Source: Cycloclasticus sp. symbiont of Poecilosclerida sp. N | GTDB taxonomy: Bacteria > Pseudomonadota > Gammaproteobacteria > Methylococcales > Cycloclasticaceae | DNA length: 64,000 nucleotides | Assembly (NCBI GenBank): GCA_002101205.1 | Contig: LWTM01000068.1 | Location: 1 to 64,000 of the forward strand | Direction: 5' to 3' | Shown: piece by piece, positions 1 through 64,000 of the stretch | Numbering within the stretch: the first letter of the stretch is position 1 | How the letters are laid out: every line of letters begins with the position of its first letter | Program-made: the position numbers and the translations under genes | The notes under the pieces: generated by a model | Seen by the model: only the letters and a program-made list of their open reading frames with translations | What the model was told of the DNA's origin: nothing | Databases searched by the model: none

Positions 1-2
1 TA

Positions 3-200
3 GCTAAGTTCGGCATGGCCGATCAAGTGCAACGCAAGGGGTATCGAGGTAAACCTTTATCAAAACAAGAGCAAGCCCGCAACAAAGCCATTGCGGTCAC
101 TCGAGCAGGTGGTGAGCGACCCTTTGCCACGTATAAGAGACATTATGGGCTTGGCAGAACACGATTGGGGTTACCCCTACGATTAATAAACTGGGAATAG
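3..200 (+). pseudogene. IS5-type transposase, C-terminal remnant
   Basis: The frame is open from the left edge of the window and ends at a TAG at 198-200. The sequence VQRKGYRGKPLSKQEQARNK followed by an R-A-G-G-E-R-P-F-A block matches the C-terminal region of IS5-family DDE transposases, where the last catalytic Glu lies in a similar E-R-x-F context. No terminal repeat or N-terminal part is visible here, so whether it is an intact element continuing to the left or a scrap cannot be decided. Fragments of IS5-type transposase also occur near 33.5, 35.1 and 45.6 kb. Confidence 0.6.
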
Positions 201-271
201 ATACCTAGGCAAAAGGGGACGCTACCCTTTCTTCTCGTTCCCAGATCCAGCTTGGGGGCGAGACACACTTT

Positions 272-631
272 TTAAAGTTTATCAATCAATTTTGACAAGG
301 TTAAGAAAAAACCCATAGCGGCAACAAGGACGAGCATATTTTTATTGAGTGCTTTTTGAATGGTAACTTCGATATCTGTTTTTAGTAATTCAAACTTGTC
401 TTCAAGGTCTGTTTTTAATAATTCAAACTTGCTCTCCAGCCCTGTAACACTAGCGGTTACTTCGTTTAATTTTTCATCTAAATGATTGATGTGGTTGTAT
501 TGGGATTTGAGTAGCAGGGTGTTGATGTCGTCTTGTGCTAAGCCATTACCATCGCTAAAACGCTGTTCTATTTCTTTGATTTTAGGCTCGATCATTTCGA
601 TTAGCATATCATCTACTTTGGTTTCGTCCAT
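272..631 (-). CDS. Small coiled-coil protein with C-terminal membrane anchor
   Basis: This encodes 119 residues starting at MDETKVDD. A longer in-frame start exists at 667, but the proximal one looks more natural because the extra residues (YSPPYFHK) do not read like conserved protein. Residues about 45-90 form a heptad-like coiled coil with two near-identical 10-residue repeats, KFELLKTDLE and KFELLKTDIE. Residues about 98-115 (MLVLVAAMGFFLTL) form one membrane helix, followed by a short basic tail. This is the plan of DUF1640-like or phage-type tail-anchored coiled-coil proteins. The function is unknown. It lies downstream of aat on the same strand. A second, partial copy sits at 726-949. 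Confidence 0.55.
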   Translation of the reverse strand: MDETKVDDMLIEMIEPKIKEIEQRFSDGNGLAQDDINTLLLKSQYNHINHLDEKLNEVTASVTGLESKFELLKTDLEDKFELLKTDIEVTIQKALNKNMLVLVAAMGFFLTLSKLIDKL

Positions 632-724
632 AATGTTAATTTTGTGAAAATAAGGGGGGCTATACAATAAGTGTTGTGTTAATACAAAGCAATATGAGAA
701 CAGTAATCATCAGGAATATGCGCT

Positions 725-949
725 TTTAAAGTTTATCAATCAATTTTGACAAGGTTAAGAAAAAACCCATGGCGGCAACAAGGACGAGCATATTTTTATT
801 GAGTGCTTTTTGAATGGTAACTTCGATATCTGTTCTTAGTAATTCAAACTTGCCTTCAAGGTCTGTTTTTAATAATTCAAACTTGCTCTCCAGCCCTGTA
901 ACACTAGCGGTTACTTCGTTTAATTTTTCATCTAAATGATTGATGTGGT
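725..949 (-). pseudogene. Truncated duplicate of the coiled-coil membrane protein
   Basis: This stretch repeats 271-495 at a constant 454-bp offset, with only a few substitutions (for example KTDLEDK becomes KTDLEGK and KTDIE becomes RTDIE). It encodes the C-terminal 70 or so residues of the protein at 272-631, including the coiled coil and the membrane helix, and stops at the same codon. The N-terminal 45 residues are missing. The open frame runs upstream only by reading into the 3' end of aat in another frame, so no credible start exists. A tandem duplication followed by deletion explains it. Confidence 0.75.
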
Positions 950-979
950 AAATAGGGGACAGATCACGATTAAATATCC

Positions 980-1684
980 CTATTTCTCCACTGATAAACT
1001 CGACCAAGAATTATTCAGCGTTTTTTGATCGCAAAAAACATCAAGCCTAGATGTAAAATCATCACGGCTTATTGTTTCTGCACCAAGGGCTGCGAGATGC
1101 TTTGATTGGACCTGACAATCTATTAACTGATATCCCCAATTGGCTAAGCTTTCACACAAAAAGATAAAGCCAATTTTGGAAGCGTTACTTTCTCTACTAA
1201 ACATAGATTCGCCAAAAAACACCTGCCCAACACCGACGCCGTATAACCCGCCCGCCAAGGTATCACCTGACCATACTTCAATGGAGTGCGCGTCACCTCG
1301 TTCAAATAGAGCCTCATAAGCTTGAATCATGGACGATGTTATCCATGTGCCATCTTGCCCTTCTCTTGGTTCGGAGCAAGCCGATATGACCTCGCTGAAA
1401 GCCGTATCAAACGTACAATTAAATAAATTTTTGGAAATGGCTTTTTTTAGACTTCTCGAAACTCGGAACTCGGCAGGGCTTAATACCATTCTAGGGTCTG
1501 GTGACCACCAAAGAATAGGCTGGCCGTCTTCAAACCAAGGAAATATTCCACGCCGATATGCATTGAGTAAACGAGCAGGTTTAAGAGAGCCGCCAGCGGC
1601 TAATAAGCCATTCGGATTGTCTAATGCTGTGCTAAGTTCTGGAAAAGGCGTTGTATCGTCGTCTAAATCAAGCCAAGGCAGCAT
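980..1684 (-). CDS. aat: Leucyl/phenylalanyl-tRNA--protein transferase
   Basis: The 234-residue product adds Leu or Phe from aminoacyl-tRNA to proteins with N-terminal Arg or Lys, marking them for ClpS/ClpAP (N-degron pathway, cytoplasm). The family hallmarks are present: GLLAAGGSL near residue 26, YRRGIFPWF near 43, WWSPDPR near 60, the S-L-K-K-x-I block near 80, GTWITSSMIQAY near 112, and the GGLYGVGVG-FFGESMFS stretch near 145-165. The length is normal. It lies 13 bp downstream of trxB on the same strand, as in many gammaproteobacteria where aat is close to trxB. An inverted AAATAGGG/CCCTATTT pair around the stop codon may act as a weak terminator. Confidence 0.95.
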   Translation of the reverse strand: MLPWLDLDDDTTPFPELSTALDNPNGLLAAGGSLKPARLLNAYRRGIFPWFEDGQPILWWSPDPRMVLSPAEFRVSRSLKKAISKNLFNCTFDTAFSEVISACSEPREGQDGTWITSSMIQAYEALFERGDAHSIEVWSGDTLAGGLYGVGVGQVFFGESMFSRESNASKIGFIFLCESLANWGYQLIDCQVQSKHLAALGAETISRDDFTSRLDVFCDQKTLNNSWSSLSVEK

Positions 1685-1697
1685 AATGAGCTTGCAA

Positions 1698-2681
<984 letters not shown>

Positions 2682-2716
2682 TTACAGGAAGTTATGGGTG
2701 TTTAAAAAGACGCTTA

Positions 2717-2845
2717 TACGGACCTCTGCATAACGTAACAAGCGCAGTTTACTGGTGTAAATGAGCATTTTGGGCCGGTTTTTATCAACAGTAGGTGCTT
2801 TAAGCAACGCCGTATTGTCTAGCGCAGTAGTTATGCTGAGGTCTC
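2717..2845. repeat. MITE-like element, degenerate copy
   Basis: The right end GCTGAGGTCTC and the stretch CGCCGTATTGTCTAG just inside it recur in reverse orientation at 44124-44170. The inner part (GCGCAGTTTAC, AGCATTTTG, GCCG-TTTTTA) also aligns with the second copy. The left end GACCTCTGCATAACG resembles the inverse of the right end. There is no coding capacity. The ends look like the IS5-type termini GAGACCTCAGCA found at 34.07 and 35.22 kb, so this is probably a non-autonomous derivative. Confidence 0.6.
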
Positions 2846-2917
2846 TTATAATCAACTTGTTTTTAAAATGTTGTAGTAGTATGGCGATAAGACTGAACTT
2901 GGTAAAGGGTTAAGCAC

Positions 2918-3970
2918 ATGAATATTGGCATTCCAAAAGAAATCAAACCATTTGAAGGGCGTGTAGCTTTAACACCTAAGGCCTGCGCGGAGCTTATTGG
3001 TAATGGGCATACATTATATATGGAACATGATGCTGGTGTTTTAAGCGGCTTTAGTGATGAACAGTACGAAAATGCCAACACCACTATTTGCCACTCAAAC
3101 GAAGCACTTTACAAAGCATGTGAATTAATCGTCAAAGTGAAAGAGCCCATTGAAGAAGATTTAAAATATTTAACGTCAAAACACACGCTTTTTTGTTTTC
3201 TTCACCTTGCCGCAAATACGCGGCTGGTGAAAATATTAGCCGAAAAAGGGCTTACAGCGGTAGCCTTTGAATCGGTTGTTGTTGATAAGCAATTGCCGCT
3301 TTTAAAACCAATGAGCGAAATTGCCGGCAAATTAGCTGTCCAAATTGGTAGCAATTTACTGCATTTACACCAAGGCGGGCAGGGCGTTTTATTGGGCGGT
3401 TTAAGTGGTGCTATGACTGATAAAGGTCACGTTTTGGTTGCAGGTGCCGGTTCTGCTGGCACACAAGCTGCTCTATTGGCCAAAGATATGGGCGCAAATG
3501 TGTTCGTGTTCGATAAGTATCAACCTGCTTTAGAGCGTTTAGCAAAAATAAACCCCGATATCACGCTTATCTCTAATGAAAGTGACTGCCTTGCGCTGCT
3601 GCCTTCAATAAACTTATTGATTGGCGCCTTGCTTGTTGCCGGAAAGAAAACGCCGTGCTTTATAAGTAGAGAGCAGCTTAAATTAATGCAAAAAGGCTCA
3701 GTCATTGTCGATATTTCTGTAGATCAGGGCGGGTGTATTGAAACGACCAGGCCCACAACGTACAGTGATCCAACATACACAGAGGAGGGCATTACGCACT
3801 TTTGTGTTGGCAATATGCCAGGCGCAGTACCGCGAACAGCAACGCAGGCATTATCAGCTCTGTTGCCAGAATATATTCAACGATTAACGCTAAACAATTG
3901 GTACGAAAATGATAATATAATGCGCAACGCTGTAAATATAAGAAGCAACAAAGTACTCATTGGTATTTAG
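2918..3970 (+). CDS. ald: Alanine dehydrogenase
   Basis: This 350-residue NAD-dependent enzyme interconverts L-alanine and pyruvate plus ammonia. The N-terminal MNIGIPKEIKPFEGRVALTP and KVKEP (substrate-binding Arg and Lys), the catalytic FLHLAA stretch near residue 95, the NAD-binding G-A-G-S-A-G-T segment near 174, and VDQGGCIETTRPT plus VGNMPGAVPRTAT near 267-310 are family hallmarks. It is about 20 residues shorter than usual, and the last 25 residues (from NNWYENDN) diverge from the normal G-L-N-x-x-x-G-x-V-T tail, so the C-terminus may have been rewritten. It is monocistronic, between a MITE and ftsK. Confidence 0.92.
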   Translation: MNIGIPKEIKPFEGRVALTPKACAELIGNGHTLYMEHDAGVLSGFSDEQYENANTTICHSNEALYKACELIVKVKEPIEEDLKYLTSKHTLFCFLHLAANTRLVKILAEKGLTAVAFESVVVDKQLPLLKPMSEIAGKLAVQIGSNLLHLHQGGQGVLLGGLSGAMTDKGHVLVAGAGSAGTQAALLAKDMGANVFVFDKYQPALERLAKINPDITLISNESDCLALLPSINLLIGALLVAGKKTPCFISREQLKLMQKGSVIVDISVDQGGCIETTRPTTYSDPTYTEEGITHFCVGNMPGAVPRTATQALSALLPEYIQRLTLNNWYENDNIMRNAVNIRSNKVLIGI

Positions 3971-4028
3971 TTAAAACGCATGTTTAACAAATAATTATAA
4001 AGCCATTATAGGAATTATAAGAACTTAA

Positions 4029-6320
4029 GTGAATCGAAAAATAACCCCTAAACCCGCACTCGTTGCGCAGCATCAAATTGTCAAGCTTTTAAGAGAGTCT
4101 GCCTTTCTCGCATTTTTGGCAATGGGTTCGTTTTTGCTCGCCTCACTTTTTAGTTATAACGTTAACGATGCAGGCTGGAATTACAGTGGTTCTAGCCAAA
4201 TTGCGCAAAATATTACAGGCGTCGTCGGCGCTTGGGTTGCAGACTTTATGCTATCTATGATTGGTTTTATGGCGTTTGCCTTTCCTTTCATGCTATTTAG
4301 TAGCGCATGGAAATTTTTATCTGAAGCGAAAACCGACCACCCAGACACGGTGAACCATCAAGTCATTCGCTGGGCGAGTTTCGTCTTTTTTTTAATTGCT
4401 GGTGCAGGTTTGTTGGACATGCATTATTACCAAAACTGGCTGACTATTCCTAACTCAGCTGGTGGTATCGTTGGGCTAGAGCTAAGTGATGCGCTCAGAA
4501 AGCTTTTCGCACTTGAAGGGGCAACACTTGTCTTATTTAGTGTTTTCCTCATCGGTATTACGCTATCAACAGGGCTGTCTTGGCTTGGCTTAATGGATAA
4601 GTTAGGTGCTTTAGCCATTAGCCTTTGCATAACGATTCGTAACGCTATTGAAGATAGCAGGGAAAGAAAAACATCCGAACAGATTAAGAAGAAGCGGGGC
4701 GACAGTTTCAGAAAGCAATCGAAAATATTTTCCGCTAAGCCTAGGGCACATATAGACCCTGTTATCAAAGAAATCAAAACCAGTGCACGCGTTGATAAAG
4801 AGCGCCAAGTTGGTTTATTTGAAGAGAATTTCAGCTCGCTACCTGCGCTTGCGTTGCTTGATGTAGCAAGTAAGCCGGTTGACGGTTACTCAAAAGCAGC
4901 TTTGGAGGCGATGTCTAAGCTGGTTGAGCTTAAGTTGCAGGACTTTGGCGTTGATGTGAATGTTGTGGCCGTTAACCCCGGCCCAGTTATAACAAGGTTT
5001 GAAATACAACCTGCTCCAGGTATTAAAGCGAGCAGGATCAGTAGCCTTGCTAAGGATTTAGCCCGCTCAATGTCCACACACAGCGTGCGCGTTGTTGAAG
5101 TTATTCCTGGTAAGTCCGTTGTTGGTTTAGAAATACCCAATGAATCACGTGAAATGGTCCGTCTCGGCGAAATCCTTTCTTCTGAGGAGTATGAAAAGTC
5201 TAATTCGGCACTCACGCTAGTCCTAGGGAAAAATATTTCCGGTCAACCTACGGTTGCTGACTTGGCCAAAATGCCACATTTATTGGTTGCAGGAACAACC
5301 GGGTCAGGCAAATCAGTGGCTATTAACGCCATGATCCTTAGCTTGTTGTATAAAGCAACACCTGAACAAGTACGGATGATAATGATTGATCCGAAAATGC
5401 TCGAACTTTCTGTATACGAAGGGATTCCGCATCTTTTAACCCCTGTTGTAACCGATATGAAAGAGGCTGCGAACGCATTACGTTGGTCTGTGGCTGAAAT
5501 GGAAAGGCGTTATAAGCTGATGTCCTTACTCGGAGTTCGGAACCTAAGCGGCTATAACAAAAAAGTTAGAGATGCGATTAAAGAAGGCAGCCCTTTAGCC
5601 GACCCCTTGTGGGAACCAACAGCATTTATAGACGAAGAAGAAGCGGGCACCTTATCTGAGTTACCACAAATCGTTATTATTATTGATGAGTTGGCCGACA
5701 TGATGATGGTTGTCGGTAAGAAGGTTGAGGAGCTCATCGCGCGATTAGCTCAAAAAGCGCGCGCATCAGGGCTTCATCTTGTGCTGGCCACTCAAAGGCC
5801 TTCTGTTGACGTATTAACAGGGCTTATTAAGGCAAACATTCCTTCACGAATTGCATTTCAGGTTTCATCGAAGATTGATTCGCGCACAATTCTTGACCAA
5901 AGCGGGGCGGAAACCTTGTTAGGCAACGGCGATATGCTTTATTTACCGCCAGGGTCTGGTTTGCCGCAACGCGTACACGGTGCTTTTGTTGATGATCACG
6001 AAGTCCACAAAGTTGTAAAGCAGCTTAAAAGTCAGGGCGCCCCCAACTATGTAGAAGGTATTTTGACGAGTTCAGACCCTGCCGAATTTGACGGTGGCTC
6101 AGGCGACCAAGCAGACAGCTCAGATGAGTTATATGATCAAGCTCTGAAAATCGTTACTCAGACACGTCGCGCATCTATCTCTGGCGTGCAACGTCAATTA
6201 AGGGTTGGTTATAATCGCGCAGCACGTATGATTGAAGAAATGGAGCGTTGCGGCGTCGTTGGACCATTACAAACCAACGGTTCACGCGAAGTATTAGCGC
6301 CGCCACCGCCAGAACTATAA
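4029..6320 (+). CDS. ftsK: DNA translocase FtsK
   Basis: This 763-residue hexameric DNA pump at the division septum moves chromosome dimers toward dif and activates XerCD. The start is a GTG, giving [11 protein letters not shown]. Four to five N-terminal membrane helices occupy residues about 25-190. A short linker follows, then the alpha/beta motor with Walker [13 protein letters not shown] near 421 and Walker [12 protein letters not shown] near 550. The winged-helix gamma domain ([20 protein letters not shown]) ends the protein and reads KOPS sites in the family. The linker is short, so it is nearer to SpoIIIE/short FtsK forms in length. It is followed 7 bp later by lolA, a conserved gammaproteobacterial neighbourhood (ftsK-lolA-rarA). 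Confidence 0.96.
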
Positions 6321-6327
6321 GAATCTA

Positions 6328-6960
6328 ATGAAGTTTTATGACCTGGTTTGTTTGATTACGCTATTGTTTTACAGCAGTTATGGTTTTGCAAAAACGAGCG
6401 AAGACAGCCTGCAATCTCATTTAAAACAATATAAATATATAAGCGGACAGTTCACACAGGTTTTAAGTGGCGAACAACAACCCCTTACGCAATCATCTAC
6501 TGGCGAATTCTGGATAAAAAAACCAGATAAATTTCGCTGGAACTACATTACGCCTTATGTACAAAAGATAATATCCAATGGCTCAAAGCTTTGGGTTTAT
6601 GATGAAGATTTAGAGCAAGTGACTATAAAACATGCCTCCCAATCTATTCAGTCATCGCCTTTAGCCGTTATTTTAGGCTCAGTTTCTTTGAGCGAGCTGT
6701 TTGATATTGAAACGTTGGATAATAACGATAGCCTACAGTGGTTAAAGCTAACGCCTAAGACCGACTCTGGCGGGTTTGATTTTATCAATGTGGGTTTTAG
6801 ACAAGGCGTCATGTCCCAAATGGTTTTAAAAGATAGTTTCGGCCAAACAACGCATTTATTGTTCACCAACGTAACAGTTCATACGCCTATCGCCGATGAG
6901 ATCTTTGAGTTTAAAGTACCTAATGACGCAGATCTTTTTGATGAAACTATTGCGCAATGA
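6328..6960 (+). CDS. lolA: Outer-membrane lipoprotein carrier protein
   Basis: The 210-residue periplasmic chaperone carries lipoproteins from LolCDE to LolB. A signal peptide covers about residues 1-21 (hydrophobic VCLITLLFYSSYG, cleavage after GFA). The mature part has the typical GQFTQV, GEFWIKKPDKFRWNY and YDEDLEQVTI segments of the LolA fold. It sits between ftsK and rarA, and its stop overlaps the rarA start (ATGA), so the two are probably translated together. Confidence 0.95.
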   Translation: MKFYDLVCLITLLFYSSYGFAKTSEDSLQSHLKQYKYISGQFTQVLSGEQQPLTQSSTGEFWIKKPDKFRWNYITPYVQKIISNGSKLWVYDEDLEQVTIKHASQSIQSSPLAVILGSVSLSELFDIETLDNNDSLQWLKLTPKTDSGGFDFINVGFRQGVMSQMVLKDSFGQTTHLLFTNVTVHTPIADEIFEFKVPNDADLFDETIAQ

Positions 6961-8252
6961 GACCTAGCAGCCCTCTTGCGGAACGCGTAAGACCCGAAAC
7001 GCTTAGTGAATTTGCAGGTCAGGCGCATATCCTGTCAAAAGGGAAGCCGCTTTATGAATCCATACAGTCCGGTCAACTTCATTCGTTAATTTTATGGGGG
7101 CCACCTGGTGTCGGTAAAACCACTTTAGCACGTATTATTGCCGGACACGCCGATGCTGATTTTATTGCATTATCGGCTGTTCTAGCCGGCGTTAAAGATA
7201 TCCGGAAAGTGGTTGAAGAGGCTAAGAAGAGTAGGGCGGAAAAGCAACGCAGCACCATCCTTTTTGTTGATGAGGTTCACCGTTTTAACAAATCCCAACA
7301 AGATGCTTTTTTACCCCACGTTGAAGCGGGTGTCTTTATCTTTATTGGAGCTACTACAGAAAACCCATCTTTTTCGCTTAATAATGCGCTTTTATCCAGA
7401 GCACGTGTTTATACCTTAAAACCGCTTCAAGAACCCGATTTAGAGACGATTCTTGAAAGTGCCCTCAGTAATGAATTAGGTTGTAAGGCTGGTTTTTCTA
7501 TTGATAGAAATGCAACAAAATTACTAATAAGTGCAGCAGATAGTGATGCAAGAAGACTGCTGAATTTTTTAGAATTAAGCATTCAATTAGCAGAAGGCCA
7601 AAATCACAAAAAAGTAACTGTTGCAATCGTTGAGGGTGTCATAAAAGGTGGTATAAGGCGTTTTGATAACCACGGTGAAGATTTTTACAATCAAATATCA
7701 GCGCTGCACAAGTCTGTTCGAGGTAGCGACCCTGATGCTTCAATCTACTGGTTAAGGCGAATGCTAGACGGTGGCTGCGATCCTTTGTATGTGGCAAGGC
7801 GAATAGTACGCATCGCTTCTGAAGATATTGGTAACGCAGACCCACGTGGCTTACAGGTGGCACTTAACGCCTGGGAAACACAAGAAAAATTAGGCAGCCC
7901 AGAGGGAGAGTTAGCGCTGGCTCAAGCTGTTAGTTATTTAGCTTGCGCACCTAAAAGCAACGCCGTGTACAACGCATTCAATACGGTTGGCGCCGTTATT
8001 AAGAGCACAGGGAGTCTGCCTGTGCCTTACCATTTACGAAACGCACCGACCAAGCTGATGAAAGAAGAGGGCTATCACAAAGGCTACCGGTATGCTCATA
8101 CTGAGCCTAATGCCTTTGCAGCTGGTGAAAATTACCTTCCGGAAGAACTTGCGGGGCAGATCTACTATGAGCCGGTTAATCGCGGATTAGAGATTAAAAT
8201 ATCCGACAAACTTGCTCAACTTAGAAAGCTCAACCACGAAGCAAAAAACTAA
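6957..8252 (+). CDS. rarA: Replication-associated recombination protein A (AAA+ ATPase)
   Basis: This 431-residue clamp-loader-like AAA+ ATPase of the RarA/MgsA/WRNIP1 family acts at stalled replication forks and with [14 protein letters not shown] opens the domain. Walker A is [11 protein letters not shown] near residue 47, Walker [10 protein letters not shown] near 103, sensor 1 GATTENPSF near 127, and sensor 2 [10 protein letters not shown] near 198. The C-terminal tetramerisation part ([22 protein letters not shown] and beyond) is complete. It overlaps the lolA stop by four bases. Confidence 0.96.
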
Positions 8253-8288
8253 ATACCCGCTTCTTATTAAATGCAATGGGAGACAGAA

Positions 8289-8393
8289 ATGATAAAAGAC
8301 CTATCAATTAACCGACATGTAAAAAACTCCGCCCAAATAACGGGCTATAAACGGTATGAAGAAGTAATATCTAAACCTGTGCGTATTAAATAA
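8289..8393 (+). CDS. Possible 34-residue small protein upstream of FKBP
   Basis: ATG at 8289 is preceded by GGGAGACAGAA, a good ribosome-binding site, and opens a 34-codon frame (MIKDLSINRHVKNSAQ onward, rich in Lys/Arg) that ends at 8393, two bases before the FKBP start. The FKBP start itself has no visible Shine-Dalgarno sequence, so this small frame could deliver ribosomes to it by coupling. No family is recognised. It could also be a mere leader peptide. Confidence 0.4.
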   Translation: MIKDLSINRHVKNSAQITGYKRYEEVISKPVRIK

Positions 8394-8395
8394 CT

Positions 8396-8875
8396 ATGAA
8401 AATCCTTATTGTTCTTGTCGTTATTGCTGCCATATTTTATATGGCGCAAACTTTTTTAAATAGCAAAGCAAAAGCCAGTGCTGCCGATAACATTAAAGCT
8501 GGCGAAGAGTTTATTGCTGCTAATGCATCAAACGAGGGTGTCATAACAACTGCCTCTGGCCTTCAATACCTTCTGCTGACTCCAGGCACTGGTGCTGAGC
8601 ATCCTACAGCTAGAAACAAAGTTACCGTGCATTATCATGGCACTTTGCTAGATGGCACTGTATTTGATAGCTCGTTAGACCGTGGTGAACCGATAACCTT
8701 TGCTTTGAATCAGGTTATCAGTGGCTGGACCGAAGGTCTCCAGTTAATGGTCGTTGGAGAGAAAACGCGTTTTTATATTCCGAGTCACTTAGCCTACGGC
8801 AATCAATCTATAGGTAGCATAAAAAGCGGGTCAACTTTAATATTTGATGTTGAGCTCTTGTCTTTTAAAAAATAA
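8396..8875 (+). CDS. FKBP-type peptidyl-prolyl isomerase, membrane-anchored or exported
   Basis: The product has 159 residues. The hydrophobic N-terminus (ILIVLVVIAAIFYMAQTFL) is a signal anchor or uncleaved signal. It is followed by a short linker and one FKBP domain from about residue 50: GLQYLLLTPGTG, VTVHYHGTLLDGTVFDSS, QVISGWTEGLQLM, G-E-K-T-R-F-Y-I-P and LAYG. These are the substrate-pocket residues (Tyr, Phe, Asp, Ile, Trp) of active FKBPs. It probably accelerates proline isomerisation of envelope proteins. The dimerisation domain of FkpA/Mip is reduced to a short stub. Confidence 0.9.
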   Translation: MKILIVLVVIAAIFYMAQTFLNSKAKASAADNIKAGEEFIAANASNEGVITTASGLQYLLLTPGTGAEHPTARNKVTVHYHGTLLDGTVFDSSLDRGEPITFALNQVISGWTEGLQLMVVGEKTRFYIPSHLAYGNQSIGSIKSGSTLIFDVELLSFKK

Positions 8876-9204
8876 GTAGATATATCAAATAAATAAAGGA
8901 CTAACTTAAAGTAAGCTATGCTTTGTAGACTAACAACCCAAACTTATTCTTTTATGGGTGTCTGACAATAGTGGGAAGAAAACAGCGCTTGGGTCACCCT
9001 TTGACATTTAAATTGTTTCACAATTAAGCTGGCTTCTAACAAAGGCTTTTACGTCAGTTGCAAGTTAGGCGGCATACGTAAAAACAAAACCACACTCTAT
9101 TTAACATAATATACATTATACGAAGTTAAACTATGTGTTCTATATCCCGTGTTTTGCAAATAAACCGCCCTAGCCAAGAAGTTATGTTTTGATTTTTCGA
9201 GAGA
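8876..9204. other. Gene-free stretch after FKBP
   Basis: I see no open frame with codon character, no RNA gene and no clear terminator in these 330 bases. It separates the plus-strand core genes from the decayed cobalamin gene relics and probably includes eroded coding DNA. Confidence 0.4.
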
Positions 9205-9438
9205 TCAATGTAATAAAACGTTACTCTTCCCAATAGTCCTCAAAACCCTCTCACCTAACACTGTTGCTTTAGCCCACGCCTCTAATTCCAACATGGGCTT
9301 TTCATAAAACTCATCAATACAACCAATACATGAAATAGCCACAGGATGACGGCCTTCAGACATTTTAAACAGTTTTTTAAGTGACCCGGCCTCAAGTAAA
9401 AAAACCCAGCCCACTCCAATGCCTTCGACTCTTGCCAT
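9205..9438 (-). pseudogene. bluB (5,6-dimethylbenzimidazole synthase), C-terminal relic
   Basis: The frame reads ARVEGIGVGWVFLLEAG, then HPVAISCIGCIDEFYEKPML-E-L-E-x-W-A. In BluB the corresponding stretch is R-A-E-G-x-G-V-G-W-V-S, then P-V-A-Y-L-C-x-G-x-V-x-x-F-Y-x-x-P-x-L-E. BluB cleaves FMN to make the lower ligand of vitamin B12. Only the last third or so is present. The sequence just upstream on the same strand does not continue the family, so the gene is broken. A cobW relic lies right beside it, which supports the reading. Confidence 0.6.
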
Positions 9439-9489
9439 TTAGCCGTTTGTGGAAAATATTGCGCCCAAGGGGTTGAAGCAACTACGGTG

Positions 9490-9835
9490 ATTATCTACAC
9501 CGCCTCTCTAAGGTAGCGTCAAACACGAAATGCCTCTGCCGAACCCACAGTTAATGTTTTAACGGCATCCGGCACGGCTTGTTGCGCACTCGCTTTAACA
9601 CGGCCTTTTGGGCGTTATCCAATCAATCACGTTCACTCACCACAACAAGGTCTGCGGCACTTAACTGTCCGTCCAACAATTCACGCAAACTTGAACCGCG
9701 TTCCAAACTATCATCAGCCAAACGCTGCGCTTCAACTAACGCCTCATCATCTGCAAAGCGGCCTGCAAAAACAGCAGGTCATCTATGACGGTAACAACCG
9801 CATCCACCGTACAACAAATTTAAAGGCACTGTATA
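9490..9835 (-). pseudogene. cobW (cobalamin biosynthesis G3E GTPase) relic
   Basis: On the minus strand, three frames together give a CobW-like order. First comes TVDAVVTVID (near 9815-9785). Then, after a shift, GRFADDEALVEAQRLADDSL, followed by LLDGQLSAADLVVVSERD where CobW has a D-Q-x-x-A-A-D-x-I-V-L-N-K-T-D segment. After another shift and a stop comes VPDAVKTLTV. The Walker A part is absent. CobW proteins are metal-insertion GTPases of the aerobic cobalamin pathway. The frameshifts and stops show it is dead. Confidence 0.55.
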
Positions 9836-9869
9836 ACGTGGCAAACGCAGTCGTTATGCAGAATTTCTT

Positions 9870-11102
9870 TTAATAATTATAAGCCAATACCGCACGTAGT
9901 TGATGGTCTTTCCCTGCTACATTCTTATCGTTAATGTGTGTATAAACGAAATCAAGTATCGCCGCATCGCTCCACTCATAACTTAGGTATATGTCCGCCT
10001 CCTCCACATCATAATCAGACTTATCACGCGCAGTAAATTGTCCAAAATCGCACCCTAACGTTAAGTGATGGCTCATGGCATATTCCAAACCAATCAGCAG
10101 TGCTTCGGCCCTATCGCCTGCAACGGCATCCAGCGTTTGATCTTCCATTGATGTAAAAAATGCACCATCGCCAAGGCTTGGCAGTGCGCCGTTATTCGTG
10201 TGGTTGCGGTTATACGCAAAGGTTGCCGTTATATCGTTATAGTTTATGGCCGATAAAATGCCCCACGTTTTCGCATCCACCACACCCATATTGCGCGAAC
10301 CAATATCTTCACCCCAATCAGCTTGTACTGCAGCGGTGTATTCAATATTGCCCACGTTTGCGCTGTAACTCATATCGGCGTATATAATTTGTGAATTATC
10401 CACCACGTTGTAATACCAAAGGCTAGTCTCGGCAAAATCACCTTCGTGCGTAACCCACGTCAACCAAGAACGGTGACCATCGCCACCAAACGCATCGCCA
10501 ACACCCTCAAAATGCGATTGATCAGAACCATTCTCCCCTCCGCTCATCGTGCGTACAAAACCTGCCCCCGCATGTAAGTTATCCGCTAAATGGAACTCAG
10601 CAAGGTAAGCTTCAAATAAATGCGGTACCAAGCGAAGATCATCATTGTTCATATGCGGCGTATCAAGCCGTTGACGGCCTAAGTTTGCTTCAAACGAGTC
10701 AAAAGATAGTTTTAAATGCGCTTCGCCCAGGATTAAATAACCGTCTGTCTTTTCATTAAAAAAGTCATCGTACACACGGTCATCATTACTGCGGTTTAAA
10801 CCCGCGCCCATTGTTCCAAAAAGTGCCGCATGAAACGTTACACGCTCGTTAACAGCAAAGTGGCAGCCTAACTCACCACCAATAGCATTTGCCGCCAGTG
10901 TATTAACCGCACCAAGAGAAGAGCGTATAACCCCTGCTCGCAACTTAGCATCACAACCCGACTGTTTACCAAAGTGTTCAACCACCTGATAAGGCGTTGC
11001 ATAAAAATCATAGGGAAGACTCGGTCCCTCAGCAGGACTATGTGCCCAAACAGATTGACTTAATAAGGTAAAAAAGGCCACGCAAAATTTATTAAAACTC
11101 AC
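9870..11102 (-). CDS. OprD-family outer-membrane porin
   Basis: The 410-residue product has a signal peptide (SFNKFCVAFFTLLSQSVWA, cleavage about residue 20) and then a beta-barrel rich in alternating aromatic and polar segments that ends in an aromatic residue (AVLAYNY), as outer-membrane proteins do. The motif GRQRLDTPHMNNDDLRLVPH-L-F-E-A-Y near residue 145 is typical of OprD porins (F-D-x-R-M-x-P-N-x-F-E-A). OprD channels take up carboxylates, basic amino acids or aromatic compounds. The substrate here cannot be read from sequence. It lies directly upstream of the cobW and bluB relics on the same strand, and 12 bp downstream of hsdM. Confidence 0.8.
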   Translation of the reverse strand: MSFNKFCVAFFTLLSQSVWAHSPAEGPSLPYDFYATPYQVVEHFGKQSGCDAKLRAGVIRSSLGAVNTLAANAIGGELGCHFAVNERVTFHAALFGTMGAGLNRSNDDRVYDDFFNEKTDGYLILGEAHLKLSFDSFEANLGRQRLDTPHMNNDDLRLVPHLFEAYLAEFHLADNLHAGAGFVRTMSGGENGSDQSHFEGVGDAFGGDGHRSWLTWVTHEGDFAETSLWYYNVVDNSQIIYADMSYSANVGNIEYTAAVQADWGEDIGSRNMGVVDAKTWGILSAINYNDITATFAYNRNHTNNGALPSLGDGAFFTSMEDQTLDAVAGDRAEALLIGLEYAMSHHLTLGCDFGQFTARDKSDYDVEEADIYLSYEWSDAAILDFVYTHINDKNVAGKDHQLRAVLAYNY

Positions 11103-11114
11103 AAAATATTCCTT

Positions 11115-12575
11115 CTATGCCACTACACATAGCTTTTCTTCGACGCTTCTAAACTCATCTAGCGCGGCCTCTAATTGTTCTACTATTTCAGCCGCTAACA
11201 CCTCTGGCGCTGGTAAATTCTCGATGTCTTCCAGCGAATCATCTTTTAACCAAAAAACATCTAGGTTGGTTTTGTCTCGAACAATAACCTCATCGTAACT
11301 AAATGCTTTCCAACGTTCATTATCAGTTGACTCTAGCCGCTGACTTCGATCATTCGCCTTATATAACTCAATAAACTCATCAAAATGGCTCTTCACTAAA
11401 CGCTTTGTTTTTAGCGTCATGTGTATATTGGTACGAAAATCATAAATCCAGATTTTTTTAGTCCAAGCGGTTTTAGATGCCAGCTTAGCATCAAAGAAAA
11501 TTACGTTGGCCTTGACCCCTTGCGCATAAAAAATACCCGTTGGTAAGCGCAGTATTGTGTGCAAATCCATACGTTCCATCAGCGTTTTACGCACCGTCTC
11601 ACCCGCTCCGCCTTCAAACAAAACGTTATCGGGCACAACCACGGCTGCCTTGCCATTTATCTTCAACATATTGGCAATATGCTGCACAAAGTTAAGCTGT
11701 TTATTAGAAGTCGTTGCCCAAAAATCTTCGCGTTCTATCGTTAGCTTTTCAGTCTCTTTTTTACCAGTTTTTTCATTAACAATGGTAATCGAACTCTTTT
11801 TACCAAAGGGTGGATTCGCCAACACCATATCAACACGGTCATCACCCACCTCTTTAGCCAACGCATCGGTCGCGCTAATCGGGCATTCATCACCACCAAT
11901 GCCGTGCAGGTATAAATTCATCGCGCATAAACGCACCACGCCATCGACTATATCGTTACCGCGTAAGGCGTGTTCTTTCAAATGGCGCTGCTCTTTTTTA
12001 GAACTTGCCTGTGCGGCCATATAATCATGCGCCGCTAATAAAAAACCACCCGTACCACAAGCAGGGTCGGCAACTGTATCTAACGCTTTAGGCTGCATTA
12101 CCTCAACCATTGCCTCAATTAATGGGCGCGGCGTAAAATACTGCCCTGCCCCCCCTTTAACATCTTGCGCATTACGCTCCAGCAAGCCTTCGTAAATTTC
12201 GCCTTTAACATCCGCCGGCAAGGTAGACCACTTCTCCTTATCAATCATCTTAATCAAGCGTTCAAGCTTGGCTGGGTCTTGAACCTTATTCTGTGCTTTG
12301 CGAAAGATAGTACCGAGCATACCGCCCAGTTTGCCTAAGCTTTCTAAAGTATGGCGATATTGCAGCTCTAAATCATCCCCATCCAGCTTTACCAGCATAC
12401 CCCAGCAATAAGCAGCAGGCACCTTAACAACTTGGCCAGACTGCTCACGCTCATCCGCCATTTTAAGGAAGATTAGGTAGGTTATTTGCTCTACATAATC
12501 ACCATAACCAACTCCATCATCACGCAGCACTTGCGCGTAATTCCAAACCTTATTGACTATCTCTGATGCACTCAT
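11115..12575 (-). CDS. hsdM: Type I restriction-modification methyltransferase subunit HsdM
   Basis: The 486-residue adenine-N6 methyltransferase works with HsdS to methylate, and with HsdR to restrict, its target site. The N-terminal HsdM_N helical domain (MSASEIVNKVWNYAQVLRDD) is followed by GQYFTPRPLIEAMVEVM near residue 140, motif I ADPACGTGGFLLAAH near 165, and catalytic NPPFG (motif IV) near 252. The length is normal for this type. Unusually, it stands alone. hsdS and hsdR are 5 kb away, and the two intervening genes directly upstream are the toxin-antitoxin pair mntA-hepT, whose hepT stop overlaps the hsdM start by four bases. Confidence 0.95.
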   Translation of the reverse strand: MSASEIVNKVWNYAQVLRDDGVGYGDYVEQITYLIFLKMADEREQSGQVVKVPAAYCWGMLVKLDGDDLELQYRHTLESLGKLGGMLGTIFRKAQNKVQDPAKLERLIKMIDKEKWSTLPADVKGEIYEGLLERNAQDVKGGAGQYFTPRPLIEAMVEVMQPKALDTVADPACGTGGFLLAAHDYMAAQASSKKEQRHLKEHALRGNDIVDGVVRLCAMNLYLHGIGGDECPISATDALAKEVGDDRVDMVLANPPFGKKSSITIVNEKTGKKETEKLTIEREDFWATTSNKQLNFVQHIANMLKINGKAAVVVPDNVLFEGGAGETVRKTLMERMDLHTILRLPTGIFYAQGVKANVIFFDAKLASKTAWTKKIWIYDFRTNIHMTLKTKRLVKSHFDEFIELYKANDRSQRLESTDNERWKAFSYDEVIVRDKTNLDVFWLKDDSLEDIENLPAPEVLAAEIVEQLEAALDEFRSVEEKLCVVA

Positions 12576-12913
12576 TTGTTAGTACTTATTTGCTGTAGTT
12601 GAATGATAATCAAGGGAAGATCATCTTGAATAATACTCCATAAAATATCGTTATCTATACCCAAATAACCATGAATCAATCTATTACGAGTTGCAATAAT
12701 TTGCCTCCAAGGTATCGAGCTATACTCCTCACGTATTTCTGTTGGAATATGCATGGCAGCCTCACCAATTAATTCTAAATTACGTACGGTTGCATCATAA
12801 TTCAAGCCTGTTGACTCAAATGATTCTAATGTTAAACCATCAGAATATGCCTTTGCATTTTCAGCAAAACCGAGCATATCTTGTACATAAAAACACCATT
12901 CACGCTCAGACAT
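12572..12913 (-). CDS. hepT: HepT-like HEPN ribonuclease toxin
   Basis: The 113-residue protein starts at MSEREWCFYVQDM; an in-frame start at 12931 lies inside mntA. DUF86/HepT family: an all-helical HEPN fold with the R-x4-H catalytic motif in ATRNRLIHGYLG near residue 80. HepT toxins cleave RNA and are silenced by MntA, which adds AMP to the Tyr of the R-x4-H-x-Y motif; that Tyr is present here (H-G-Y). The start overlaps mntA by 8 bases and the stop overlaps hsdM by 4, so all three are probably cotranslated. Confidence 0.88.
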   Translation of the reverse strand: MSEREWCFYVQDMLGFAENAKAYSDGLTLESFESTGLNYDATVRNLELIGEAAMHIPTEIREEYSSIPWRQIIATRNRLIHGYLGIDNDILWSIIQDDLPLIIIQLQQISTNK

Positions 12914-13196
12914 TAATTGCCTCACTTTCAATAAACTCTTTTAGTTCTGGGCGCAAAGCTTTTTCAGTCACCAAATCAATCGGCTGCCCCAGCGTATCCT
13001 CAAGTAGGAACTGTGCACCAAAATATTGCTTGGATGTTGCTGCACCATCAAAAGAGATAATAATATCTATATCACTGCCTTCTTTGGCCTCATCACGTAC
13101 AGTAGAGCCAAATAAAGCTAAGCGGGTTACGCCAAATCGTTTTATTAACTCTGGTTTTAATTGGCTTAAAGCCGCTAAGGCGTGTTGTTTTTTCAT
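12906..13196 (-). CDS. mntA: MntA-type nucleotidyltransferase antitoxin
   Basis: This 96-residue minimal nucleotidyltransferase has GSTVRDEAKEGSDIDI near residues 30-45, which is the G-S-x-x-R-x(n)-S-D-x-D signature that binds metal and ATP. In this family the enzyme AMPylates and so neutralises the HEPN toxin HepT, encoded next. The start follows AAGGAAATTAAA. A CCTAGT/ACTAGG inverted repeat at 13216-13232 lies just upstream and may be the operator. A degenerate second copy of much of this gene lies at 13363-13537, and its first 11 codons recur before hipB (14.8 kb). Confidence 0.88.
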   Translation of the reverse strand: MKKQHALAALSQLKPELIKRFGVTRLALFGSTVRDEAKEGSDIDIIISFDGAATSKQYFGAQFLLEDTLGQPIDLVTEKALRPELKEFIESEAINV

Positions 13197-13246
13197 TTTA
13201 ATTTCCTTAAATTCTCCTAGTCATCAACTAGGGATGATGTTCAATC

Positions 13247-13537
13247 GTCACGCAACACCTAGGCGTAATTCCAGACTTGTTGACTATCTCTGATGTACTC
13301 ATTTGTTAATACTCATTTTCTGTAATTTCTTGATGATTAAATGCCTTTTTTCGCTCAGACATTAATCGCCTCATTATCAATAACCGCTTTTAACTCAGGA
13401 CGCAAAGCCTTTTACGTCACCAAATCAACCGGCCGCCCTAACTCATCCTCAAGTAGGAACTGTGCACCAAAATATTGTTTAGAGGGTTGCAGACCCATCA
13501 AAAGAGATAATAATATCTATATCGCTGCCCTCTCTCG
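13247..13537 (-). pseudogene. Degenerate partial copy of the mntA-hepT-hsdM junction
   Basis: 13247-13302 matches the first codons of hsdM (12525-12577), including its start. About 13303-13362 matches only the two ends of hepT, with the middle deleted. 13363-13537 matches mntA from its C-terminus to the SDIDI region. Base changes and indels break every frame. The order and strand are the same as in the intact genes right next to it, so this is a tandem duplication that has decayed. Confidence 0.8.
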
Positions 13538-13637
13538 CTTATGTATTGTATATATATAACCGAAATTAACCATAAATCAATTTTTAGAAAGTTTTAGAGT
13601 GCCTGTCCCTGTTTTTACGGTCAGATGCAAGTTTTTG

Positions 13638-13982
13638 TTAGGGGTGATAAGAGTGCAAGCCTTGAAGCATTTTCAGGCAATACGAATTAAGGCTCTCGCC
13701 TTTTCTTAGTGCACCGATACTTAACTGCTCATGCAATTCTTTACCAACGCGTAGATTGAATTTACCAGAGTATTTTTTTCCTGCTGTTGATTTAGGAATA
13801 GGAGTGCCATCTAGGTTATAAATATCTATCCATTCTTCTACATTTTTGCATAACTCTTTGTATACTTTTGCTTCATCATCACCATGAATGCCGCCTAACA
13901 TTAGACCAGGGCAGTGGCCTATATAGCATTGATCTTCTTCAGACCACTCGACTATTTTTAAATATTGATCACTTAATTTCAT
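13638..13982 (-). CDS. hicB: HicB-family antitoxin
   Basis: The 114-residue product starts with the partially degraded RNase-H-like HicB fold (YLKIVEWSEEDQCYIGHCPG, then a G-I-H-G-D-D-E-A turn). It ends with a ribbon-helix-helix DNA-binding segment (KFNLRVGKELHEQLSIGA, E-S-L-N-S-Y). HicB binds and blocks the HicA toxin and represses the operon. Its ATG overlaps the hicA stop (TAATG). Since hicA is frameshifted, hicB may be an orphan antitoxin here. Confidence 0.88.
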   Translation of the reverse strand: MKLSDQYLKIVEWSEEDQCYIGHCPGLMLGGIHGDDEAKVYKELCKNVEEWIDIYNLDGTPIPKSTAGKKYSGKFNLRVGKELHEQLSIGALRKGESLNSYCLKMLQGLHSYHP

Positions 13983-14172
13983 TATGACACCTCGTTAACT
14001 GCATTTTTTACGGCCTTGATTTGAGATGGCTTTGCATCATCGCCTGTTTTTCACTAATTGTGATTTTGCTTCCTTTTTGATGTGTGAAATTACGATGGCT
14101 GCCTTTTTCTCCTCTGTTTTCGAAACCGGAAGATTGTAATTGACGGATTAACTCTCTAATCTTTGGAGGCAT
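13982..14172 (-). pseudogene. hicA: hicA toxin gene with a one-base frameshift
   Basis: Reading from ATG at 14172: MPPKIRELIRQLQSSGFENR, then GEKGSHRNFTH, QKGSKITISEK. This is the double-stranded-RNA-binding-like HicA mRNA interferase with its conserved catalytic His (GSHRNF). After the K the frame is lost. The family's next segment G-D-D-A-K-P-x-Q appears in the next frame, as GDDAKPSQIKAVKNAVNEVS, and ends with TAA overlapping the hicB start. The total of 191 bases is one short of 64 codons, so a single deletion near CAGGCGATGATG explains it. The residual product would be a truncated, altered HicA. Confidence 0.82.
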
Positions 14173-14181
14173 AAATAGATG

Positions 14182-14196
14182 GTACTGAAATAGTAC
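14182..14196. promoter_or_regulatory. Inverted repeat upstream of hicA, candidate HicB operator
   Basis: GTACT-GAAAT-AGTAC is a perfect 5-5-5 inverted repeat 10 bp upstream of the hicA start codon. HicAB operons are repressed by HicB or HicAB at such operators. TATAGT on the minus strand partly overlaps it and could be the -10 box. Confidence 0.4.
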
Positions 14197-14351
14197 TATA
14201 GAGTCAAATTCTTACCCATAACGTCTTACGTCAGATGGAAGTGCTTGTTGGGCGATTTAGTCATCGACATATTCAGAAGTCGTTAATTTAAAAGGGGCGC
14301 CACCCTTCTATTCAAGCGATTGCGCAAAAATAAAGACCTGCCCCCGAATCC

Positions 14352-14429
14352 TTAGGATCGTAAAGTACCAACAAGAACAGGCGAATCAAACGCTTCCCAA
14401 TCAGCAAAAACATAAACTTCCGTACTCAT
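14352..14429 (-). pseudogene. hipA kinase-toxin gene, N-terminal stub
   Basis: From ATG at 14429 the frame reads MSTEVYVFADWEAFDSPVLV-G-T-L-R-S and stops at 14352. HipA-family kinases found with this type of HipB begin in just this way. The rest of the gene (over 400 codons) is absent. The start is 10 bp past the hipB stop, which is the normal hipBA spacing, so this is what remains after a deletion. Confidence 0.65.
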
Positions 14430-14439
14430 ATTGGCCACC

Positions 14440-14739
14440 TTAACCTTTACTCAGCAGCTTAATATCCTGAAGCTTCCGCCCCAGCTCGTCATCACTGGCG
14501 ACCTTAGCAAAATCATCCGTTAAACCAAGCACTGCGAGCACCGCCACATAGTGGCCTATAGAAACGCCAGAACCACCTTGTAATACTCTACGAATGGTTA
14601 AACGGCTTAGACCCGTTCGTTCAGAGATCAAAACCTGTGTGTAGCCACGCCGTTTACAGGCAAGTTTAATATTCTCGCCAAGTTGCTCTAAAACCTTCTT
14701 ATTTTTAGGGAAAACAACAGCACTTCGTTTTTTATTCAC
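14440..14739 (-). CDS. HipB-like XRE transcriptional regulator
   Basis: I chose the GTG at 14739, giving VNKKRSAVVFPKNKKVLEQL and a 99-residue protein, because family members begin at this point. An earlier ATG at 14904 would add 55 residues that include an unrelated copy of the mntA start. The helix-turn-helix lies about residues 20-55 (ENIKLACKRRGYTQVLISER, T-G-L-S-R-L-T-I-R-R). The C-terminus has the D-D-E-L-G-R-K-L-Q-D motif usual in HipB-type antitoxins beside HipA. With hipA reduced to a stub it probably survives as a stand-alone regulator. Confidence 0.75.
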   Translation of the reverse strand: MNKKRSAVVFPKNKKVLEQLGENIKLACKRRGYTQVLISERTGLSRLTIRRVLQGGSGVSIGHYVAVLAVLGLTDDFAKVASDDELGRKLQDIKLLSKG

Positions 14740-14798
14740 TTCAACCACAGGCACTATACTATAGTGGACTCCAGTATTTAGACCAATACTTAAAGCCG

Positions 14799-14840
14799 CT
14801 AAGGCGTGTTGCTTTTTCATTTTAGGTTCCTTAACTTTTT
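14799..14840 (-). repeat. Copy of the mntA start region fused upstream of hipB
   Basis: CTTAAAGCCGCTAAGGCGTG, followed by TTGCTTTTTCATTTTA, is nearly identical to 13160-13202 at the mntA start and encodes MKKQHALAALS in the same strand. It joins abruptly to hipB leader sequence near 14798. It marks a recombination junction between the mntA and hipB modules. Confidence 0.7.
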
Positions 14841-14880
14841 CGATAAAGGCACCATATACGTTGCCTTGCTGAAATCCAAT

Positions 14881-14896
14881 GGCCATATATATGGCC
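14881..14896. promoter_or_regulatory. 16-bp perfect palindrome, candidate operator
   Basis: GGCCATATATATGGCC reads the same on both strands and lies in the space between the minus-strand hipB/mntA'-type leader and the plus-strand small gene at 14975. A diverged version with the same flank (ATATATATAACCGAAATTAACC) occurs at 13547-13570, upstream of the decayed mntA copy. It could therefore be the original operator of the mntA module. Confidence 0.4.
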
Positions 14897-14974
14897 GAAA
14901 TCAACCATAAAACAATTCTTAGCGCCTGACCAGAAGCTTATTCAACCATTATTAAATCTGCTAAAATTCAAACT

Positions 14975-15151
14975 ATGGAAAACAAATCCCTTGCCTCATC
15001 TAACCCATTTCTAAAAGATGCTACCGTTGCTCGTAAACAGATCGTTCGTAGCATTGCCAGTTCTACAGCCATTGAAACGGGTGAGTCCATAGAGGTGATC
15101 GAAAAGAAGCTTAGCCAGAAATATTCTCGGCATCACGTAACGCTTGCTTAA
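14975..15151 (+). CDS. Small protein of unknown function (58 residues)
   Basis: The 58-codon frame reads MENKSLASSNPFLKDATVAR, K-Q-I-V-R-S-I-A-S-S-T-A-I-E-T-G-E. It looks like real coding sequence (Ser/Ala-rich, no rare codons in a run, an N-P-F-L-x-D start), but I do not recognise a named family. It is divergent from hipB and is the only plus-strand frame inside the defence island. There is no good Shine-Dalgarno site. Confidence 0.45.
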   Translation: MENKSLASSNPFLKDATVARKQIVRSIASSTAIETGESIEVIEKKLSQKYSRHHVTLA

Positions 15152-15237
15152 AAACAGCCTTCATCGGTTCTATATATTCTACTATTCTACTTCTGTAGTA
15201 TTTTATTCGATCCGATCCTTTGTAGTACTTTATTCGA

Positions 15238-16881
15238 TCAGATCCTTCTCTCGTGTGCTGTTTCAATTCGGCACATTAAATGGGAAATAAGACTTAATAG
15301 ATCAAGGCAATCTTTCTCGGAAAAAAGGCCAGACTCTGATAAATCAATGACTTCTTGATGCGCAACAACATTACGTCCACCTTCTATAATACCTTGCGAA
15401 AGTTTACGTTGAGCAGACTCTATATTTTTAACCGTCTTTACCGAAAAGAAATCCCCATTGCCTCTAACGTAACCGACAACAACTTTTAAAGCTTTTGCAT
15501 CTTCAGGACCAAATACATTGCCCATTAAGTCGAAGTCTCGCGTATTATTATTTCCCGAATATTCACGAACCTTATTTGCATACCTTTTTACAGCCTCTAA
15601 AAATGCAGCATAATAGTTACCACCCTTATACCCCTGTTCAGAAGCAATCTGAATTTCAGGATGAAGGTGTCGCCAATGTAGATTAGGGTATTCAGGAGCC
15701 AACTGATGCACAGCTAAAACAACTGGATGAAAAGACTCATCAACTCCTTCATCTGTACTCAATGTATTAACAATTGTTTCTACTGGTTTTTTTATCTCAT
15801 CTGGCAAAGTAGAAAGCCACTTTTCCTTGTCGATTCCTGTGTTCTTCTTAAATTCATCATCTTTCTTAGTCTTCCGCTTCTCTCTCCAGTTTATGCCAAC
15901 TTTAGAAATAAGATCTCTTAGCCACTCTCTAAACTCCGCCATTTTCTCATCTTCCCAATTAATGGCTTGACGATTTGTTGAAATAACATCCTCGTCTAAA
16001 AGGTCAATAAAATCTGCCTTTATCCAACCAGTAAGGTACTGATAAAAATGACTTGATGCGCTATCAGAAAAATACTCAGGCGCATTAACCAACTTCCCTC
16101 TTGAAAAAATCGTAATCCCCCGCAGTCCAGAACTTGGCTTAATGGGTGTTTTGCTAGTAATAATATGAAAGTCTATATCGTCAATGAATTCAAAATCATT
16201 TAATTCTAACGATGCTTTGCCCCATATAAACTGCTCCTCCATCTGTCCATAACGGCGTTCATTAGTGACTACTACATCCTTCCCACCTGTTTTCTTTAAA
16301 ACAATACTAAAATCCGTATCAATAATAAATATTCTTGAAAGGCTATCTGCTAATGATTCAAGGTCGAAAGCACTTTTCCTTTTCAACCTCCTCAGCACTA
16401 TTGCCGTACCATTGCTATTCCCCGTTTCCTCATCGACAATCTCAGAAACTGGCCTATAAACACTATTAGAGCTTAGAAGCTCATCCCAATCTAGCTGAAA
16501 GCGATTCCGTTTCATTTCTTGCACAGTGTCTAATACAATCTCTTTTGCTAATCCAAAAAGAGCTAGTTTTCCCAAACCTTTTTTTCCTGTCGGCATACGA
16601 CCATACTTTGGTGATGGTTCATCCCCATCCTCCGACCTTCGGTTACGCCCAATAACTAGAAAACGTTCTTGAATGTCAGAAGCACTCATCCCATAACCAT
16701 TATCTTTTACCGTTATAGAGACAGGCGTTCCATTTTGTTCGTGAAAGGTCACCTCAACTTCACTAGCGTCCGCATCATAAGCATTTGATATAAGCTCTGC
16801 CAATGCAGGTGGCAATGTTGAATACATTTTTACGCCCAAGTGCTCAATTGTTTTCGGGTCAAACCTTAGTTCATAATTCAT
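15238..16881 (-). CDS. MORC/MutL-like GHKL ATPase, R-M associated
   Basis: The 547-residue product has an N-terminal GHKL (Hsp90/MutL) ATPase domain. Motif I is ALAELISNAYDADASE near residues 26-41, motif II VKDNGYGMS near 59, and motif III GRMPTGKKGLGKLALFGLA near 94. An S5-like second domain and a helical C-terminus follow. MutL/MORC relatives encoded beside DNA methylases in restriction systems are a known group (paraMORC; Iyer, Abhiman and Aravind). The partner here is the C5 methyltransferase 10 bp upstream. The exact role is inferred: ATP-driven clamp or loop capture that helps restrict unmodified DNA. Confidence 0.75.
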   Translation of the reverse strand: MNYELRFDPKTIEHLGVKMYSTLPPALAELISNAYDADASEVEVTFHEQNGTPVSITVKDNGYGMSASDIQERFLVIGRNRRSEDGDEPSPKYGRMPTGKKGLGKLALFGLAKEIVLDTVQEMKRNRFQLDWDELLSSNSVYRPVSEIVDEETGNSNGTAIVLRRLKRKSAFDLESLADSLSRIFIIDTDFSIVLKKTGGKDVVVTNERRYGQMEEQFIWGKASLELNDFEFIDDIDFHIITSKTPIKPSSGLRGITIFSRGKLVNAPEYFSDSASSHFYQYLTGWIKADFIDLLDEDVISTNRQAINWEDEKMAEFREWLRDLISKVGINWREKRKTKKDDEFKKNTGIDKEKWLSTLPDEIKKPVETIVNTLSTDEGVDESFHPVVLAVHQLAPEYPNLHWRHLHPEIQIASEQGYKGGNYYAAFLEAVKRYANKVREYSGNNNTRDFDLMGNVFGPEDAKALKVVVGYVRGNGDFFSVKTVKNIESAQRKLSQGIIEGGRNVVAHQEVIDLSESGLFSEKDCLDLLSLISHLMCRIETAHERRI

Positions 16882-16891
16882 ACTTAATCCT

Positions 16892-17929
16892 TTAATTTGT
16901 TTCTTCTAAGTGCCTTCTCACCATTGCCGCGTGTCTTTTGATAAATTCAGGCGGCAAAGCATTGCCAATCATCAATGCAACCGCATCTTTTCCTTTCTTC
17001 ATTGAAAATTGATAATCTTTTGGGAATGTTTGAAGCAAAGCCGCTTCTCTTAAACTAATAACACGATTTTCTTCTGGATGTAAAAATCGGCCTTTGGATG
17101 GTTGGTGGCATCCACCAGTTATAGTTGGGCTAACAGTATCCCATGCCATCCTTCCATACACATCTGTATAACTTTTAGGACTTTTAAGATGGCACTTTAA
17201 CCAATACTCCTTAGGCAATTGTGCTCTCGAACCTCCATCTTTAGGAACTAACTTAATCATTTCTTCTATTCTTTTAGTTCTTTTAGCCCTTAAATCATGG
17301 AGCACATCACCACTTTTACCAACCGCACCAAAACCATGAATAACGTCCCTAACAGTAACTTTCTTATCTGCCTTTTTAGCTGGCTTTATGAAACCAATTC
17401 TAGATGCTAATAAAATCATTCGTCGTCGTCTCTGAGGAACTCCATACTCCGAAGCATCTTTAACTTGTACTGTGTTTTCATCAATCTGATAGCCCAATTT
17501 TTTTAATTCTTCTAAAACAGTATCAATCCTCTTATCTTTCGCCAACCCCGGAACATTTTCCATCATGATGGTTTTAGGTAGCATTGCACGGACAAACTTC
17601 ATAAGCTCAAAAACCAAGTCATTTCTGACATCACTAACAGATGCCACCTTATTACGAGTTCTATGAGTTGAAAACCCTTGGCAAGGAGGACAGCCTGCCA
17701 ATAAATCTAATTCGCCAACTCTCAACCCCAAATCATTCATTACTTTTTCAGGTTTAAGCTCTCGAATATCCTCCGCATACAATTTATGGTCACTGTAATT
17801 AGACTTATACGTACTTATAGCTGGTTCCGAGTTTTCAACACCAGAGATAACTTTAAACCCCGCATTTATCAAGCCTAAAGTCAGTCCACCAGCTCCACAA
17901 AACAAATCAATCGCTTTATATTTATCCAT
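16892..17929 (-). CDS. DNA (cytosine-5-)-methyltransferase
   Basis: The 345-residue C5 methylase moves a methyl group from SAM to cytosine in a specific site. Motif I is DLFCGAGGLTLG near residue 8, catalytic motif IV AGCPPCQGFSTH near 78, motif VI ENVPGL near 123, motif VIII PQRRRRMI near 164, and motif X GNALPPEF near 322. The target recognition region lies about 190-290. The start codon abuts the hsdS stop with no gap, and the MORC-like ATPase gene follows, so the pair rides in the hsd operon. No separate endonuclease for this methylase is visible. Confidence 0.93.
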   Translation of the reverse strand: MDKYKAIDLFCGAGGLTLGLINAGFKVISGVENSEPAISTYKSNYSDHKLYAEDIRELKPEKVMNDLGLRVGELDLLAGCPPCQGFSTHRTRNKVASVSDVRNDLVFELMKFVRAMLPKTIMMENVPGLAKDKRIDTVLEELKKLGYQIDENTVQVKDASEYGVPQRRRRMILLASRIGFIKPAKKADKKVTVRDVIHGFGAVGKSGDVLHDLRAKRTKRIEEMIKLVPKDGGSRAQLPKEYWLKCHLKSPKSYTDVYGRMAWDTVSPTITGGCHQPSKGRFLHPEENRVISLREAALLQTFPKDYQFSMKKGKDAVALMIGNALPPEFIKRHAAMVRRHLEETN

Positions 17930-19342
17930 TTAATTAAACCTACCATTAAAAGCTGAAGCCAGTATTGATTGCTTATTTTTTTCAGCTTTTAGCAACTGAA
18001 TATCTAGCTCATCTTCCAGTTTGTTTATTGAATACAGCTTCTCCTCCACCCTAAACACCATTTGTTCCATTTCTAATATTGAAGGCAAAGGGAATGGCAA
18101 GGTGGTAAATGATTCTTTAGTGAAGTGTTTAATTGTGCTTCCAGTAAAATATCTTTGCAACAAACCAGTTGATGCAAAATATTCAAGAAGATAAACTAGG
18201 TATTGCGGTATCAACGGAAGGTGAAAACGTACGCGGTGTAATGCTTTTTGATACTTCAGAGTAACCCCACCCTCCCATACTGCCGATCTTCCGGGTTCGC
18301 CTCCTTCACAGACCAAAACATCACCAGCACTCAAGTCATATCTTTTTAATTCACTTTCCTTAAAAAACATTTTCAATAAATTATCCGTATCAATTCTTCC
18401 CCACCTTACATTGATATTCCTAAGGTATTGAATACTCTCCCCCGTAGCATGCTTCCCTTTGTCTAGCATTTTACCCAACCAAATCTCGGCAACCTGATCA
18501 ACTGATGCCATCTCCCACTCATTTGGGTTTTCTAAATCCACAAGCAAGGCTGGTTTTTTAGGCTCTTTATACTTCTCCTTCCACTTATCATCCTTAGGCA
18601 TTTTACCTTTGGCTTGGAATTTTCTGAGCTGTTGTTCTTCCCATTTTTGGCGGTGTTCTTTTAGGATGCGTTCGAGTAGTTGGCTTGCTGGTTCTAATTT
18701 ACCTTTATTCTGTTCGCGCCAGTCTTTGGTTAGCTCGCCGGTAACGGCGGCTTTGAGGACGGATTGGCGGTATTGTTTTAGGAGTTTTTGGGCTTTTTTT
18801 AGGGCTTCTATTCCTGCATCAATATGGGAGAAGAGCTCTTCGATTTTGGCGACGATGCGTTTTTGTTGTTCGGGTGGGGCTAGTGGAAAATCTAAATTTC
18901 TTACCTGTTCTAACCGTATGCCTTTAACAGTTGTACCTGAACCTATGCTTTCTAAATGATTAGCTTTAGAAACGAACCAGTATTCTAAATAACCTTTTTG
19001 TACGTCAGGGGGCAGAATAAGTGCTTTTAGGTCTTGGTTAATTGCTGCTTTATATGGAACACGAACCACCTTCCCTAAGCCAATCCGAGTCGCGATAATT
19101 ACAGTATCTTCAGGAATAATATTTGTTGAGCTTTTTTCTACCCCTTCCTCCGTAATATGGTTCTTTGCATCGGCAGGCCGCCTTGTTCTCATATCTTTGA
19201 CAGTAAGCCACGGGATGTTGCCATTCCAATACTGCGGATTATTTTTAGAGGGTGTCCCTCCTCCAATTACCTTAGTTACTACATCACCAAGTTTTGACCA
19301 AACCCAGCCACTCGGTAACTCTTTTAGGAGTTCCTCACTCAT
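17930..19342 (-). CDS. hsdS: Type I restriction-modification specificity subunit HsdS
   Basis: The 470-residue product has two target recognition domains, each followed by a conserved helical spacer. TRD1 is about residues 8-160 (LPSGWVWSKLGDVV, IPWLTVKDM), the central helical region about 160-260 (APPEQQKRIVAKIEELFSHI), TRD2 about 275-430, and the C-terminal helix after FPLPSILEMEQ. It dictates the split DNA target of the HsdRMS complex. The ATG overlaps the TGA of a short copy of the hsdR 3' end (19339-19512), probably the ancestral hsdR-hsdS coupling. Confidence 0.94.
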   Translation of the reverse strand: MSEELLKELPSGWVWSKLGDVVTKVIGGGTPSKNNPQYWNGNIPWLTVKDMRTRRPADAKNHITEEGVEKSSTNIIPEDTVIIATRIGLGKVVRVPYKAAINQDLKALILPPDVQKGYLEYWFVSKANHLESIGSGTTVKGIRLEQVRNLDFPLAPPEQQKRIVAKIEELFSHIDAGIEALKKAQKLLKQYRQSVLKAAVTGELTKDWREQNKGKLEPASQLLERILKEHRQKWEEQQLRKFQAKGKMPKDDKWKEKYKEPKKPALLVDLENPNEWEMASVDQVAEIWLGKMLDKGKHATGESIQYLRNINVRWGRIDTDNLLKMFFKESELKRYDLSAGDVLVCEGGEPGRSAVWEGGVTLKYQKALHRVRFHLPLIPQYLVYLLEYFASTGLLQRYFTGSTIKHFTKESFTTLPFPLPSILEMEQMVFRVEEKLYSINKLEDELDIQLLKAEKNKQSILASAFNGRFN

Positions 19343-19512
19343 GCAATCAAATACCCATTCAATTCATTAATCATTGGCTGTAGTTCTTTGCCAAACAGCT
19401 GGGTTGCTTTTAGCAATCCTCCTTCTTCTTGGTTGAAGGGTGTGTATTCAAAATCATCGAAGGTCATTTCTGCATTTTGGGCGATTTGTTCTTTTATTTT
19501 GTTTATCAACAT
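19339..19512 (-). pseudogene. 57-codon duplicate of the hsdR 3' end, still coupled to hsdS
   Basis: 19342-19505 repeats 20524-20684 with few changes and encodes the HsdR tail (KIKEQIAQNAEMT, then GKELQPMINELNGYLIA). The frame is intact from ATG at 19512 to TGA at 19339. The ATG has GTGAGG as a ribosome-binding site, sitting in the last codons of rhuM-fic. The TGA overlaps the hsdS ATG (ATGA). The piece could be only a scar of the rhuM-fic insertion, or could still serve as a translation relay that feeds hsdS. Confidence 0.8.
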
Positions 19513-19517
19513 TACTT

Positions 19518-20504
19518 TTACCTCACTAGCATACTCATAATCAGTCGAATCATGGTTTCTTTTTGTTCAGGTGCCGACTCGGCAACCAGTAGTGTCAGCG
19601 CTGCCAATCCAGTATCGTTAATGATCGGTTGGTCTTGCTTGTTTAGTAAGCTATTGTTTCTATGTAAAAAGTCTACAAATAGAAATGCTCCGCTGCGTTT
19701 ATTGCCATCGGTAAAGGGGTGGTCTTTCACCATAAAGTACAGAAGGTGCGCTGCTTTGCCTTCTATACTTGGGTAGGCGGGCTCTCCAAATATTGTTTGC
19801 TCAAGATTGCCGAGTATCGAGGCTATGCTATCGGTGCGTTCTTTGGCAAATAGCTCTGTCGCTTCGCCTCGTTGTACGAGGCTAGTTTTAAATTCTGCTA
19901 AGGCTTGTTTTACTTCGATTTCGGTGGGTAATACACCACCTGCCTGGCCTTGTGGCTCTATTAACAGGCCTTCATCGTAACGTTGCAGCCATAAAAAGGT
20001 TTGGGTGTAGCGGCGGACTATTTCCACTAGGCCTGTACCCACCTCGGCTGTAATAGTTTGTGATTGAGCGGTCTTTTTAATTAGGCATAACATCGCTTCT
20101 AGCTCATTGGCATTTTGCTCAAAACGTTGCTGGTTGAGGGTGTAACCTTGGGTTAAATATTCTCGTAAGCGCTGGGTTGCCCAAATGCGAAATTGAGTAC
20201 CTTTTAATGAATTAACTCGATAACCGACGGAAATAATGGCATCCAAATTATAAAACATGACCTTTCTTTTAACCTTGCGTCTGCCTTCTTGCCGAACTAT
20301 CGAGGATTGCTCGGTAGTTGCTAACTGTTCTAACTCTCCTGATTCATAGATATTTTTTAGGTGCAGGCTAATTGTATCGCTGTCCCTTTCAAATAGCTCA
20401 GCCATTTGTGATTGCGAAAGCCATAAGGTTTCTTGTTCAAAGCGAACCTCAACTTGGGAATGGCCATCTTCGGACTGGAATATTTCTATTTGCTTATTGT
20501 TCAT
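19518..20504 (-). CDS. RhuM-Fic (DOC) fusion protein
   Basis: The product has 328 residues. The N-terminal RhuM-type half (VEVRFEQETLWLSQSQMAEL, then VKRKVMFYNLDAIISVGYRV near 80-100) resembles Salmonella virulence protein RhuM and phage regulators. The C-terminal half carries the Fic/DOC AMPylation motif HPFTDGNKRSGAFLFVDFL near residue 262, complete with catalytic His and phosphate-binding loop. This architecture is common inside type I R-M operons. Fic enzymes modify proteins with AMP or other phosphates, but the target is not known. It lies 16 bp downstream of hsdR and is flanked by direct copies of the hsdR 3' end. Confidence 0.88.
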   Translation of the reverse strand: MNNKQIEIFQSEDGHSQVEVRFEQETLWLSQSQMAELFERDSDTISLHLKNIYESGELEQLATTEQSSIVRQEGRRKVKRKVMFYNLDAIISVGYRVNSLKGTQFRIWATQRLREYLTQGYTLNQQRFEQNANELEAMLCLIKKTAQSQTITAEVGTGLVEIVRRYTQTFLWLQRYDEGLLIEPQGQAGGVLPTEIEVKQALAEFKTSLVQRGEATELFAKERTDSIASILGNLEQTIFGEPAYPSIEGKAAHLLYFMVKDHPFTDGNKRSGAFLFVDFLHRNNSLLNKQDQPIINDTGLAALTLLVAESAPEQKETMIRLIMSMLVR

Positions 20505-20520
20505 TTCTCACCATGCCATC

Positions 20521-23295
20521 TTATGCTATCAAATACCCATTCAATTCATTAATCATTGGCTGTAGCTCTTTGCCAAACAGCTCGGTTGCTTTTAGCAACC
20601 CCCCTTCTTGGTTGAAGGGTGTGTATTCAAAATCTTCGACGGTCATTTCTGCATTTTGGGCGATTTGCTCTTTTATTTTGTTTAGCCAGGCTAATTGGTC
20701 TGGAGTGAATTCTTTGTTTTGCTGCTGTAGCCAGTTTTCGAAGCGGTTATTGACTATCTCTGTGAACGATTCTAGCACATCGGTTATGCCGGTTGCCAGT
20801 CTTAGTAAGCTAACCAATACGGGGAGTTTGCTGTGGGGTGCTGCGCCTTTTACTTTGGCTTTTTTTAGCTGCTCGTAGGCTTTCCATACTTCTACGGGGG
20901 CTATGTGGTATGGCGGTTGTTCTATCTTTTCTACCAGTTGGTTGATCATGTCGTAACTTAGGTGGCGCTTTTGGTAGGGTTGCCGGTAGATGAGTTGTAT
21001 GGCATCGAGTTCGTTTTGATGGTCTTTTATAAATTGTTGCCAGTTGTTGATGAGCCCTTCGGCTTTTTCTACATCGTAGCCGGTGCCTTCTGTATCTATT
21101 TCGTCTGCGCTGTCGTCTATGAGTTGGTCGCTGTCTTTTCGTAGGGTTTCTATTAGCTCGCGCAAGGCAGGTTGGTGGAAGGGTTTTACTAGTTCGTTTG
21201 CCTCTGGTTTGAAGGCTTGTTGAACCTGTTCTTCTGTGGGCGTTGCTTCTGCTGTGTTGTTTATTGCTTTTGCGGTTTCTAGCAGTTTGTCTTCATTGGT
21301 TGCACGTATTAGTTCACCGGCTATTAGGGCAAGTGGTTTACTGGCCAGTTGGGATACTTGTTTGCGCTGTTGGTCGCTTAGCTTTAGGTCTAACCGTATT
21401 AGGCGGTTGCCCAGTGCGCGCAGTGTGTCTGAGTGGCGATCCCCTCGGGCGATTTGTTGCATGAGTTTTTCGGTGGAGATGCTGGGTTTTGTTTCTAGCG
21501 ATCGGGTTTCTGTTTTGTCGGTTTCGGTAACGCCTACGCAATCAACCAGTACAAAGCGGCTTTTGCCGGGGGCATCGGGGGTTACTTTGTGTAGCTCATC
21601 TATGCTGAGTACGCGTGTGCCACGGCCTTTCATCTGTTCGTAGTAAGATTGGCTTTTTACATCGCGCATAAACATAACGCATTCGAGCGGTTTTATGTCG
21701 GTACCGGTGGCGATCATATCGACGGTTACGCTGATGCGGTATTGGGGGTTTGTACGGAAGGCTTTGATGGCCTCTTCTGCTTCGCGCTTACCTATTTTGT
21801 AGGTGATTTTTTTGCAGAAGGCGTTGCTTTCATTAAACACTTCTCGCACGGTATTGACTATGCGGTCGCAGTGGTCGTCATCTTTGGCGAAGATGAGTGT
21901 TTTGGGAACCCATGCCATTTTGCCGTTGTTAAATTCTCGCTCTGGAAAACACTCTTTTAGGCAACGGTCTTTAAAGGCTTGGATGACGGTACGAATTTGG
22001 TCGGGTGCGATGACGCTTCTGTCGAGCTGCGCGGCTTCCCACTTTTCTTCTTCGTCTAGTATTTCTAGCCGTTTTTGTTTGGTGAACCTATCGCGCCTTT
22101 GTACGGCAGTTCCTGCCTCTAGGGTACTTCCCTTTTCGGTCATTTCTGTTTTGATGCGGTAGATGTCGTAACCTACATTTACTTTATCAATGACTGCGTT
22201 TTCATGGGTGTATTCAGAGACCATATTTTGATTAAAAAAACCGATGGTCTTTTTGGTGGGCGTGGCGGTTAGGCCGATTAAAAAGGCATCAAAATATTCA
22301 AGCACTTGTCGCCATAGGTTGTAGATGGAGCGGTGGCATTCATCAATAATGATAATGTCGAACGCTTCAATAGGAATGCTTGGGTTGTAGGTAACGGGGC
22401 GCGGTTGCTTATTCACGCTGCTGGTTTCCACTTCAAAGCCTGAGTGCTCGTCTGCCTCATCATCTAGCTCTTGCCCTGTTAGCTGTGAGTACATGCGCTG
22501 AATGGTGGATATGGTTACTTTGCTGGCCTCGACTATGCCTGCACGGCCAAGTATGTTGACGTTGTAGTGTTGGGTGAATTTACGGCCATCATTCGGGATG
22601 ACAAATTGTTCAAACTCATCTTTTGCATTGGTGCCTAAGTTGCCACGATCAACTAGAAATAAAACACGCTTTGCCTTGGCAAATTTAGCTAGGCGATACA
22701 CCTGTTTAACAGCGGTATAGGTTTTACCTGAGCCTGTGGCCATTTGTAGTAGCGCGCGAGGTTTAGCCTGTTTTAAGCTGCCCTCAATGCCATGAATAGC
22801 GTCAATTTGGCAATCACGTAAACCTTCTGTGTTTAGCTCAGGTAAATCCTCTGCTAGCCTTGAGCGCAGGCTTCTGCCCTCTTCTAGCCATTCTTTAAAG
22901 GTTTCTGGTTTATGGAAATGAAACAGGGGCCGTGAGCGCGGTTTTGGGTCTCGCTCGTCGCGAAAACGAATTTCTTGATTGGTGGCTTCGTATAAAAAGG
23001 GTAACGGCTGGTCGTCTTCTACCCAGCGTTCTACATAGTTGCTATGGGATGTGGCATAACGTGCTGATTGTTCCGCAACACCGCCAAGGTTTGCGCCCTC
23101 TTTCTTCGCTTCAATAATGCCGCAGGCTTTGCCCTCTATAAACAACATGTAATCGGCAGGACCGCTGTCTGTGTCCATTTCACGCACGGCAACGCCTAAC
23201 GATTCAAAGAGATTTAGTTGAGTTTTATCTTGGATAACCCAACCACAGCTCTTTAGCTGCTTGTCAATATATTCACGTGTTTCGGCTTCTAGCAC
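20521..23295 (-). CDS. hsdR: Type I restriction enzyme HsdR subunit
   Basis: The 924-residue motor-nuclease moves DNA and cuts it when the target is unmodified. The PD-(D/E)xK nuclease is N-terminal (SGPADYMLFIEGKACGIIEA-K near residues 43-64). The SF2 helicase follows with Walker A MATGSGKTYTAVKQ near 183, DECH box IIDECHRS near 314, and motif VI in EQMKGRGTRVL near 560. The C-terminus is an EcoEI-type HsdM-interaction domain. It is first in the minus-strand hsd operon. The 3' 161 bases also occur just before hsdS. Confidence 0.94.
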   Translation of the reverse strand: MLEAETREYIDKQLKSCGWVIQDKTQLNLFESLGVAVREMDTDSGPADYMLFIEGKACGIIEAKKEGANLGGVAEQSARYATSHSNYVERWVEDDQPLPFLYEATNQEIRFRDERDPKPRSRPLFHFHKPETFKEWLEEGRSLRSRLAEDLPELNTEGLRDCQIDAIHGIEGSLKQAKPRALLQMATGSGKTYTAVKQVYRLAKFAKAKRVLFLVDRGNLGTNAKDEFEQFVIPNDGRKFTQHYNVNILGRAGIVEASKVTISTIQRMYSQLTGQELDDEADEHSGFEVETSSVNKQPRPVTYNPSIPIEAFDIIIIDECHRSIYNLWRQVLEYFDAFLIGLTATPTKKTIGFFNQNMVSEYTHENAVIDKVNVGYDIYRIKTEMTEKGSTLEAGTAVQRRDRFTKQKRLEILDEEEKWEAAQLDRSVIAPDQIRTVIQAFKDRCLKECFPEREFNNGKMAWVPKTLIFAKDDDHCDRIVNTVREVFNESNAFCKKITYKIGKREAEEAIKAFRTNPQYRISVTVDMIATGTDIKPLECVMFMRDVKSQSYYEQMKGRGTRVLSIDELHKVTPDAPGKSRFVLVDCVGVTETDKTETRSLETKPSISTEKLMQQIARGDRHSDTLRALGNRLIRLDLKLSDQQRKQVSQLASKPLALIAGELIRATNEDKLLETAKAINNTAEATPTEEQVQQAFKPEANELVKPFHQPALRELIETLRKDSDQLIDDSADEIDTEGTGYDVEKAEGLINNWQQFIKDHQNELDAIQLIYRQPYQKRHLSYDMINQLVEKIEQPPYHIAPVEVWKAYEQLKKAKVKGAAPHSKLPVLVSLLRLATGITDVLESFTEIVNNRFENWLQQQNKEFTPDQLAWLNKIKEQIAQNAEMTVEDFEYTPFNQEGGLLKATELFGKELQPMINELNGYLIA

Positions 23296-23391
23296 TGTTT
23301 AGCTTCCTGCTTTTTTATTTAGTTTATCAAAACTTTGTCTGTAACAGACTTAAGAGCATCATATTAGGTATACACACTGTAAGGCCATTAA

Positions 23392-23940
23392 TTAACCTTG
23401 GTAATTATCCACAATTTCATCAAAAAAAGCTTTACCTGAATCTGACAGAATAAAGGCGTTTGAGCCTATTTTTTGTAGCATGATGTTGCGCTCTACTAAT
23501 ATAGGTTTTATTGAGGCGCTAAAGTCTCGTTTCATAGCCGATTTTTCGAGTATCTCTGCGGTATCTGGCATGTCTTGAATTCCCTCAAAGTCTGCCTCGG
23601 TTAACCCGCCGCTTGGGTCTATTAGCTTGCTGATTCTATAGTTGTTTTCGGTTAGATATTTGCCCATTAATAGCAGCAGCACGCAGGCTTTCATGGTTAT
23701 ATCCGTTTTTAGGCTGTTTGTATCAGCGTTACGTTCTCGAATGTAGATATAGCAGGAACTTTCTACAAATTCGTAGCCTGACATTTTGTATTGGGTTCGA
23801 TAGTCATCAAGATTGTCTATTATTTCGGTGAATAATGGGTTTTCGGTAAAGCTGTTGCTATTATCTAAGCTGGTTTTGTTGATGATTCTACCGTTCATCA
23901 GTTCGTTAAAGATGCGTTGGCTCGTGGCTGCGTTATACAT
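23392..23940 (-). CDS. MukE-like winged-helix subunit (JetB-type) of SMC complex
   Basis: The 182-residue product is predicted alpha-helical with a C-terminal winged-helix look (ILVERNIMLQKIGSNAFILS, D-S-G-K-A-F-F). I do not see diagnostic motifs. The call rests on size, on its position as the last gene of an operon with an SMC ATPase, a kleisin-like and a TOPRIM gene, and on the JetB/MksE role as kite-type kleisin partner. The start overlaps the previous gene by 8 bases. Confidence 0.65.
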   Translation of the reverse strand: MYNAATSQRIFNELMNGRIINKTSLDNSNSFTENPLFTEIIDNLDDYRTQYKMSGYEFVESSCYIYIRERNADTNSLKTDITMKACVLLLLMGKYLTENNYRISKLIDPSGGLTEADFEGIQDMPDTAEILEKSAMKRDFSASIKPILVERNIMLQKIGSNAFILSDSGKAFFDEIVDNYQG

Positions 23941-25294
23941 TGGCCGGCTCCTTGTTATATTCTATTTGCAGGTAGTCAAGATAGTGAATGCCATCGTCCA
24001 TTTTGCATTGCGTGAGTTTGTTTGGCAGTTTGGTTTGGTACATTGGCAGTATCGCCTCTATGCCGTAGAGAATGTCTAATAAGCTGAAGTCATTCAGTGA
24101 TTCGTTCAGCAGTTTGAAAATATAGGCATGTACGTTGGGAATGTTGGTTTGACTCGGTGCATCGCACAGTATTTTGCTTATTCGCATTAGGCGATCTTGA
24201 TCCAGTTTATTGGTAGCGGCTAAAGGTCTTAGGGTGGTGGCTTTGGGTCTAATATCTTTTTCTTGAACCGTGATAAGGTATTCTTTAAAGCGCAATTTCG
24301 TTTGACTATTCCATGTGAGCCTTTTGGAGAATTTTTGCTTTTGACTGCTTAAACCGTCGAGTGTTCTATGATGATTAAATATATTAGAATGCGCCGTTAA
24401 GTGCTTGTTTTTCTTGCGTCCATGACGTAACGGTTTGATGCTCTCGAGCAGTTCGCTATAGGCGCTTTCCATGGCTAAAAAGTAGCTTCTGTCTTTTTTA
24501 AGATGGCTTGAAAACTGTTCCAGCTTTTTTGTTAATAAGGCAATATCTTTGTAATAACTAGTGATGACAGTTTTTTTCAAATGAATTTTATTCGCCATGT
24601 CATAGCGCTTTATTTCGCCACCGGCATAGTAATCAATTAGCGCTTGAACCGACTTGGAAAACGATTCTGTTTGCACCATGTCCATAGATGGGTTTATAAA
24701 TTCATAACATGGCAGTACAAACCTGTCGTATAAACTCGATACTTTATTATACAGGTCGGATACGCTTATTTGCTGTGATCCTGAGTCGTATAATTTATAT
24801 TCTTGCGCCAATGAATCGACTTGAGCGGTTAACGCGTAAATATTCTCTTTAACTTTAGAATGTATTTCGCTCATTAAATTGTTAAATGTACTCAGCGCCT
24901 CAATATACGGTTGCGAATCTAATGGTTGCGCTATGACATGATTAACGGCGCTGACCAATTGCGCTCGCATTTGCTCAAAATCGGCATCGGTTAGTTCTTT
25001 TGCTCTTTTAATATCAAGAAACCTGAGTAAATCAACAATCACGCGCTCAAGTGTAATCATGCCGCTGTCTTTATCGTGATGAATAAAAATACCATTTTCA
25101 ACGAGTGTGGAAATATTCAGGTGAAGGCCATCACTGCCCTCGCCCACGCAAATAACACGGTTGTAATCATTAATGTACATTTGCTCTGGAATTTCTAGCG
25201 AGCCATCATGTTGGTCGATATAATCAAGCATATTGAAAAACACCTTTTGGTGGCGAATAATCGCGCCAATTAATATTTCTCTATTCAGCTTCAT
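23933..25294 (-). CDS. Kleisin-like subunit (JetA/MksF-type) of SMC complex
   Basis: The 453-residue, mainly helical protein has an N-terminal winged-helix-like region (REILIGAIIRHQKVFFNMLD), long central helices rich in Gln/Lys/Glu, and a C-terminal segment with a conserved-looking MDDGIHYLDYLQI. In MksF/JetA proteins the N- and C-terminal parts bridge the SMC neck and head. Its place directly after the SMC gene (4-base overlap, ATGA) and before the MukE-like gene supports this role. No enzymatic motif is visible. Confidence 0.7.
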   Translation of the reverse strand: MKLNREILIGAIIRHQKVFFNMLDYIDQHDGSLEIPEQMYINDYNRVICVGEGSDGLHLNISTLVENGIFIHHDKDSGMITLERVIVDLLRFLDIKRAKELTDADFEQMRAQLVSAVNHVIAQPLDSQPYIEALSTFNNLMSEIHSKVKENIYALTAQVDSLAQEYKLYDSGSQQISVSDLYNKVSSLYDRFVLPCYEFINPSMDMVQTESFSKSVQALIDYYAGGEIKRYDMANKIHLKKTVITSYYKDIALLTKKLEQFSSHLKKDRSYFLAMESAYSELLESIKPLRHGRKKNKHLTAHSNIFNHHRTLDGLSSQKQKFSKRLTWNSQTKLRFKEYLITVQEKDIRPKATTLRPLAATNKLDQDRLMRISKILCDAPSQTNIPNVHAYIFKLLNESLNDFSLLDILYGIEAILPMYQTKLPNKLTQCKMDDGIHYLDYLQIEYNKEPANV

Positions 25295-28161
25295 CCTTCG
25301 GCGTCTCCATAAGACTCTACATGTTCGGGCAATATATTAAGGTGGCAGCTTTGCACCATGGGTTGTTGAATCATTGAGCGATCAATCATTACCCATCGAC
25401 CAACTTTCTGGCTAACAGAGGCGGAAAAACTGGGCGTTGCGCAGAATATTGAGAAGCCGTGCTCGGAAATTTGTTCAATGGTTGAATCGGTATTAATTGA
25501 ATCTAAGGTGCTAATTTCATCCACAATAATAGGCATTTGTAGCTGAACATACGGTGGTGTGATACGCTTTAATAACACTGCAAGAACAAACGCGGTAATA
25601 ACGCTAGTTGTACCACCTGATTGGCTTTTAGTCACCACATCACCCGTTGACTCTAGTTGATAGTGGTAATTTATTTCTGCGATGATATCTGCCATTTTTA
25701 GACGGCGACTTTTCTTGTTAAAGAACTTTTCAACAAATTTATTTAGAGATTCGTAAAGTTGCGGTTCTAGTAAGGCATCGCCTTGAATATCATGTTTTTC
25801 TAGCACCGACATTAACGATAAAAAAGCGGGGTTAAGTGTTAGGTGTAGGTTTATTTCTAACAGGTTAGATACACCTTTGCCATTGAGCTCTTTATTAATA
25901 TCGGCAACAAAGTTGTTTAATAAGGTCGCTGAACCCTTAATTTCACTAATCTGGTTATTAAATAGTTGGTTGTGGCTTTGTACGGCATGTTTTTGCTTGC
26001 CTAGATTATAATCGAGCGTTTCAAAAGCCGATCCGTAAATCCGAATGGCTTGATCATAATCAGCCAATTTAAGAAATTCTTTATGCGTGTCTATATCTGG
26101 GTGTGGCAAGTCTCTGGCTAAAGCATCAAATTTGTTTTTAAAATCATTTAACAGCTTGTTGTATTCGTTTGATTTTTGCTGAGCCTTAATCGCACAATCT
26201 ACATTGAGTGATTCATTATTGATTGGCTCAACATCTACTGAAACAGGCACAACCAGCTGCCTTGCAAGGTTTAGGTGGCTTTCAATGACGCTAAATTCGT
26301 CTTCTTGGGCTTTTAATCGTGTTAGCTGTCTACTTAGCTTCTCTTCTTCACCCCGAAGCGTTTCACGCTGAGTACCAAGTTCGTCCATCTTATTAGCATT
26401 AATTTTCAGCTCTTTTTCTTCAGCTAAAACTTCTTCTTTTAATTCGCTAATATCGCCTTCTAGGGTACTCAGGCTTTCGATAGACTGAATCTCGGTCTTA
26501 TTTTGTTCAATATTTTTCTCTGCTGTTTTAATTAGGTCATCTATATTTTTCTTACTGGTGACTTTGCGGTGAACATCTATTTCACTATCAACATATTCAA
26601 GCCTCTTTTCACGTTTAATGATTGTTTGTTCCCATTCAATCTGCTTTTTTTGTAAGTTGAATGGGGTTACTTTGGTTTTACCAAAAGCTTCGCCTAAAAA
26701 CCTAAGGTAACCGGCATTATTTTGCTGGAATAAATCAGTAAAATCTAAAATAGCAGATTTATTCGCATCACTTAATGTTGCCGATGCCTCTGAAAAGAGA
26801 GGATTGATAGCCACAAGAATACTTGCTAATTCTGGCTTAGCTAATTGATTAAATATTAACGATTTATTATCCGCCACCAACCCCTTTAGTCTCTTTATCC
26901 CTTCCTTTAATTGGCGTTGTTCATCAAGGTTCGTTTTTAATAATTCCGCAACACTACCCTGTTCTTTTAGTGCTGTTAATTTATATTCTTCAGCGCTTAA
27001 CTCATCCCGAAGTATCTCTAATATCTCGGCTCTATCCATACCAGCATATCGAGCCTTTAGTAACTGTGCCTTTACCAGCGAACCTTGTTTCTTTTCTAAT
27101 TGTTTATTTATGTGTTCCACTGCGCCTTTACTTTCATTCGCATCCTTAGTGCAAGTGGATAATTCCTTTTTTATGGTATTTAGATCAGCTAACTTGCTCC
27201 GATAATCTTGGCTGATTTTTTGTTGATTAGGCCTGTGGCTTCGCTTAGCTAAATTTAGTGCCATATGGGTTGAATGATAGAGAATAGAGTAATCAGTCAT
27301 CGCCTCAGTAGCTAACTTATATCGTGTTTGGACAGCGTCATAATCTGGCTTGGTATTGGCTATTTTTTGTAACCATTCACCCTGTTGATAAAGTTGGCTA
27401 TGTTGCTCGGTTAATACGGTCAAATTAGCATCTAGCCTTTCTTGGTCGCGGCTACGCCCCATTTCTAATAACGCAGCGATAGCGTTGGGCAAGGTGTTTG
27501 ATTTAAGGCTACCTGCCTCGAACGCTAACTGATAAATATTTCGAAACGCATCAATTGAACTCGGTCTATCATCCTTTAATGGCAGGACGCAAAAACGCTT
27601 TCTAGCAGGTACATCACGGTAGCTAGAAAACATCAAACTGGTGATTTCTTTAGCATCGCTTAATTGTTGCCCAGCATGCTTTTTAGTGAATTTACTAAGC
27701 TCGGCAACACTTATATTGTCGGTAAATTTGCTGGCTTCTGTATCCCAAAATAACGCTCGCATTTGCTCGTATGGAACAGGAATAAAAAACCGCCCATAAC
27801 CATAATTGTTCGTCTTGTAGAGAATCATGCAAAACCCGCCCTCTGGATTATTTACTTCTAAAATAATAAAAGAACGCGCATCAGGGAAATAGAAGTCAAA
27901 CGACTCTTCCATTGAGTAAACGCCCTCTTTTCCTTTGAACTTAAACTTGCTTTCGCAGTGGTAAAAATCCACTTCAGGAAAAAGCAATAATTTCATTCCT
28001 GCCAAGCTGGCTGTTTTCCCAACATTATTGTTCCCAAACATTGCCATATGCGTGTTCAACATAAGTTCAGAATATGCATGATTGGCCGAATTAACGTAAA
28101 CCAGCCGATTTAATAAATACTCTTCTGCCAATATACTCTGTCCAACTAAATCGTTATTCAT
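25291..28161 (-). CDS. SMC/MukB-like ATPase (JetC-type), plasmid-defence condensin
   Basis: The 956-residue product has Walker A GNNNVGKT at about residues 43-50, long coiled coils about 290-450 and 520-650, a central hinge-like gap, then the ABC signature SQSGGTTS near 845 and Walker B MPIIVDEISTLD near 876. The head closes with the H-loop region near 890-905. In Wadjet systems JetC drives DNA loop extrusion on small circular plasmids that JetD then cuts. It is shorter than the roughly 1,100 residues usual for JetC. It overlaps the upstream TOPRIM gene by 8 bases and the kleisin gene by 4. Confidence 0.82.
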   Translation of the reverse strand: MNNDLVGQSILAEEYLLNRLVYVNSANHAYSELMLNTHMAMFGNNNVGKTASLAGMKLLLFPEVDFYHCESKFKFKGKEGVYSMEESFDFYFPDARSFIILEVNNPEGGFCMILYKTNNYGYGRFFIPVPYEQMRALFWDTEASKFTDNISVAELSKFTKKHAGQQLSDAKEITSLMFSSYRDVPARKRFCVLPLKDDRPSSIDAFRNIYQLAFEAGSLKSNTLPNAIAALLEMGRSRDQERLDANLTVLTEQHSQLYQQGEWLQKIANTKPDYDAVQTRYKLATEAMTDYSILYHSTHMALNLAKRSHRPNQQKISQDYRSKLADLNTIKKELSTCTKDANESKGAVEHINKQLEKKQGSLVKAQLLKARYAGMDRAEILEILRDELSAEEYKLTALKEQGSVAELLKTNLDEQRQLKEGIKRLKGLVADNKSLIFNQLAKPELASILVAINPLFSEASATLSDANKSAILDFTDLFQQNNAGYLRFLGEAFGKTKVTPFNLQKKQIEWEQTIIKREKRLEYVDSEIDVHRKVTSKKNIDDLIKTAEKNIEQNKTEIQSIESLSTLEGDISELKEEVLAEEKELKINANKMDELGTQRETLRGEEEKLSRQLTRLKAQEDEFSVIESHLNLARQLVVPVSVDVEPINNESLNVDCAIKAQQKSNEYNKLLNDFKNKFDALARDLPHPDIDTHKEFLKLADYDQAIRIYGSAFETLDYNLGKQKHAVQSHNQLFNNQISEIKGSATLLNNFVADINKELNGKGVSNLLEINLHLTLNPAFLSLMSVLEKHDIQGDALLEPQLYESLNKFVEKFFNKKSRRLKMADIIAEINYHYQLESTGDVVTKSQSGGTTSVITAFVLAVLLKRITPPYVQLQMPIIVDEISTLDSINTDSTIEQISEHGFSIFCATPSFSASVSQKVGRWVMIDRSMIQQPMVQSCHLNILPEHVESYGDAEG

Positions 28162-28948
28162 GTAGGTAACTCTCTTGTTCTAAGGTTTTTTGCTTGTCTT
28201 TGATTAGTTTTGCGTAAGGTGCAAGCGCCGGTGTTGATAAGCCAATTTTTATCACATTTTCAATATAATCTGTCTGTTCACGCTCAATAATTTTATCCAA
28301 CCTTTCAGTAATATCATCAGGTACTAAAAATTTAAGTTGAGTATCTGGCAGTAACGACATTAAGTTTCTGGCAATGGTTAAACCGCCTAAATCAACATCC
28401 ATACAAAGGTGGATACGGTCATATTGTGATAAGAAGTTTTTATGTAAGGCATTGGATATTTCATTTCCTTCAGAAAAGATAATGTTCATCTTCGGCATCA
28501 GTTTAAATGCGGTGTGTTTTTCAAGAAAACTAATCATCAAATCGGCGTCAATAAAGTTTTGCCTGTTCTCAATGACCAGAGCTTGTTCTGATTGACAGAT
28601 AGGGCAGTCATACTGACCGGCAGCATCCATCATAACCACCACGGGATTTGCAAATTGTTCTCTTATTAATAGAAACGAGCCATTTACATTAACCGAGTGA
28701 CTTCTGTTTTGAATAGCCGCCGCTGCCCGACTACCTCCATTCTCTATAGCTAGAGCGCGAAGTTCGCTGATAAGAGCATCATTTATTCGGGTGATAATGT
28801 AAAGCTGACCTTTATGCTTAGTCGCGTCTACATCTTGCGCTTCTCTACGATGCGTTAATCTCAAGCTATCAACGAGCTTAAAAAAGGCTCTCAAATTGAT
28901 TGGACTTCCTGAATCAATGCACTTTATATAATTCAATAAACGGTTCAT
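28154..28948 (-). CDS. TOPRIM nuclease subunit (compact JetD/MksG-type)
   Basis: The 264-residue product has a TOPRIM-like core: the acidic strand ALVIENRQNF near residue 125, then LCMDVDLGGLTIARNLM near 182-198 with the D-x-D metal pair. These match the E and D-x-D positions of topoisomerase VI/JetD TOPRIM domains. JetD proteins are usually near 400 residues with an extra N-terminal arm (DUF3322). Here that arm is short, and a CPIC Cys pair precedes the core. It is the first gene of the operon, an order that differs from jetABCD and mksFEBG. It likely cleaves plasmid DNA reeled in by the SMC complex. Confidence 0.7.
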   Translation of the reverse strand: MNRLLNYIKCIDSGSPINLRAFFKLVDSLRLTHRREAQDVDATKHKGQLYIITRINDALISELRALAIENGGSRAAAAIQNRSHSVNVNGSFLLIREQFANPVVVMMDAAGQYDCPICQSEQALVIENRQNFIDADLMISFLEKHTAFKLMPKMNIIFSEGNEISNALHKNFLSQYDRIHLCMDVDLGGLTIARNLMSLLPDTQLKFLVPDDITERLDKIIEREQTDYIENVIKIGLSTPALAPYAKLIKDKQKTLEQESYLHE

Positions 28949-29075
28949 GCAACTTTATTCTAATTCTACAGGTGGGTAATCATGTTGAATAACATGGTAA
29001 CACCGTTTTTTATTCCCATTTTGAATGGATGTTTTGACTAAACGACGTCCCTGTTAAGGGATGTCTGAGGGGCAT
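28949..29075. other. Intergenic space with the presumed promoter of the SMC operon
   Basis: No gene is seen. TTGAATAACATGG-type AT-rich sequence upstream of 28948 on the minus strand probably holds the promoter of the four-gene SMC/TOPRIM operon. I could not assign -35 and -10 boxes with confidence. Confidence 0.3.
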
Positions 29076-29108
29076 AAAAAAGCAGCAAATACTTGATTTT
29101 CTGCTTTT
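29076..29108 (-). terminator. Intrinsic terminator after ETF-QO
   Basis: On the minus strand AAAAGCAG pairs with CTGCTTTT, and the T run follows directly (complement of AAAAAA at 29076-29081). It lies 30-60 bases past the ETF-QO stop. Confidence 0.75.
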
Positions 29109-29137
29109 AAAATAAACTCTAATGGCTGAGCTATGCT

Positions 29138-30790
29138 TTACATATTTCCGTAATTAGGTCCGCCACCGCCTTCAGGTGTTACCCACGTAATATTTTGTGC
29201 AGGGTCTTTAATGTCGCAGGTCTTACAATGAACACAGTTTTGACCGTTAATTTGGAATTTGTCGTTACCTTCTTCATCTTTTACAACTTCATAAACGCCT
29301 GCCGGGCAATAACGCTGCGCAGGTTCGTCGTACAGGGGTAAGTTTTGGCTTAACGGTATACCCGCGTCAGCTAACTTAAGGTGGCAAGGCTGGTCTTCCT
29401 CGTGGTTGGTACTAGATAAAAAAACGGACGATAACTTATCGAATGTGACTTTACCGTCTGGTTTTGGGTAATTAATAACATGGCTTTGAGTTAGTGGTTT
29501 TAATGTTGCGTGATCTGGCGTTGTATTGCGCCATGTGAACGGTAAGTTACCGCCGCATATATTTTGGTCAAACCAAGCGAACGTACCGCCTAATAAGGTG
29601 CCAAACTTATGTAACGCGGGTCCAAAATTTCTGGTTTTATGTAGCTCGTCAAATACCCAAGATGCTTTGTATTTTTCATCCATTAAGCCCAGTTCTTTAT
29701 TGGCTACCTCGCCCACTTTTAATGATTCTATAATCGTTTCTGCGGCTAACATACCTGTCTTCATCGCTGTATGGTTGCCTTTGATTTTTGCGCCGTTTAA
29801 GAAACCCGCATCACAACCGACTAACAAACCGCCGGGGAAGCTTAATTTAGGCACAGATTGCATACCGCCTTTGTTCACAGCCCTTGCGCCATAAGATACG
29901 CGCTCGCCTCCCTCTAAAAACTGGCTGATTTTTGGGTTTGATTTCCAGCGTTGCATTTCATCAAACGGGCTTAAATGTGGGTTGGTATAATTTAACGCAA
30001 CGATAAACCCAAGTGATACTTGGTTGTTTTCCATGTGGTATAAAAAACCACCACCTTCTGTATGGTTATCTAACGGCCAACCAGCTGTATGTACAACCAG
30101 GCCTTCTTGGTGTTTTTTAGGGTCAATTGTCCAAACCTCTTTAATGCCTAAGCCATAATGTTGCGGATCTGCATCTTTGTTTAGATCAAAGCGTTCCATT
30201 AATTGCTTGCCTAAGTGCCCACGGCAACCTTCTGCAAAAACAGTTTGTTTAGCTAATAGCTCCATCCCTGGCATATAGCTATCTTTTTCACTGCCATCTT
30301 CGGCTATGCCCATATCCCCTGTTAATACACCTTTTACGCTACCATCTTCGTTATATAGAATATCCGATGCGGCAAAACCTGGGAAAATCTCAACGCCCAT
30401 ACCTTCTGCTTGCTCTGCCAACCAGCGGCAAACATTACCCATGCTAACAATATAATTACCATCGTTATGCATTGGTTTGGGGATGAGGAAATTAGGCGTC
30501 CTTACGCCCCTCTGTTCACCGGTTAAATAATAAACATCGTCGCCCTTTACTTGCGTATTTAAAGGCGCACCTAATTCTTTCCAATTAGGGAATAGTTCGT
30601 TGATGGCGGTTGGCTCTAGCACTGCACCTGATAGTATGTGCGCCCCTACTTCCGAGCCTTTCTCTATCACGCAGACCATTAACTCTTGCTCTCTTTGCTC
30701 TGCCAGTTGCATCAATTTACATGCCGCTGATAAGCCTGCGGGCCCTGCACCAACAATGACAACGTCGAATTCCATTGATTCTCTTTCCAT
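29138..30790 (-). CDS. Electron transfer flavoprotein-ubiquinone oxidoreductase
   Basis: The product is 550 residues from ATG at 30790 (MERESMEF, family-typical); the GTG one codon earlier is also possible, and both follow AGGGGAAAA. This membrane-associated FAD and 4Fe-4S enzyme passes electrons from reduced ETF to ubiquinone in fatty-acid and amino-acid oxidation. The FAD motif VIVGAGPAGLSAACKL is near residue 11, GCDAGFLNGAKIKGNHTAMK near 330, and the C-terminal cluster ligands in C-P-A-G-V-Y, then NCVHCKTCDIKDP near 510-535. It follows etfBA but is separated from them by a terminator hairpin. Confidence 0.95.
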   Translation of the reverse strand: MERESMEFDVVIVGAGPAGLSAACKLMQLAEQREQELMVCVIEKGSEVGAHILSGAVLEPTAINELFPNWKELGAPLNTQVKGDDVYYLTGEQRGVRTPNFLIPKPMHNDGNYIVSMGNVCRWLAEQAEGMGVEIFPGFAASDILYNEDGSVKGVLTGDMGIAEDGSEKDSYMPGMELLAKQTVFAEGCRGHLGKQLMERFDLNKDADPQHYGLGIKEVWTIDPKKHQEGLVVHTAGWPLDNHTEGGGFLYHMENNQVSLGFIVALNYTNPHLSPFDEMQRWKSNPKISQFLEGGERVSYGARAVNKGGMQSVPKLSFPGGLLVGCDAGFLNGAKIKGNHTAMKTGMLAAETIIESLKVGEVANKELGLMDEKYKASWVFDELHKTRNFGPALHKFGTLLGGTFAWFDQNICGGNLPFTWRNTTPDHATLKPLTQSHVINYPKPDGKVTFDKLSSVFLSSTNHEEDQPCHLKLADAGIPLSQNLPLYDEPAQRYCPAGVYEVVKDEEGNDKFQINGQNCVHCKTCDIKDPAQNITWVTPEGGGGPNYGNM

Positions 30791-30813
30791 CACTTTTCCC
30801 CTTTTATTGGAAA

Positions 30814-30850
30814 TAAAAAAGTGTCAGCACTGTAAACAGTTACTGACACT
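30814..30850 (-). terminator. Intrinsic terminator after etfA
   Basis: On the minus strand AGTGTCAG pairs with CTGACACT around a 15-base loop and is followed by six or seven Ts. It lies between the etfA stop and the ETF-QO start, so ETF-QO probably depends on read-through or its own promoter. Confidence 0.8.
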
Positions 30851-30873
30851 CTTTTGTATTTATGTATTCAAGT

Positions 30874-31812
30874 TTATAGTGCTTTTTCAAGCTCCTCGAT
30901 AACCTCAAACAAGTCAGCCACTAAGCCATAGTCGGCAACCTCAAAGATTGGTGCATCCGCATCTTTGTTAACTGCAACGATAGTTCCAGCGTCTTTAATA
31001 CCGGCTAAATGCTGAATCGCTCCAGAAATACCAAAGGCCATGTACAGGTCGGGCGCAATGATTTTACCTGTTTGACCCACTTGGTGGTCATTTGGAATAA
31101 AACCAGCATCAACTGCGGCTCTTGAAGCGCCAACGCCCGCGCCTAATTTATCTGCGAGGCTATAAATAACTTTGAAGTTTTCTTCACTACCTACACCACG
31201 TCCACCAGAAACAACTTTTACAGCTGCTTGTAAATCAGGGCGATCACCACCGCCGCCAGACTCAAGGCCGACAAAGCGTGTATGTGAGGGTAAGGCAACA
31301 TCAACGCTGCGTGTTTCAACACTGGCTGAACCGTCATTTGAGGCTGCTTTATAAGAGGCTGTTCTGACGGTACCAATAACTAAACCTTCAGGTGCTTCAA
31401 CCGTTACAACTGCATTACCTGCGTATACGGGACGATCAAATACTGTTGCACTTTCTACACGCATAATATCGCTGATTTGTGGGCGACCTAAATGCGCTGC
31501 AACGCGCGGTATTAAATCTTTACCAAATGTTGTGCTAGGTGCAAGCACATGACTGTAGTCCACTGCTAACGCTTCAATTTGTGGCGCAAGAAAAGCGGCA
31601 ACCGCATTTTCATTTGCTGCGTTTTGAACCAATAAAACAGTGCTAACACCAGTGATTTTTGCAGCTTGTTCAGCAACCGCGCTACCGTCTGCTGCTAAAA
31701 CAACAACGTCTACAGCGTCTAAGCCTAAATCACTCGCACAGCTAACAGCACGAGCCGTTGAACCATTTAGATTTGAACCATCATGTTCGGCAATAACTAA
31801 TACTTTACTCAT
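30874..31812 (-). CDS. etfA: Electron transfer flavoprotein alpha subunit
   Basis: The 312-residue FAD-binding subunit of the ETF heterodimer accepts electrons from acyl-CoA and other dehydrogenases. The C-terminal FAD domain shows VSGGRGVGSEENF near residue 200, GASRAAVDAGFIPNDHQVGQ-T-G near 228, and YMAFGISGAIQHLAGI near 260, all canonical. The start overlaps the etfB stop by one base. Both genes form a tight etfBA operon. Confidence 0.96.
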   Translation of the reverse strand: MSKVLVIAEHDGSNLNGSTARAVSCASDLGLDAVDVVVLAADGSAVAEQAAKITGVSTVLLVQNAANENAVAAFLAPQIEALAVDYSHVLAPSTTFGKDLIPRVAAHLGRPQISDIMRVESATVFDRPVYAGNAVVTVEAPEGLVIGTVRTASYKAASNDGSASVETRSVDVALPSHTRFVGLESGGGGDRPDLQAAVKVVSGGRGVGSEENFKVIYSLADKLGAGVGASRAAVDAGFIPNDHQVGQTGKIIAPDLYMAFGISGAIQHLAGIKDAGTIVAVNKDADAPIFEVADYGLVADLFEVIEELEKAL

Positions 31813-32558
31813 TAGATTAACCCCTTTTCTTTTAATGCCGTGACCAGTTCTGTAACGGATTCCACTTTTATACCTGCCTCGCGTTTTGCAGGTGCTACTG
31901 TTTTTAAGACTTTAACGGCCGGCGCAACTTCGACGCCTAAATCAGCTATCTCGATAACTTCTAACGGCTTGCGCTTCGCTTTCATAATGTCGGGCAGCTT
32001 CACATAACGCGGTTCGTTTAAACGTAAATCCGCACTGATAACAGCCGGTAAATCGACCGATAGTGTTTCAAGACCCGCATCGACTTCACGCGTCACAGTT
32101 GCTGTGTCGCCGTCTATCTTCACTTTTGATGCAAATGTCGCTTGCGGCCAATGTGATAAAGCGCCTAACATCTGCGCTGTTTGATTATTGTCATCATCGA
32201 TGGCTTGCTTGCCCAACATTACGATTTTTGGTGATTCTTTATCGGCCAGTGCTTTTAAAATCCGTGCACCGGTTAATGGTTGAATTTCTTCGTCTGTTAA
32301 CACATGAATGGCGCGATCAGCCCCCATTGCTAAGGCTGTCCTTAGCTGCTCTTGGCACGCTTTAGGGCCAATCGTTGCGACAATAACTTCCTCAGCATTA
32401 CCCGCTTCTTTTATGCGCAGGGCTTCTTCAACCGCTATTTCATCAAAGGGGTTCATGCTCATTTTTACGCCATCTGTTGCAACGCCTGAACCATCTGGTT
32501 TTACTTGTATGCGTACGTTAAAATCAACGACACGCTTCACACCGACTAAAATTTTCAT
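31812..32558 (-). CDS. etfB: Electron transfer flavoprotein beta subunit
   Basis: The 248-residue AMP-binding ETF subunit opens with [40 protein letters not shown] near residue 30, GADRAIHV near 80, and the recognition-loop/signature region [20 protein letters not shown], then [10 protein letters not shown], near 165-190 are typical. It is first in the etfBA operon and divergent from a nitroreductase gene. Confidence 0.96.
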
Positions 32559-32617
32559 ATAAAAAGTACCCTACTTATTTTTTAATAAACCGACTAAAAT
32601 CTAACGACTATTAGATT

Positions 32618-32632
32618 ATTGTATCGTACAAT
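32618..32632. promoter_or_regulatory. Inverted repeat in the etfB/nitroreductase divergent promoter region
   Basis: ATTGTA-TCG-TACAAT is a perfect 6-3-6 inverted repeat, about 60 bp upstream of etfB and 49 bp upstream of the nitroreductase start. Its form suits a TetR-type repressor site (such as PsrA/FadR-like regulators of fatty-acid oxidation). No regulator gene is nearby. Confidence 0.4.
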
Positions 32633-32680
32633 TAATCCTAAATCCAAACATACCAATTTATTGAGTGCTAAACAAACATT

Positions 32681-33346
32681 ATGAATGTAAGCGAAGCAAT
32701 TACGAACCGTATTTCTGTTAGAGCCTATTTAGATAAGCCCATTTCTAAAGACATTATCACAAGCATTTTAGACACCGCTAGGTGGGCACCTTCTGGTACA
32801 AACACACAACCTTGGAAAGTTATCGTAGTTCAGGGCAAAACTAAAGACGCCATAACTAAAGGTTTTTTAGATGCTCAAAAGAACGGCGAAAAACCTAGCC
32901 CTGATTATCAATATTACCCTGAGGTTTGGGTAGAACCATTCAAAGCCCGCCGCTTTCAATGCGGTATGGATTTATACAAAGCATTAGACATTGGGCGCGA
33001 AAATAAAGACAAAAGAATAAAGGCTGCGCTCGATAATTACCGGTTCTTTGGCGCACCGGTTACGTTATTCTTTTTTATAGATAAGATCATGGGCAAAGGA
33101 TCTTGGTTCGATATGGGCATGTTTTATCAAAGCATCATGCTGACAGCGCGTGAATACGGATTAGGATCATGTCCTCAAGCGTCAACTAGCGACTACCCTG
33201 ACGTTGTGAAAGGTATTTTAGCCGTGCCTGAAAATTTTGATCTGATATGCGGACTTTCATTAGGTTACCCCGATGACTCTAAACCAGTTAACCAATATAG
33301 AACAAGACGTGAGGAAGTTGAAAGCTTTACTACTTGGGCAAACTGA
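32681..33346 (+). CDS. Nitroreductase-family FMN oxidoreductase
   Basis: The 221-residue product has the FMN-binding start ITNRISVRAYLDKPIS, then ILDTARWAPSGTNTQPWKVI near 30-48. The second FMN segment GMFYQSIMLTAREYGLGSCP is near 145, and the C-terminal CGLSLGYPD near 192 completes the NTR fold. Members reduce nitro or quinone compounds, or enones, with NAD(P)H. The physiological substrate is not known. It is divergent from etfBA across a short promoter region with an inverted repeat. Confidence 0.88.
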   Translation: MNVSEAITNRISVRAYLDKPISKDIITSILDTARWAPSGTNTQPWKVIVVQGKTKDAITKGFLDAQKNGEKPSPDYQYYPEVWVEPFKARRFQCGMDLYKALDIGRENKDKRIKAALDNYRFFGAPVTLFFFIDKIMGKGSWFDMGMFYQSIMLTAREYGLGSCPQASTSDYPDVVKGILAVPENFDLICGLSLGYPDDSKPVNQYRTRREEVESFTTWAN

Positions 33347-33356
33347 AGGGATTAGT

Positions 33357-34075
33357 TATTCCTTTACCATCACGATGGGGATATCGCGCGACTTAGCTCA
33401 TTGGTTTGCGGTCTTTGTTTTAATTTTTCGGCAATGACTTAATTCAGCCAACCCCGCTCTTTTTTATAAGCAGCATCCGCATACAGTGCACTCTCATCAC
33501 CTAACAATAAGGTGCTGCCTCTATAGGTGTCGCGTCAATAATATTAATGCGACCCTCTTTCATGATGATGTTTTTTACTTTCAAGCTGACAATTGATCTC
33601 ACTTAGCAATCGGCTCCATAGACCGTGTTCAACCAACTGCGTTCTAAACCGCCCTATAGTCGATGCTTCTAGAACAGGACCGCCAAGTTCCAAACGGCAG
33701 AATTTACGGAACAATAAGTCCCTGTATAAACACTGGGCTAACTGCACATCGGATAGTTGATACCATACGCCAAGCAGCAATCTTCGAAATAGCGTCAGTA
33801 AAGGGTAACCGGGACGACCTGTGTTAGAATCATAGCTTGAGGTGAGCAATGTTTCTATTTCAGGCCATTCCAACAAGGCTTCTGTGTCATCAAGACTATG
33901 AAGAATAGGATGGTCTAAGTCAGCGGTTGAAAAGAAGAGATTGGACTGTGTTGAGAATGATTTTTTTGCATGATGCATTATAACAAAATTAATGCGGATT
34001 TATTGGGTTACACTGTCAGCGCTAGCACGCCGGCAGTCTGTCAGCCTAGCACGCCAGTGCACGTGCTGAGGTCTC
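33357..34075 (-). mobile_element. IS5-type insertion sequence, broken
   Basis: The left end GAGACCTCAGCACGTG (34075 inward) is a good IS5-type terminus. The transposase start at 33978 gives 144 codons (HSLDDTEALLEWPEIETLL through IGRFRTQLVEHGLWSRLL), which is the N-terminal DUF772-like domain. After a stop the frame reappears in pieces: NIIDATPIEAA, then LLGDESALYADAAYKKERGW near 33520-33450. The DDE core is deleted in part and frameshifted, and no right terminus is obvious. The same N-terminal fragment recurs at 45631. Confidence 0.75.
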
Positions 34076-34095
34076 TTTATGTTTATCTAAGGTGC

Positions 34096-35028
34096 TCATT
34101 CACCCTCTCCACTATTCTCTAAAATTAACCGTCTTTCTCTAAGAAGCTCTAATCGCAACTCGTCTTCTGTAGGTAAAAAGGGTAGATACTTTGAGCTAAA
34201 CAGCTGTTTAGAATCACTTAAAACACTGTATTTTGCCACCGCTTCAGACTTCTCACTGCAAAGGATAAGCCCAATGGTCGGGTTATCATCTTCCCGCTTA
34301 TGAAACGCATCATAAACACGCACATAGGTGTCCATCTGCCCCACGTCTTGATGGCTCAGCTTACCCAGTTTTAAATCAATCAGCAGAAAACATTTGAGCT
34401 TGAAATTATAAAACACCAAGTCGATATAAAAGTCTTGCTCCTCTACCTGCAGCCGTTGCTGTCTGGAAACAAAAGCAAAGCCCCTGCCCAGTTCTAATAG
34501 AAACTGCTGAATATTATCAATCAGCGATTGCTCTATATCCGATTCAAACAAGATTTGGTCGGGTAGGTTTAAGAAATCAAAAATATAAGGGTCTCTTAAA
34601 ATATCCTTGGTATCGACCTGTAGCGCGAGGGATTTTTCTGCCGCCTCTTGCTGCAAGGGCGCTTTTTCTTTACTGGAAAGCAAGCGCTCATAGTAAAGCT
34701 TACTAACCTGCCTATCTAAGGCTCTAGCACTCCAATGATTGACGATGCTTTCGCTGATATACCAATCCCTTGCCTGTTGGTTTTCTATTCTGATTAAACG
34801 TCGATAATGCGTCCAGCTCAATTCGGTACGCACCGCGTTCCAAATTGGAAAAGTTTGGTAAAACTGCCGCATATTTCGCAAGTTTCTGGCATCAAATCCC
34901 TTACCAAACTCATCGCTGAGCACTTCAGTCAGCTGCGCCAGTTGCTGTTTACCATACGCCGCCCGTGCCTTGCCCTGTTGCTCATCCTCTACAATCAAGC
35001 GCCCAACATGCCAATAGCTCTGCACCAT
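34096..35028 (-). CDS. YhcG/DUF1016-type PD-(D/E)xK nuclease, 5'-truncated
   Basis: The product has 310 residues from MVQSYWHVGRLIVEDEQQGK. The N-terminal helical DUF1016 part (SDEFGKGFDARNLRNMRQFY) is followed by a C-terminal nuclease with FYIDLVFYNFKLKCFLLIDL-K near 200-220 (the D-(x)n-D/E-x-K core) and VGQMDTYVRVYD. Family members usually have 25-30 more residues before this Met, ending in Q-x-x-x-I-N-x-x-M. That stretch (QKSINTT) is still readable upstream to about 35050, where IS5 sequence begins. The start was therefore lost to an insertion. Whether the internal Met restores a working enzyme is open. Confidence 0.8.
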   Translation of the reverse strand: MVQSYWHVGRLIVEDEQQGKARAAYGKQQLAQLTEVLSDEFGKGFDARNLRNMRQFYQTFPIWNAVRTELSWTHYRRLIRIENQQARDWYISESIVNHWSARALDRQVSKLYYERLLSSKEKAPLQQEAAEKSLALQVDTKDILRDPYIFDFLNLPDQILFESDIEQSLIDNIQQFLLELGRGFAFVSRQQRLQVEEQDFYIDLVFYNFKLKCFLLIDLKLGKLSHQDVGQMDTYVRVYDAFHKREDDNPTIGLILCSEKSEAVAKYSVLSDSKQLFSSKYLPFLPTEDELRLELLRERRLILENSGEGE

Positions 35029-35050
35029 GGTGGTGTTGATAGACTTCTGT

Positions 35051-35220
35051 ACCGGGTGTCACACGTTGACGGTGAATAAAGCCATCTTCATCAACACCGG
35101 TATGAACAGAAAAACCATAGGTGGACTTTTTGTTGCCTCGACTATCATTCTTAACAGGCCAACCCGCGTCAGGGTCTTTTGTCGGCTTTCCATCTTTGCC
35201 ATTGCACGTGCTGAGGTCTC
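35051..35220 (-). mobile_element. Internally deleted IS5-type fragment with one terminus
   Basis: The end GAGACCTCAGCACGTGCA at 35220 inward equals the terminus at 34075. It joins directly to a transposase middle segment (TKDPDAGWPVKNDSRGNKKS, then TYGFSVHTGVDEDGFIHRQ) that contains a catalytic-Asp region of the IS5 family. The fragment ends at VTPG, where the YhcG gene starts. Thus only about 170 bp of the element remain. Confidence 0.7.
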
Positions 35221-35580
35221 TGATTATGATATGTTCCAAGATAAAAAACTTTGAATGAGAACAAAATCACCATAAATATGCTTTCAAATGTGTTTTATCA
35301 CGGGTATAAGTATTTTAGCGATGACAATAGACACATGTGCACTGTCAACACGTGTGCACCGCCGGCACTGACCGGCGGTGCTCCCTACGGTCGCCGCGCG
35401 CGCTGGCAGTGGCGGTAAGATTAAATATGAGAATAAAAAGCCATCTAAGATTGAGAAAAATCACGTGTGCTGACAGTACGCGTGCTGACAGTAAAAGTGG
35501 CGATTAGAGGAAGGGGTTTAATATGTTTTGTACTTACCCTTACAAGACTAGCACCACAGGCGGTACGCTTGTAGGTTTAA
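35221..35580. repeat. Non-coding patch with GC-rich hairpin and short repeats
   Basis: A perfect 10-bp stem GCACCGCCGG/CCGGCGGTGC (35356-35365 and 35372-35381) has a 6-base loop but no T run. Around it are repeated short motifs: CATGTGCAC and CGTGTGCAC in tandem, and GTGCTGACAGTA twice near 35467-35493. Similar words (CACTGTCAGC, CTAGCACGCC twice) lie at 34010-34060 beside the IS5 end. No gene is seen. The patch probably derives from mobile-element ends. Confidence 0.45.
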
Positions 35581-35961
35581 GTATATAATTCCCTTTTAAA
35601 TCAACCTGCGGGGCATTTAGAACCCGAAGAAAGCTCAGAGGACGCTGTTATTAGAGAAATACTGGAAGAGACAGGCTACCGCTTTACGCCAGATACGGTT
35701 ATTGGCTTTTTTTTGTGGCATAACGGCGATAACGAGACGACGTATTTCAGAGCGAACTTTTCAGGCTCGGTCTGCGACCAAACAATTGAAACTAACCTTG
35801 ACGCTGGCATTGTCCGTGCGTTCTGGATGACGTATGAGGGGATCCTTGCGGATAAACAACGTTTGAGAAGCCCCGCCATTTTAGACAGCATTGACGACTA
35901 TTTAGCGGGTAAATATTACCCATTAAATATAGTTAAGTGTTATATAAAGCAACCTCTATAA
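35581..35961 (+). pseudogene. nudJ: NudJ-type Nudix hydrolase, 5'-truncated
   Basis: The open frame begins after a TAA at 35578 and reads LNQPAGHLEPEESSEDAVIR-E-I-L-E-E-T-G-Y, a complete Nudix box (G-x5-E-x7-R-E-x-x-E-E-x-G). It continues to the normal C-terminus at 35961. The first 30 or so residues are missing, and no start codon precedes the box. NudJ hydrolyses nucleoside and HMP pyrophosphates. nudJ-mnmA-hflD-purB is the usual gammaproteobacterial order. Here nudJ still stands before mnmA and hflD is absent. Truncation adjoins mobile-element debris. Confidence 0.8.
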
Positions 35962-35987
35962 CCTTTTGTTTTAAAAGATATATTCAA

Positions 35988-37076
35988 GTGATTAATGGCA
36001 AAGTAATGATCGGCATGTCGGGCGGCGTTGATTCATCTGTTGCCGCCCTCGTGTCGCTTGAAAAAGGTTACGACGTGACGGGTTTATTCATGAAAAACTG
36101 GGATGAGGACGACGGCACGGAGTATTGCACCGCTAAGGAAGACTTAGACGACGCACAACAAGTCTGCGATAAGCTGGGCGTTGAGCTTAAAACCGTTAAT
36201 TTTGCCGCCGAGTATTGGGATAATGTGTTCGAAGATTTTCTAAAAGAATACGCGGCTGGGCGTACCCCGAACCCCGATATCCTATGCAATCGAGAAATTA
36301 AATTTAAAGCTTTTTTAGACTATGCGACGGGGCTCGGCGCACACTACATTGCTACTGGGCATTATACGCAGATAGTAGCCCAAGATAATAACCAACTCCA
36401 ACTCCTACGGGGTTTGGACGGTAATAAAGACCAAAGTTACTTTTTATACACGTTGGGGCAAGCTCAATTAAGCCGCGCCCTCTTCCCTATCGGTGATATG
36501 GAAAAACTCGCCGTACGCCAGATAGCGCAAAAAGCGGGGTTTTTGAACAGCCGTAAAAAAGACAGCACCGGCATTTGCTTCATTGGTGAACGAAAGTTTA
36601 AAGACTTTCTGCAACAGTACTTACCCACTCAACTAGGCGAGATGCAAACGTCTGAAGGTGAAATAGTCGGTGAACATCAAGGTTTGATGTATTACACCCT
36701 AGGGCAACGAAAAGGCTTAGGTATTGGTGGCGTTAAAACCGCAGGCGAAGCACCTTGGTACGTGGTTAAAAAGGATTTAGTTAACAATATATTGGTTGTC
36801 GCTCAAGGCCACGACCACGCCTTAATGCAAACCGATGCATTAAATGCCTCGCAACTTAGCTGGGTTAGCGGGCAAGCGCCATCATCTGACTTTCGTTGTA
36901 CCGCTAAAACTCGCTACCGCCAGCAAGATCAAGCCTGTCTCGTTAGCATAAATGATAAAGGCGATTGCCTGGTGCAATTTGACGAACAACAACGCGCCAT
37001 CACCCCGGGACAATCAGTCGTCTTTTATGATAACGAAATATGCCTGGGTGGCGGTATAATAGACTCGACATCTTAG
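35988..37076 (+). CDS. mnmA: tRNA-uridine 2-sulfurtransferase MnmA
   Basis: The 362-residue protein starts at the GTG at 35988 ([13 protein letters not shown]), since an earlier in-frame ATG at 35937 would add residues inside nudJ. The ATP pyrophosphatase PP-loop is GMSGGVDSS. The catalytic cysteines are in [12 protein letters not shown] near residue 101 and [12 protein letters not shown] near 198, and TGHYTQI near 125 is conserved. It thiolates U34 of tRNA-Lys, tRNA-Glu and tRNA-Gln using sulfur relayed from a cysteine desulfurase. purB follows 22 bp later. Confidence 0.96.
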
Positions 37077-37080
37077 ATAA

Positions 37081-38478
<1,398 letters not shown>

Positions 38479-38664
38479 GGTAACGGGGCTTACGTGTTTC
38501 TCCACGCCTAGACACTAGAGAGACACAACATCAGCAAAATGCACGCAAGCCTCTAGTGTATACGCAACCGCTTAGATACTTGAACCGGGGCGAATAAACG
38601 CCACTAGAATACTTAACGCTCTGATGAACCGTCGTTTGTATGAAGTCTAGCTAAGTGATAAACG

Positions 38665-39636
38665 CTAGAATAATTTATTACCGCTCATTGACGATAGCTT
38701 AGCCGTAAATTCGGCCATAGCAACACCTATACTCTTTACTACTTTTTCAAAGAGAGGTTGCTCGACAGTAAAGTCCACAATATTTTCTTCGCCAATCTCA
38801 TTTTTTGCAACCGATTGCACATTACCAATGCCATCGGTTAGCCCCAGTTGAATACTTTCGACCCCCGCCCAAACAAGCCCGCTAAATAAATCAGGGTTGT
38901 CTTTTAAACGCTCGCCTCGGCCGGTTTTTACAGCCTCGATGAACTCTTGATGGACGTCATTCAGCATGCTTTCTATGTGCGCTTGCTCATACTGATTAGC
39001 ATCAGAAAAAGGGTCCAAAAAACCCTTATGCTCACCCGCCGTGTATAAACGGCGCTCGACACCTAGTTTTTTCATAGCCTCTGTAAAGCCAAAACCATTC
39101 ATCACAACGCCAATTGAACCAACAATGCTAGATTCATTAACAAAGATCTTATCAGCGGCTGAGGCAATAAAATAACCGCCAGAAGCACATAAATCTTCCA
39201 CGACCGCATGAATAGGAATATCGGGGTTTTCCTGCCTTATACCCTGAATAGCTTTATACACATAGCTAGATTGAACGGGGCTCCCGCCGGGTGAGTTTAC
39301 TCTAAGAATAACACCTTTAGTGTTTTTGTCTTTTATAGCCTCGTTCAGGCTTTTAATAATGTTTTCGGCGTCAGCCTCACCACCAGCCATAATCACGCCT
39401 TTAATATCAATAACGGCTGTGTGTGAGCCCTTTGGAACAACCGATATCCCAACTGTAGGCGACATGGCAAAAACGCTAATTAGAATGATGTAACTTAAAA
39501 ATAGAAGTTTAAAGAAAGTACCCCAACGTCTTGCTCTTCTTTGTTCAACAACAGATGCTAGCGCTACTTTTTCGAGCACAGAGCGCTCCCATTGCTGATC
39601 ATTTTGCACCACTTTACTTTTTCCAAACAATGCCAT
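38665..39636 (-). CDS. sppA: Signal peptide peptidase SppA, 36K type
   Basis: The 323-residue inner-membrane serine protease degrades cleaved signal peptides. One membrane helix lies about residues 43-63 (FFKLLFLSYIILISVFAM). VNSPGGSPVQSSYVYKAIQ near 110 and the catalytic Ser segment DLCASGGYFIASAADKIFV near 149 are present. The general-base Lys is expected in the following region (SIGVVMNGFGFTEAMKKLG). It follows the broken HAD gene by two bases and was probably cotranscribed from rluC. Confidence 0.93.
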   Translation of the reverse strand: MALFGKSKVVQNDQQWERSVLEKVALASVVEQRRARRWGTFFKLLFLSYIILISVFAMSPTVGISVVPKGSHTAVIDIKGVIMAGGEADAENIIKSLNEAIKDKNTKGVILRVNSPGGSPVQSSYVYKAIQGIRQENPDIPIHAVVEDLCASGGYFIASAADKIFVNESSIVGSIGVVMNGFGFTEAMKKLGVERRLYTAGEHKGFLDPFSDANQYEQAHIESMLNDVHQEFIEAVKTGRGERLKDNPDLFSGLVWAGVESIQLGLTDGIGNVQSVAKNEIGEENIVDFTVEQPLFEKVVKSIGVAMAEFTAKLSSMSGNKLF

Positions 39637-39638
39637 TA

Positions 39639-40278
39639 TTACCCCTCGATGAGTTCCATTAGTCTATTTATACACACTACAGGGGAATGTCGCTCAAGTT
39701 CTTTGCATAAATGAGTGCCCTTTGTGATGCCAACACTGTCGACACCCGCTTTGTTCGCATCATTGAGATCCCATGTTGAATCGCCAATCATTAGCGTTCT
39801 GCCTGCATCAATATGAGATGATTCGATAATATCAAAAAGCATACTCGGATTTGGTTTTGATGGCATCGTCTCCGTGCACCTTAAGTAATCAAACAATGAA
39901 CACACTTCGCTCCATTCGGCCCTCTGTCTAGACCGCTACGCCCTTTCCCTGTAGCTATGGCTAGCTTTTCGCCCATTTTTTTCAACCTTTCTAATACTTT
40001 AATAGCAGCTGAAAGAAAGTCATTCGTTGAGGTGCTTTTTATTAGGCACATCAACCTACACGAAGCGATCATCGTAGCTTTATCTTTCTTCGATATATTT
40101 GAAAAAAGCGTGAGTATTGCATTTGATAGGCTAAGTTCAACAATATCTTCGCAGCTTGTTCAGCCGGTTCAGTTATTTTTTGTTCCCTTGTAACGAATTG
40201 AACACAGCCGACAATCCAGTCTATAGAATCGGCGGGTGTCCCGTTCTAATCAAAAACGATCAAACCGTAGTTTCTCAT
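39639..40278 (-). pseudogene. HAD-family phosphatase, broken
   Basis: It starts at ATG 40278, overlapping the rluC stop (TGATG). MRNYGLIVFD is followed by a TAG exactly where Trp or Asp of the HAD motif I (F-D-x-D-G-T) should be, then NGTPADSIDWIVGCVQ. Later pieces read ERLKKMGEKLAIATGKGRSG-L-D-R (motif II) and, in a different frame, PSKPNPSMLFDII and RTLMIGDSTWDLNDANKAG (motifs III and IV) up to the TAA at 39639. At least one stop and two frameshifts are present. rluC-HAD-sppA is the conserved gammaproteobacterial order (phosphoglycolate-phosphatase-like), so this is a dead member of that trio. Confidence 0.85.
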
Positions 40279-41216
40279 CACAGTTGTTTAGCAAAGCCTT
40301 CTAACACCTCGTCTAAAGGCGCTTCAAAGCTTATTACTTTGTCGGTTAAAGGGTGTTTGAATTTCAGCTTGCTGGCGTGCAAAAAGAGTCGTTTCAAGCC
40401 CTGCTCACGGTATTTTTTATACTGCGCCGGACTTGAATAACGTTCATCACCCGCAATAGGATGCCCTAAATGTTTGGCATGTACGCGAATTTGATGTGTG
40501 CGGCCAGTTTCAGGTGATACCGATACCAATGTGGCATTTTTATAGCGCTTTATCTTCTCAAACAGCGTTTCTGACTTTTTCCCTTCTGGGTGCACGCGAA
40601 CCCGGTGTTCGCCATTGCCTAGCGTGCGTTTTTGTAAAGGCGCCTTAACGCTGATGGATTTTTGATGAATCGTGCCGCACAGCAAAGCAGTATATGTTTT
40701 TTTTATATTCCTGCTGCGCAGTAAATCTTGCAAGCCGTTGAGCATTTTTCTATTTTTTGCAATCAGCAAGCAGCCAGAAGTCGCCTTATCCAACCGATGA
40801 ACTAGCTCAAGGTAACGCTCTTGTTTACGCATGAAACGTAAAGTTTCTATAACCCCGTGGCTATTAGCCGTACCACCATGAACCGCTATACCTGACGGTT
40901 TATTCAATACCAGCAAATCATCGTCTTCAAAAAGAATGCGTTGCTCAAGACTTTGCATCATCCACTTTGCTGGCGCAATTTCATCTTTTTCAACCAGCGT
41001 TACCGGTGGGATTCTGACTAAATCGTTCAGCTTTAAACGGTAAACATTCTTTATACGGCCTTTATTGATGCGTACCTCACCACGGCGAATAATCTTATAA
41101 ATATGCCCTTTTGGCACACCTTTCAGTTGCGCCATCAAAAAGTTATCTACTCTTTGCCCCTCAGAGTTCTCATCTACTTCAATGTATCTGACTTGATCAT
41201 ACGACTGTGTTTTCAT
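40278..41216 (-). CDS. rluC: 23S rRNA pseudouridine synthase RluC
   Basis: The 312-residue product has an N-terminal S4 RNA-binding domain (GQRVDNFLMAQLKGVPKGHI, then GEVRINKGRIK). The RluA-type catalytic domain contains the active-site Asp in LVHRLDKATSGCLLIAKN near residue 143, plus VSPETGRTHQIRVHAKHLGH near 230. It isomerises U955, U2504 and U2580 (E. coli numbering) in 23S rRNA. Divergent from rne, as in many gammaproteobacteria. Confidence 0.95.
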   Translation of the reverse strand: MKTQSYDQVRYIEVDENSEGQRVDNFLMAQLKGVPKGHIYKIIRRGEVRINKGRIKNVYRLKLNDLVRIPPVTLVEKDEIAPAKWMMQSLEQRILFEDDDLLVLNKPSGIAVHGGTANSHGVIETLRFMRKQERYLELVHRLDKATSGCLLIAKNRKMLNGLQDLLRSRNIKKTYTALLCGTIHQKSISVKAPLQKRTLGNGEHRVRVHPEGKKSETLFEKIKRYKNATLVSVSPETGRTHQIRVHAKHLGHPIAGDERYSSPAQYKKYREQGLKRLFLHASKLKFKHPLTDKVISFEAPLDEVLEGFAKQL

Positions 41217-41704
41217 GGCTTTTTAACTTTAAAGGTTATCTTATTGATGTTGTTTAATTAACTTGCTATAGTTGGGGGGGTTTAATTGACTTTAAATAGG
41301 TTTATTAAACCTGTAGTAATCATAATAACGGTTGTCTATGAACAAGGCTATTCAAACGTTTATTTGCTACTGAAAAGTTTCGTTTAAGCGGCAAAGAAGA
41401 AATTCGCTTAAACCAGTATTACAGCGGAATATGGATGCATCGGTTTAAACCAGCATTCGAACGGGTTTTATTTGCTCAACCCATGATGAGCGATTTTTAA
41501 TTGCCCACTAACAACAGAATTTTAATGCAGACAGCAATAAACGCTTAAAAGGCCTATTACAAACCCTGTCTGACTTCGTGAGAAATTAATATTTTTAAAA
41601 TAGACAAAAGAATTTAAAGATAACGACTTAAGAAATGAATCAATTTTCAACATCTCACAAACTTATTATTTCTGTGCACAGTGCGGCATCAGGAAAACAG
41701 TACA
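41217..41704 (+). promoter_or_regulatory. Long rluC-rne divergent region and rne leader
   Basis: The 488 bases separate rluC from the rne start. In E. coli rne has a 361-nt leader whose hairpins let RNase E control its own mRNA, so a structured leader is expected here by analogy. I did not identify the specific hairpins. A start-less open stretch at about 41340-41500 (F-R-L-S-G-K-E-E-I-R-L-N-Q-Y-Y-S-G-I-W) reads like protein and may be a gene relic of unknown type. Confidence 0.4.
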
Positions 41705-44059
41705 ATGAAAAGAATGTTAATCAATGCAACTCACGCCGAAGAACTGAGAGTTGCACTCGTCGACGGACAAAAGCTATATGACCTTGATATTGAGGTCCCC
41801 GGCAGAGAACAGAAGAAATCAAATATCTACAAAGGGCTTATAACCCGCGTAGAACGTAGCTTAGAAGCCGTTTTTGTAGACTATGGTTCAGACCGCCATG
41901 GTTTCCTTCCGTTCAAAGAAATAACCGGCCAAGCCATTGGCCTAGATACCCATGACATCAAAGATAAAAACCTTATTAAAGAAGGTTTGGAAATTGTTGT
42001 GCAGGTTGAAAAAGAAGAGCGTGGAAACAAAGGCGCCGCACTCACTACACAAATTAGTCTGGCCGGCAGTTATTTAGTGCTTATGCCTGACAGTCCAAGT
42101 GCTGGTGGTATTTCTCGCCGTATAGACGGTGATAATAGAACGGCCTTGCGTGAGGTCCTTGATCAACTTGAAATCCCTGAAACAATAGGTCTCATCGTCC
42201 GTACCGCGGGTGTAGGAAAGTCAGTTGAAGAACTGCAATGGGACTTAAATTATCTAACCCAATTATGGGACGCTATTAGTCGTGCTTCAGAAGACCGAAA
42301 AGCACCCTACTTGATATTCCAAGAAAGTAACTTTGTTATTCGATCGATTCGTGATTATTTGCGCGCAGACATTGATGAAGTGCTTATCGATAGCGCTAGC
42401 TCTTATCATTTAGCCCACGACTTTATGCAGCAAATTATGCCGCAATATCTAGCGCGCGTTAAGTTGTATGAAGACAACGTCCCCTTGTTTACCCGTTATC
42501 AAATTGAAAGCCAAATTGAGACGGCTTATGGCAGAGAAGTCCCTCTTCCGTCGGGAGGCTCTATCGTTGTTGATCCAACAGAAGCATTAACGTCTATCGA
42601 CATTAACTCAGCTCGTGCAACTAAAGCCGCAGACTTTGAAACAACGGCCCTGAACATTAATTTAGAGGCTGCAGATGAAATTGCCAGGCAGCTTCGCATA
42701 CGCGACATGGGTGGCTTATTCGTTATTGATTTTATCGATATGGGCCCGAGCAAGAACCAACGCATGGTTGAAAATCGTATTAAAGAAGCCATGAAACACG
42801 ATAGAGCACGCATTCAACTTAGCCGAATATCTCGTTTTGGCTTATTGGAAATGTCTCGTCAACGTATACATTCATCCTTAACAGAATCTAGTTTACCTAC
42901 GTGCCCTCGCTGTCATGGCCAAGGGACTATTCGTAGTGTTGAGTCATTGTCTCTCTCTATTATTCGTATCCTAGAAGAAGAAGCAATGAAAGAGTATACG
43001 GCTCGCGTTGTTGTTCAAGTCCCAATCGATTGCGCAACATTCGTTTTAAACGAGAAACGCTCTGAAATTACGCAAATTGAAACAACTCACAAAGTTTCTA
43101 TCGTTATTGTTCCAAATAAACATTTAGAAACACCACATTACGAAATAGAACGCATTCGCACCGAAGAAGTAAAAGCTGACACATCTGCCAGCCATGAGCG
43201 TGCCCCCCAAGAAGACAAACGAGATGTGAAACCATATCAACGTGAGCCAATAACAGAACAAAAAGCGGCGGTACAAAACGTTATGCCAGCAACGCAACGC
43301 TCAAGCCACGCTGCCAAAGATGAGCTGAAACCTGACGGTTTTCTAAAGCGCATATTGAATAAAATTATTCCAGCGTCAAAGCCTGTTGCTGGAACGAAAA
43401 AACAAGCTCCTAAGCGAAATAGCAATAGGAAGCCTCAGCAAAGTCGCCAGCAACGGTCCAAAGGTGGTGAAGGCCAAAACAGAAATCGGGACAGAAACAG
43501 AAATCAACAAAATAGAAATAAAAACCAGCACGCCCGGCCAGATAACGCTCAGGATCAATCAAAAGCAAAAAATAATCAGAATAAAACTGAGAACAAGCCA
43601 AACGTAACTAATCAAACTGCTAAAACAGATGGCGATACAAGTGATAAGCCAAAAAGCTCACGTAGGCGTAGAAGGCCTCGTCGCTCGCCTGAAAACCAAG
43701 GCACTAATACAACTAACAATGAAAACAGTAACGCGCCTGCAGTAGAAGCGGTTAATAAAACGGTGCCAACCAATGAAAGCATGAAGCCTGCGCCGTCTGA
43801 AGAACCAATACAAAAAACGGCACCCGCGCAGTTACAAACAATGGATGTAGCGCAACAAGAAAAACCAGCCGTTGAAAAGCAGAGCGTCCCTGAAAAAGAA
43901 CCCGCTGCTGAGAAGTCAAGCGTGCGCCAGCCTCGCAGAAGAAGACGTAATTCTGAAGCGATAAGAAAAACAGAAACCACGCCAACGGCTCCAACACCAG
44001 AGGCAAAAAGCAAGCCTGTCCAGGAAAAAGAACCCGCCCCGCCGCCAGAAGAGGAATAA
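41705..44059 (+). CDS. rne: Ribonuclease E
   Basis: The 784-residue product starts at [20 protein letters not shown]; eight extra codons upstream are possible but not family-like. The S1 domain lies about residues 35-120. The 5' sensor/RNase H region and DNase I-like catalytic part carry [19 protein letters not shown] near 290 (catalytic Asp) and [14 protein letters not shown] near 337. The Zn-link CPRCHGQG is near 397. After residue about 500 the protein is disordered and rich in Arg, Asn, Gln, Pro and Lys, as in the degradosome scaffold half. It has basic stretches ([18 protein letters not shown]) that likely bind RNA. It initiates mRNA decay and matures rRNA and tRNA at the inner membrane. 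Confidence 0.96.
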
Positions 44060-44079
44060 GTTTAAAGTAATGATAAAGA

Positions 44080-44107
44080 AGCCCTAGTGATTACTAGGGC
44101 TTTTTTT
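44080..44107 (+). terminator. Intrinsic terminator after rne
   Basis: AGCCCTAGT-GATT-ACTAGGGCT forms a perfect 9-bp stem with a 4-base loop, followed by seven Ts, 20 bp past the rne stop. Confidence 0.92.
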
Positions 44108-44123
44108 CAACTATTATAAATTA

Positions 44124-44304
44124 GAGACCTCAGCAGAACGATTGCACTAGACAATACGGCGTCGCTTACGGCGCCTATTTGTTGGTAAAAATCGGCTCAA
44201 AATGCTTATTGACACCCGTAAACTGCGCTTTTCCCAATTTTGCCTCGCCTAAAACGTCTGCTTTTGGTGTCTTGCCTGCGCTCGCTACGTTATGCAGACG
44301 TCTC
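44124..44304. repeat. MITE-like element with IS5-type terminal inverted repeats
   Basis: The left end GAGACCTCAGCAGAACG and the inverse of the right end, GAGACGTCTGCATAACG, match at 14 of 17 positions. The 181-bp inside has no coding frame. In inverse orientation its inner part aligns with the copy between trxB and ald (2717-2845). The ends resemble the termini of the broken IS5-type elements at 34.07 and 35.22 kb. Flanks are AAATTA and AATTAA, so a short target duplication is possible but not certain. Confidence 0.7.
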
Positions 44305-44353
44305 AATTAATCCAACAAGCGTACAATTTAGAAAGGCCTTTGCAACGTGACCG

Positions 44354-45202
44354 TTAACTCGAGTAATCAGTAATCGTGTGTTTTTGAACACCGAGCCCAT
44401 CCACCTCAGCCACCACTTCGTCGCCTTCGTTAAGAAATTGAGGTGGATTAAATCCCATACCTACGCCTTCAGGTGTGCCCGTAAAAATTAAATCACCCGG
44501 CTGCAAACTCATAAATTCATTAATATAGCTGACCAGCTTTTTAACGGAATGAACCATTGCGTTCGTATTGCTCGATTGTTTTCGCTCACCATTAACCTCT
44601 AAGTGAAGATTGCATGATGCGTACTGCTTAAACTCATCTAACGTCACAAAATACGGCCCGATAGGGGCAAACGTATCAGCGCTTTTCCCCTTTAACCACT
44701 GTCCGCTACGGTTTTTCTGAAAATGGCGTTCTGAGACGTCAATACCCGTACAAAAACCCGCTACGTGTGCTTCCACCTCAGCCTCGGTAATATATTTAGA
44801 CTCTTTACCAATAATAACGACTAACTCAACCTCCCAATCAACCTGCGTAGCACCCTTTGGTCGTTCTATACGGTCAAACGGACCGTTCAACGAACTAGTT
44901 GCTTTGCTAAAAAAGACGGGCTCATCTCGCGCTTTAGAACCCGTTTCTTTAATGTGCTCGGCGTAATTAAGACCAACGGCAATGATTTTGCCAGGCCTTA
45001 ATAGCGGCGCACCAATTCGTTCTGAGCGATCAATAATAGCTAACTTGGTAACATCAATGCTTTCTAATTGATTTAGGCCGCCGTTCGCCAAAAATGAAGA
45101 TGAAATAACCTCGCAAACACCATCTAAAGAACGAAATTTTTCATTAGCATCAAGTATCCCCGGTTTTTCTTGTCCTTTCGCGCCATAGTTAAACAAACGC
45201 AT
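44354..45202 (-). CDS. Fumarylacetoacetate hydrolase-family protein
   Basis: The 282-residue product shows KIIAVGLNYAEHIKETG near residue 72, DWEVELVVIIGKESKYI near 122 with the metal-binding Glu pair, GIDVSERHFQK near 153, and LQPGDLIFTGTPEGVGMG near 233. These define FAH-type C-C bond hydrolases and decarboxylases (ureidoglycolate lyase-like, 2-oxo-hepta-diene-dioate isomerase-like, acylpyruvate or oxaloacetate types). The substrate cannot be told from sequence, though an aromatic-degradation role would suit a hydrocarbon user. No partner genes lie beside it. Confidence 0.88.
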   Translation of the reverse strand: MRLFNYGAKGQEKPGILDANEKFRSLDGVCEVISSSFLANGGLNQLESIDVTKLAIIDRSERIGAPLLRPGKIIAVGLNYAEHIKETGSKARDEPVFFSKATSSLNGPFDRIERPKGATQVDWEVELVVIIGKESKYITEAEVEAHVAGFCTGIDVSERHFQKNRSGQWLKGKSADTFAPIGPYFVTLDEFKQYASCNLHLEVNGERKQSSNTNAMVHSVKKLVSYINEFMSLQPGDLIFTGTPEGVGMGFNPPQFLNEGDEVVAEVDGLGVQKHTITDYSS

Positions 45203-45405
45203 AAAGCTAACCCCTCATTATGTAATAAGGGTTAGCTTACTTTATTTAACACTAGCAAAAATAATATAAAGTGTGAACAGTAAACGGGGGTGACACCTAA
45301 CATATCAAATATGGTGGTAGGCGCCGTTTAAAAAAACACTTAAAATTTTAAATTTCCGCTCGTTTTACATTCCATCATAGGTTAAAATTCGTGCTCAATT
45401 TGATG

Positions 45406-45493
45406 GCCTGGGTGGTGAAATTGGTAGACACACGGGACTTAAAATCCCGCGACTTTAACGGTCGTGCCGGTTCGATTCCGGCCCTAGGCACCA
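45406..45493 (+). tRNA. tRNA-Leu (UAA anticodon)
   Basis: GCCTGGGTGGTGAAATTGGT opens a class II tRNA. The acceptor stem GCCTGGG pairs with CCTAGGC, the anticodon loop reads ACTTAAAAT between GGG and CCC (anticodon TAA), a long variable arm GCGACTTTAACGGTCGT follows, then T arm GCCGGTTCGATTCCGGC, and CCA is encoded at 45491-45493. Its 3' end is repeated at 47329 and 48607. No terminator follows this intact copy directly. Confidence 0.96.
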
Positions 45494-45630
45494 TCATAAT
45501 TCTTTGAAACATAAGGTTTTTGTTTCTTTAAATGTCATTAAAACTGACTTAAGCCTGATAAAGTTAAAATCACACCTGTATCACCTTACGTGGAATTCGC
45601 TCTTGAACGCTTCCATTAAAGGAGCGCAAG

Positions 45631-45816
45631 ATGAGCATTTCAATTATTCATAGTCTTGATGACACAGAAGCCTTATTGGAATGGTCTGAAATAGAAACAT
45701 TACTCGCCTTGTTCTATGACTCTAACGCAGGCCGTCCAAGTTATCCTTTACTGGCGCTATTTCGAAACTCGTTGCTCGGCGTAAGGATGAATCCTCACCT
45801 ACAGGGCGGGGTCTAA
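45631..45816 (+). pseudogene. IS5-type transposase, N-terminal fragment
   Basis: IIHSLDDTEALLEWSEIETL, then F-Y-D-S-N-A-G-R-P-S-Y-P-L-L-A-L-F-R-N matches the N-terminal part of the transposase at 33978 almost residue for residue. It then diverges at G-V-R-M-N and stops. It has no termini. It is a scrap lying between tRNA-Leu and the FadL-type gene. Confidence 0.75.
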
Positions 45817-45869
45817 GCCCAAAATAATTATTTGTTGCTTTTTTGCCACAAAGTGTTAACATTCTCGCA

Positions 45870-45886
45870 CTAATTTTATAAATTAG
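45870..45886. promoter_or_regulatory. Inverted repeat upstream of the FadL-type gene
   Basis: CTAATTT-TAT-AAATTAG is a perfect 7-3-7 inverted repeat 73 bp upstream of the start at 45959. It is a plausible operator or AT-rich promoter element. Confidence 0.35.
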
Positions 45887-45958
45887 TATCTTTAATTAAA
45901 GTTAATGGAAGGATTAGCGTCCATCCGCAAAATAAACCACTATAAAGGGGATAACCTT

Positions 45959-47290
45959 ATGAATATTCAAAAAACAAAATTAGCCATTGGCGTAGCAGCA
46001 GGTTTAGGCCTTCTCGTTGCATCAACAGGCGCAATGGCGATCAATACGGGTACTGATCTTAACCTAACCGCAAAAGCACGTGCCGGCGGCATGGCTGGCG
46101 CAGCATACACAATGCCACAAGAAGCATCAGCGGCTGTATTTGGTAACCCAGCAACATTAACGCAGTTCAAAGGTATTAATATGAACTTTGGCGCTTCGTT
46201 GCTTTCATTGCAAGCAGTGGAGGCAAAAACCTCTACAGTAAGCACAGGCGACGTTAGATGGTCAAATACCGCTCATAGCGATGCCGACAACTATATTGTC
46301 CCTGACTTCGGCTTCACATATGAAGTTACTCCCAATTTAGTACTAGGAACAGGTCTTGAGGTTGACGCTTTACAAGGCGTCGATTACCGCGATGACCTTG
46401 TTAGTTTTACATCGAGCGGAGTATTCGACGTTGATTTCGTCATTGAATTGATTTCGCTTAATACCAATTTAGCTGCTGCATACCAAGCATCTGAAAAACT
46501 ATCTATTGGCGCCTCCGTTACTGTTGGCTTTGGCTTAGCTCAATTAGGAACAGCAAGTACAACATCTTCTGTACATGATATTGGGTTTGGCGGAAGCATT
46601 GGCGCGACATACGCAATTGATAACGGAATAATGTCAAGCTTAACTGTTAAAAGCCCTGTGAGATATAACTTTAAAAATATATTACATAATGACGGAGACA
46701 GTAGTGTGCATCAAGATTTAACTTTAGAACAACCTCTGGAAATAATTGCTGGTATAGCACTTGATGATGTTTTAGCCGATGGCTTATTAGTTGAAGCCGA
46801 TGTGATTTGGAAAAATTGGGCTAACGCAGAAGCATATCAGGACGTGCATGACGATCAATTCCTTATTGCATTAGGCGCACAATACAAGTCTGGTAAATGG
46901 GCTTACAGAGCTGGTTATAGCTTTGCAGAAAACATGCTGCTGAATGAAACTAACGACACTATAGGCAGTTTTGCTACAATCGGCTCAGTTCCTTTCACTG
47001 CTGAAGTTGTTAAAACACTACAAGTTTCATTACTACCTGTTATTTGGCAGCACACGATCACTGTTGGTGTTGGTTATAATATAACAGAAACAATAAGCAT
47101 GGATGCCTATGCAGCATATGCCTTTGGCGAAGAGTACAGTACTGGTAGTCGCCCTGCGACTGTAGCATTCTACAAAGCCCTTAATGGTGGTACTGAGCCT
47201 GGTGGCGACGGCAATTTGGAATCTTTGGAGCTTGAAGCACAAGTAGATTATGAGCTAATGGTTGGCGTTGGTATCAACTTGAGCTTCTAA
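45959..47290 (+). CDS. FadL/OmpP1/TodX-family outer-membrane transporter
   Basis: The 443-residue product starts at MNIQKTKLAIG (with AAAGGGG upstream). The signal peptide runs to AMA at about residue 23. The mature N-terminus with ARAGGMAGAAYTMPQEASAA, then V-F-G-N-P-A-T-L, is the FadL hatch region (G-x-G-x-A, N-P-A). The rest alternates as a 14-strand barrel and ends in NLSF, an outer-membrane C-terminal signature with Phe last. Relatives import fatty acids or aromatic hydrocarbons (FadL, TodX, TbuX). The gene lies between two copies of the tRNA-Leu 3' end, so it may have arrived by integration. Confidence 0.85.
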   Translation: MNIQKTKLAIGVAAGLGLLVASTGAMAINTGTDLNLTAKARAGGMAGAAYTMPQEASAAVFGNPATLTQFKGINMNFGASLLSLQAVEAKTSTVSTGDVRWSNTAHSDADNYIVPDFGFTYEVTPNLVLGTGLEVDALQGVDYRDDLVSFTSSGVFDVDFVIELISLNTNLAAAYQASEKLSIGASVTVGFGLAQLGTASTTSSVHDIGFGGSIGATYAIDNGIMSSLTVKSPVRYNFKNILHNDGDSSVHQDLTLEQPLEIIAGIALDDVLADGLLVEADVIWKNWANAEAYQDVHDDQFLIALGAQYKSGKWAYRAGYSFAENMLLNETNDTIGSFATIGSVPFTAEVVKTLQVSLLPVIWQHTITVGVGYNITETISMDAYAAYAFGEEYSTGSRPATVAFYKALNGGTEPGGDGNLESLELEAQVDYELMVGVGINLSF

Positions 47291-47328
47291 GTTAAAACTC
47301 GTAGAAACAGAAGATTAGCTTAGGGCAA

Positions 47329-47385
47329 GACTTAAAATCCCGCGACTTTAACGGTCGTGCCGGTTCGATTCCGGCTCTAGGCACC
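47329..47385 (+). repeat. Partial copy of tRNA-Leu 3' half (att-like)
   Basis: GACTTAAAATCCCGCGACTT through CTAGGCACC repeats tRNA-Leu from the anticodon loop to the 3' end, with one difference (GGCTCTAGG for GGCCCTAGG). It lacks the D arm and 5' acceptor strand, so it is not a tRNA gene. It is followed by its own terminator. Copies like this mark integration into a tRNA gene. Confidence 0.88.
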
Positions 47386-47394
47386 GTTTATATC

Positions 47395-47428
47395 AAAGAC
47401 TTAGTTCATTTTGGACTAGGTCTTTTTT
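47395..47428 (+). terminator. Intrinsic terminator behind the tRNA-Leu fragment
   Basis: AAAGACTTAGTTC pairs with GGACTAGGTCTTT (two G-U pairs) around a 5-base loop, then a T run. This was probably the original terminator of tRNA-Leu. A diverged copy is at 48644-48675. Confidence 0.8.
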
Positions 47429-47532
47429 ATTGCATCATATTTCAGGTGTAACTTCTAAATTCAGTTTGGGCGCCTTATCGCTGTTAATCATTGAATCATT
47501 GGTTCGGTCCCGTCGGGGAGCACATATTTATA

Positions 47533-47703
47533 TCAAAGCCTTACTAACAGACTAACCCTTTCAAAAAAGTCCCCTACCGTCAACTTAGGACGTCGTTCAT
47601 CGCAATAGCTAACACTAAGCTGGCCATCTGAAACAAAATAGATAGCACCCGACTTAAGCTCAACCCCGATATCACAACCATCCTCCCAATTACAACTTAC
47701 CAT
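47533..47703 (-). CDS. Small protein of unknown function (56 residues)
   Basis: ATG at 47703 directly follows the TAG of the upstream gene (TAGATG). The frame reads MVSCNWEDGCDIGVELKSGA, I-Y-F-V-S-D-G-Q-L and ends at 47533. Codon and residue composition looks genuine (a beta-rich, acidic small domain). No family is recognised. It is probably cotranslated with the 117-residue gene. Confidence 0.45.
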   Translation of the reverse strand: MVSCNWEDGCDIGVELKSGAIYFVSDGQLSVSYCDERRPKLTVGDFFERVSLLVRL

Positions 47704-48057
47704 CTAACCGGGCTTTGAGTGCCCAGAATCTGGCGCATACTCTTTTTCACCTTCAAAGACAAAGGTGGCTTTATTACTATCGCCCCAATGCCCAGCATCC
47801 TTTTGCAGTTCCCAACCATATGAAGCAAACATCTTGATAATACCGTGCAGAAACAAGCAAGCACGATTGAACGTTCCGGGCGTCACTTTTATAGCTAGAC
47901 CAATAGAAGGGTTTCTAAAGATTAAGCGTCCATACATGTCCAGATTTTTGCTGTCCTTAAGCTCTCTATACTCACTTATTAATGGGTGATAACTTTGCAC
48001 GCGCTTTGGGATTTTAAATGCGCTGCTTTTACTCAATGGACCCTCTTTAATATTCAA
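47704..48057 (-). CDS. Uncharacterised protein (117 residues)
   Basis: A stretch PSIGLAIKVTPGTFNRACLF-L-H-G-I-I-K-M-F-A-S-Y-G-W-E-L is followed by KATFVFEGEKEYAP. It resembles the C-terminal part of a conserved hypothetical family seen in genomic islands, in which a helix with A-L-x-I-x-x-A-L-I-K-A-L-E-x-x-G is followed by a small beta domain. That link is from memory and weak. It sits in the second tRNA-Leu-bracketed patch with the 56-residue gene. Confidence 0.5.
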   Translation of the reverse strand: MNIKEGPLSKSSAFKIPKRVQSYHPLISEYRELKDSKNLDMYGRLIFRNPSIGLAIKVTPGTFNRACLFLHGIIKMFASYGWELQKDAGHWGDSNKATFVFEGEKEYAPDSGHSKPG

Positions 48058-48245
48058 TACAGAATCAGCAACCGAACTTTTAAACCTGAGTTTTAACTAA
48101 ATAAAATCTAATCTTTGACCTGTGTCATCTGGAAGTGGCAATTTCGCAACCGCTTTACCATGCTCCAGTTTGCCCAGTAACCCATAGGAGGTCGTGGAAT
48201 ATTGTGTTTCTTACATTTCTTCGCTAGGCCTTGATCGCTTAGGCT
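48058..48245. other. Eroded stretch without a gene
   Basis: A minus-strand piece reading KLEHGKAVAKLPLPDDTG looks coding, but it is short and I cannot place it. Nothing else is supported. Confidence 0.3.
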
Positions 48246-48493
48246 AAAGACGGCTTAGACAGCGCTTTACTGAATGAGTTAGAAGCTGCTCTAGACTGGC
48301 AAGCGATGGTCAACAAGCGCGCACAACATGGCGCAAGTTACCTGACTATGTAAAAGACAACGTCGACAAAGCCGGCGCACTAAGCATCACGCTAGAAAAC
48401 CCCGCTATTATTAAGCGCCCTATTCTTCGTACCAACAAAGGCTTAGAACTTGGCTTTGAAATTGACCATTACCAAGAGCTATTTTCAGCATGA
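48246..48493 (+). pseudogene. yffB (ArsC/Spx-like) gene relic
   Basis: KDGLDSALLNELEAALDWQA, M-V-N-K-R reads in one frame. After a one-base loss at CGCGCACAACATGG, it continues as TTWRKLPDYVKDNVDKAGAL and then IIKRPILRTNKGLELGFEID-H-Y-Q-E-L-F-S-A with TGA at 48491. This is the C-terminal two thirds of a YffB-type arsenate-reductase-like protein. The 5' part is gone. Its stop overlaps the start of a dapE fragment (ATGA), which is the normal yffB-dapE arrangement. Confidence 0.75.
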
Positions 48494-48570
48494 GCAATAC
48501 TTTAGATTTAGCCATAGCGCTACTTAAAAAACAGTCCCTAACGCTGCAAGATGCTGGCTGCTATCAAACG
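48490..48570 (+). pseudogene. dapE N-terminal fragment
   Basis: MSNTLDLAIALLKKQSLTLQ, D-A-G-C-Y-Q matches the start of DapE succinyl-diaminopimelate desuccinylases (L-D-L-A-x-x-L-I-x-x-x-S-x-T-P-x-D-A-G-C-Q). Sequence identity ends after about 27 codons, where a tRNA-Leu fragment begins. A working copy is expected elsewhere in the genome. Confidence 0.65.
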
Positions 48571-48606
48571 TCAATTAGCTTGACCGGTTCGCGACAACTA
48601 GCATGG

Positions 48607-48635
48607 CCGGTTCGATTCCGCCCCTAGGCACCATC
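48607..48635 (+). repeat. Second partial copy of the tRNA-Leu 3' end
   Basis: GCCGGTTCGATTCCGCCCCT, then AGGCACCATC repeats the T arm and 3' acceptor strand of tRNA-Leu at 45465-45495 with one change, including the CATC after the CCA. Together with the fragment at 47329 it divides 45494-48635 into two bracketed segments. Confidence 0.8.
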
Positions 48636-48643
48636 GAATAACA

Positions 48644-48676
48644 AGGACTTAGTTCGTTTCTGACCAGGTCTTTTTC
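48644..48676 (+). terminator. Diverged copy of the tRNA-Leu terminator
   Basis: AAGGACTTAGTTCGTTTCTG, then ACCAGGTCTTTTT matches the hairpin at 47395-47428 with several changes that weaken the stem (GAC/GTC and some inner pairs remain). The T run is kept. Confidence 0.55.
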
Positions 48677-48680
48677 TTGT

Positions 48681-49268
48681 CTATAGTTCTGATTCAATTA
48701 AGTTCTTTAAATCGATGGCTATGTCTTCCGATAAACTTCCTTGCGTAACGAGTAGCCTGGCTTTTCCTTGTGTATCGAAAATGAACATCGCGCCGCTGTG
48801 TGATACATCGTAATGGCCTTGCGCATCTTCATCGCCATAACCAAATGTTACACGGTAACGCTTTGTCATCTCTTTAATCAGGCTATCGTCGCCACGTAAA
48901 CCAATAAAAGCTGCGCCCAATGTATCGGTGTATTTCTTTAATTTTTCCGCCGTATCTCTCTTTGGATCAACGGAGATAAATAAGACTTTAATCGCTTTTT
49001 CTGCACCTTCAATTTTTTTAATAATGCTGGCGAATTGATGCATTGTTGTTGGACAGACATCTGGACATGAGGTGAAACCAAAGAAAATTGCAACGGTTGA
49101 ACCTAAATAATCCTTCGCTGTTACGGCTTGGTTATTTTCGTCGGTTAGTTCAAATTCTAAATCGGGTATTAAGCCTGAGATATTGGTTAGCCGTGTGGGT
49201 TCGTTTTTGGTGCAAGCTAATAAGAACGATATAATGAGTACGGCGCTCAGCGCTTTAAATAGTTTCAT
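48681..49268 (-). CDS. SCO1/SenC copper chaperone for cytochrome oxidase
   Basis: The 195-residue lipoprotein has a signal peptide ending LLAC (lipobox, Cys about residue 19). A thioredoxin-like fold carries the copper-binding pair in CPDVCPTTMHQF near residue 73-77 and the third ligand His in HYDVSHSGAMFIFD near 160. SCO proteins load CuA of cytochrome c oxidase subunit II. It is cotranslated with the CtaG-like gene (14-base overlap). Confidence 0.93.
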   Translation of the reverse strand: MKLFKALSAVLIISFLLACTKNEPTRLTNISGLIPDLEFELTDENNQAVTAKDYLGSTVAIFFGFTSCPDVCPTTMHQFASIIKKIEGAEKAIKVLFISVDPKRDTAEKLKKYTDTLGAAFIGLRGDDSLIKEMTKRYRVTFGYGDEDAQGHYDVSHSGAMFIFDTQGKARLLVTQGSLSEDIAIDLKNLIESEL

Positions 49269-50085
49269 TGTCTTTTCTCTTTTGATAAATTAAACGGCGG
49301 CGGAGCACCAAAACAAGACCTAAGACACTCATCATACTAGCGGGTATCCATGTAATGACACCGCCGTATATTTGATCCACCATTGGACTGATTGGCCACG
49401 CCCTACCGCAAACCTCATACACATCGTAAATGACTTCGCCGCTAAGGGTTAAGTACGCGCCTAAAAGCTGCTGAGGGACGACAACAACTATAAGCATAAT
49501 AAGGCGTACGGCAAAGCCTTTCGGCTCGCCTTGCCAGTGTGTTCCTAAAATTAGCCACCAAAACAATAAACCATCTATCAGCATCGACCAATTCATCAGG
49601 TAGTACAAGGATTCACTGAGCATTGCTGCAAAGTGAATACTGGGTATCAACCACAGGTAAATTAAGCCGACAAAGACTAACGGCGCTATTACTGGGTGTT
49701 GGATGAACTGATAGCTACATTCAAATGGACCGCGTATGGCAACGGGTAGTTTGCGCCAATCTTTAAGCCATTGCGGCAAGCTTTTTCGAATAATACCTAC
49801 GCCACCAAGCACTATCAACAAAGGCGCTAAATGATGCAACACTAAGTGCTGAAAGCGATGTACCCAGAACATGTATTGCGATAAATAGTCTAAATACGTG
49901 TGCGAGACGATGTAGATAGACAATACGCCGGTATAAAAGCTGAATACTTGCCAATAATACTTAGCGCCCTTTTGCTCTTCTAGCGTTTTACACATAGCTA
50001 ACCAATAGTAAGCCGCTAGGCTTAATAGAAAGATCACCAAGACAGGCGATAGCTCCCAGGGCGCAAAAAACTCTAATACCGACAT
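49255..50085 (-). CDS. CtaG-type cytochrome c oxidase assembly protein
   Basis: The 276-residue protein has about seven membrane helices (for example LVIFLLSLAAYYWLAM, VFSFYTGVLSIYIVS). Conserved His residues at HRFQHLVLHHLAPLLIVLGG near residue 78, plus HWQGEPKGFAVRLIML near 182, are typical of the caa3_CtaG family (Pfam), which helps insert copper into oxidases. The pairing with SCO1 supports this. It is unrelated to the Cox11 type also called CtaG. lysS lies 21 bp upstream. Confidence 0.88.
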   Translation of the reverse strand: MSVLEFFAPWELSPVLVIFLLSLAAYYWLAMCKTLEEQKGAKYYWQVFSFYTGVLSIYIVSHTYLDYLSQYMFWVHRFQHLVLHHLAPLLIVLGGVGIIRKSLPQWLKDWRKLPVAIRGPFECSYQFIQHPVIAPLVFVGLIYLWLIPSIHFAAMLSESLYYLMNWSMLIDGLLFWWLILGTHWQGEPKGFAVRLIMLIVVVVPQQLLGAYLTLSGEVIYDVYEVCGRAWPISPMVDQIYGGVITWIPASMMSVLGLVLVLRRRLIYQKRKDNETI

Positions 50086-50106
50086 ACCTTAAGGCTTATT
50101 CAATAA

Positions 50107-51609
50107 CTATGCCTCTGGGCGCATATGTGGAAATAAAATCACATCGCGAATAGAGGCTGAATCGGTTAAAAACATCACTAAACGATCAATGCCAATGCCC
50201 TCACCTGCTGTGGGTGGCAAACCAATTTCTAATGCGCGTATATAGTCAGCGTCATAATGCATGGCCTCTTCATCACCTGCGTCCTTATCTTCTACTTGTC
50301 GCTTAAAGCGCTCTGCTTGATCTTCTGAGTCATTAAGCTCAGAAAAACCATTAGCCACTTCACGCCCGCCTACAAAAAACTCGAAGCGGTCGGTAACAGA
50401 TGGGTCGTTATCGCTTCGACGTGCCAATGGTGATACTTCGGTTGGGTATTCAGTAATAAACGTGGGTTCGTGCAGTTTTTCTTCAACGGTTTTTTCAAAT
50501 ATTTCTATTTGAATTTTACCTAGGCCATAACTGTCTTCGACAGGTATTTTTAAACGCTCCGTAATTTTAAGCGCTGCTTCTTTTGTTGCTAAGTCTTCTG
50601 GCGTTATATCGCTGTTGTAATGCAAAATAGACTCAATAACAGACATGCGTCTGAACGGTTGCTGCAAGCTGTAATCTTCACCTTGGTAATGCACAACCAT
50701 TGAACCAAGAACCGATTTCGTCAATGTACGCAACATATCTTCGGTTAAGTCCATTAGATCTTTATAGTCGGCATAGGCTTGATAAAACTCAAGCATCGTG
50801 AACTCTGGGTTGTGTCGCGTTGATAAACCTTCATTTCTAAAGCTACGGTTAATTTCAAACACACGTTCAAAGCCACCAACCACAAGACGCTTTAAGTAAA
50901 GCTCAGGCGCTACCCGTAAAGACAGCTCCATATCTAAAGCATTATGGTGCGTTTCAAAAGGCTTCGCTGTTGCACCACCAGGGATAACATGCATCATCGG
51001 TGTTTCAACCTCCATAAAGTTCTTACTTGATAAGTAATTGCGAATAAAACCTACAACTTTACTGCGTATTTTAAATACATTACGGGACTGTTCGTTCATG
51101 ATCAGGTCTACATAGCGCTGACGGTAACGCTGCTCTTGATCGGTTAACCCATGAAACTTTTCAGGCAATGGTTGCAGTGATTTGGTAAGCAAACGAATCG
51201 CTGAAACACGCACAGATAACTCATCTGTTTTGGTTTTAAACAGCACACCTTCAACGGCAATAATATCGCCAATATCCCAACCCTTGAAGGTTTGGTAGTG
51301 GCCCTCTGGTAGGCTATCGCGCTGAACGAACAACTGCATACGCCCTGTCATATCTTGCACGTGTACAAAACTTGCTTTACCCATCACGCGTTTCGCCATT
51401 AAGCGACCCGCTAAAGAAACGCTAATCGCTTTTCCTTCTAAGGTTTCTTTGTCAAACCCGGCGTATTGCCGGTGCAACGGCTCAGCATAATGCTCGCGTC
51501 TAAAATCATTTGGGTAAGCGTTGCCTTGTTCCTTGATTTTAGCCAGTTTTTCACGCCGTACAGCAATTAATTTGTTTTCATTTTGTGCGGGTTTGTTCTG
51601 TTCGCTCAT
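50107..51609 (-). CDS. lysS: Lysyl-tRNA synthetase, class II
   Basis: The 500-residue product has an N-terminal OB-fold anticodon-binding domain (about residues 55-165) and a class II catalytic core: motif 1 in [16 protein letters not shown] near 200, motif 2 [20 protein letters not shown] near 257, and motif 3 [15 protein letters not shown] near 471. It charges tRNA-Lys. prfB is 3 bp upstream, a conserved pair. Confidence 0.97.
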
Positions 51610-51612
51610 AGC

Positions 51613-52711
51613 TTATATTCCACTTTTTAGGCTCGCTTCTATAAATTGATCTAATGCTCCGTCGAGCACTGCTTGGGTGTTGCCAGTTTCAACGCCTGTG
51701 CGCAAATCTTTAACTCTTGATTGGTCTAATACATAAGAGCGAATTTGACTGCTCCAGCCAATGTCCGATTTATTGTCTTCTTGCTCTTTGCGATCTGCCA
51801 TTTTCTTTTGCATTTCAAGCTCGTACAACCTAGATTTTAACTGCTTCATAGCGGTGGCTTTATTCTTATGTTGTGAGCGGTCGTTTTGGCACTGTACAAC
51901 CGCATTCGTTGGAACGTGAGTGATGCGCACCGCTGATTCGGTCTTATTCACGTGCTGACCACCTGCGCCACTGGCACGATACACATCAATGCGTAAGTCA
52001 GCTGGGTTAATATCTATTTCAATATCATCATCAATTTCTGGCGATACAAATACAGCAGCAAATGATGTATGACGGCGATTACCTGAATCAAACGGTGATT
52101 TACGCACTAAGCGGTGTACACCAATTTCTGTTCTTAACCAGCCATAAACATAATCACCTTGCATTGATATGGTCGCGCTTTTAATACCCGCCACATCACC
52201 TGCAGATACTTCTATTAACTCTGTTTTAAAACCATGTTGCTCGCCCCAACGAAGATACATACGCAGAATCATTTCAGCCCAATCTTGAGCCTCTGTTCCA
52301 CCTGAGCCAGATTGAATTTCCAGGAAGGCGCTATTAGCATCCATTTCGCCACTGAACATACGCTGAAACTCAAGCTTAGCAACATTGCTTTCAAACTGAA
52401 TAAGCTCTTCTTCAATCGTTCCAACGGTATCGTCATCGTCTTCTTCAATCGCCATGTCCAACAAATCCCCAGCATCAGTCAAGCTGGCCGTCAGTTCGGT
52501 GATGGTATGAACAACAAGTTCTAATTGCCCGCGTTCTTTGCCTAGAGCTTGCGCATTTGCTGGATTATTCCATGCTTGCGGGTCTTCAAGTTCTCTTAAA
52601 ACTTCAACTAAGCGCTCGTCCTTTGCCTCAAAGTCAAAGGTACCCCCTAAGCGATTTTGTACGCTCTTTAAGGTCGGCAATTTTTCTGTTTATTGGGTTC
52701 AGTTCGCGCAT
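51613..52711 (-). CDS. prfB: Peptide chain release factor 2 (programmed +1 frameshift)
   Basis: The complete product is 365 residues made from two frames. The first frame starts at ATG 52711 ([25 protein letters not shown]) and meets a TGA as codon 26. Ribosomes shift +1 at CTTTGAC and read D-F-E-A-K-D on to the stop at 51613. The GGQ catalytic motif is in [20 protein letters not shown] near residue 245. RF2 reads UGA and UAA, so the shift is a feedback loop. Without it only a start at 52680 in the second frame seems available, which is not the real one. Confidence 0.96.
52634..52648 (-). promoter_or_regulatory. prfB programmed frameshift site
   Basis: AGGGGGTACCTTTGAC contains the internal Shine-Dalgarno AGGGGG, the slippery CTT and the TGA stop (52636-52634). 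It has the same spacing as in E. coli prfB (AGG GGG TAT CTT TGA C). Confidence 0.95.
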
Positions 52712-52722
52712 GGCTAAAAGGC

Positions 52723-53169
52723 TTACTCTGTCGTAACAGGGTCTTTTGCGCCGTGTAGCAACGCATCTAGCGTATGCCAGGGTAAGGTGGCGCATTTTAC
52801 GCGTGCAGGGTACTCACACACACCAGCTAAAACAGCCAGCTTACCTAAGTCGTCCATTTTCACAGATTCGCCGGTTGCCATTTTATGGAACAAGCCGAAT
52901 AGCTTTTGCGCTTGTTCTTCCGTTTGGCCTTTCACAATATCTGTCATTAACGATGCTGAAGCCGTTGAAATAGCACAACCTTCGCCTTGAAAGCTGGCAT
53001 CTGCGATTTTGCCGCCAGCCAGTTTTATAAACAACGTTAAACGATCGCCGCATAAAGGGTTAAAACCATCTATTTGACGGTCCGCATCGTCCATTTTCCG
53101 AAAGTTTCTTGGGTTTCTATTGTGATCAAAAATAACTTCTTGATACAGGTCCCTTAAATCATCAAGCAT
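52723..53169 (-). CDS. sufU: SufU-type Fe-S scaffold/sulfur acceptor
   Basis: The 148-residue product starts at MLDDLRDLYQEVIFDHNRNP; the ATG overlaps the sufS stop (TAATG). It is IscU-like with three conserved Cys: NPLCGDRL near residue 40, GEGCAIS near 66 and VKCATLPW near 127. The insertion before the third Cys (GESVKMDDLGKLAVLAGVCE) is typical of SufU, where Zn-bound SufU takes sulfur from SufS. It ends the suf operon and lies 11 bp before prfB on the same strand. Confidence 0.93.
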   Translation of the reverse strand: MLDDLRDLYQEVIFDHNRNPRNFRKMDDADRQIDGFNPLCGDRLTLFIKLAGGKIADASFQGEGCAISTASASLMTDIVKGQTEEQAQKLFGLFHKMATGESVKMDDLGKLAVLAGVCEYPARVKCATLPWHTLDALLHGAKDPVTTE

Positions 53170-54416
53170 TAGCCGACCATCTCTATTAGGTTTTCTATTC
53201 CAGCCATTAAGGCGTCGACCTCTTCGTGCGTATTGTACATGGCAAATGACGCGCGGGCCGTAGCAGGTACACCAAAAAAGTCCATGACGGGCATAGCACA
53301 ATGGTGCCCTGCCCTTACTGCAATACCTTGGCGGTCCATCATCGTACCAACGTCGTGCGGGTGAATACCGTCTAAAACAAACGACATAATCGCACCTTTA
53401 TTATCGGCTGTACCAATAATGCGCAATTTCCCAATCCGTTTAGACTGCTCCACCGCATAATCAAGCAGGCTATTTTCATGCGCAGCAATGGCGTCAACAC
53501 CAATGCTACTCACATAATCAATCGCAGCGCCTAAGCCAATGGTGCCCGCAATATTCGGTGTCCCAGCTTCGAATTTATACGGTATTTTGTTGTAAACCGT
53601 TTTATCAAACGTCACAACGCTGATCATATCTCCACCGCCTTGGTATGGCGACGCCTGTTCGAGTCGCTCCATTTTGCCGTACAAAGCACCTATACCTGTT
53701 GGCGCATACAGTTTATGCCCAGAGAATACGTAAAAGTCGCAATCTAACGCCTGTACGTCCACGGCAATGTGCGGAATCGCTTGAGCTCCATCAACTAATA
53801 CAGGAATATCGTGCTGGTGCAGTAAGTCAATCATCTGCCTGATCGGGTTAATCGTCCCTAATGCATTCGACATGTGCGAAATAGCGCTAAACTTAGTGCT
53901 TCTGCTGATCAGAGCTTCAAATTCTTCTAGAATCAACTCGCCTTTATCGTTAATCGGTGCAACTTTTAAAGTCGCGCCTGTTTTTTCGCACAGCATTTGC
54001 CATGGAACGATATTAGAATGATGCTCCATCGCTGTAATAAGCACTTCATCACCGGCTGAAAGCTTTTCTAAAAACGCATGAGCAACAAGGTTAATCGCCT
54101 CTGTTGCACCACGCGTAAAGATAATCTCTTTCTCAGTTTGCGCATTCAAAAACTTTTGTACGGTTTTACGCGCATTTTCGTACGATAACGTCGCCCGTTC
54201 ACTCAGCGTATGCACACCACGGTGGATGTTCGCATTATCGTTTTCGTAATATTGCACAATACTGTCGATAACCGATTTCGGTTTTTGGCTGGTCGCAGCA
54301 TTATCTAAATAGACTAATTGCTCGCCATGTATTTGTTGATCAAGCGCAGGAAAGTCGCGGCGAATCGCCTCTACATCGTAGTCCTGTACTTTTTCTACTG
54401 ATGTATTTATAGCCAT
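53169..54416 (-). CDS. sufS: Cysteine desulfurase SufS
   Basis: The 415-residue PLP enzyme removes sulfur from L-cysteine. The PLP Lys lies in YVFSGHKLYAPTGIGALYG near residue 232, EHHSNIVPWQ near 128, and the persulfide Cys in VRAGHHCAMPVMDFFG near 370, as expected for group II desulfurases. It overlaps sufD by 10 bases at its start and sufU by one at its end. Confidence 0.96.
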   Translation of the reverse strand: MAINTSVEKVQDYDVEAIRRDFPALDQQIHGEQLVYLDNAATSQKPKSVIDSIVQYYENDNANIHRGVHTLSERATLSYENARKTVQKFLNAQTEKEIIFTRGATEAINLVAHAFLEKLSAGDEVLITAMEHHSNIVPWQMLCEKTGATLKVAPINDKGELILEEFEALISRSTKFSAISHMSNALGTINPIRQMIDLLHQHDIPVLVDGAQAIPHIAVDVQALDCDFYVFSGHKLYAPTGIGALYGKMERLEQASPYQGGGDMISVVTFDKTVYNKIPYKFEAGTPNIAGTIGLGAAIDYVSSIGVDAIAAHENSLLDYAVEQSKRIGKLRIIGTADNKGAIMSFVLDGIHPHDVGTMMDRQGIAVRAGHHCAMPVMDFFGVPATARASFAMYNTHEEVDALMAGIENLIEMVG

Positions 54417-55741
54417 TCTATTTTCATTCCTTTCTGAGGAAACCGTTTAATAATCTCTTCTAATACTTTGATTTTTAATGGGTTAAATTCAACACGGTCA
54501 ACCATTTCATTCGCGAATGCAAACGTTAACATATCTTTTGCCATCTGCTCGCTCGCGCCACGAGAGCGTAAGTAGAATATAGCCGCATTATCCAATTGCC
54601 CAACCGTAACGCCATGCGCGCACTTCACATCATCGGCATAAATTTCCAGTTGTGGCTTACTGTCTATTTCCGCGCGGTCAGATAACAACAAGTTACGATT
54701 GCTCATTTTCGCATCGGTTTTTTGTGCATCTTCAGCAACAATAATTCGTCCCTGAAAAACACCTTTAGACTTACCCCCTAAAATGCCTTTATAAAACTCA
54801 TTACTCACCGCATGAGGGTGCGCATGGTTAACGCGCGTATGGTTGTCCATATGTTGCTCGTCTTGGCTGATGAATAAACCATCTAAGTCACAACCCGCCG
54901 CTGTACCTAGAACTGTATGTACTTCGCAACGCGATAACGCCGCGCCAAAGGTATAGTTATATTGTTTAAAGATAGCATTGCTATCCAAACGCGTATACAC
55001 ACCACCTACGTGGTAAGCCTGTAGAGATTCTGCTTGTAAACGGCTGTGTGAAAGACTCGCGTTAGGCTCTACCACTACTTCGGTAATAACGTTTGTTAAA
55101 TAACTCGTAGCTTTCGCACCGTGAAACGTTTCAATAATCGTTGCTTTAGATCCTGCTTTAGCAAGAATCAAGTTACGGCTATTAGATAGCGTTAACGCAC
55201 CTTCTTTTGATGAGATAAAAGCCAACTGAATAGGCTTTTCGATGCTTACATTCTGTTCAATTGAAATAACCGCGCCATCTGTAAACAGTGCTGTATTAAG
55301 GTTAGTAAAACCCGATGTTGGTGCCTCTACAACAGAGTCAAACAAGGAGCGAATAAGCCCTTCATGCTCGCTTATGCCCGTGCTAATAGTGGAAACGATC
55401 ACGCCCTTTGAAAAACCTTCAATACAAGAGTGTTCAGCTTGGAAGTAGCCGTCTACAAACACTAAATGATGGCAACCATCCAATAACACATCGCTTAAAA
55501 AAGCGCCGTCAACCTTCCCCGCTTTATCCGCTAGGGTGAACTGCCTGTTTTCAATCGGCGATATATTGGTATAGCGCCACTCTTCATCGCGTAACGATGG
55601 AAAGCCCGCACCGCTAAACTCTTCAGATGCTTTAAGACGTAAACGCTTTAGCCAGTCTAAGTCTTGGCCAATTAAATCGGCTTGTCCGTTCGCCAACAAG
55701 CAGGCGTAATGTTCGCTAGGTAATTGTGTTGCAGACATCAT
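54407..55741 (-). CDS. sufD: SufD subunit of Fe-S assembly scaffold
   Basis: The 444-residue product has the right-handed beta-helix body and the C-terminal SufBD signature: FVDGYFQ, the HAHPHAVSNEFYKGILGGKS stretch near 325-345 with its conserved His, SNRNLLLSDRAEID near 358, and CAHGVTVGQLDNAAIFYLRS near 385. It forms SufBC2D with SufB and SufC. The start can be either of two adjacent ATGs (55741 or 55738). Confidence 0.95.
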   Translation of the reverse strand: MMSATQLPSEHYACLLANGQADLIGQDLDWLKRLRLKASEEFSGAGFPSLRDEEWRYTNISPIENRQFTLADKAGKVDGAFLSDVLLDGCHHLVFVDGYFQAEHSCIEGFSKGVIVSTISTGISEHEGLIRSLFDSVVEAPTSGFTNLNTALFTDGAVISIEQNVSIEKPIQLAFISSKEGALTLSNSRNLILAKAGSKATIIETFHGAKATSYLTNVITEVVVEPNASLSHSRLQAESLQAYHVGGVYTRLDSNAIFKQYNYTFGAALSRCEVHTVLGTAAGCDLDGLFISQDEQHMDNHTRVNHAHPHAVSNEFYKGILGGKSKGVFQGRIIVAEDAQKTDAKMSNRNLLLSDRAEIDSKPQLEIYADDVKCAHGVTVGQLDNAAIFYLRSRGASEQMAKDMLTFAFANEMVDRVEFNPLKIKVLEEIIKRFPQKGMKIEWL

Positions 55742-56493
55742 TAACTCGCTTTGTTCTCTTCAACCCAAGCATAGCCTTGCTCTTCAAGCTCAAGTGCTAA
55801 CTCAGGCCCACCTGACTTAACCACTTTGCCGTGCGCTAGCACGTGTACAAAGTCAGGTTTAATGTAATCTAACAGACGTTGGTAATGCGTAATAAGAACG
55901 AATGAACGCTCTGGGCTGCGCAGACGATTGACACCCTTCGCTACAATTTGTAAGGCATCAATATCTAAGCCTGAATCCGTCTCATCGAGCACACACATAG
56001 ACGGCTGTAAAACAGACATTTGTAACACTTCGTTACGCTTTTTCTCTCCGCCTGAAAAGCCTTCGTTAACCGCACGGTATAAGAACTTTTCATCTATCTC
56101 TAACTCTTTCATTTTGCCTTTCACAGTAGAGATAAAGTCCATCGCATCTAACTCTTCTAAACCTTGGTGTTTACGAATACCGTTTAACGCCGCTTTTAAG
56201 AAGTAGATATTGCTCACGCCAGGCACCTCTACAGGGTATTGAAACGCCAAGAAAACACCAGCCCAAGCACGCTCTTCTACACTCATTTTAAGCAAGTCTT
56301 TGCCATTAAATAACACGCTGCCTTGAGTAATCTCATAGCCTTCGCGGCCAGCTAATATATAAGACAAGGTGCTTTTGCCTGAACCGTTTGGTCCCATAAT
56401 CGCGTGCACCTCGCCCTTCCCTATTTCTAGGTTAATCCCTTTTAAAATTTCTTTACCTTCAACGCTTACGTGTACATCTTGAATCTTTAACAT
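55741..56493 (-). CDS. sufC: SufC ABC-type ATPase
   Basis: The 250-residue product has Walker A GPNGSGKSTL near residue 34, Q-loop LAFQYPVEVPGV near 82, signature FSGGEKKRNE near 144, and Walker B CVLDETDSGLDIDAL near 165. The ATPase drives conformational change in SufBCD during cluster assembly in the cytoplasm. It is cotranslated with sufD (TAATG overlap). Confidence 0.97.
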   Translation of the reverse strand: MLKIQDVHVSVEGKEILKGINLEIGKGEVHAIMGPNGSGKSTLSYILAGREGYEITQGSVLFNGKDLLKMSVEERAWAGVFLAFQYPVEVPGVSNIYFLKAALNGIRKHQGLEELDAMDFISTVKGKMKELEIDEKFLYRAVNEGFSGGEKKRNEVLQMSVLQPSMCVLDETDSGLDIDALQIVAKGVNRLRSPERSFVLITHYQRLLDYIKPDFVHVLAHGKVVKSGGPELALELEEQGYAWVEENKAS

Positions 56494-56524
56494 TCTATTG
56501 TTCCTAAATATAATTTAAATTTAC

Positions 56525-57973
56525 TTAACCAACACTACCTTCAAGGCTAATACCAAGCAGGGCTTGTGCTTCAACCGCAAACTCCATGGGTAATTCTTTA
56601 AATACTTCCTTGCAGAAACCATTCACAATCATAGAGACCGCATCTTCTGCTGAAATACCGCGCTGCATACAGTAGAACAACTGATCTTCACTGATTTTTG
56701 ATGTGGACGCTTCATGTTCAATGGTTGCACTTGGGTTTTTTGTTTCAATGTACGGAAACGTATGTGCGCCACATCGGTTACCCATTAGCAACGAATCACA
56801 CTGTGTGTAATTGCGTGCATTTTCAGCTTTACGCCCAATTTTTACCAAACCGCGATACGTGTTTTGGCCATGCCCAGCTGAAATACCCTTTGAAATGATC
56901 GTGCTTCTCGTGTTTTTACCGTGGTGGATCATTTTCGTGCCAGTATCCGCCTGCTGGTAGTTATTCGTTAACGCAACAGAATAGAACTCACCGATTGAGT
57001 TATCACCTTGCAGCACAACACTTGGGTATTTCCACGTAATGGCAGAACCTGTTTCAACCTGGGTCCAAGATACCTTTGCGTTCTCTTCACGGCATTGCGC
57101 ACGCTTGGTTACAAAGTTATAAATACCGCCAACGCCATTTTCATCACCTGGGTACCAGTTTTGAACCGTTGAGTATTTGATCTCCGCATCTTTCAGAATA
57201 ATCAACTCAACAACCGCTGCGTGTAACTGATTTTCATCACGCATTGGTGCTGTACAGCCTTCTAAATAGCTTACATGACTGCCTTCATCAGCAATAATCA
57301 AGGTACGTTCAAACTGCCCCGTATTCGCCGCGTTAATTCTAAAGTACGTTGATAACTCCATAGGACAACGCACGCCTTTTGGAATGTACACAAACGAACC
57401 ATCACTAAACACCGCCGCATTGAGCGCCGCATAAAAGTTATCGTATTGCGATACAACCGTACCTAAGTATTTCTTAATCAATTCTGGGTGCTCTTTTACT
57501 GCTTCCGAGAACGAGCAAAAAATAACGCCTGCTTCGTATAATTTGTCTTTAAACGTTGTCGCAACAGATACACTGTCAAATACCGCATCAACCGCAACAC
57601 CGGCTAAACGCATTTGCTCTTCTAGCGGAATGCCAAGCTTGTTGTAAGTACTAATAAGCTCAGGATCAACCTCATCCAAGCTCTTAGGTCCATCCTCCAT
57701 GCTTTTAGGCGCAGAGTAGTAACTGATCTCTTGAAAATCAATTTTAGGGAACTCAACAAACGCCCATTCAGGGTGCTCCATCGTCAACCAATGGCGGTAC
57801 GCTTCTAAACGCCATTCCAGCAAAAACTCAGGCTCTTTCTTTTTCGCCGATAAAGCGCGAATAACGTCCTCGTTCAGACCCGGCGGGAACGATTCAGACT
57901 CAATGTCAGTGACAAAGCCATCTTTATACTGTTGACCTATCATGTTTTTTAAATTTTCATTAGATGATGCCAT
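56525..57973 (-). CDS. sufB: SufB scaffold protein
   Basis: The 482-residue product has the N-terminal helices with [19 protein letters not shown], the beta-helix core, and C-terminal [20 protein letters not shown], then [14 protein letters not shown] near 395-425, which contains the Cys and Glu ligands for the nascent cluster. The ATG follows the regulator stop directly (TAGATG). The 31-bp gap to sufC is the widest in the operon. Confidence 0.96.
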
Positions 57974-58444
57974 CTAGTTCTCCACTTTTAGATCATTTTC
58001 TTGTGCTTTCATCGGCATACTCACCGCAACAGCTTGCTGGCGAGTCGGCGCAACCATATCAGCCAATGTCACCGCCTCTAAAGCCGTATAGACAGCTTTG
58101 TTAATCATGTTCCAGTTGCCCTTAATCTCACACAAAGACTCCTGCTCACACGCGCCATTGTGCGTTGCGCATTCGGTCATCGCTATGGGCCCCTCTATAG
58201 CAGTAATAACTTTCGCAACATCAATTTCTTCAGGCTTATTCGCCAACAAATAGCCACCTTTAGAGCCGCGCTGAGACGTCAGAATATTAGCTTTTGATAA
58301 AAGCTTGAGAACTTTGCTAACCGTCGGTAAGGCGACACCCGTCGCGTACGTAATGTCTGACGCGGCGTGTAACTCCTCCGGTTGATGAGCAATGTGCGTC
58401 AAAACTACTGTCGCATAATCTGTTAATTTACTGACTCTAAGCAT
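57974..58444 (-). CDS. Rrf2-family Fe-S regulator of the suf operon (SufR/IscR-like)
   Basis: The 156-residue product has a winged helix at the N-terminus (MLRVSKLTDYATVVLTHIAH; VALPTVSKVLKLLSKANI; S-Q-R-G-S-K-G-G-Y-L-L). It then has three Cys in CATHNGACEQESLC about residues 92-105 that bind a 2Fe-2S cluster in IscR-like proteins. It heads sufBCDSU and probably represses it when clusters are plentiful. A near-consensus IscR type 1 site overlaps its start codon. Confidence 0.92.
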   Translation of the reverse strand: MLRVSKLTDYATVVLTHIAHQPEELHAASDITYATGVALPTVSKVLKLLSKANILTSQRGSKGGYLLANKPEEIDVAKVITAIEGPIAMTECATHNGACEQESLCEIKGNWNMINKAVYTALEAVTLADMVAPTRQQAVAVSMPMKAQENDLKVEN

Positions 58445-58467
58445 ATAGGACTATTTTAGTACTATAT
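58443..58467. promoter_or_regulatory. IscR type 1-like operator of the suf operon
   Basis: ATATAGGACTATTTTAGTAC, T-A-T-A-T fits the known IscR type 1 pattern ATA-n3-GACT-n4-TAGTC-n3-TAT closely, with one clear core mismatch. It overlaps both the -10 box and the start codon of the Rrf2 gene, so binding would block transcription. Confidence 0.65.
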
Positions 58468-58481
58468 AGGTTCACTGTAAA
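58453..58481 (-). promoter_or_regulatory. Predicted promoter of the suf operon
   Basis: On the minus strand TTTACA (58481-58476) and TAAAAT (58458-58453) lie exactly 17 bp apart. The start codon at 58444 is only 9 bases past the -10 box, so the transcript would be leaderless or nearly so. Confidence 0.55.
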
Positions 58482-58525
58482 TGAATTGTTCGGATTCCTA
58501 CACCGAGGACATTTAGGCGGCCTCT

Positions 58526-58786
58526 TTAGATGTGTCGATAATGCGCCGTTAGCGTCACCAAACCCAAACTATCGAGAGGACGATAAGGGAATACTTCTAA
58601 AGCATAAGGTTTTATTGAATATGCCTCATAAGATAGCCACGAAGCAAGCGGCCCAATTTCAAGCCGAACCACAGGGCGTAAATACTTATCTGAAAATGTC
58701 ACTGGATAATGTACATTTGCGGTAACGGCCCAACCCCTACCGTGGCCATATATTCTGTAAATTACTTTATATTCAATAGATTGCAT
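58526..58786 (-). pseudogene. AbiE toxin-antitoxin relic (AbiEi-like start fused to AbiEii-like middle)
   Basis: The frame opens with IEYKVIYRIYGHGRGWAVTA, which resembles the N-terminus of DUF6088/AbiEi-type antitoxins (Y-x-x-x-x-G-R-G-W-x-F-T). It switches at once to FSDKYLRPVVRLEIGPLASW, then Y-S-I-K-P-Y-A-L-E-V-F-P, which resembles the AbiEii nucleotidyltransferase toxin (R-P-x-V-x-L-E-x-G, I-x-P-Y-x-A-E-x-F-P). The deletion removed most of both genes. It is not expected to function. Confidence 0.5.
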
Positions 58787-59049
58787 TCATGAAGCATCCA
58801 ATCTTTTAAGAAAAAAGTAATGTTTTTTCTTAAAAGATTTAGCCCTCAAGAATTGAGAGCTAAATTATCAAGCTAATAAGAACCTGTCCAACCGTAGTGA
58901 TGCAACTAACACTGCCTTTCGGAATCATTTTTTCTTTTGCACCTCTCCACCCTCTAAAGTTAGACTATCAATAGTTCTAAGCGCGTACATGTTCCCGTGC
59001 ATATCAGGTGTTTTTTTATAAAATCATTGGTTTTTTGAAGGATAACAAG
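58787..59049. repeat. Gene-free patch with a perfect 17-bp inverted repeat
   Basis: AATCTTTTAAGAAAAAA (58800-58816) and TTTTTTCTTAAAAGATT (58823-58839) are perfect inverses around a 6-base loop GTAATG. The AT-rich stem ends in A and T runs on both strands, so it could be a bidirectional terminator or the folded ends of a lost element. The rest of the patch shows no gene. Confidence 0.6.
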
Positions 59050-59050
59050 C

Positions 59051-59085
59051 AAAAACCCCTGAGTTACTATGTAACACAGGGGCTA
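59051..59085 (-). terminator. Intrinsic terminator after nrdJb
   Basis: On the minus strand CCCCTG-T-GTTAC pairs with GTAAC-T-CAGGGG around a 3-base loop, followed by TTTTTG. It lies 65-100 bases past the nrdJb stop. Confidence 0.85.
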
Positions 59086-59149
59086 ACCATTTTTTACGAA
59101 ACCATATTAACTAATGGCCTTGGATAGTATCGTTACATAGCTTTAACCA

Positions 59150-59857
59150 TTAAGAACATTTACTATCTCCACAATTCAAACAAGTCAAACAGCCATCCAT
59201 CTTAATCATCGCTTTGGTACTACACTTTCCACACAATTTTGAGCCTTCTGGGAATGTGCTAGAACCGCTTTCTTCAGCCCCTGATGCCTTTTTATTCGCT
59301 TCAAATTGAGCGCGTTTTTCATCCATGATTTTTTGTTTATGCTCACTGATCTCTTCAGTTTTAATCAAGCCGATCATTTTTAAATGTGACTCAACCACAT
59401 CACCAATTTCCGCTACTAAAGACGGCATGAACCTACCACCTTTTTTAAAATAGCCACCACTTGGGTCAAATACTGAACGAAGCTCTTCAACTAAGAATGT
59501 AATATCGCCACCTTTTCTAAATACAGCGGACATAATGCGGGTTAGCGCAACAATCCACTGGAAGTGATCCATGTTTTTTGAGTTAATAAACACTTCAAAA
59601 GGACGGCGTTGTTCGTGATCCGTTCCCTCATTCAGCAATAAATCATTAATGGTGATGTATAGCGAGTGGTCGGATAACGGCGTTTTAATCTTGTACGTTG
59701 AACCTAATAGCATGTCTGGCCTCGCTAGACTTTCATGCATTTGAATAATGTTGCTCTTTTTGAGTTCATCAGCTGACCCAACAATTCCTTCAGCACTTTC
59801 CGTCTCTTTCTTTACTACTTCATAACCCGTAATATTTTGTGATATTTTCTGTGTCAT
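59150..59857 (-). CDS. nrdJb: Class II ribonucleotide reductase, NrdJb part
   Basis: The 235-residue protein starts at MTQKISQNITGYEVVKKETE (GGGAGA upstream); an in-frame ATG five codons earlier is less likely. It corresponds to the separate small NrdJb of Pseudomonas-type split class II RNR. A region with RPFEVFINSKNMDHFQWIVA continues the catalytic polypeptide. The C-terminus carries the Cys-rich tail CGKCSTKAMIKMDGCLTCLN, C-G-D-S-K-C that binds zinc and holds the redox Cys pair accepting electrons from thioredoxin. It follows nrdJa by 30 bp. Confidence 0.88.
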   Translation of the reverse strand: MTQKISQNITGYEVVKKETESAEGIVGSADELKKSNIIQMHESLARPDMLLGSTYKIKTPLSDHSLYITINDLLLNEGTDHEQRRPFEVFINSKNMDHFQWIVALTRIMSAVFRKGGDITFLVEELRSVFDPSGGYFKKGGRFMPSLVAEIGDVVESHLKMIGLIKTEEISEHKQKIMDEKRAQFEANKKASGAEESGSSTFPEGSKLCGKCSTKAMIKMDGCLTCLNCGDSKCS

Positions 59858-59887
59858 TATTCTATCTCCCAATCATAAACTGCTGAA

Positions 59888-62041
59888 TTAAAATTTGCCG
59901 TAGTAGCCTTCTTTTAAGGCGTCGTACAAATTAGCAGCGGTATGCGACTCTCCCTCATATTCAACCATTTCATTACCTTTCACTTCAAGTGTTGAATCAT
60001 CCTCGAGTGTGAAACGGTATGTTGTGTTTTCTAAATCTGACTCTTTAACCAACACGCCTTGGAATACATCTGGGTTAAAGCGAAATGTTGTGCATCCTTT
60101 TAAACCTTTTTCGTGCGCATAAAGATAAATATCTTTGAATTCTTCAAACGAGAAATCGGTCGGCACATTCGCTGTTTTTGAAATGGATGAATCAATCCAT
60201 TTTTGAGCCGCCGCTTGAATATCAACGTGTTGTTTGGGTGTTATCGTTTCTGCCGTTACAAAATACTCCGGTAATTTTTCACCTGCAACGTCTGAATACG
60301 GCATCGCTTTTTCGTTAATTAATGTGCGATACGCTAACAGTTCAAATGAAAACACGTCCACTTTTTCTTTCGCATTACGGCCCTCACGAATAACATTACG
60401 AGCATAATGATGCGCAAAACTCGGTTCAATACCATTGCTGGCATTATTCGCCAATGATAACGAAATGGTCCCAGTAGGTGCGATTGAGCTGTGATGCGTA
60501 AAACGCGCACCTATTTTAGCAAGTTGCTCTACAAGTTCCGGCGCGACCGTTGCTATTTGTTGCATATAGCGGCTATAGCGTGCGTGTAAAACGCGACCCT
60601 TAATCGCATCGCCTAATTTGTAGCCATCTTCAAGCATTTCTGGGCGTTTTCGAAGCATACCACTGGTTACCTCAAAGTCTTCGTCCATGATGGGTGCAGG
60701 GCCTTTCTCTTTAGCAAGCTCTAGCCCCGCTTCCCAGCCTGCTATAGCGAGTTGCTTGCTCACTTCCTCGGTAAACGCAACCGACTCTTTTTCACCGTAT
60801 GGAACACCCATCATGGTTAACGCAGAGCCTAAGCCTAAGAAGCCCATGCCGTGACGTCGTTTATTCTCAATCGCCTCACGCTGACCTTCTAACGGCAGCC
60901 CATTGATTTCAACAACGTTATCTAGCATACGGGTAAAGATACTGACTGTTTTTCGAAAATTATCCCAGTCAAACTTAGCGCTTTTTGTAAAAGGGTTCTG
61001 TACAAACTTCGTTAGATTAATTGACCCCAACAAGCATGAACCATACGCTGGTAAAGGCTGCTCACCACAAGGGTTAGTTGCACGAATATTTTCGCAAAAC
61101 CAGTTGTTGTTCATTTCATTCACTTTGTCAATCAAGATAAAGCCAGGTTCGGCATAATCATACGTCGACGCCATAATAGCTTCCCATAAACGTTGCGCTT
61201 TAATTCTATTGTGAACACGACAAGCAACCAAACCATTATCATTTACTTTATAACCTTCTGTGATAGGCCATTCACGCCAAACTACTGTCTTCGGGTCATC
61301 TAAATCTATTTCACCGGATGCTAGTTCTTTTTCAGACAATGGGAACATCAATGGCCATTCTGCATCGTCTTTTACGGCCTGCACAAAATCGTCCGTAATC
61401 AATAACGATAAGTTGAACTGGCGCAAGCGGCCATCTTCTCGCTTTACACGAACGAAATCTCGCACGTCTGGGTGAGAGATATCAAAGGTTGCCATTTGGG
61501 CCCCGCGGCGACCACCTGCTGAAGAAACTGTGAAACACATCTTATCAAAGATATCCATAAACGATAACGGGCCCGATGTGTTAGCGCCAGCTCCGGACAC
61601 ATAAGCACCTTTAGGCCGCAGCGTAGAAAATTCATAACCAATACCACAACCTGCCTTAAGCGTTAATCCCGCCTCATGGGTTTTTCCAAGAATATCGTCC
61701 ATAGAGTCCTTAATTGAACCTGAAACTGTACAGTTAATAGTTGATGTTGCCGGTTTGTATGCACTAGCACCTGCATTAGAGATAATTCGACCAGCAGGAA
61801 TAGCACCGTGCTTTAATGCCCAAACGAATTGACTATGCCAATATGCTTGTTTATCCGTTGTTTTTTCAACATCTGCAATAGCTGTCGCCACACGATCATA
61901 CGTCGCCTCAATATTTGCATCGACGGCCGAACCATTTTGTCTTTTAAGACAATACTTTTTCTCCCATATATCTAGCGATGCAGATTGAAACTCAATGTCC
62001 GATTGGCTTTCTTTTATGACTTCTAACTTGACTGTACTCAT
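59888..62041 (-). CDS. nrdJa: Class II (adenosylcobalamin-dependent) ribonucleotide reductase, NrdJa part
   Basis: The 717-residue catalytic part makes deoxyribonucleotides with or without oxygen, using vitamin B12 for radical formation. ATSTINCTVSGSIKDSMDDI near residue 80, GYEFSTLRPKGAYVSGAGAN near 105, FMDIFDKMCFTVSSAGGRRG near 135 and NPCGEQPLPAYGSCLLGSIN near 315 are class II RNR signatures. PTGTISLSLANNASNGIEPS is near 515. As in Pseudomonas it is split from NrdJb. The need for B12 contrasts with the decayed bluB and cobW relics at 9.2-9.8 kb. Confidence 0.94.
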   Translation of the reverse strand: MSTVKLEVIKESQSDIEFQSASLDIWEKKYCLKRQNGSAVDANIEATYDRVATAIADVEKTTDKQAYWHSQFVWALKHGAIPAGRIISNAGASAYKPATSTINCTVSGSIKDSMDDILGKTHEAGLTLKAGCGIGYEFSTLRPKGAYVSGAGANTSGPLSFMDIFDKMCFTVSSAGGRRGAQMATFDISHPDVRDFVRVKREDGRLRQFNLSLLITDDFVQAVKDDAEWPLMFPLSEKELASGEIDLDDPKTVVWREWPITEGYKVNDNGLVACRVHNRIKAQRLWEAIMASTYDYAEPGFILIDKVNEMNNNWFCENIRATNPCGEQPLPAYGSCLLGSINLTKFVQNPFTKSAKFDWDNFRKTVSIFTRMLDNVVEINGLPLEGQREAIENKRRHGMGFLGLGSALTMMGVPYGEKESVAFTEEVSKQLAIAGWEAGLELAKEKGPAPIMDEDFEVTSGMLRKRPEMLEDGYKLGDAIKGRVLHARYSRYMQQIATVAPELVEQLAKIGARFTHHSSIAPTGTISLSLANNASNGIEPSFAHHYARNVIREGRNAKEKVDVFSFELLAYRTLINEKAMPYSDVAGEKLPEYFVTAETITPKQHVDIQAAAQKWIDSSISKTANVPTDFSFEEFKDIYLYAHEKGLKGCTTFRFNPDVFQGVLVKESDLENTTYRFTLEDDSTLEVKGNEMVEYEGESHTAANLYDALKEGYYGKF

Positions 62042-62162
62042 ACTTCCCCTTTGCAGCTTTGTTATTTTATTTTTATACAGGAAAGACCCTCTCTCCCCTG
62101 CCCGATTAGGTTAAAAGAAAACAAATAGAAACTCAACATGATGTGCTACTTATTTTAAAAAA

Positions 62163-62180
62163 CCACCATATATTGTATGT
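62163..62180 (-). promoter_or_regulatory. Candidate NrdR box 1 upstream of nrdJa
   Basis: On the minus strand ACATACAATATATGGTGG resembles the NrdR consensus ACACAATATATAGTGT. NrdR represses RNR genes in most bacteria. It lies about 125 bp upstream of the start. Confidence 0.45.
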
Positions 62181-62262
62181 TTATCAAGAAATCTATATTC
62201 ATTAAAGAGCCATGACAGCAAAGGGTCTTGCCAAGTTCAGCGGCTCTTTTTTGAACATTTTG

Positions 62263-62279
62263 AGTAACATATTGTATAG
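62263..62279 (-). promoter_or_regulatory. Candidate NrdR box 2 upstream of nrdJa
   Basis: On the minus strand CTATACAATATGTTACT is a second NrdR-like site, about 99 bp from box 1. Functional pairs are usually nearer (about 30 bp), so only one box may count. No cobalamin riboswitch is visible between 62042 and 62371. Confidence 0.35.
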
Positions 62280-62329
62280 CCCTTGCTCTCGATTATAAAG
62301 TCTAAACTCACACTCTTAGGTGTAAATTG

Positions 62330-62635
62330 AATATACCTTTATCCATTCCTTTAAACGTCAATAATCGTATTTTAATATAGCCTAAAACGACTCAATTCCA
62401 TTGATATGACTCGTACTCCTAGCAAGCTTATTTTGGCCATGATGCACTCTAAAATGCTTCTTAAATGCTTCTTATAACCAAAATCGACAAGTCTATTATA
62501 GCCGCGCCAATCACCACTATGAACAACGCTATTGATATCGGCCTTCCCCCATATAATCTGCTGAAACGACGTGTTTACCAGACAAATTATTCCCTCCAAA
62601 ATGGGTGAACATAACTTATCGCCGCATACACTCAA
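62330..62635 (-). pseudogene. IS1595-family transposase relic
   Basis: INSVVHSGDWRGYNRLVDFG, Y-K-K-H matches the catalytic region of ISXO2/IS1595 transposases (V-x-H-S/T-D-G-W-x-G-Y). After a frameshift KKHFRVHHGQNKLARSTSHI, N-G-I-E-S-F continues the family, then a stop replaces the Trp of E-S-F-W. More stops follow. No ends were found. Confidence 0.72.
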
Positions 62636-62741
62636 CCGGCCAAGCTAATTGTCGTCGAATAGTCACCTGACCGGACAGGTTAATGGTCGTCTAACATATC
62701 TATTTCCACAGCATTCAAAACATTATCAAACACGCACAAAA

Positions 62742-62771
62742 AAGCAGCTAGATAAAACATCCTAGCTGCTT
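62742..62771 (-). terminator. Intrinsic terminator after tRNA-Arg
   Basis: AAGCAGCTAG and CTAGCTGCTT are perfect inverses around a 10-base loop. On the minus strand a T run follows. It lies about 20 bp past the tRNA 3' end. Confidence 0.88.
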
Positions 62772-62788
62772 AGTTTTACTTACATGTA

Positions 62789-62865
62789 TGGCGCGCCTGG
62801 AGCGATTCGAACGCCCGACCGCTCGGTTCGTAGCCGAGTACTCTATCCAGCTGAGCTACAGGCGC
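62789..62865 (-). tRNA. tRNA-Arg (ACG anticodon)
   Basis: On the minus strand GCGCCTGTAGCTCAGCTGGA opens the gene. The acceptor GCGCCTG pairs with CAGGCGC, and the anticodon arm CTCGG-CTACGAA-CCGAG shows anticodon ACG (read as ICG). The variable loop and T arm GGGCGTTCGAATCGCTC follow, and CCA is encoded (62791-62789). Confidence 0.96.
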
Positions 62866-63507
62866 TTTAAGGTTGAACATTGTATTAGCCTTACATTAAA
62901 GGTCAAGTAAAAATCATCACCCTGTTAGAAGTAAATAGAAATGCCCAGGTAATTAACACGACGTCTGCCCTGTTTTATTAACTTTGTTCTAGACGCGGTG
63001 AAGCGAAATTAAGCTTTTTCCACTCATTAGGCGTAACAAGCCCCCAAACTTCGCATTTGCTTAAAAATATTCATTCCAGTCTTAAGATGATGGCTCATGG
63101 TAATAAGTTGAGCCATGGCTTCGTTACGCTCTACCGTCTTGCCTTAGTTAAACCATGATGAGGTTTTAACAGCCCAATACGCTGAATTTACGTGTTCACG
63201 CTAAAACCAGAATAGGTGTTCACTTTCACCGGAATATGCACCAGATGGAGGAGATTGTCTTTTCAGAGGAATTTGATTATCAGATGTCTCGGTTCATTGA
63301 CCCAAAGGTTATTAAGCAAACCCTATAAGTCAATGGTTTTAAAGACTATCTTGTACGAACGGTTTCTCGGTTGCAGCTGTCGGCTGTCGGTGGTGATAAA
63401 GATGAGCTTGTATTTAGACTTTGAGATTAATACGAATGATGCAATTGAATTATTATTGATGTTATGGCATCATTTAAGTGCAATTTATAGACTTAAAGGA
63501 TATTATT
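62866..63507. other. Region of eroded DNA upstream of the second hipB
   Basis: No complete gene is supported in about 640 bases. Short coding-like pieces exist: on the minus strand NEAMAQLITMSHHLKTGMNI near 63125-63070, and on the plus strand MHQMEEIVFSEEFDYQMSRF-I-D-P-K-V near 63237-63330. They are broken by stops and I cannot assign families. Part of it must hold the promoter of hipB at 63508. Confidence 0.35.
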
Positions 63508-63807
63508 GTGTCATTACTAGAGATTGATGCCTTGCTTCCCAGTGAGGCTTTTCAGAAACTATCAAAAGACTTTAGGCGGGCCAGGCTAAACCGCAATCAC
63601 TCTCGACAAAGAGCAGCAGAGCTTAGCGGCGTCCCTTCTTCTACAATTAGAAAGTTTGAGTCCACCTCGAAAATATCACTTATGCAATTCGTTTCTCTGT
63701 GTGGTGTATACGGTGATATTTCGAAGTTTACTGATCTATTTAAATCGTTACCCCACTCCATCGAAGAAATCGAGAAGCCTAAGCCTAGACAACGAGGCCG
63801 AGGGTGA
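63508..63807 (+). CDS. HipB-like XRE regulator (second locus)
   Basis: The 99-residue product is from GTG at 63508, chosen for the good AAAGGA site 7 bases upstream; an ATG ten codons earlier lacks one. The helix-turn-helix lies about residues 20-50 (FRRARLNRNHSRQRAAELSG, V-P-S-S-T-I-R-K-F-E). A Pro/Arg-rich tail ends the protein. It precedes a HipA-like start at 63881, so it is probably the antitoxin of a HipBA module. Confidence 0.75.
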   Translation: MSLLEIDALLPSEAFQKLSKDFRRARLNRNHSRQRAAELSGVPSSTIRKFESTSKISLMQFVSLCGVYGDISKFTDLFKSLPHSIEEIEKPKPRQRGRG

Positions 63808-63880
63808 TGGCTTCAGTGGTCTACCGAACCAAACCACTCAGTCGTTTAGCCACTAAAGCAACTGAGAAAAGTGGTGCAGT

Positions 63881-64000
63881 ATGAAGGTTATTTATCACGG
63901 ATTACCATCACCTATTGATATGGGTAAGCTGGCCTGCAAAGACGGGTTAAGCTACTTCCAGTTTAACCCGTCTTTTCTTGCGTTAAATATTAATGTATCC
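63881..64000 (+). CDS. HipA-like kinase toxin, N-terminus only (cut by window end)
   Basis: From ATG at 63881 the 40 visible codons read MKVIYHGLPSPIDMGKLACK, D-G-L-S-Y-F-Q-F-N-P-S-F-L. This fits the HipA N-terminal subdomain (V-G-x-L-x-x-x-x-G-x-x-x-F-x-Y-x-x-x-F-L). The ATG overlaps the TGA of a 24-codon frame that itself starts on the hipB stop (TGATG), so hipB may be coupled to hipA through it. The kinase core lies beyond the window. Confidence 0.6.
   Translation, partial: MKVIYHGLPSPIDMGKLACKDGLSYFQFNPSFLALNINVS

Follow-up and report, generated by a model that had tools for sequence, protein, structure and literature searches.

A C5-cytosine methylase and a GHKL ATPase with a predicted HEPN RNase domain as a probable autonomous defence pair inside a type I restriction-modification operon

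The window analysed here, a 64,000-nucleotide stretch of a contig from a Cycloclasticus symbiont, carries an island of about 20 kb (Table 1), whose flanking genes enclose only 4.4 kb in a relative of the same genus (G375), and DNA homology between the two stops at 9126 and restarts at 29135. Within the island, on the minus strand and in the order hsdS, methylase, ATPase-HEPN, lie a methylase gene and, after a gap of 10 bp, the gene of a 547-aa protein, both of them real and intact. As an earlier reading of the letters alone (the sequence-only reading) had it, the cytosine methylase abuts hsdS without a gap (17929/17930, 0 bp) and is followed by a 547-residue GHKL ATPase with intact ATP-site motifs. 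The same reading placed the pair inside a type I restriction-modification (R-M) operon. This holds for hsdR and hsdS, which together with a RhuM-Fic gene are found upstream, but the operon is split and hsdM lies 2.7 kb downstream of the pair. There hsdM stands away from hsdR and hsdS behind an MNT/HepT toxin-antitoxin pair with genes overlapping by 4 bp (11115-13196, minus strand), the HepT of which is a second HEPN domain on the same island. The last ~165 bp of hsdR are duplicated at 19338-19505 and 20520-20684 on both sides of RhuM-Fic (93-96% identical), as if insertion of the RhuM-Fic gene had been accompanied by a duplication, or as if the gene were excisable. A four-gene operon at 23392-28948 (minus strand), with MksE, a JetD-like protein and a large SMC-like protein among its products, appears to be a divergent, Wadjet-like (Wadjet/Mks) system; its matches to JetC3 and JetD3 are weak and its gene order is D-C-?-E. 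Directly where the ATPase gene ends, a 27-bp unit is present in two tandem copies (15194-15247).

Table 1. Features of the island and of the methylase-ATPase pair in the window.
Feature	Position	Strand	Remarks
GHKL ATPase-HEPN (paraMORC-Ymh) protein, 547 aa	15238..16881	-	full-length homologues in 49 loci
GHKL ATP-binding domain, residues 23-139	16465..16815	-	PF13589 (HATPase_c_3), E 9e-21
Ymh HEPN domain (PF09509/TIGR02391, Hypoth_Ymh), residues 404-538	15268..15672	-	E 1.5e-15; predicted fold
RX4H motif R503-N-V-V-A-H508, predicted RNase active site	15358..15375	-	R and H in 50/50 homologues
C5-cytosine DNA methyltransferase, 345 aa, putative self-marking partner	16892..17929	-	PF00145, E 2e-57
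hsdS	17930..19342	-	directly upstream of pair, 0 bp gap; neighbour outside the unit
RhuM-Fic	19518-20504		upstream of pair, between hsdS and hsdR
hsdR, EcoAI/EcoEI-like	20521..23295	-	neighbour
hsdM	11115..12575	-	neighbour; the pair and other genes stand between it and hsdS
Island, ~20 kb: type I R-M, methylase-ATPase pair, MNT/HepT, Wadjet-like operon	9127..29134	.	between fkbp and ETF-QO

The ATP-site residues N33/D36, D60-x-G62-x-G64 and G99-K-K-G-L-G104-K of the 547-aa protein are invariant or nearly so among the homologues. Its best NCBIfam match is to the BbrUII/HgiDII restriction enzymes (NF050001, 222.8 bits, E 8e-66), residues 3-378 aligning to positions 1-402 of the 659 in the profile and thereby covering the GHKL ATPase and the middle region. 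Past profile position 402 no match to NF050001 was found, and the PD-(D/E)XK-type DNase region is absent. The whole protein falls short of the curated cut-off of 550 bits; phage L006 scores 751. Since the match to NF050001 is followed by one to TIGR02391, the ATPase part belongs to a family of type II restriction enzymes, with another domain at the place of the DNase. The sequence-only reading had labelled the protein a MORC/MutL-like ATPase; its best match is to the BbrUII/HgiDII family and not to MutL. An ordinary MutL was ruled out at 28 bits against a cut-off of 180, an ordinary Hsp90 on profile scores, and MORC proper by the strict GhXhhpXXRhl motif of the S5 domain, which is found in 0 of 50 homologues. 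The motif is said to have been described by Iyer in 2008 for the S5 domain of MORC proper; a loosened form is found in 44 of the 50 homologues and reads GITIFSRGKLV in the window.

The sequence-only reading held that no endonuclease belongs to the pair, which is true for DNA but missed the predicted HEPN RNase domain at the C-terminus. R503 and H508 of its RX4H motif are kept in all 50 full-length homologues, down to 35% identity, and are invariant in alignment A4. The AlphaFold2 model of the Ymh domain is all-helical with a pLDDT of 91. Foldseek alone gave no significant match for this model (best E 1.8), and in a second-look structural alignment the top 17 entries were all HEPN proteins (Z 9.1-5.9, a value of about 9 being modest for a helical domain), and unrelated bundles of helices came only after these. 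Because Foldseek alone was not significant, the HEPN assignment rests on fold and motif together, and by these the C-terminus of the protein is predicted to be a HEPN domain and probably an RNA-cutting toxin.

The paraMORC-Ymh architecture is already known as a prediction. In 2013, Anantharaman et al. put Ymh in the HEPN RNase superfamily, including paraMORC ATPase fusions in R-M neighbourhoods, predicted the RNase from RX4-6H and proposed that paraMORC-Ymh proteins act like PrrC/RloC (PMC3710099). The window protein is alike in having an N-terminal GHKL domain with intact ATP motifs, a C-terminal PF09509 domain and an R-M context. No experimental test of this architecture was found in the literature. 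Whereas the 2013 proposal is that of a PrrC/RloC analogue tied to R-M generally, what is added here is the HEPN effector at this locus, a constant C5 methylase partner, independence from type I R-M, and evidence that effectors have been exchanged on the chassis of a restriction enzyme, with descent beside GHKL-DNase restriction enzymes.

A scan for full-length homologues in one genome per species, with viral contigs added, gave a census of 49 loci, window included, with 45 distinct sequences at 90% identity. They are spread over 12 named phyla, one archaeal MAG included, and some of the MAG phylum assignments may be binning errors. In E. coli no ATPase-HEPN copies were found at the DNA level. 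A C5 methylase is located within 700 bp of the ATPase-HEPN gene in 43 of the 49 loci and within 8 kb in all of them; the gap is 30 bp or less in 31 loci and the two genes usually have the same direction. Motifs IV, VI, VIII and X are present in all 44 partner methylases (44/44), and the window methylase has all catalytic motifs. For comparison, C5 methylases in the class to which the window's organism belongs number roughly one per 5 Mb. Type I genes lie close to 6 of the 49 loci. Where about 10 kb is available on both sides, hsdM, hsdR or hsdS genes are present in 2 of 31 loci, which are near-identical to each other, and absent in 29. Vsr repair genes are common companions, and in an inovirus-like contig (L009) methylase, ATPase-HEPN and Vsr are found in this order beside Zot. 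Since the pair recurs with a C5 methylase and mostly without type I genes, the unit is the pair, and an autonomous, stand-alone defence unit of the paraMORC-methylase kind, which was one of the possibilities first suggested for it, is supported.

In the tree of the ATPase part all HEPN versions form one group, with a GHKL-TIR protein inside and GHKL-DNase relatives around or adjoining it. A single clade of HEPN-type ATPases was not rejected (AU p 0.28), and the tree fits one origin of what is, by its domain match, the HEPN version. For the methylases of the HEPN type a single clade was rejected (AU p 6e-6; L083 left out, its ATPase being cut by the contig end), at least four changes of partner type being forced, and in the methylase tree the partners of HEPN-type and DNase-type ATPases are intermixed. 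Methylases have been interchanged between the DNase and HEPN versions.

In E. coli P2-like prophages a C5 methylase and a GHKL-DNase are flanked by the replication endonuclease on one side and the portal gene on the other (L148 5326-8371, L150 4326-7371). Overall, this methylase shares 62% identity with that of the window, and across the recognition region 59%, the level also seen among methylases inside the HEPN group. The gene after it encodes a GHKL protein of 670 aa that matches BbrUII along its entire length. Pantoea has a similar pairing of methylase and GHKL-DNase. In Elusimicrobia (L085 9986-11728, and L086) a GHKL ATPase with a C-terminal TIR domain, which matches the TIR protein SpbK (E 4.8e-7), stands between a C5 methylase and Vsr. 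By these cases similar methylases are found beside GHKL proteins with different effectors. Enzymes of the BbrUII/HgiDII type and paraMORC3 (GHKL with PD-(D/E)XK) share with the window protein the GHKL-S5 part and the kind of C5 methylase partner but have a DNase, in place of which the window protein, below the family cut-off, has the HEPN domain. An N-terminal GHKL ATPase and a C-terminal nuclease, predicted in the window protein, are also combined in VcSduA, the GHKL-Shedu protein of Vibrio cholerae, in which the ATPase controls the nuclease and both ATPase and nuclease residues are required for phage protection (PMC12137116). VcSduA differs in its DNase effector, which is described as hitting the phage directly with the host preserved, and in having no described methylase partner (PMC12137116). 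Taken together, the cases suggest a common logic in which methylation is the off signal and the output is DNA cutting in some, RNA cutting in others and probably NAD loss in still others. The fuller proposal, that an R-M chassis carries exchangeable effectors (DNase, HEPN RNase or TIR) and that in the present version unmethylated DNA leads to RNA cleavage with the methylase as antitoxin to the RNase, is put forward at even odds.

The preferred reading, to which a probability of roughly 0.6 is given, is that the pair is an autonomous defence unit on a type II R-M chassis, the DNA cutter being replaced by a HEPN RNase and the methylase serving as antitoxin and marker. The C5 methylase would mark target sites on self DNA, and the GHKL-S5 ATPase, or clamp, part would probably act as an ATP-driven dimer that loads on target DNA lacking the methyl mark or closes around it. 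Since the active site of a HEPN protein arises where two monomers meet, closing of the clamp with ATP on phage or plasmid DNA without the mark would join the two RX4H sites of the Ymh domains, which may have replaced a former PD-(D/E)XK DNase. RNA cleavage would then start and lead to translation arrest or abortive infection, by which protection against phage may be gained. Since unmarked DNA would trigger RNA cutting, the methylase would be an antitoxin as well as a marker. Counting against this reading are the lack of a significant Foldseek match for the HEPN model and its modest Z, the further genes that join the pair at some loci, the exchanged methylase of L046/L055, and the VcSduA-type GHKL-nucleases, for whose action no methylase has been described. 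In R-M as it is taught, self DNA is marked and foreign DNA is cut; if the pair works as proposed, the marking logic would also drive an RNA-cutting and probably abortive response, with DNA methylation as the antidote to an RNase, and type II R-M and HEPN abortive infection would be united in one two-gene system. A widespread predicted family would also be given a function, and GHKL sensors would be modular like other defence sensors. The pair is compact and present in culturable Halomonas, Pseudomonas, Bordetella and Atlantibacter, and in E. coli prophages the GHKL-DNase counterparts, whose methylase is similar, allow a matched comparison.

The best surviving alternative, though an unlikely one, is a second line behind C5 R-M, the HEPN protein keeping watch over the methylase, or over a DNA endonuclease that goes with it, and firing upon inhibition or loss of these and not by reading DNA. 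This would agree with two loci (L046/L055) in which a weak BsaWI-like restriction endonuclease (E 6e-4) sits between methylase and ATPase, and with L029, which lies beside an HpaII-type R-M system; on these two coincidences CCGG may be named as a lead to the methylase target. In L046/L055 the methylase is moreover swapped under a nearly constant ATPase-HEPN, the latter being ~70% identical to its relatives and the methylases of the two sides only 23%. Because ATPase-HEPN proteins of such similarity are combined with an unrelated methylase, the ATPase may be independent of any single sequence: either the two specificities happen to agree, or the signal for the ATPase is not the site itself. Against a guard of this sort, methylase and ATPase-HEPN directly abut in most loci without room for an endonuclease between them, and the two co-diverge generally (Mantel r 0.57, 0/500). 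Relatives of the methylase beside a named restriction endonuclease were sought in plasmids, phages and E. coli, and only unnamed or GHKL-type partners were found. When the flanking genes of odd loci were checked with Pfam for a restriction endonuclease, the pair was seen to be joined by the weak BsaWI-like enzyme, an OLD-like ATPase, HEF_HK/response-regulator genes or Z1 systems, and since other genes join it in some loci the pair can be an add-on. At L047 4272-13273 and L030 1974-7226 genes of the HEF_HK/Response_reg_2 type accompany the ATPase-HEPN or lie close to it, and a C5 methylase is present as well, which connects the ATPase-HEPN with two-component-like R-M elements (PMC8011034).

Next in rank, and unlikely as well, comes a guard of the PrrC kind, in which the neighbouring type I complex would hold the ATPase-HEPN protein inactive until a phage block releases it. 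PrrC-EcoprrI, a HEPN anticodon nuclease with type I R-M, is likewise an NTPase-HEPN protein encoded in or beside R-M genes, and the analogy has been published for paraMORC-Ymh proteins in R-M neighbourhoods (PMC3710099); PrrC has however an ABC ATPase and is bound to HsdRMS, whereas the window pair's kind is GHKL and mostly without HsdRMS, type I genes being absent in 29 of the 31 loci with full flanks. Adjacency to hsdS is shared by the window with a Halomonas locus (L031), which reads hsdR-hsdS-methylase-ATPase-HEPN up to the contig end, and with a Flavobacteriaceae MAG (L032), in which the same order is followed further on by hsdM. Yet the type I proteins of the window and these two are only ~25% identical as against 58-64% for the pairs, so that unrelated type I operons hold the same pair in the same position. 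Together with the census of neighbourhoods, this speaks also against a clamp or sensor for HsdRMS as a general role, the other function that the sequence-only reading had considered. The type I setting is nevertheless not meaningless and leaves room for a local connection in the subclade of the window, L031 and L032. Directly after the pair, both relatives have a further gene for an ABC-type ATPase (L031 11650-12909, L032 7544-8659). It carries a DPISSLDDNN motif, may have an RX6H at its C-terminus and looks PrrC-like, and its presence argues against the pair itself in that role.

Less probable than either guard is a selfish addiction unit, the pair mainly stabilising its mobile element by post-segregational killing with phage defence being incidental. 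Type II R-M addiction runs on the same methylase-toxin logic, and the pair is found in the inovirus-like contig and, in the window, on an island of ~20 kb; it sits there, however, among several other defence systems, and a chassis that elsewhere bears DNase or TIR effectors agrees with immunity no less well. Highly improbable, finally, is an inactive interaction domain at the C-terminus of a MutL/MORC-like clamp that recruits another nuclease, since the R and H of RX4H are kept in all 50 divergent homologues, unlike in a scaffold, and no nuclease gene is common to all loci, even if Vsr is near many of them and MutL, like other GHKL clamps, can bring in a separate nuclease.

In N. gonorrhoeae (L004 9089-12054, L010 and L068) the C5 methylase and the ATPase-HEPN gene are both broken and the Vsr gene next to them is intact. 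The NgoAXIII methylase is truncated (PMC6789123), and the gonococcal locus may be what is left of NgoAXIII, with Vsr as a third gene that had gone unrecognised. As a single case, the locus fits an effector that is not keepable without its methylase. Related methylases (41% and 37% identical) are also found beside a HEPN nuclease in Klebsiella (L142 4992-7877) and Polaromonas (L147 1-2982), where the C5 methylase is accompanied by DUF262/GmrSD_N and a MAE_28990 HEPN protein. The sensor protein in these loci is unrelated to that of the window pair and the HEPN family is another one, and the arrangement looks like a second, unrelated and convergent one.

Follow-up and report, generated by a model that had tools for sequence, protein, structure and literature searches.

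Does an operon that holds an SMC motor and a TOPRIM nuclease gene, with the nuclease gene at its head, encode a Wadjet-like defence machine, or does its motor serve the chromosome? The question is raised by positions 23392-28948 of the window (the whole stretch of 64,000 nucleotides that was analysed), where four overlapping genes lie on the minus strand and, as read from their open reading frames, are transcribed in the order D-C-A-B with overlaps of 8, 4 and 8 bases between successive genes. The coordinates, gene lengths, order and overlaps of the first-pass annotation were all correct when the minus-strand frames were read again. The genes, with the evidence behind each name, and the ATPase motifs of C are:

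28154..28948, minus strand: gene D, first gene, JetD/MksG-like TOPRIM nuclease of 264 aa (open reading frame, PF09983, AF2 model, hhalign)
25291..28161, minus strand: gene C, SMC ATPase (JetC/MksB-like) of 956 aa (open reading frame, type I JetC profile, partial PADLOC JetC3 match)
23933..25294, minus strand: gene A, MukF-type kleisin of 453 aa (open reading frame, Foldseek)
23392..23940, minus strand: gene B, last gene, KITE subunit of the MksE family, 182 aa (PF21980)
28012..28035, minus strand: Walker A of C, GNNNVGKT, residues 43-50 (motif reading)
25609..25623, minus strand: ABC signature-like motif of C, QSGGT, residues 847-851 (motif reading)
25516..25533, minus strand: Walker B of C, PIIVDE, residues 877-882 (motif reading)

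All three motifs of C are intact and are conserved in 16 relatives, and the C profile aligns with type I JetC from end to end, head to head (97%, E 1.6e-11), while Pfam returned a weak DUF3584 match. Gene B, described at first as MukE-like, matches PF21980 (MksE) with 66.8 bits over a cutoff of 27 (E 4e-18). Since none of the four proteins had a meaningful match among PDB sequences (phmmer/hmmsearch), comparison of folds was required, and it was this comparison that placed kleisin A, for which no sequence family match was found. The predicted structure of A (pLDDT 77) has the MukF chains 9gm7_C (E 5e-5) and 7nz2_C1 (7e-4) as its best Foldseek matches, followed by MukE-MukF entries, so that the 453-residue protein is indeed kleisin-like, as had been claimed.

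The nuclease passes the PF09983 (JetD_C) cutoff narrowly, with 24.2 bits against 22. Its predicted structure (AF2, pLDDT 91.4) has JetD 7til as best match in the PDB (E 6.7e-4, probability 1.00); third among the solved structures is the Spo11 core complex. The Foldseek scores are modest (TM 0.34 to JetD). When the profile of 42 relatives of D was compared with type I JetD by hhalign, the TOPRIM domain was aligned (95%, E 2e-8), and four sites proved to be invariant among these relatives:

28565..28570, minus strand: E127-N128, TOPRIM catalytic glutamate, in 42 of 42 relatives, aligned with JetD E261-N262
28391..28399, minus strand: D184-x-D186, TOPRIM metal-binding motif, in 42 of 42, aligned with JetD D304-x-D306
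28172..28180, minus strand: E257-Q258-E259, C-terminal LEQE motif of JetD/MksG, in 42 of 42 and in 11 type I JetD
28697..28702, minus strand: S83-H84, family-specific pair directly before TOPRIM, in 42 of 42

The TOPRIM core claimed for this protein is borne out by the invariance of E127 and D184xD186, and the glutamates equivalent to E257/E259 were discussed before (PMC10123090). Arg74 is near-invariant. The usual JetD arm was also rightly reported as nearly absent, since only ~115 residues precede TOPRIM, and no DUF3322 match and no likeness to the arm region of JetD could be detected in this N-terminal part, the hhalign alignment covering TOPRIM only. A domain of ~115 residues with an invariant Ser-His pair stands where JetD has its arm-bearing N-terminus. 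The CPIC motif, to which attention had been drawn, is present at residues ~115-118; it is not conserved, the relatives carrying QITQ, PVKL or DIAV instead, so it should not be taken as a functional feature and was rejected as a zinc or redox site. Neither is a Topo VI-like catalytic tyrosine proposed for Y7, which lies in the first helix and is found in 40 of 42 sequences, i.e., it is not invariant.

To what extent is the gene order a peculiarity of this one contig? An SMC-alignment scan of one genome per species gave 80 loci, which were merged with the window and the loci of other searches into 83 non-redundant loci. The complete D-C-A-B operon, away from contig ends, is present in 65 of them, complete C-A-B with D lost in 8, and the remaining loci run into a contig edge or have a split gene; none of the 83 shows a different order, and D-C-A-B holds wherever D and C are both kept. 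The window operon is thus no isolated rearrangement, and the survey of relatives that had been called for shows the D-C-A-B order, unlike jetABCD, to be real and conserved. Such operons cannot be counted with Pfam, since PF09983 overlooks some members of the branch: it scored the window D but not the D of genome G009.

Wadjet type I (JetABCD; MksBEFG of C. glutamicum) has in common with the window operon an SMC, a kleisin, a KITE and a TOPRIM nuclease, all in one tight operon, and its nuclease, as well as D, carries E, DxD and EQE. Type I genes are ordered A-B-C-D, according to the ten-odd loci read and the literature (the order mksFEBG is given in PMC10123090), and type I loci in the same taxonomic order likewise run kleisin-KITE-SMC-JetD. 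The type I SMC has about 1100-1160 aa in contrast to 956 aa in C, which is therefore short for a JetC, as claimed, and JetD has about 390-400 aa in contrast to 264 aa in D, with homology confined to TOPRIM and EQE. Moreover, JetD possesses an N-terminal CAP/arm region (DUF3322) that D lacks, and JetA cannot be aligned with kleisin A, no sequence similarity between them being detectable. In PADLOC the window proteins score best with the type III models, D with JetD3 (23.5 bits, 7e-6) and C with JetC3 (20.9 bits, 1.6e-5), yet both matches are partial and weak, and for A and B PADLOC found nothing relevant beyond a chance match. Other members of the branch score best with JetD1, JetC1 or JetC2, so that no single Wadjet type, II and III included, fits these partial, weak and mixed matches. 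In the broad sense the operon nevertheless has the features of Wadjet, namely the SMC motifs, a MukF/JetA-like kleisin (by fold), a KITE and the JetD TOPRIM residues. The profile searches that had been suggested relate D to JetD and C to JetC and place B in the MksE family, with A matched by fold only, and the D-C-A-B operons are on these grounds placed in a Wadjet-like branch of their own, outside types I-III as PADLOC models them. No description of the arrangement was found in open-access papers, a scope outside which lie the founding Wadjet papers, which may show such operons; the characterization as a little-described variant holds within PADLOC, Pfam, NCBIfam and the open-access literature.

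Relatives with a short SMC and the A-B-C-D order also exist (L013, L014, and L008 on the Pseudomonas plasmid pMPPla107). Their SMCs of 918-949 aa match the C profile at 1e-149 to 1e-171 once included in it, their genes are ordered kleisin-KITE-SMC-TOPRIM with a TOPRIM protein of 296-325 aa, and in the SMC-head tree they form a long branch, sister to or nested in D-C-A-B. The TOPRIM protein of L013 matches DUF7281, a Pfam domain with no assigned function that is therefore probably a nuclease of the JetD kind. A further gene order may be present at L129 (G040:C1:3528000-3543000), where a 1216-aa SMC is followed by genes of 409 aa and 288 aa, the last with a weak JetD_C match.

The 80 loci of the scan are gammaproteobacterial but for very few, e.g., one Burkholderiales bin. 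Sampled prevalence is low and patchy (4 of 369 gammaproteobacterial genomes, and 9 of 398 in a sample of the phylum), and a scan of viral contigs with the SMC gave no relative. In the SMC-head tree the window copy groups, on starred branches, with Alteromonadaceae and a Methylophaga plasmid copy, and the copy of G009, the only other one found in the same genus, falls with Methylococcales. The site beside the ETF-QO gene varies among congeners, and because the region by this gene differs, no clean empty site for the island of the window was found among them. Horizontal acquisition of the window operon fits both the grouping apart from the congeneric copy and the differing ETF-QO site. D-C-A-B operons also occur on large plasmids (L006, 320 kb, Methylophaga; L007, 599 kb, Photobacterium), which far exceed the size that characterised Wadjet cuts; in L007 two additional genes separate C from A.

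A WYL-domain gene, mostly divergent, lies directly upstream of the operon in about 16 relatives (clusters c23, c27 and c29, with a Pfam check on one member per cluster). WYL-domain proteins are regulators often found with defence systems. Genes that by eye resemble these regulators stand beside type I or other Wadjet loci as well (L127:11215-12000, L134:654-1562 and L132:13384-14244). Downstream of the window operon the adjoining R-M island that had been reported was confirmed as type I:

11115-12575: hsdM
17930-19342: hsdS
20521-23295: hsdR

Between hsdM and hsdR (11115-23295) lie also a HepT-like RNase, an HTH protein, a RhuM-Fic protein, and a GHKL ATPase with a Hypoth_Ymh domain that adjoins a C5 cytosine methylase.

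The operons without D were followed further in the marine genus Marinobacter, in which 73 of 124 searched genomes proved to carry C, 58 of them with a full-length copy (at least 59% identity). At these 58 operons D is full-length in 42, lost in 15 and cut by a contig end in 1. The last codons of D (typically ...GKFMEQEMILD) had been seen before C in nearly all of the 8 complete D-less loci of the first scan, and in Marinobacter the 3′ end of D is recognisable in 13 of the 15 D-less loci, over about 20 to 60 codons and with differing breakpoints. The retained tail overlaps the start of C, whose ribosome-binding site (GGAACAGGAG) probably lies within this tail; that may be why the deletions stop there. 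When the state of D was mapped on a tree of 35 loci, 10 changes resulted, at least 7 of them forced by well-supported branches, and these changes are losses because remnants of D persist. D was thus lost in at least 7-10 independent events. A D-like gene was found elsewhere in 4 of the 15 D-less genomes and in none of the other 11. In L150, L151, L152 and L153 (genomes G119, G189, G141 and G182) the operon lacks D and a lone D-like gene lies elsewhere, the picture that a duplication or rearrangement separating D from C-A-B would leave. Small remnants of C and A come after the stray gene of L153, and that of L150 lies near a gene of cluster c18, a cluster that in related species is seen upstream of the operon.

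In all 15 D-less loci the reading frames of C and A are uninterrupted and full-length. Between nearest neighbours dN/dS mostly lies at 0.03-0.08 for C and at 0.03-0.10 for A, with or without D, and it reaches about 0.13 where the loci compared are most divergent (dS above 1); for D it is 0.10-0.26. C and A are under strong purifying selection despite the loss of D. In the best pair that shares one loss (L144/L145, with nearly identical upstream sequence) dN/dS is 0.052 for C and 0.044 for A at a dS of 0.17; both genomes carry a D-like gene elsewhere, in one of them frameshifted near its end. Since D is repeatedly lost and C-A-B is well kept, the motor seems to have a use of its own, at least in Marinobacter, and the losses are natural evidence that a Wadjet motor can persist without its nuclease, as was proposed for MksBEF condensins. 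In three loci C is split into several frames (L154 of genome G166, L025 and L086; D is intact in the first two), which reflects either decay of the motor too in some lineages or sequencing errors.

The window operon most probably encodes a short-SMC, MukBEF-like loop-extruding complex together with a JetD-type nuclease that would cut small DNA circles. In this mechanism, taken over from characterised Wadjet (PMC10586767, PMC10123090), the ATPase C, the kleisin A and the KITE B would assemble as a dimer that reels in DNA; on a small circle the C-A-B motors would run out of DNA and stall, and the stalled state would let a dimer of D cut both strands with its TOPRIM site (E127, D184 and D186, with E257/E259). 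The assembly of the complex, loop extrusion, the preference for small circles and the benefit for defence we infer from this likeness. The closed form of the elongated type I JetD arm is thought to be auto-inhibitory (PMC10586767); D is without such an arm, hence its control must differ, and probably lies in docking to C-A-B. The adjoining R-M island, the WYL genes upstream in relatives and the patchy distribution speak for a Wadjet-like defence function, whereas the lack of sequence similarity between kleisin A and JetA, the modest Foldseek scores (TM 0.34 to JetD) and the presence of some relatives on large plasmids speak against it.

The most serious competitor is a chromosome-organising condensin of the MksBEF kind, in which the TOPRIM protein would be a topology or repair accessory and not a defence effector. 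MksBEF genes are ordered F-E-B (kleisin-KITE-SMC), and the complex is a MukBEF-type SMC-kleisin-KITE, the very composition of the D-less C-A-B of Marinobacter. MksBEF of P. aeruginosa acts on the chromosome and probably arose by loss of JetD (PMC10586767). The operon is syntenic across many Marinobacter species, which together with the frequent absence of D suggests a chromosomal role there and not pure defence, and both the low dN/dS of C and A in most comparisons, with or without D, and the 15 losses among 58 operons are in keeping with it. Yet an MksBEF condensin has no nuclease, while D is present and intact in the window and missing solely from derived relatives; an accessory that was essential would not disappear so readily, the nuclease residues are all invariant wherever D is present, and the patchy presence, the R-M neighbour, the WYL regulators and the plasmid copies fit defence better. 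For the window operon the condensin reading is judged unlikely.

Far less probable still is an anti-phage or abortive system in which phage or damaged DNA would be recognised by the SMC and D would kill the cell by broad DNA cutting. Lamassu shares this logic of an SMC-like ATPase (LmuB) joined to a nuclease in defence, and C of Marinobacter gives a partial LmuB match of 28 bits; this match, however, covers only part of C, probably the coiled coil, and where Lamassu has an LmuA effector and usually LmuC, the window operon gives no such genes or matches and has a kleisin and a KITE of the MukBEF type. Hardly any credence is left for a DNA repair ATPase of the SbcC or RecN type with a TOPRIM partner, which could draw only on the generic combination of a coiled-coil ABC-ATPase and a nuclease: Pfam and NCBIfam gave no RecN or SbcC/Rad50 match for C, no SbcD was found, and the reading is refuted by the partner subunits, since an MksE-family KITE, a MukF-like kleisin and the end-to-end JetC alignment set C apart from both families. 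Neither of the two results named beforehand as refuting a Wadjet-like reading, a 264-residue protein with no structural match to TOPRIM/JetD or an SMC of a non-defence family, was thus obtained.

A Wadjet-like function of the window operon leaves room for a bolder and more doubtful proposal, which we hold as a tentative possibility: D-C-A-B could be a separate Wadjet class, with an optional, faster-evolving nuclease on a chromosome-serving motor and with Ser83-His84 taking part in a novel control of D. If so, the recent and repeated loss of D in Marinobacter would be a Wadjet-to-condensin transition caught under way. Given the weak PADLOC matches, the branch is probably under-counted in defence surveys. 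With its 264 aa and no arm, D is a minimal JetD on which to study how cutting is triggered by an SMC motor. That MukBEF/MksBEF condensins arose from Wadjet-like defence has so far been speculation (PMC10586767); the D-C-A-B branch provides closely related genomes with and without the nuclease, the motor being intact in both, so that the two roles become separable by experiment.
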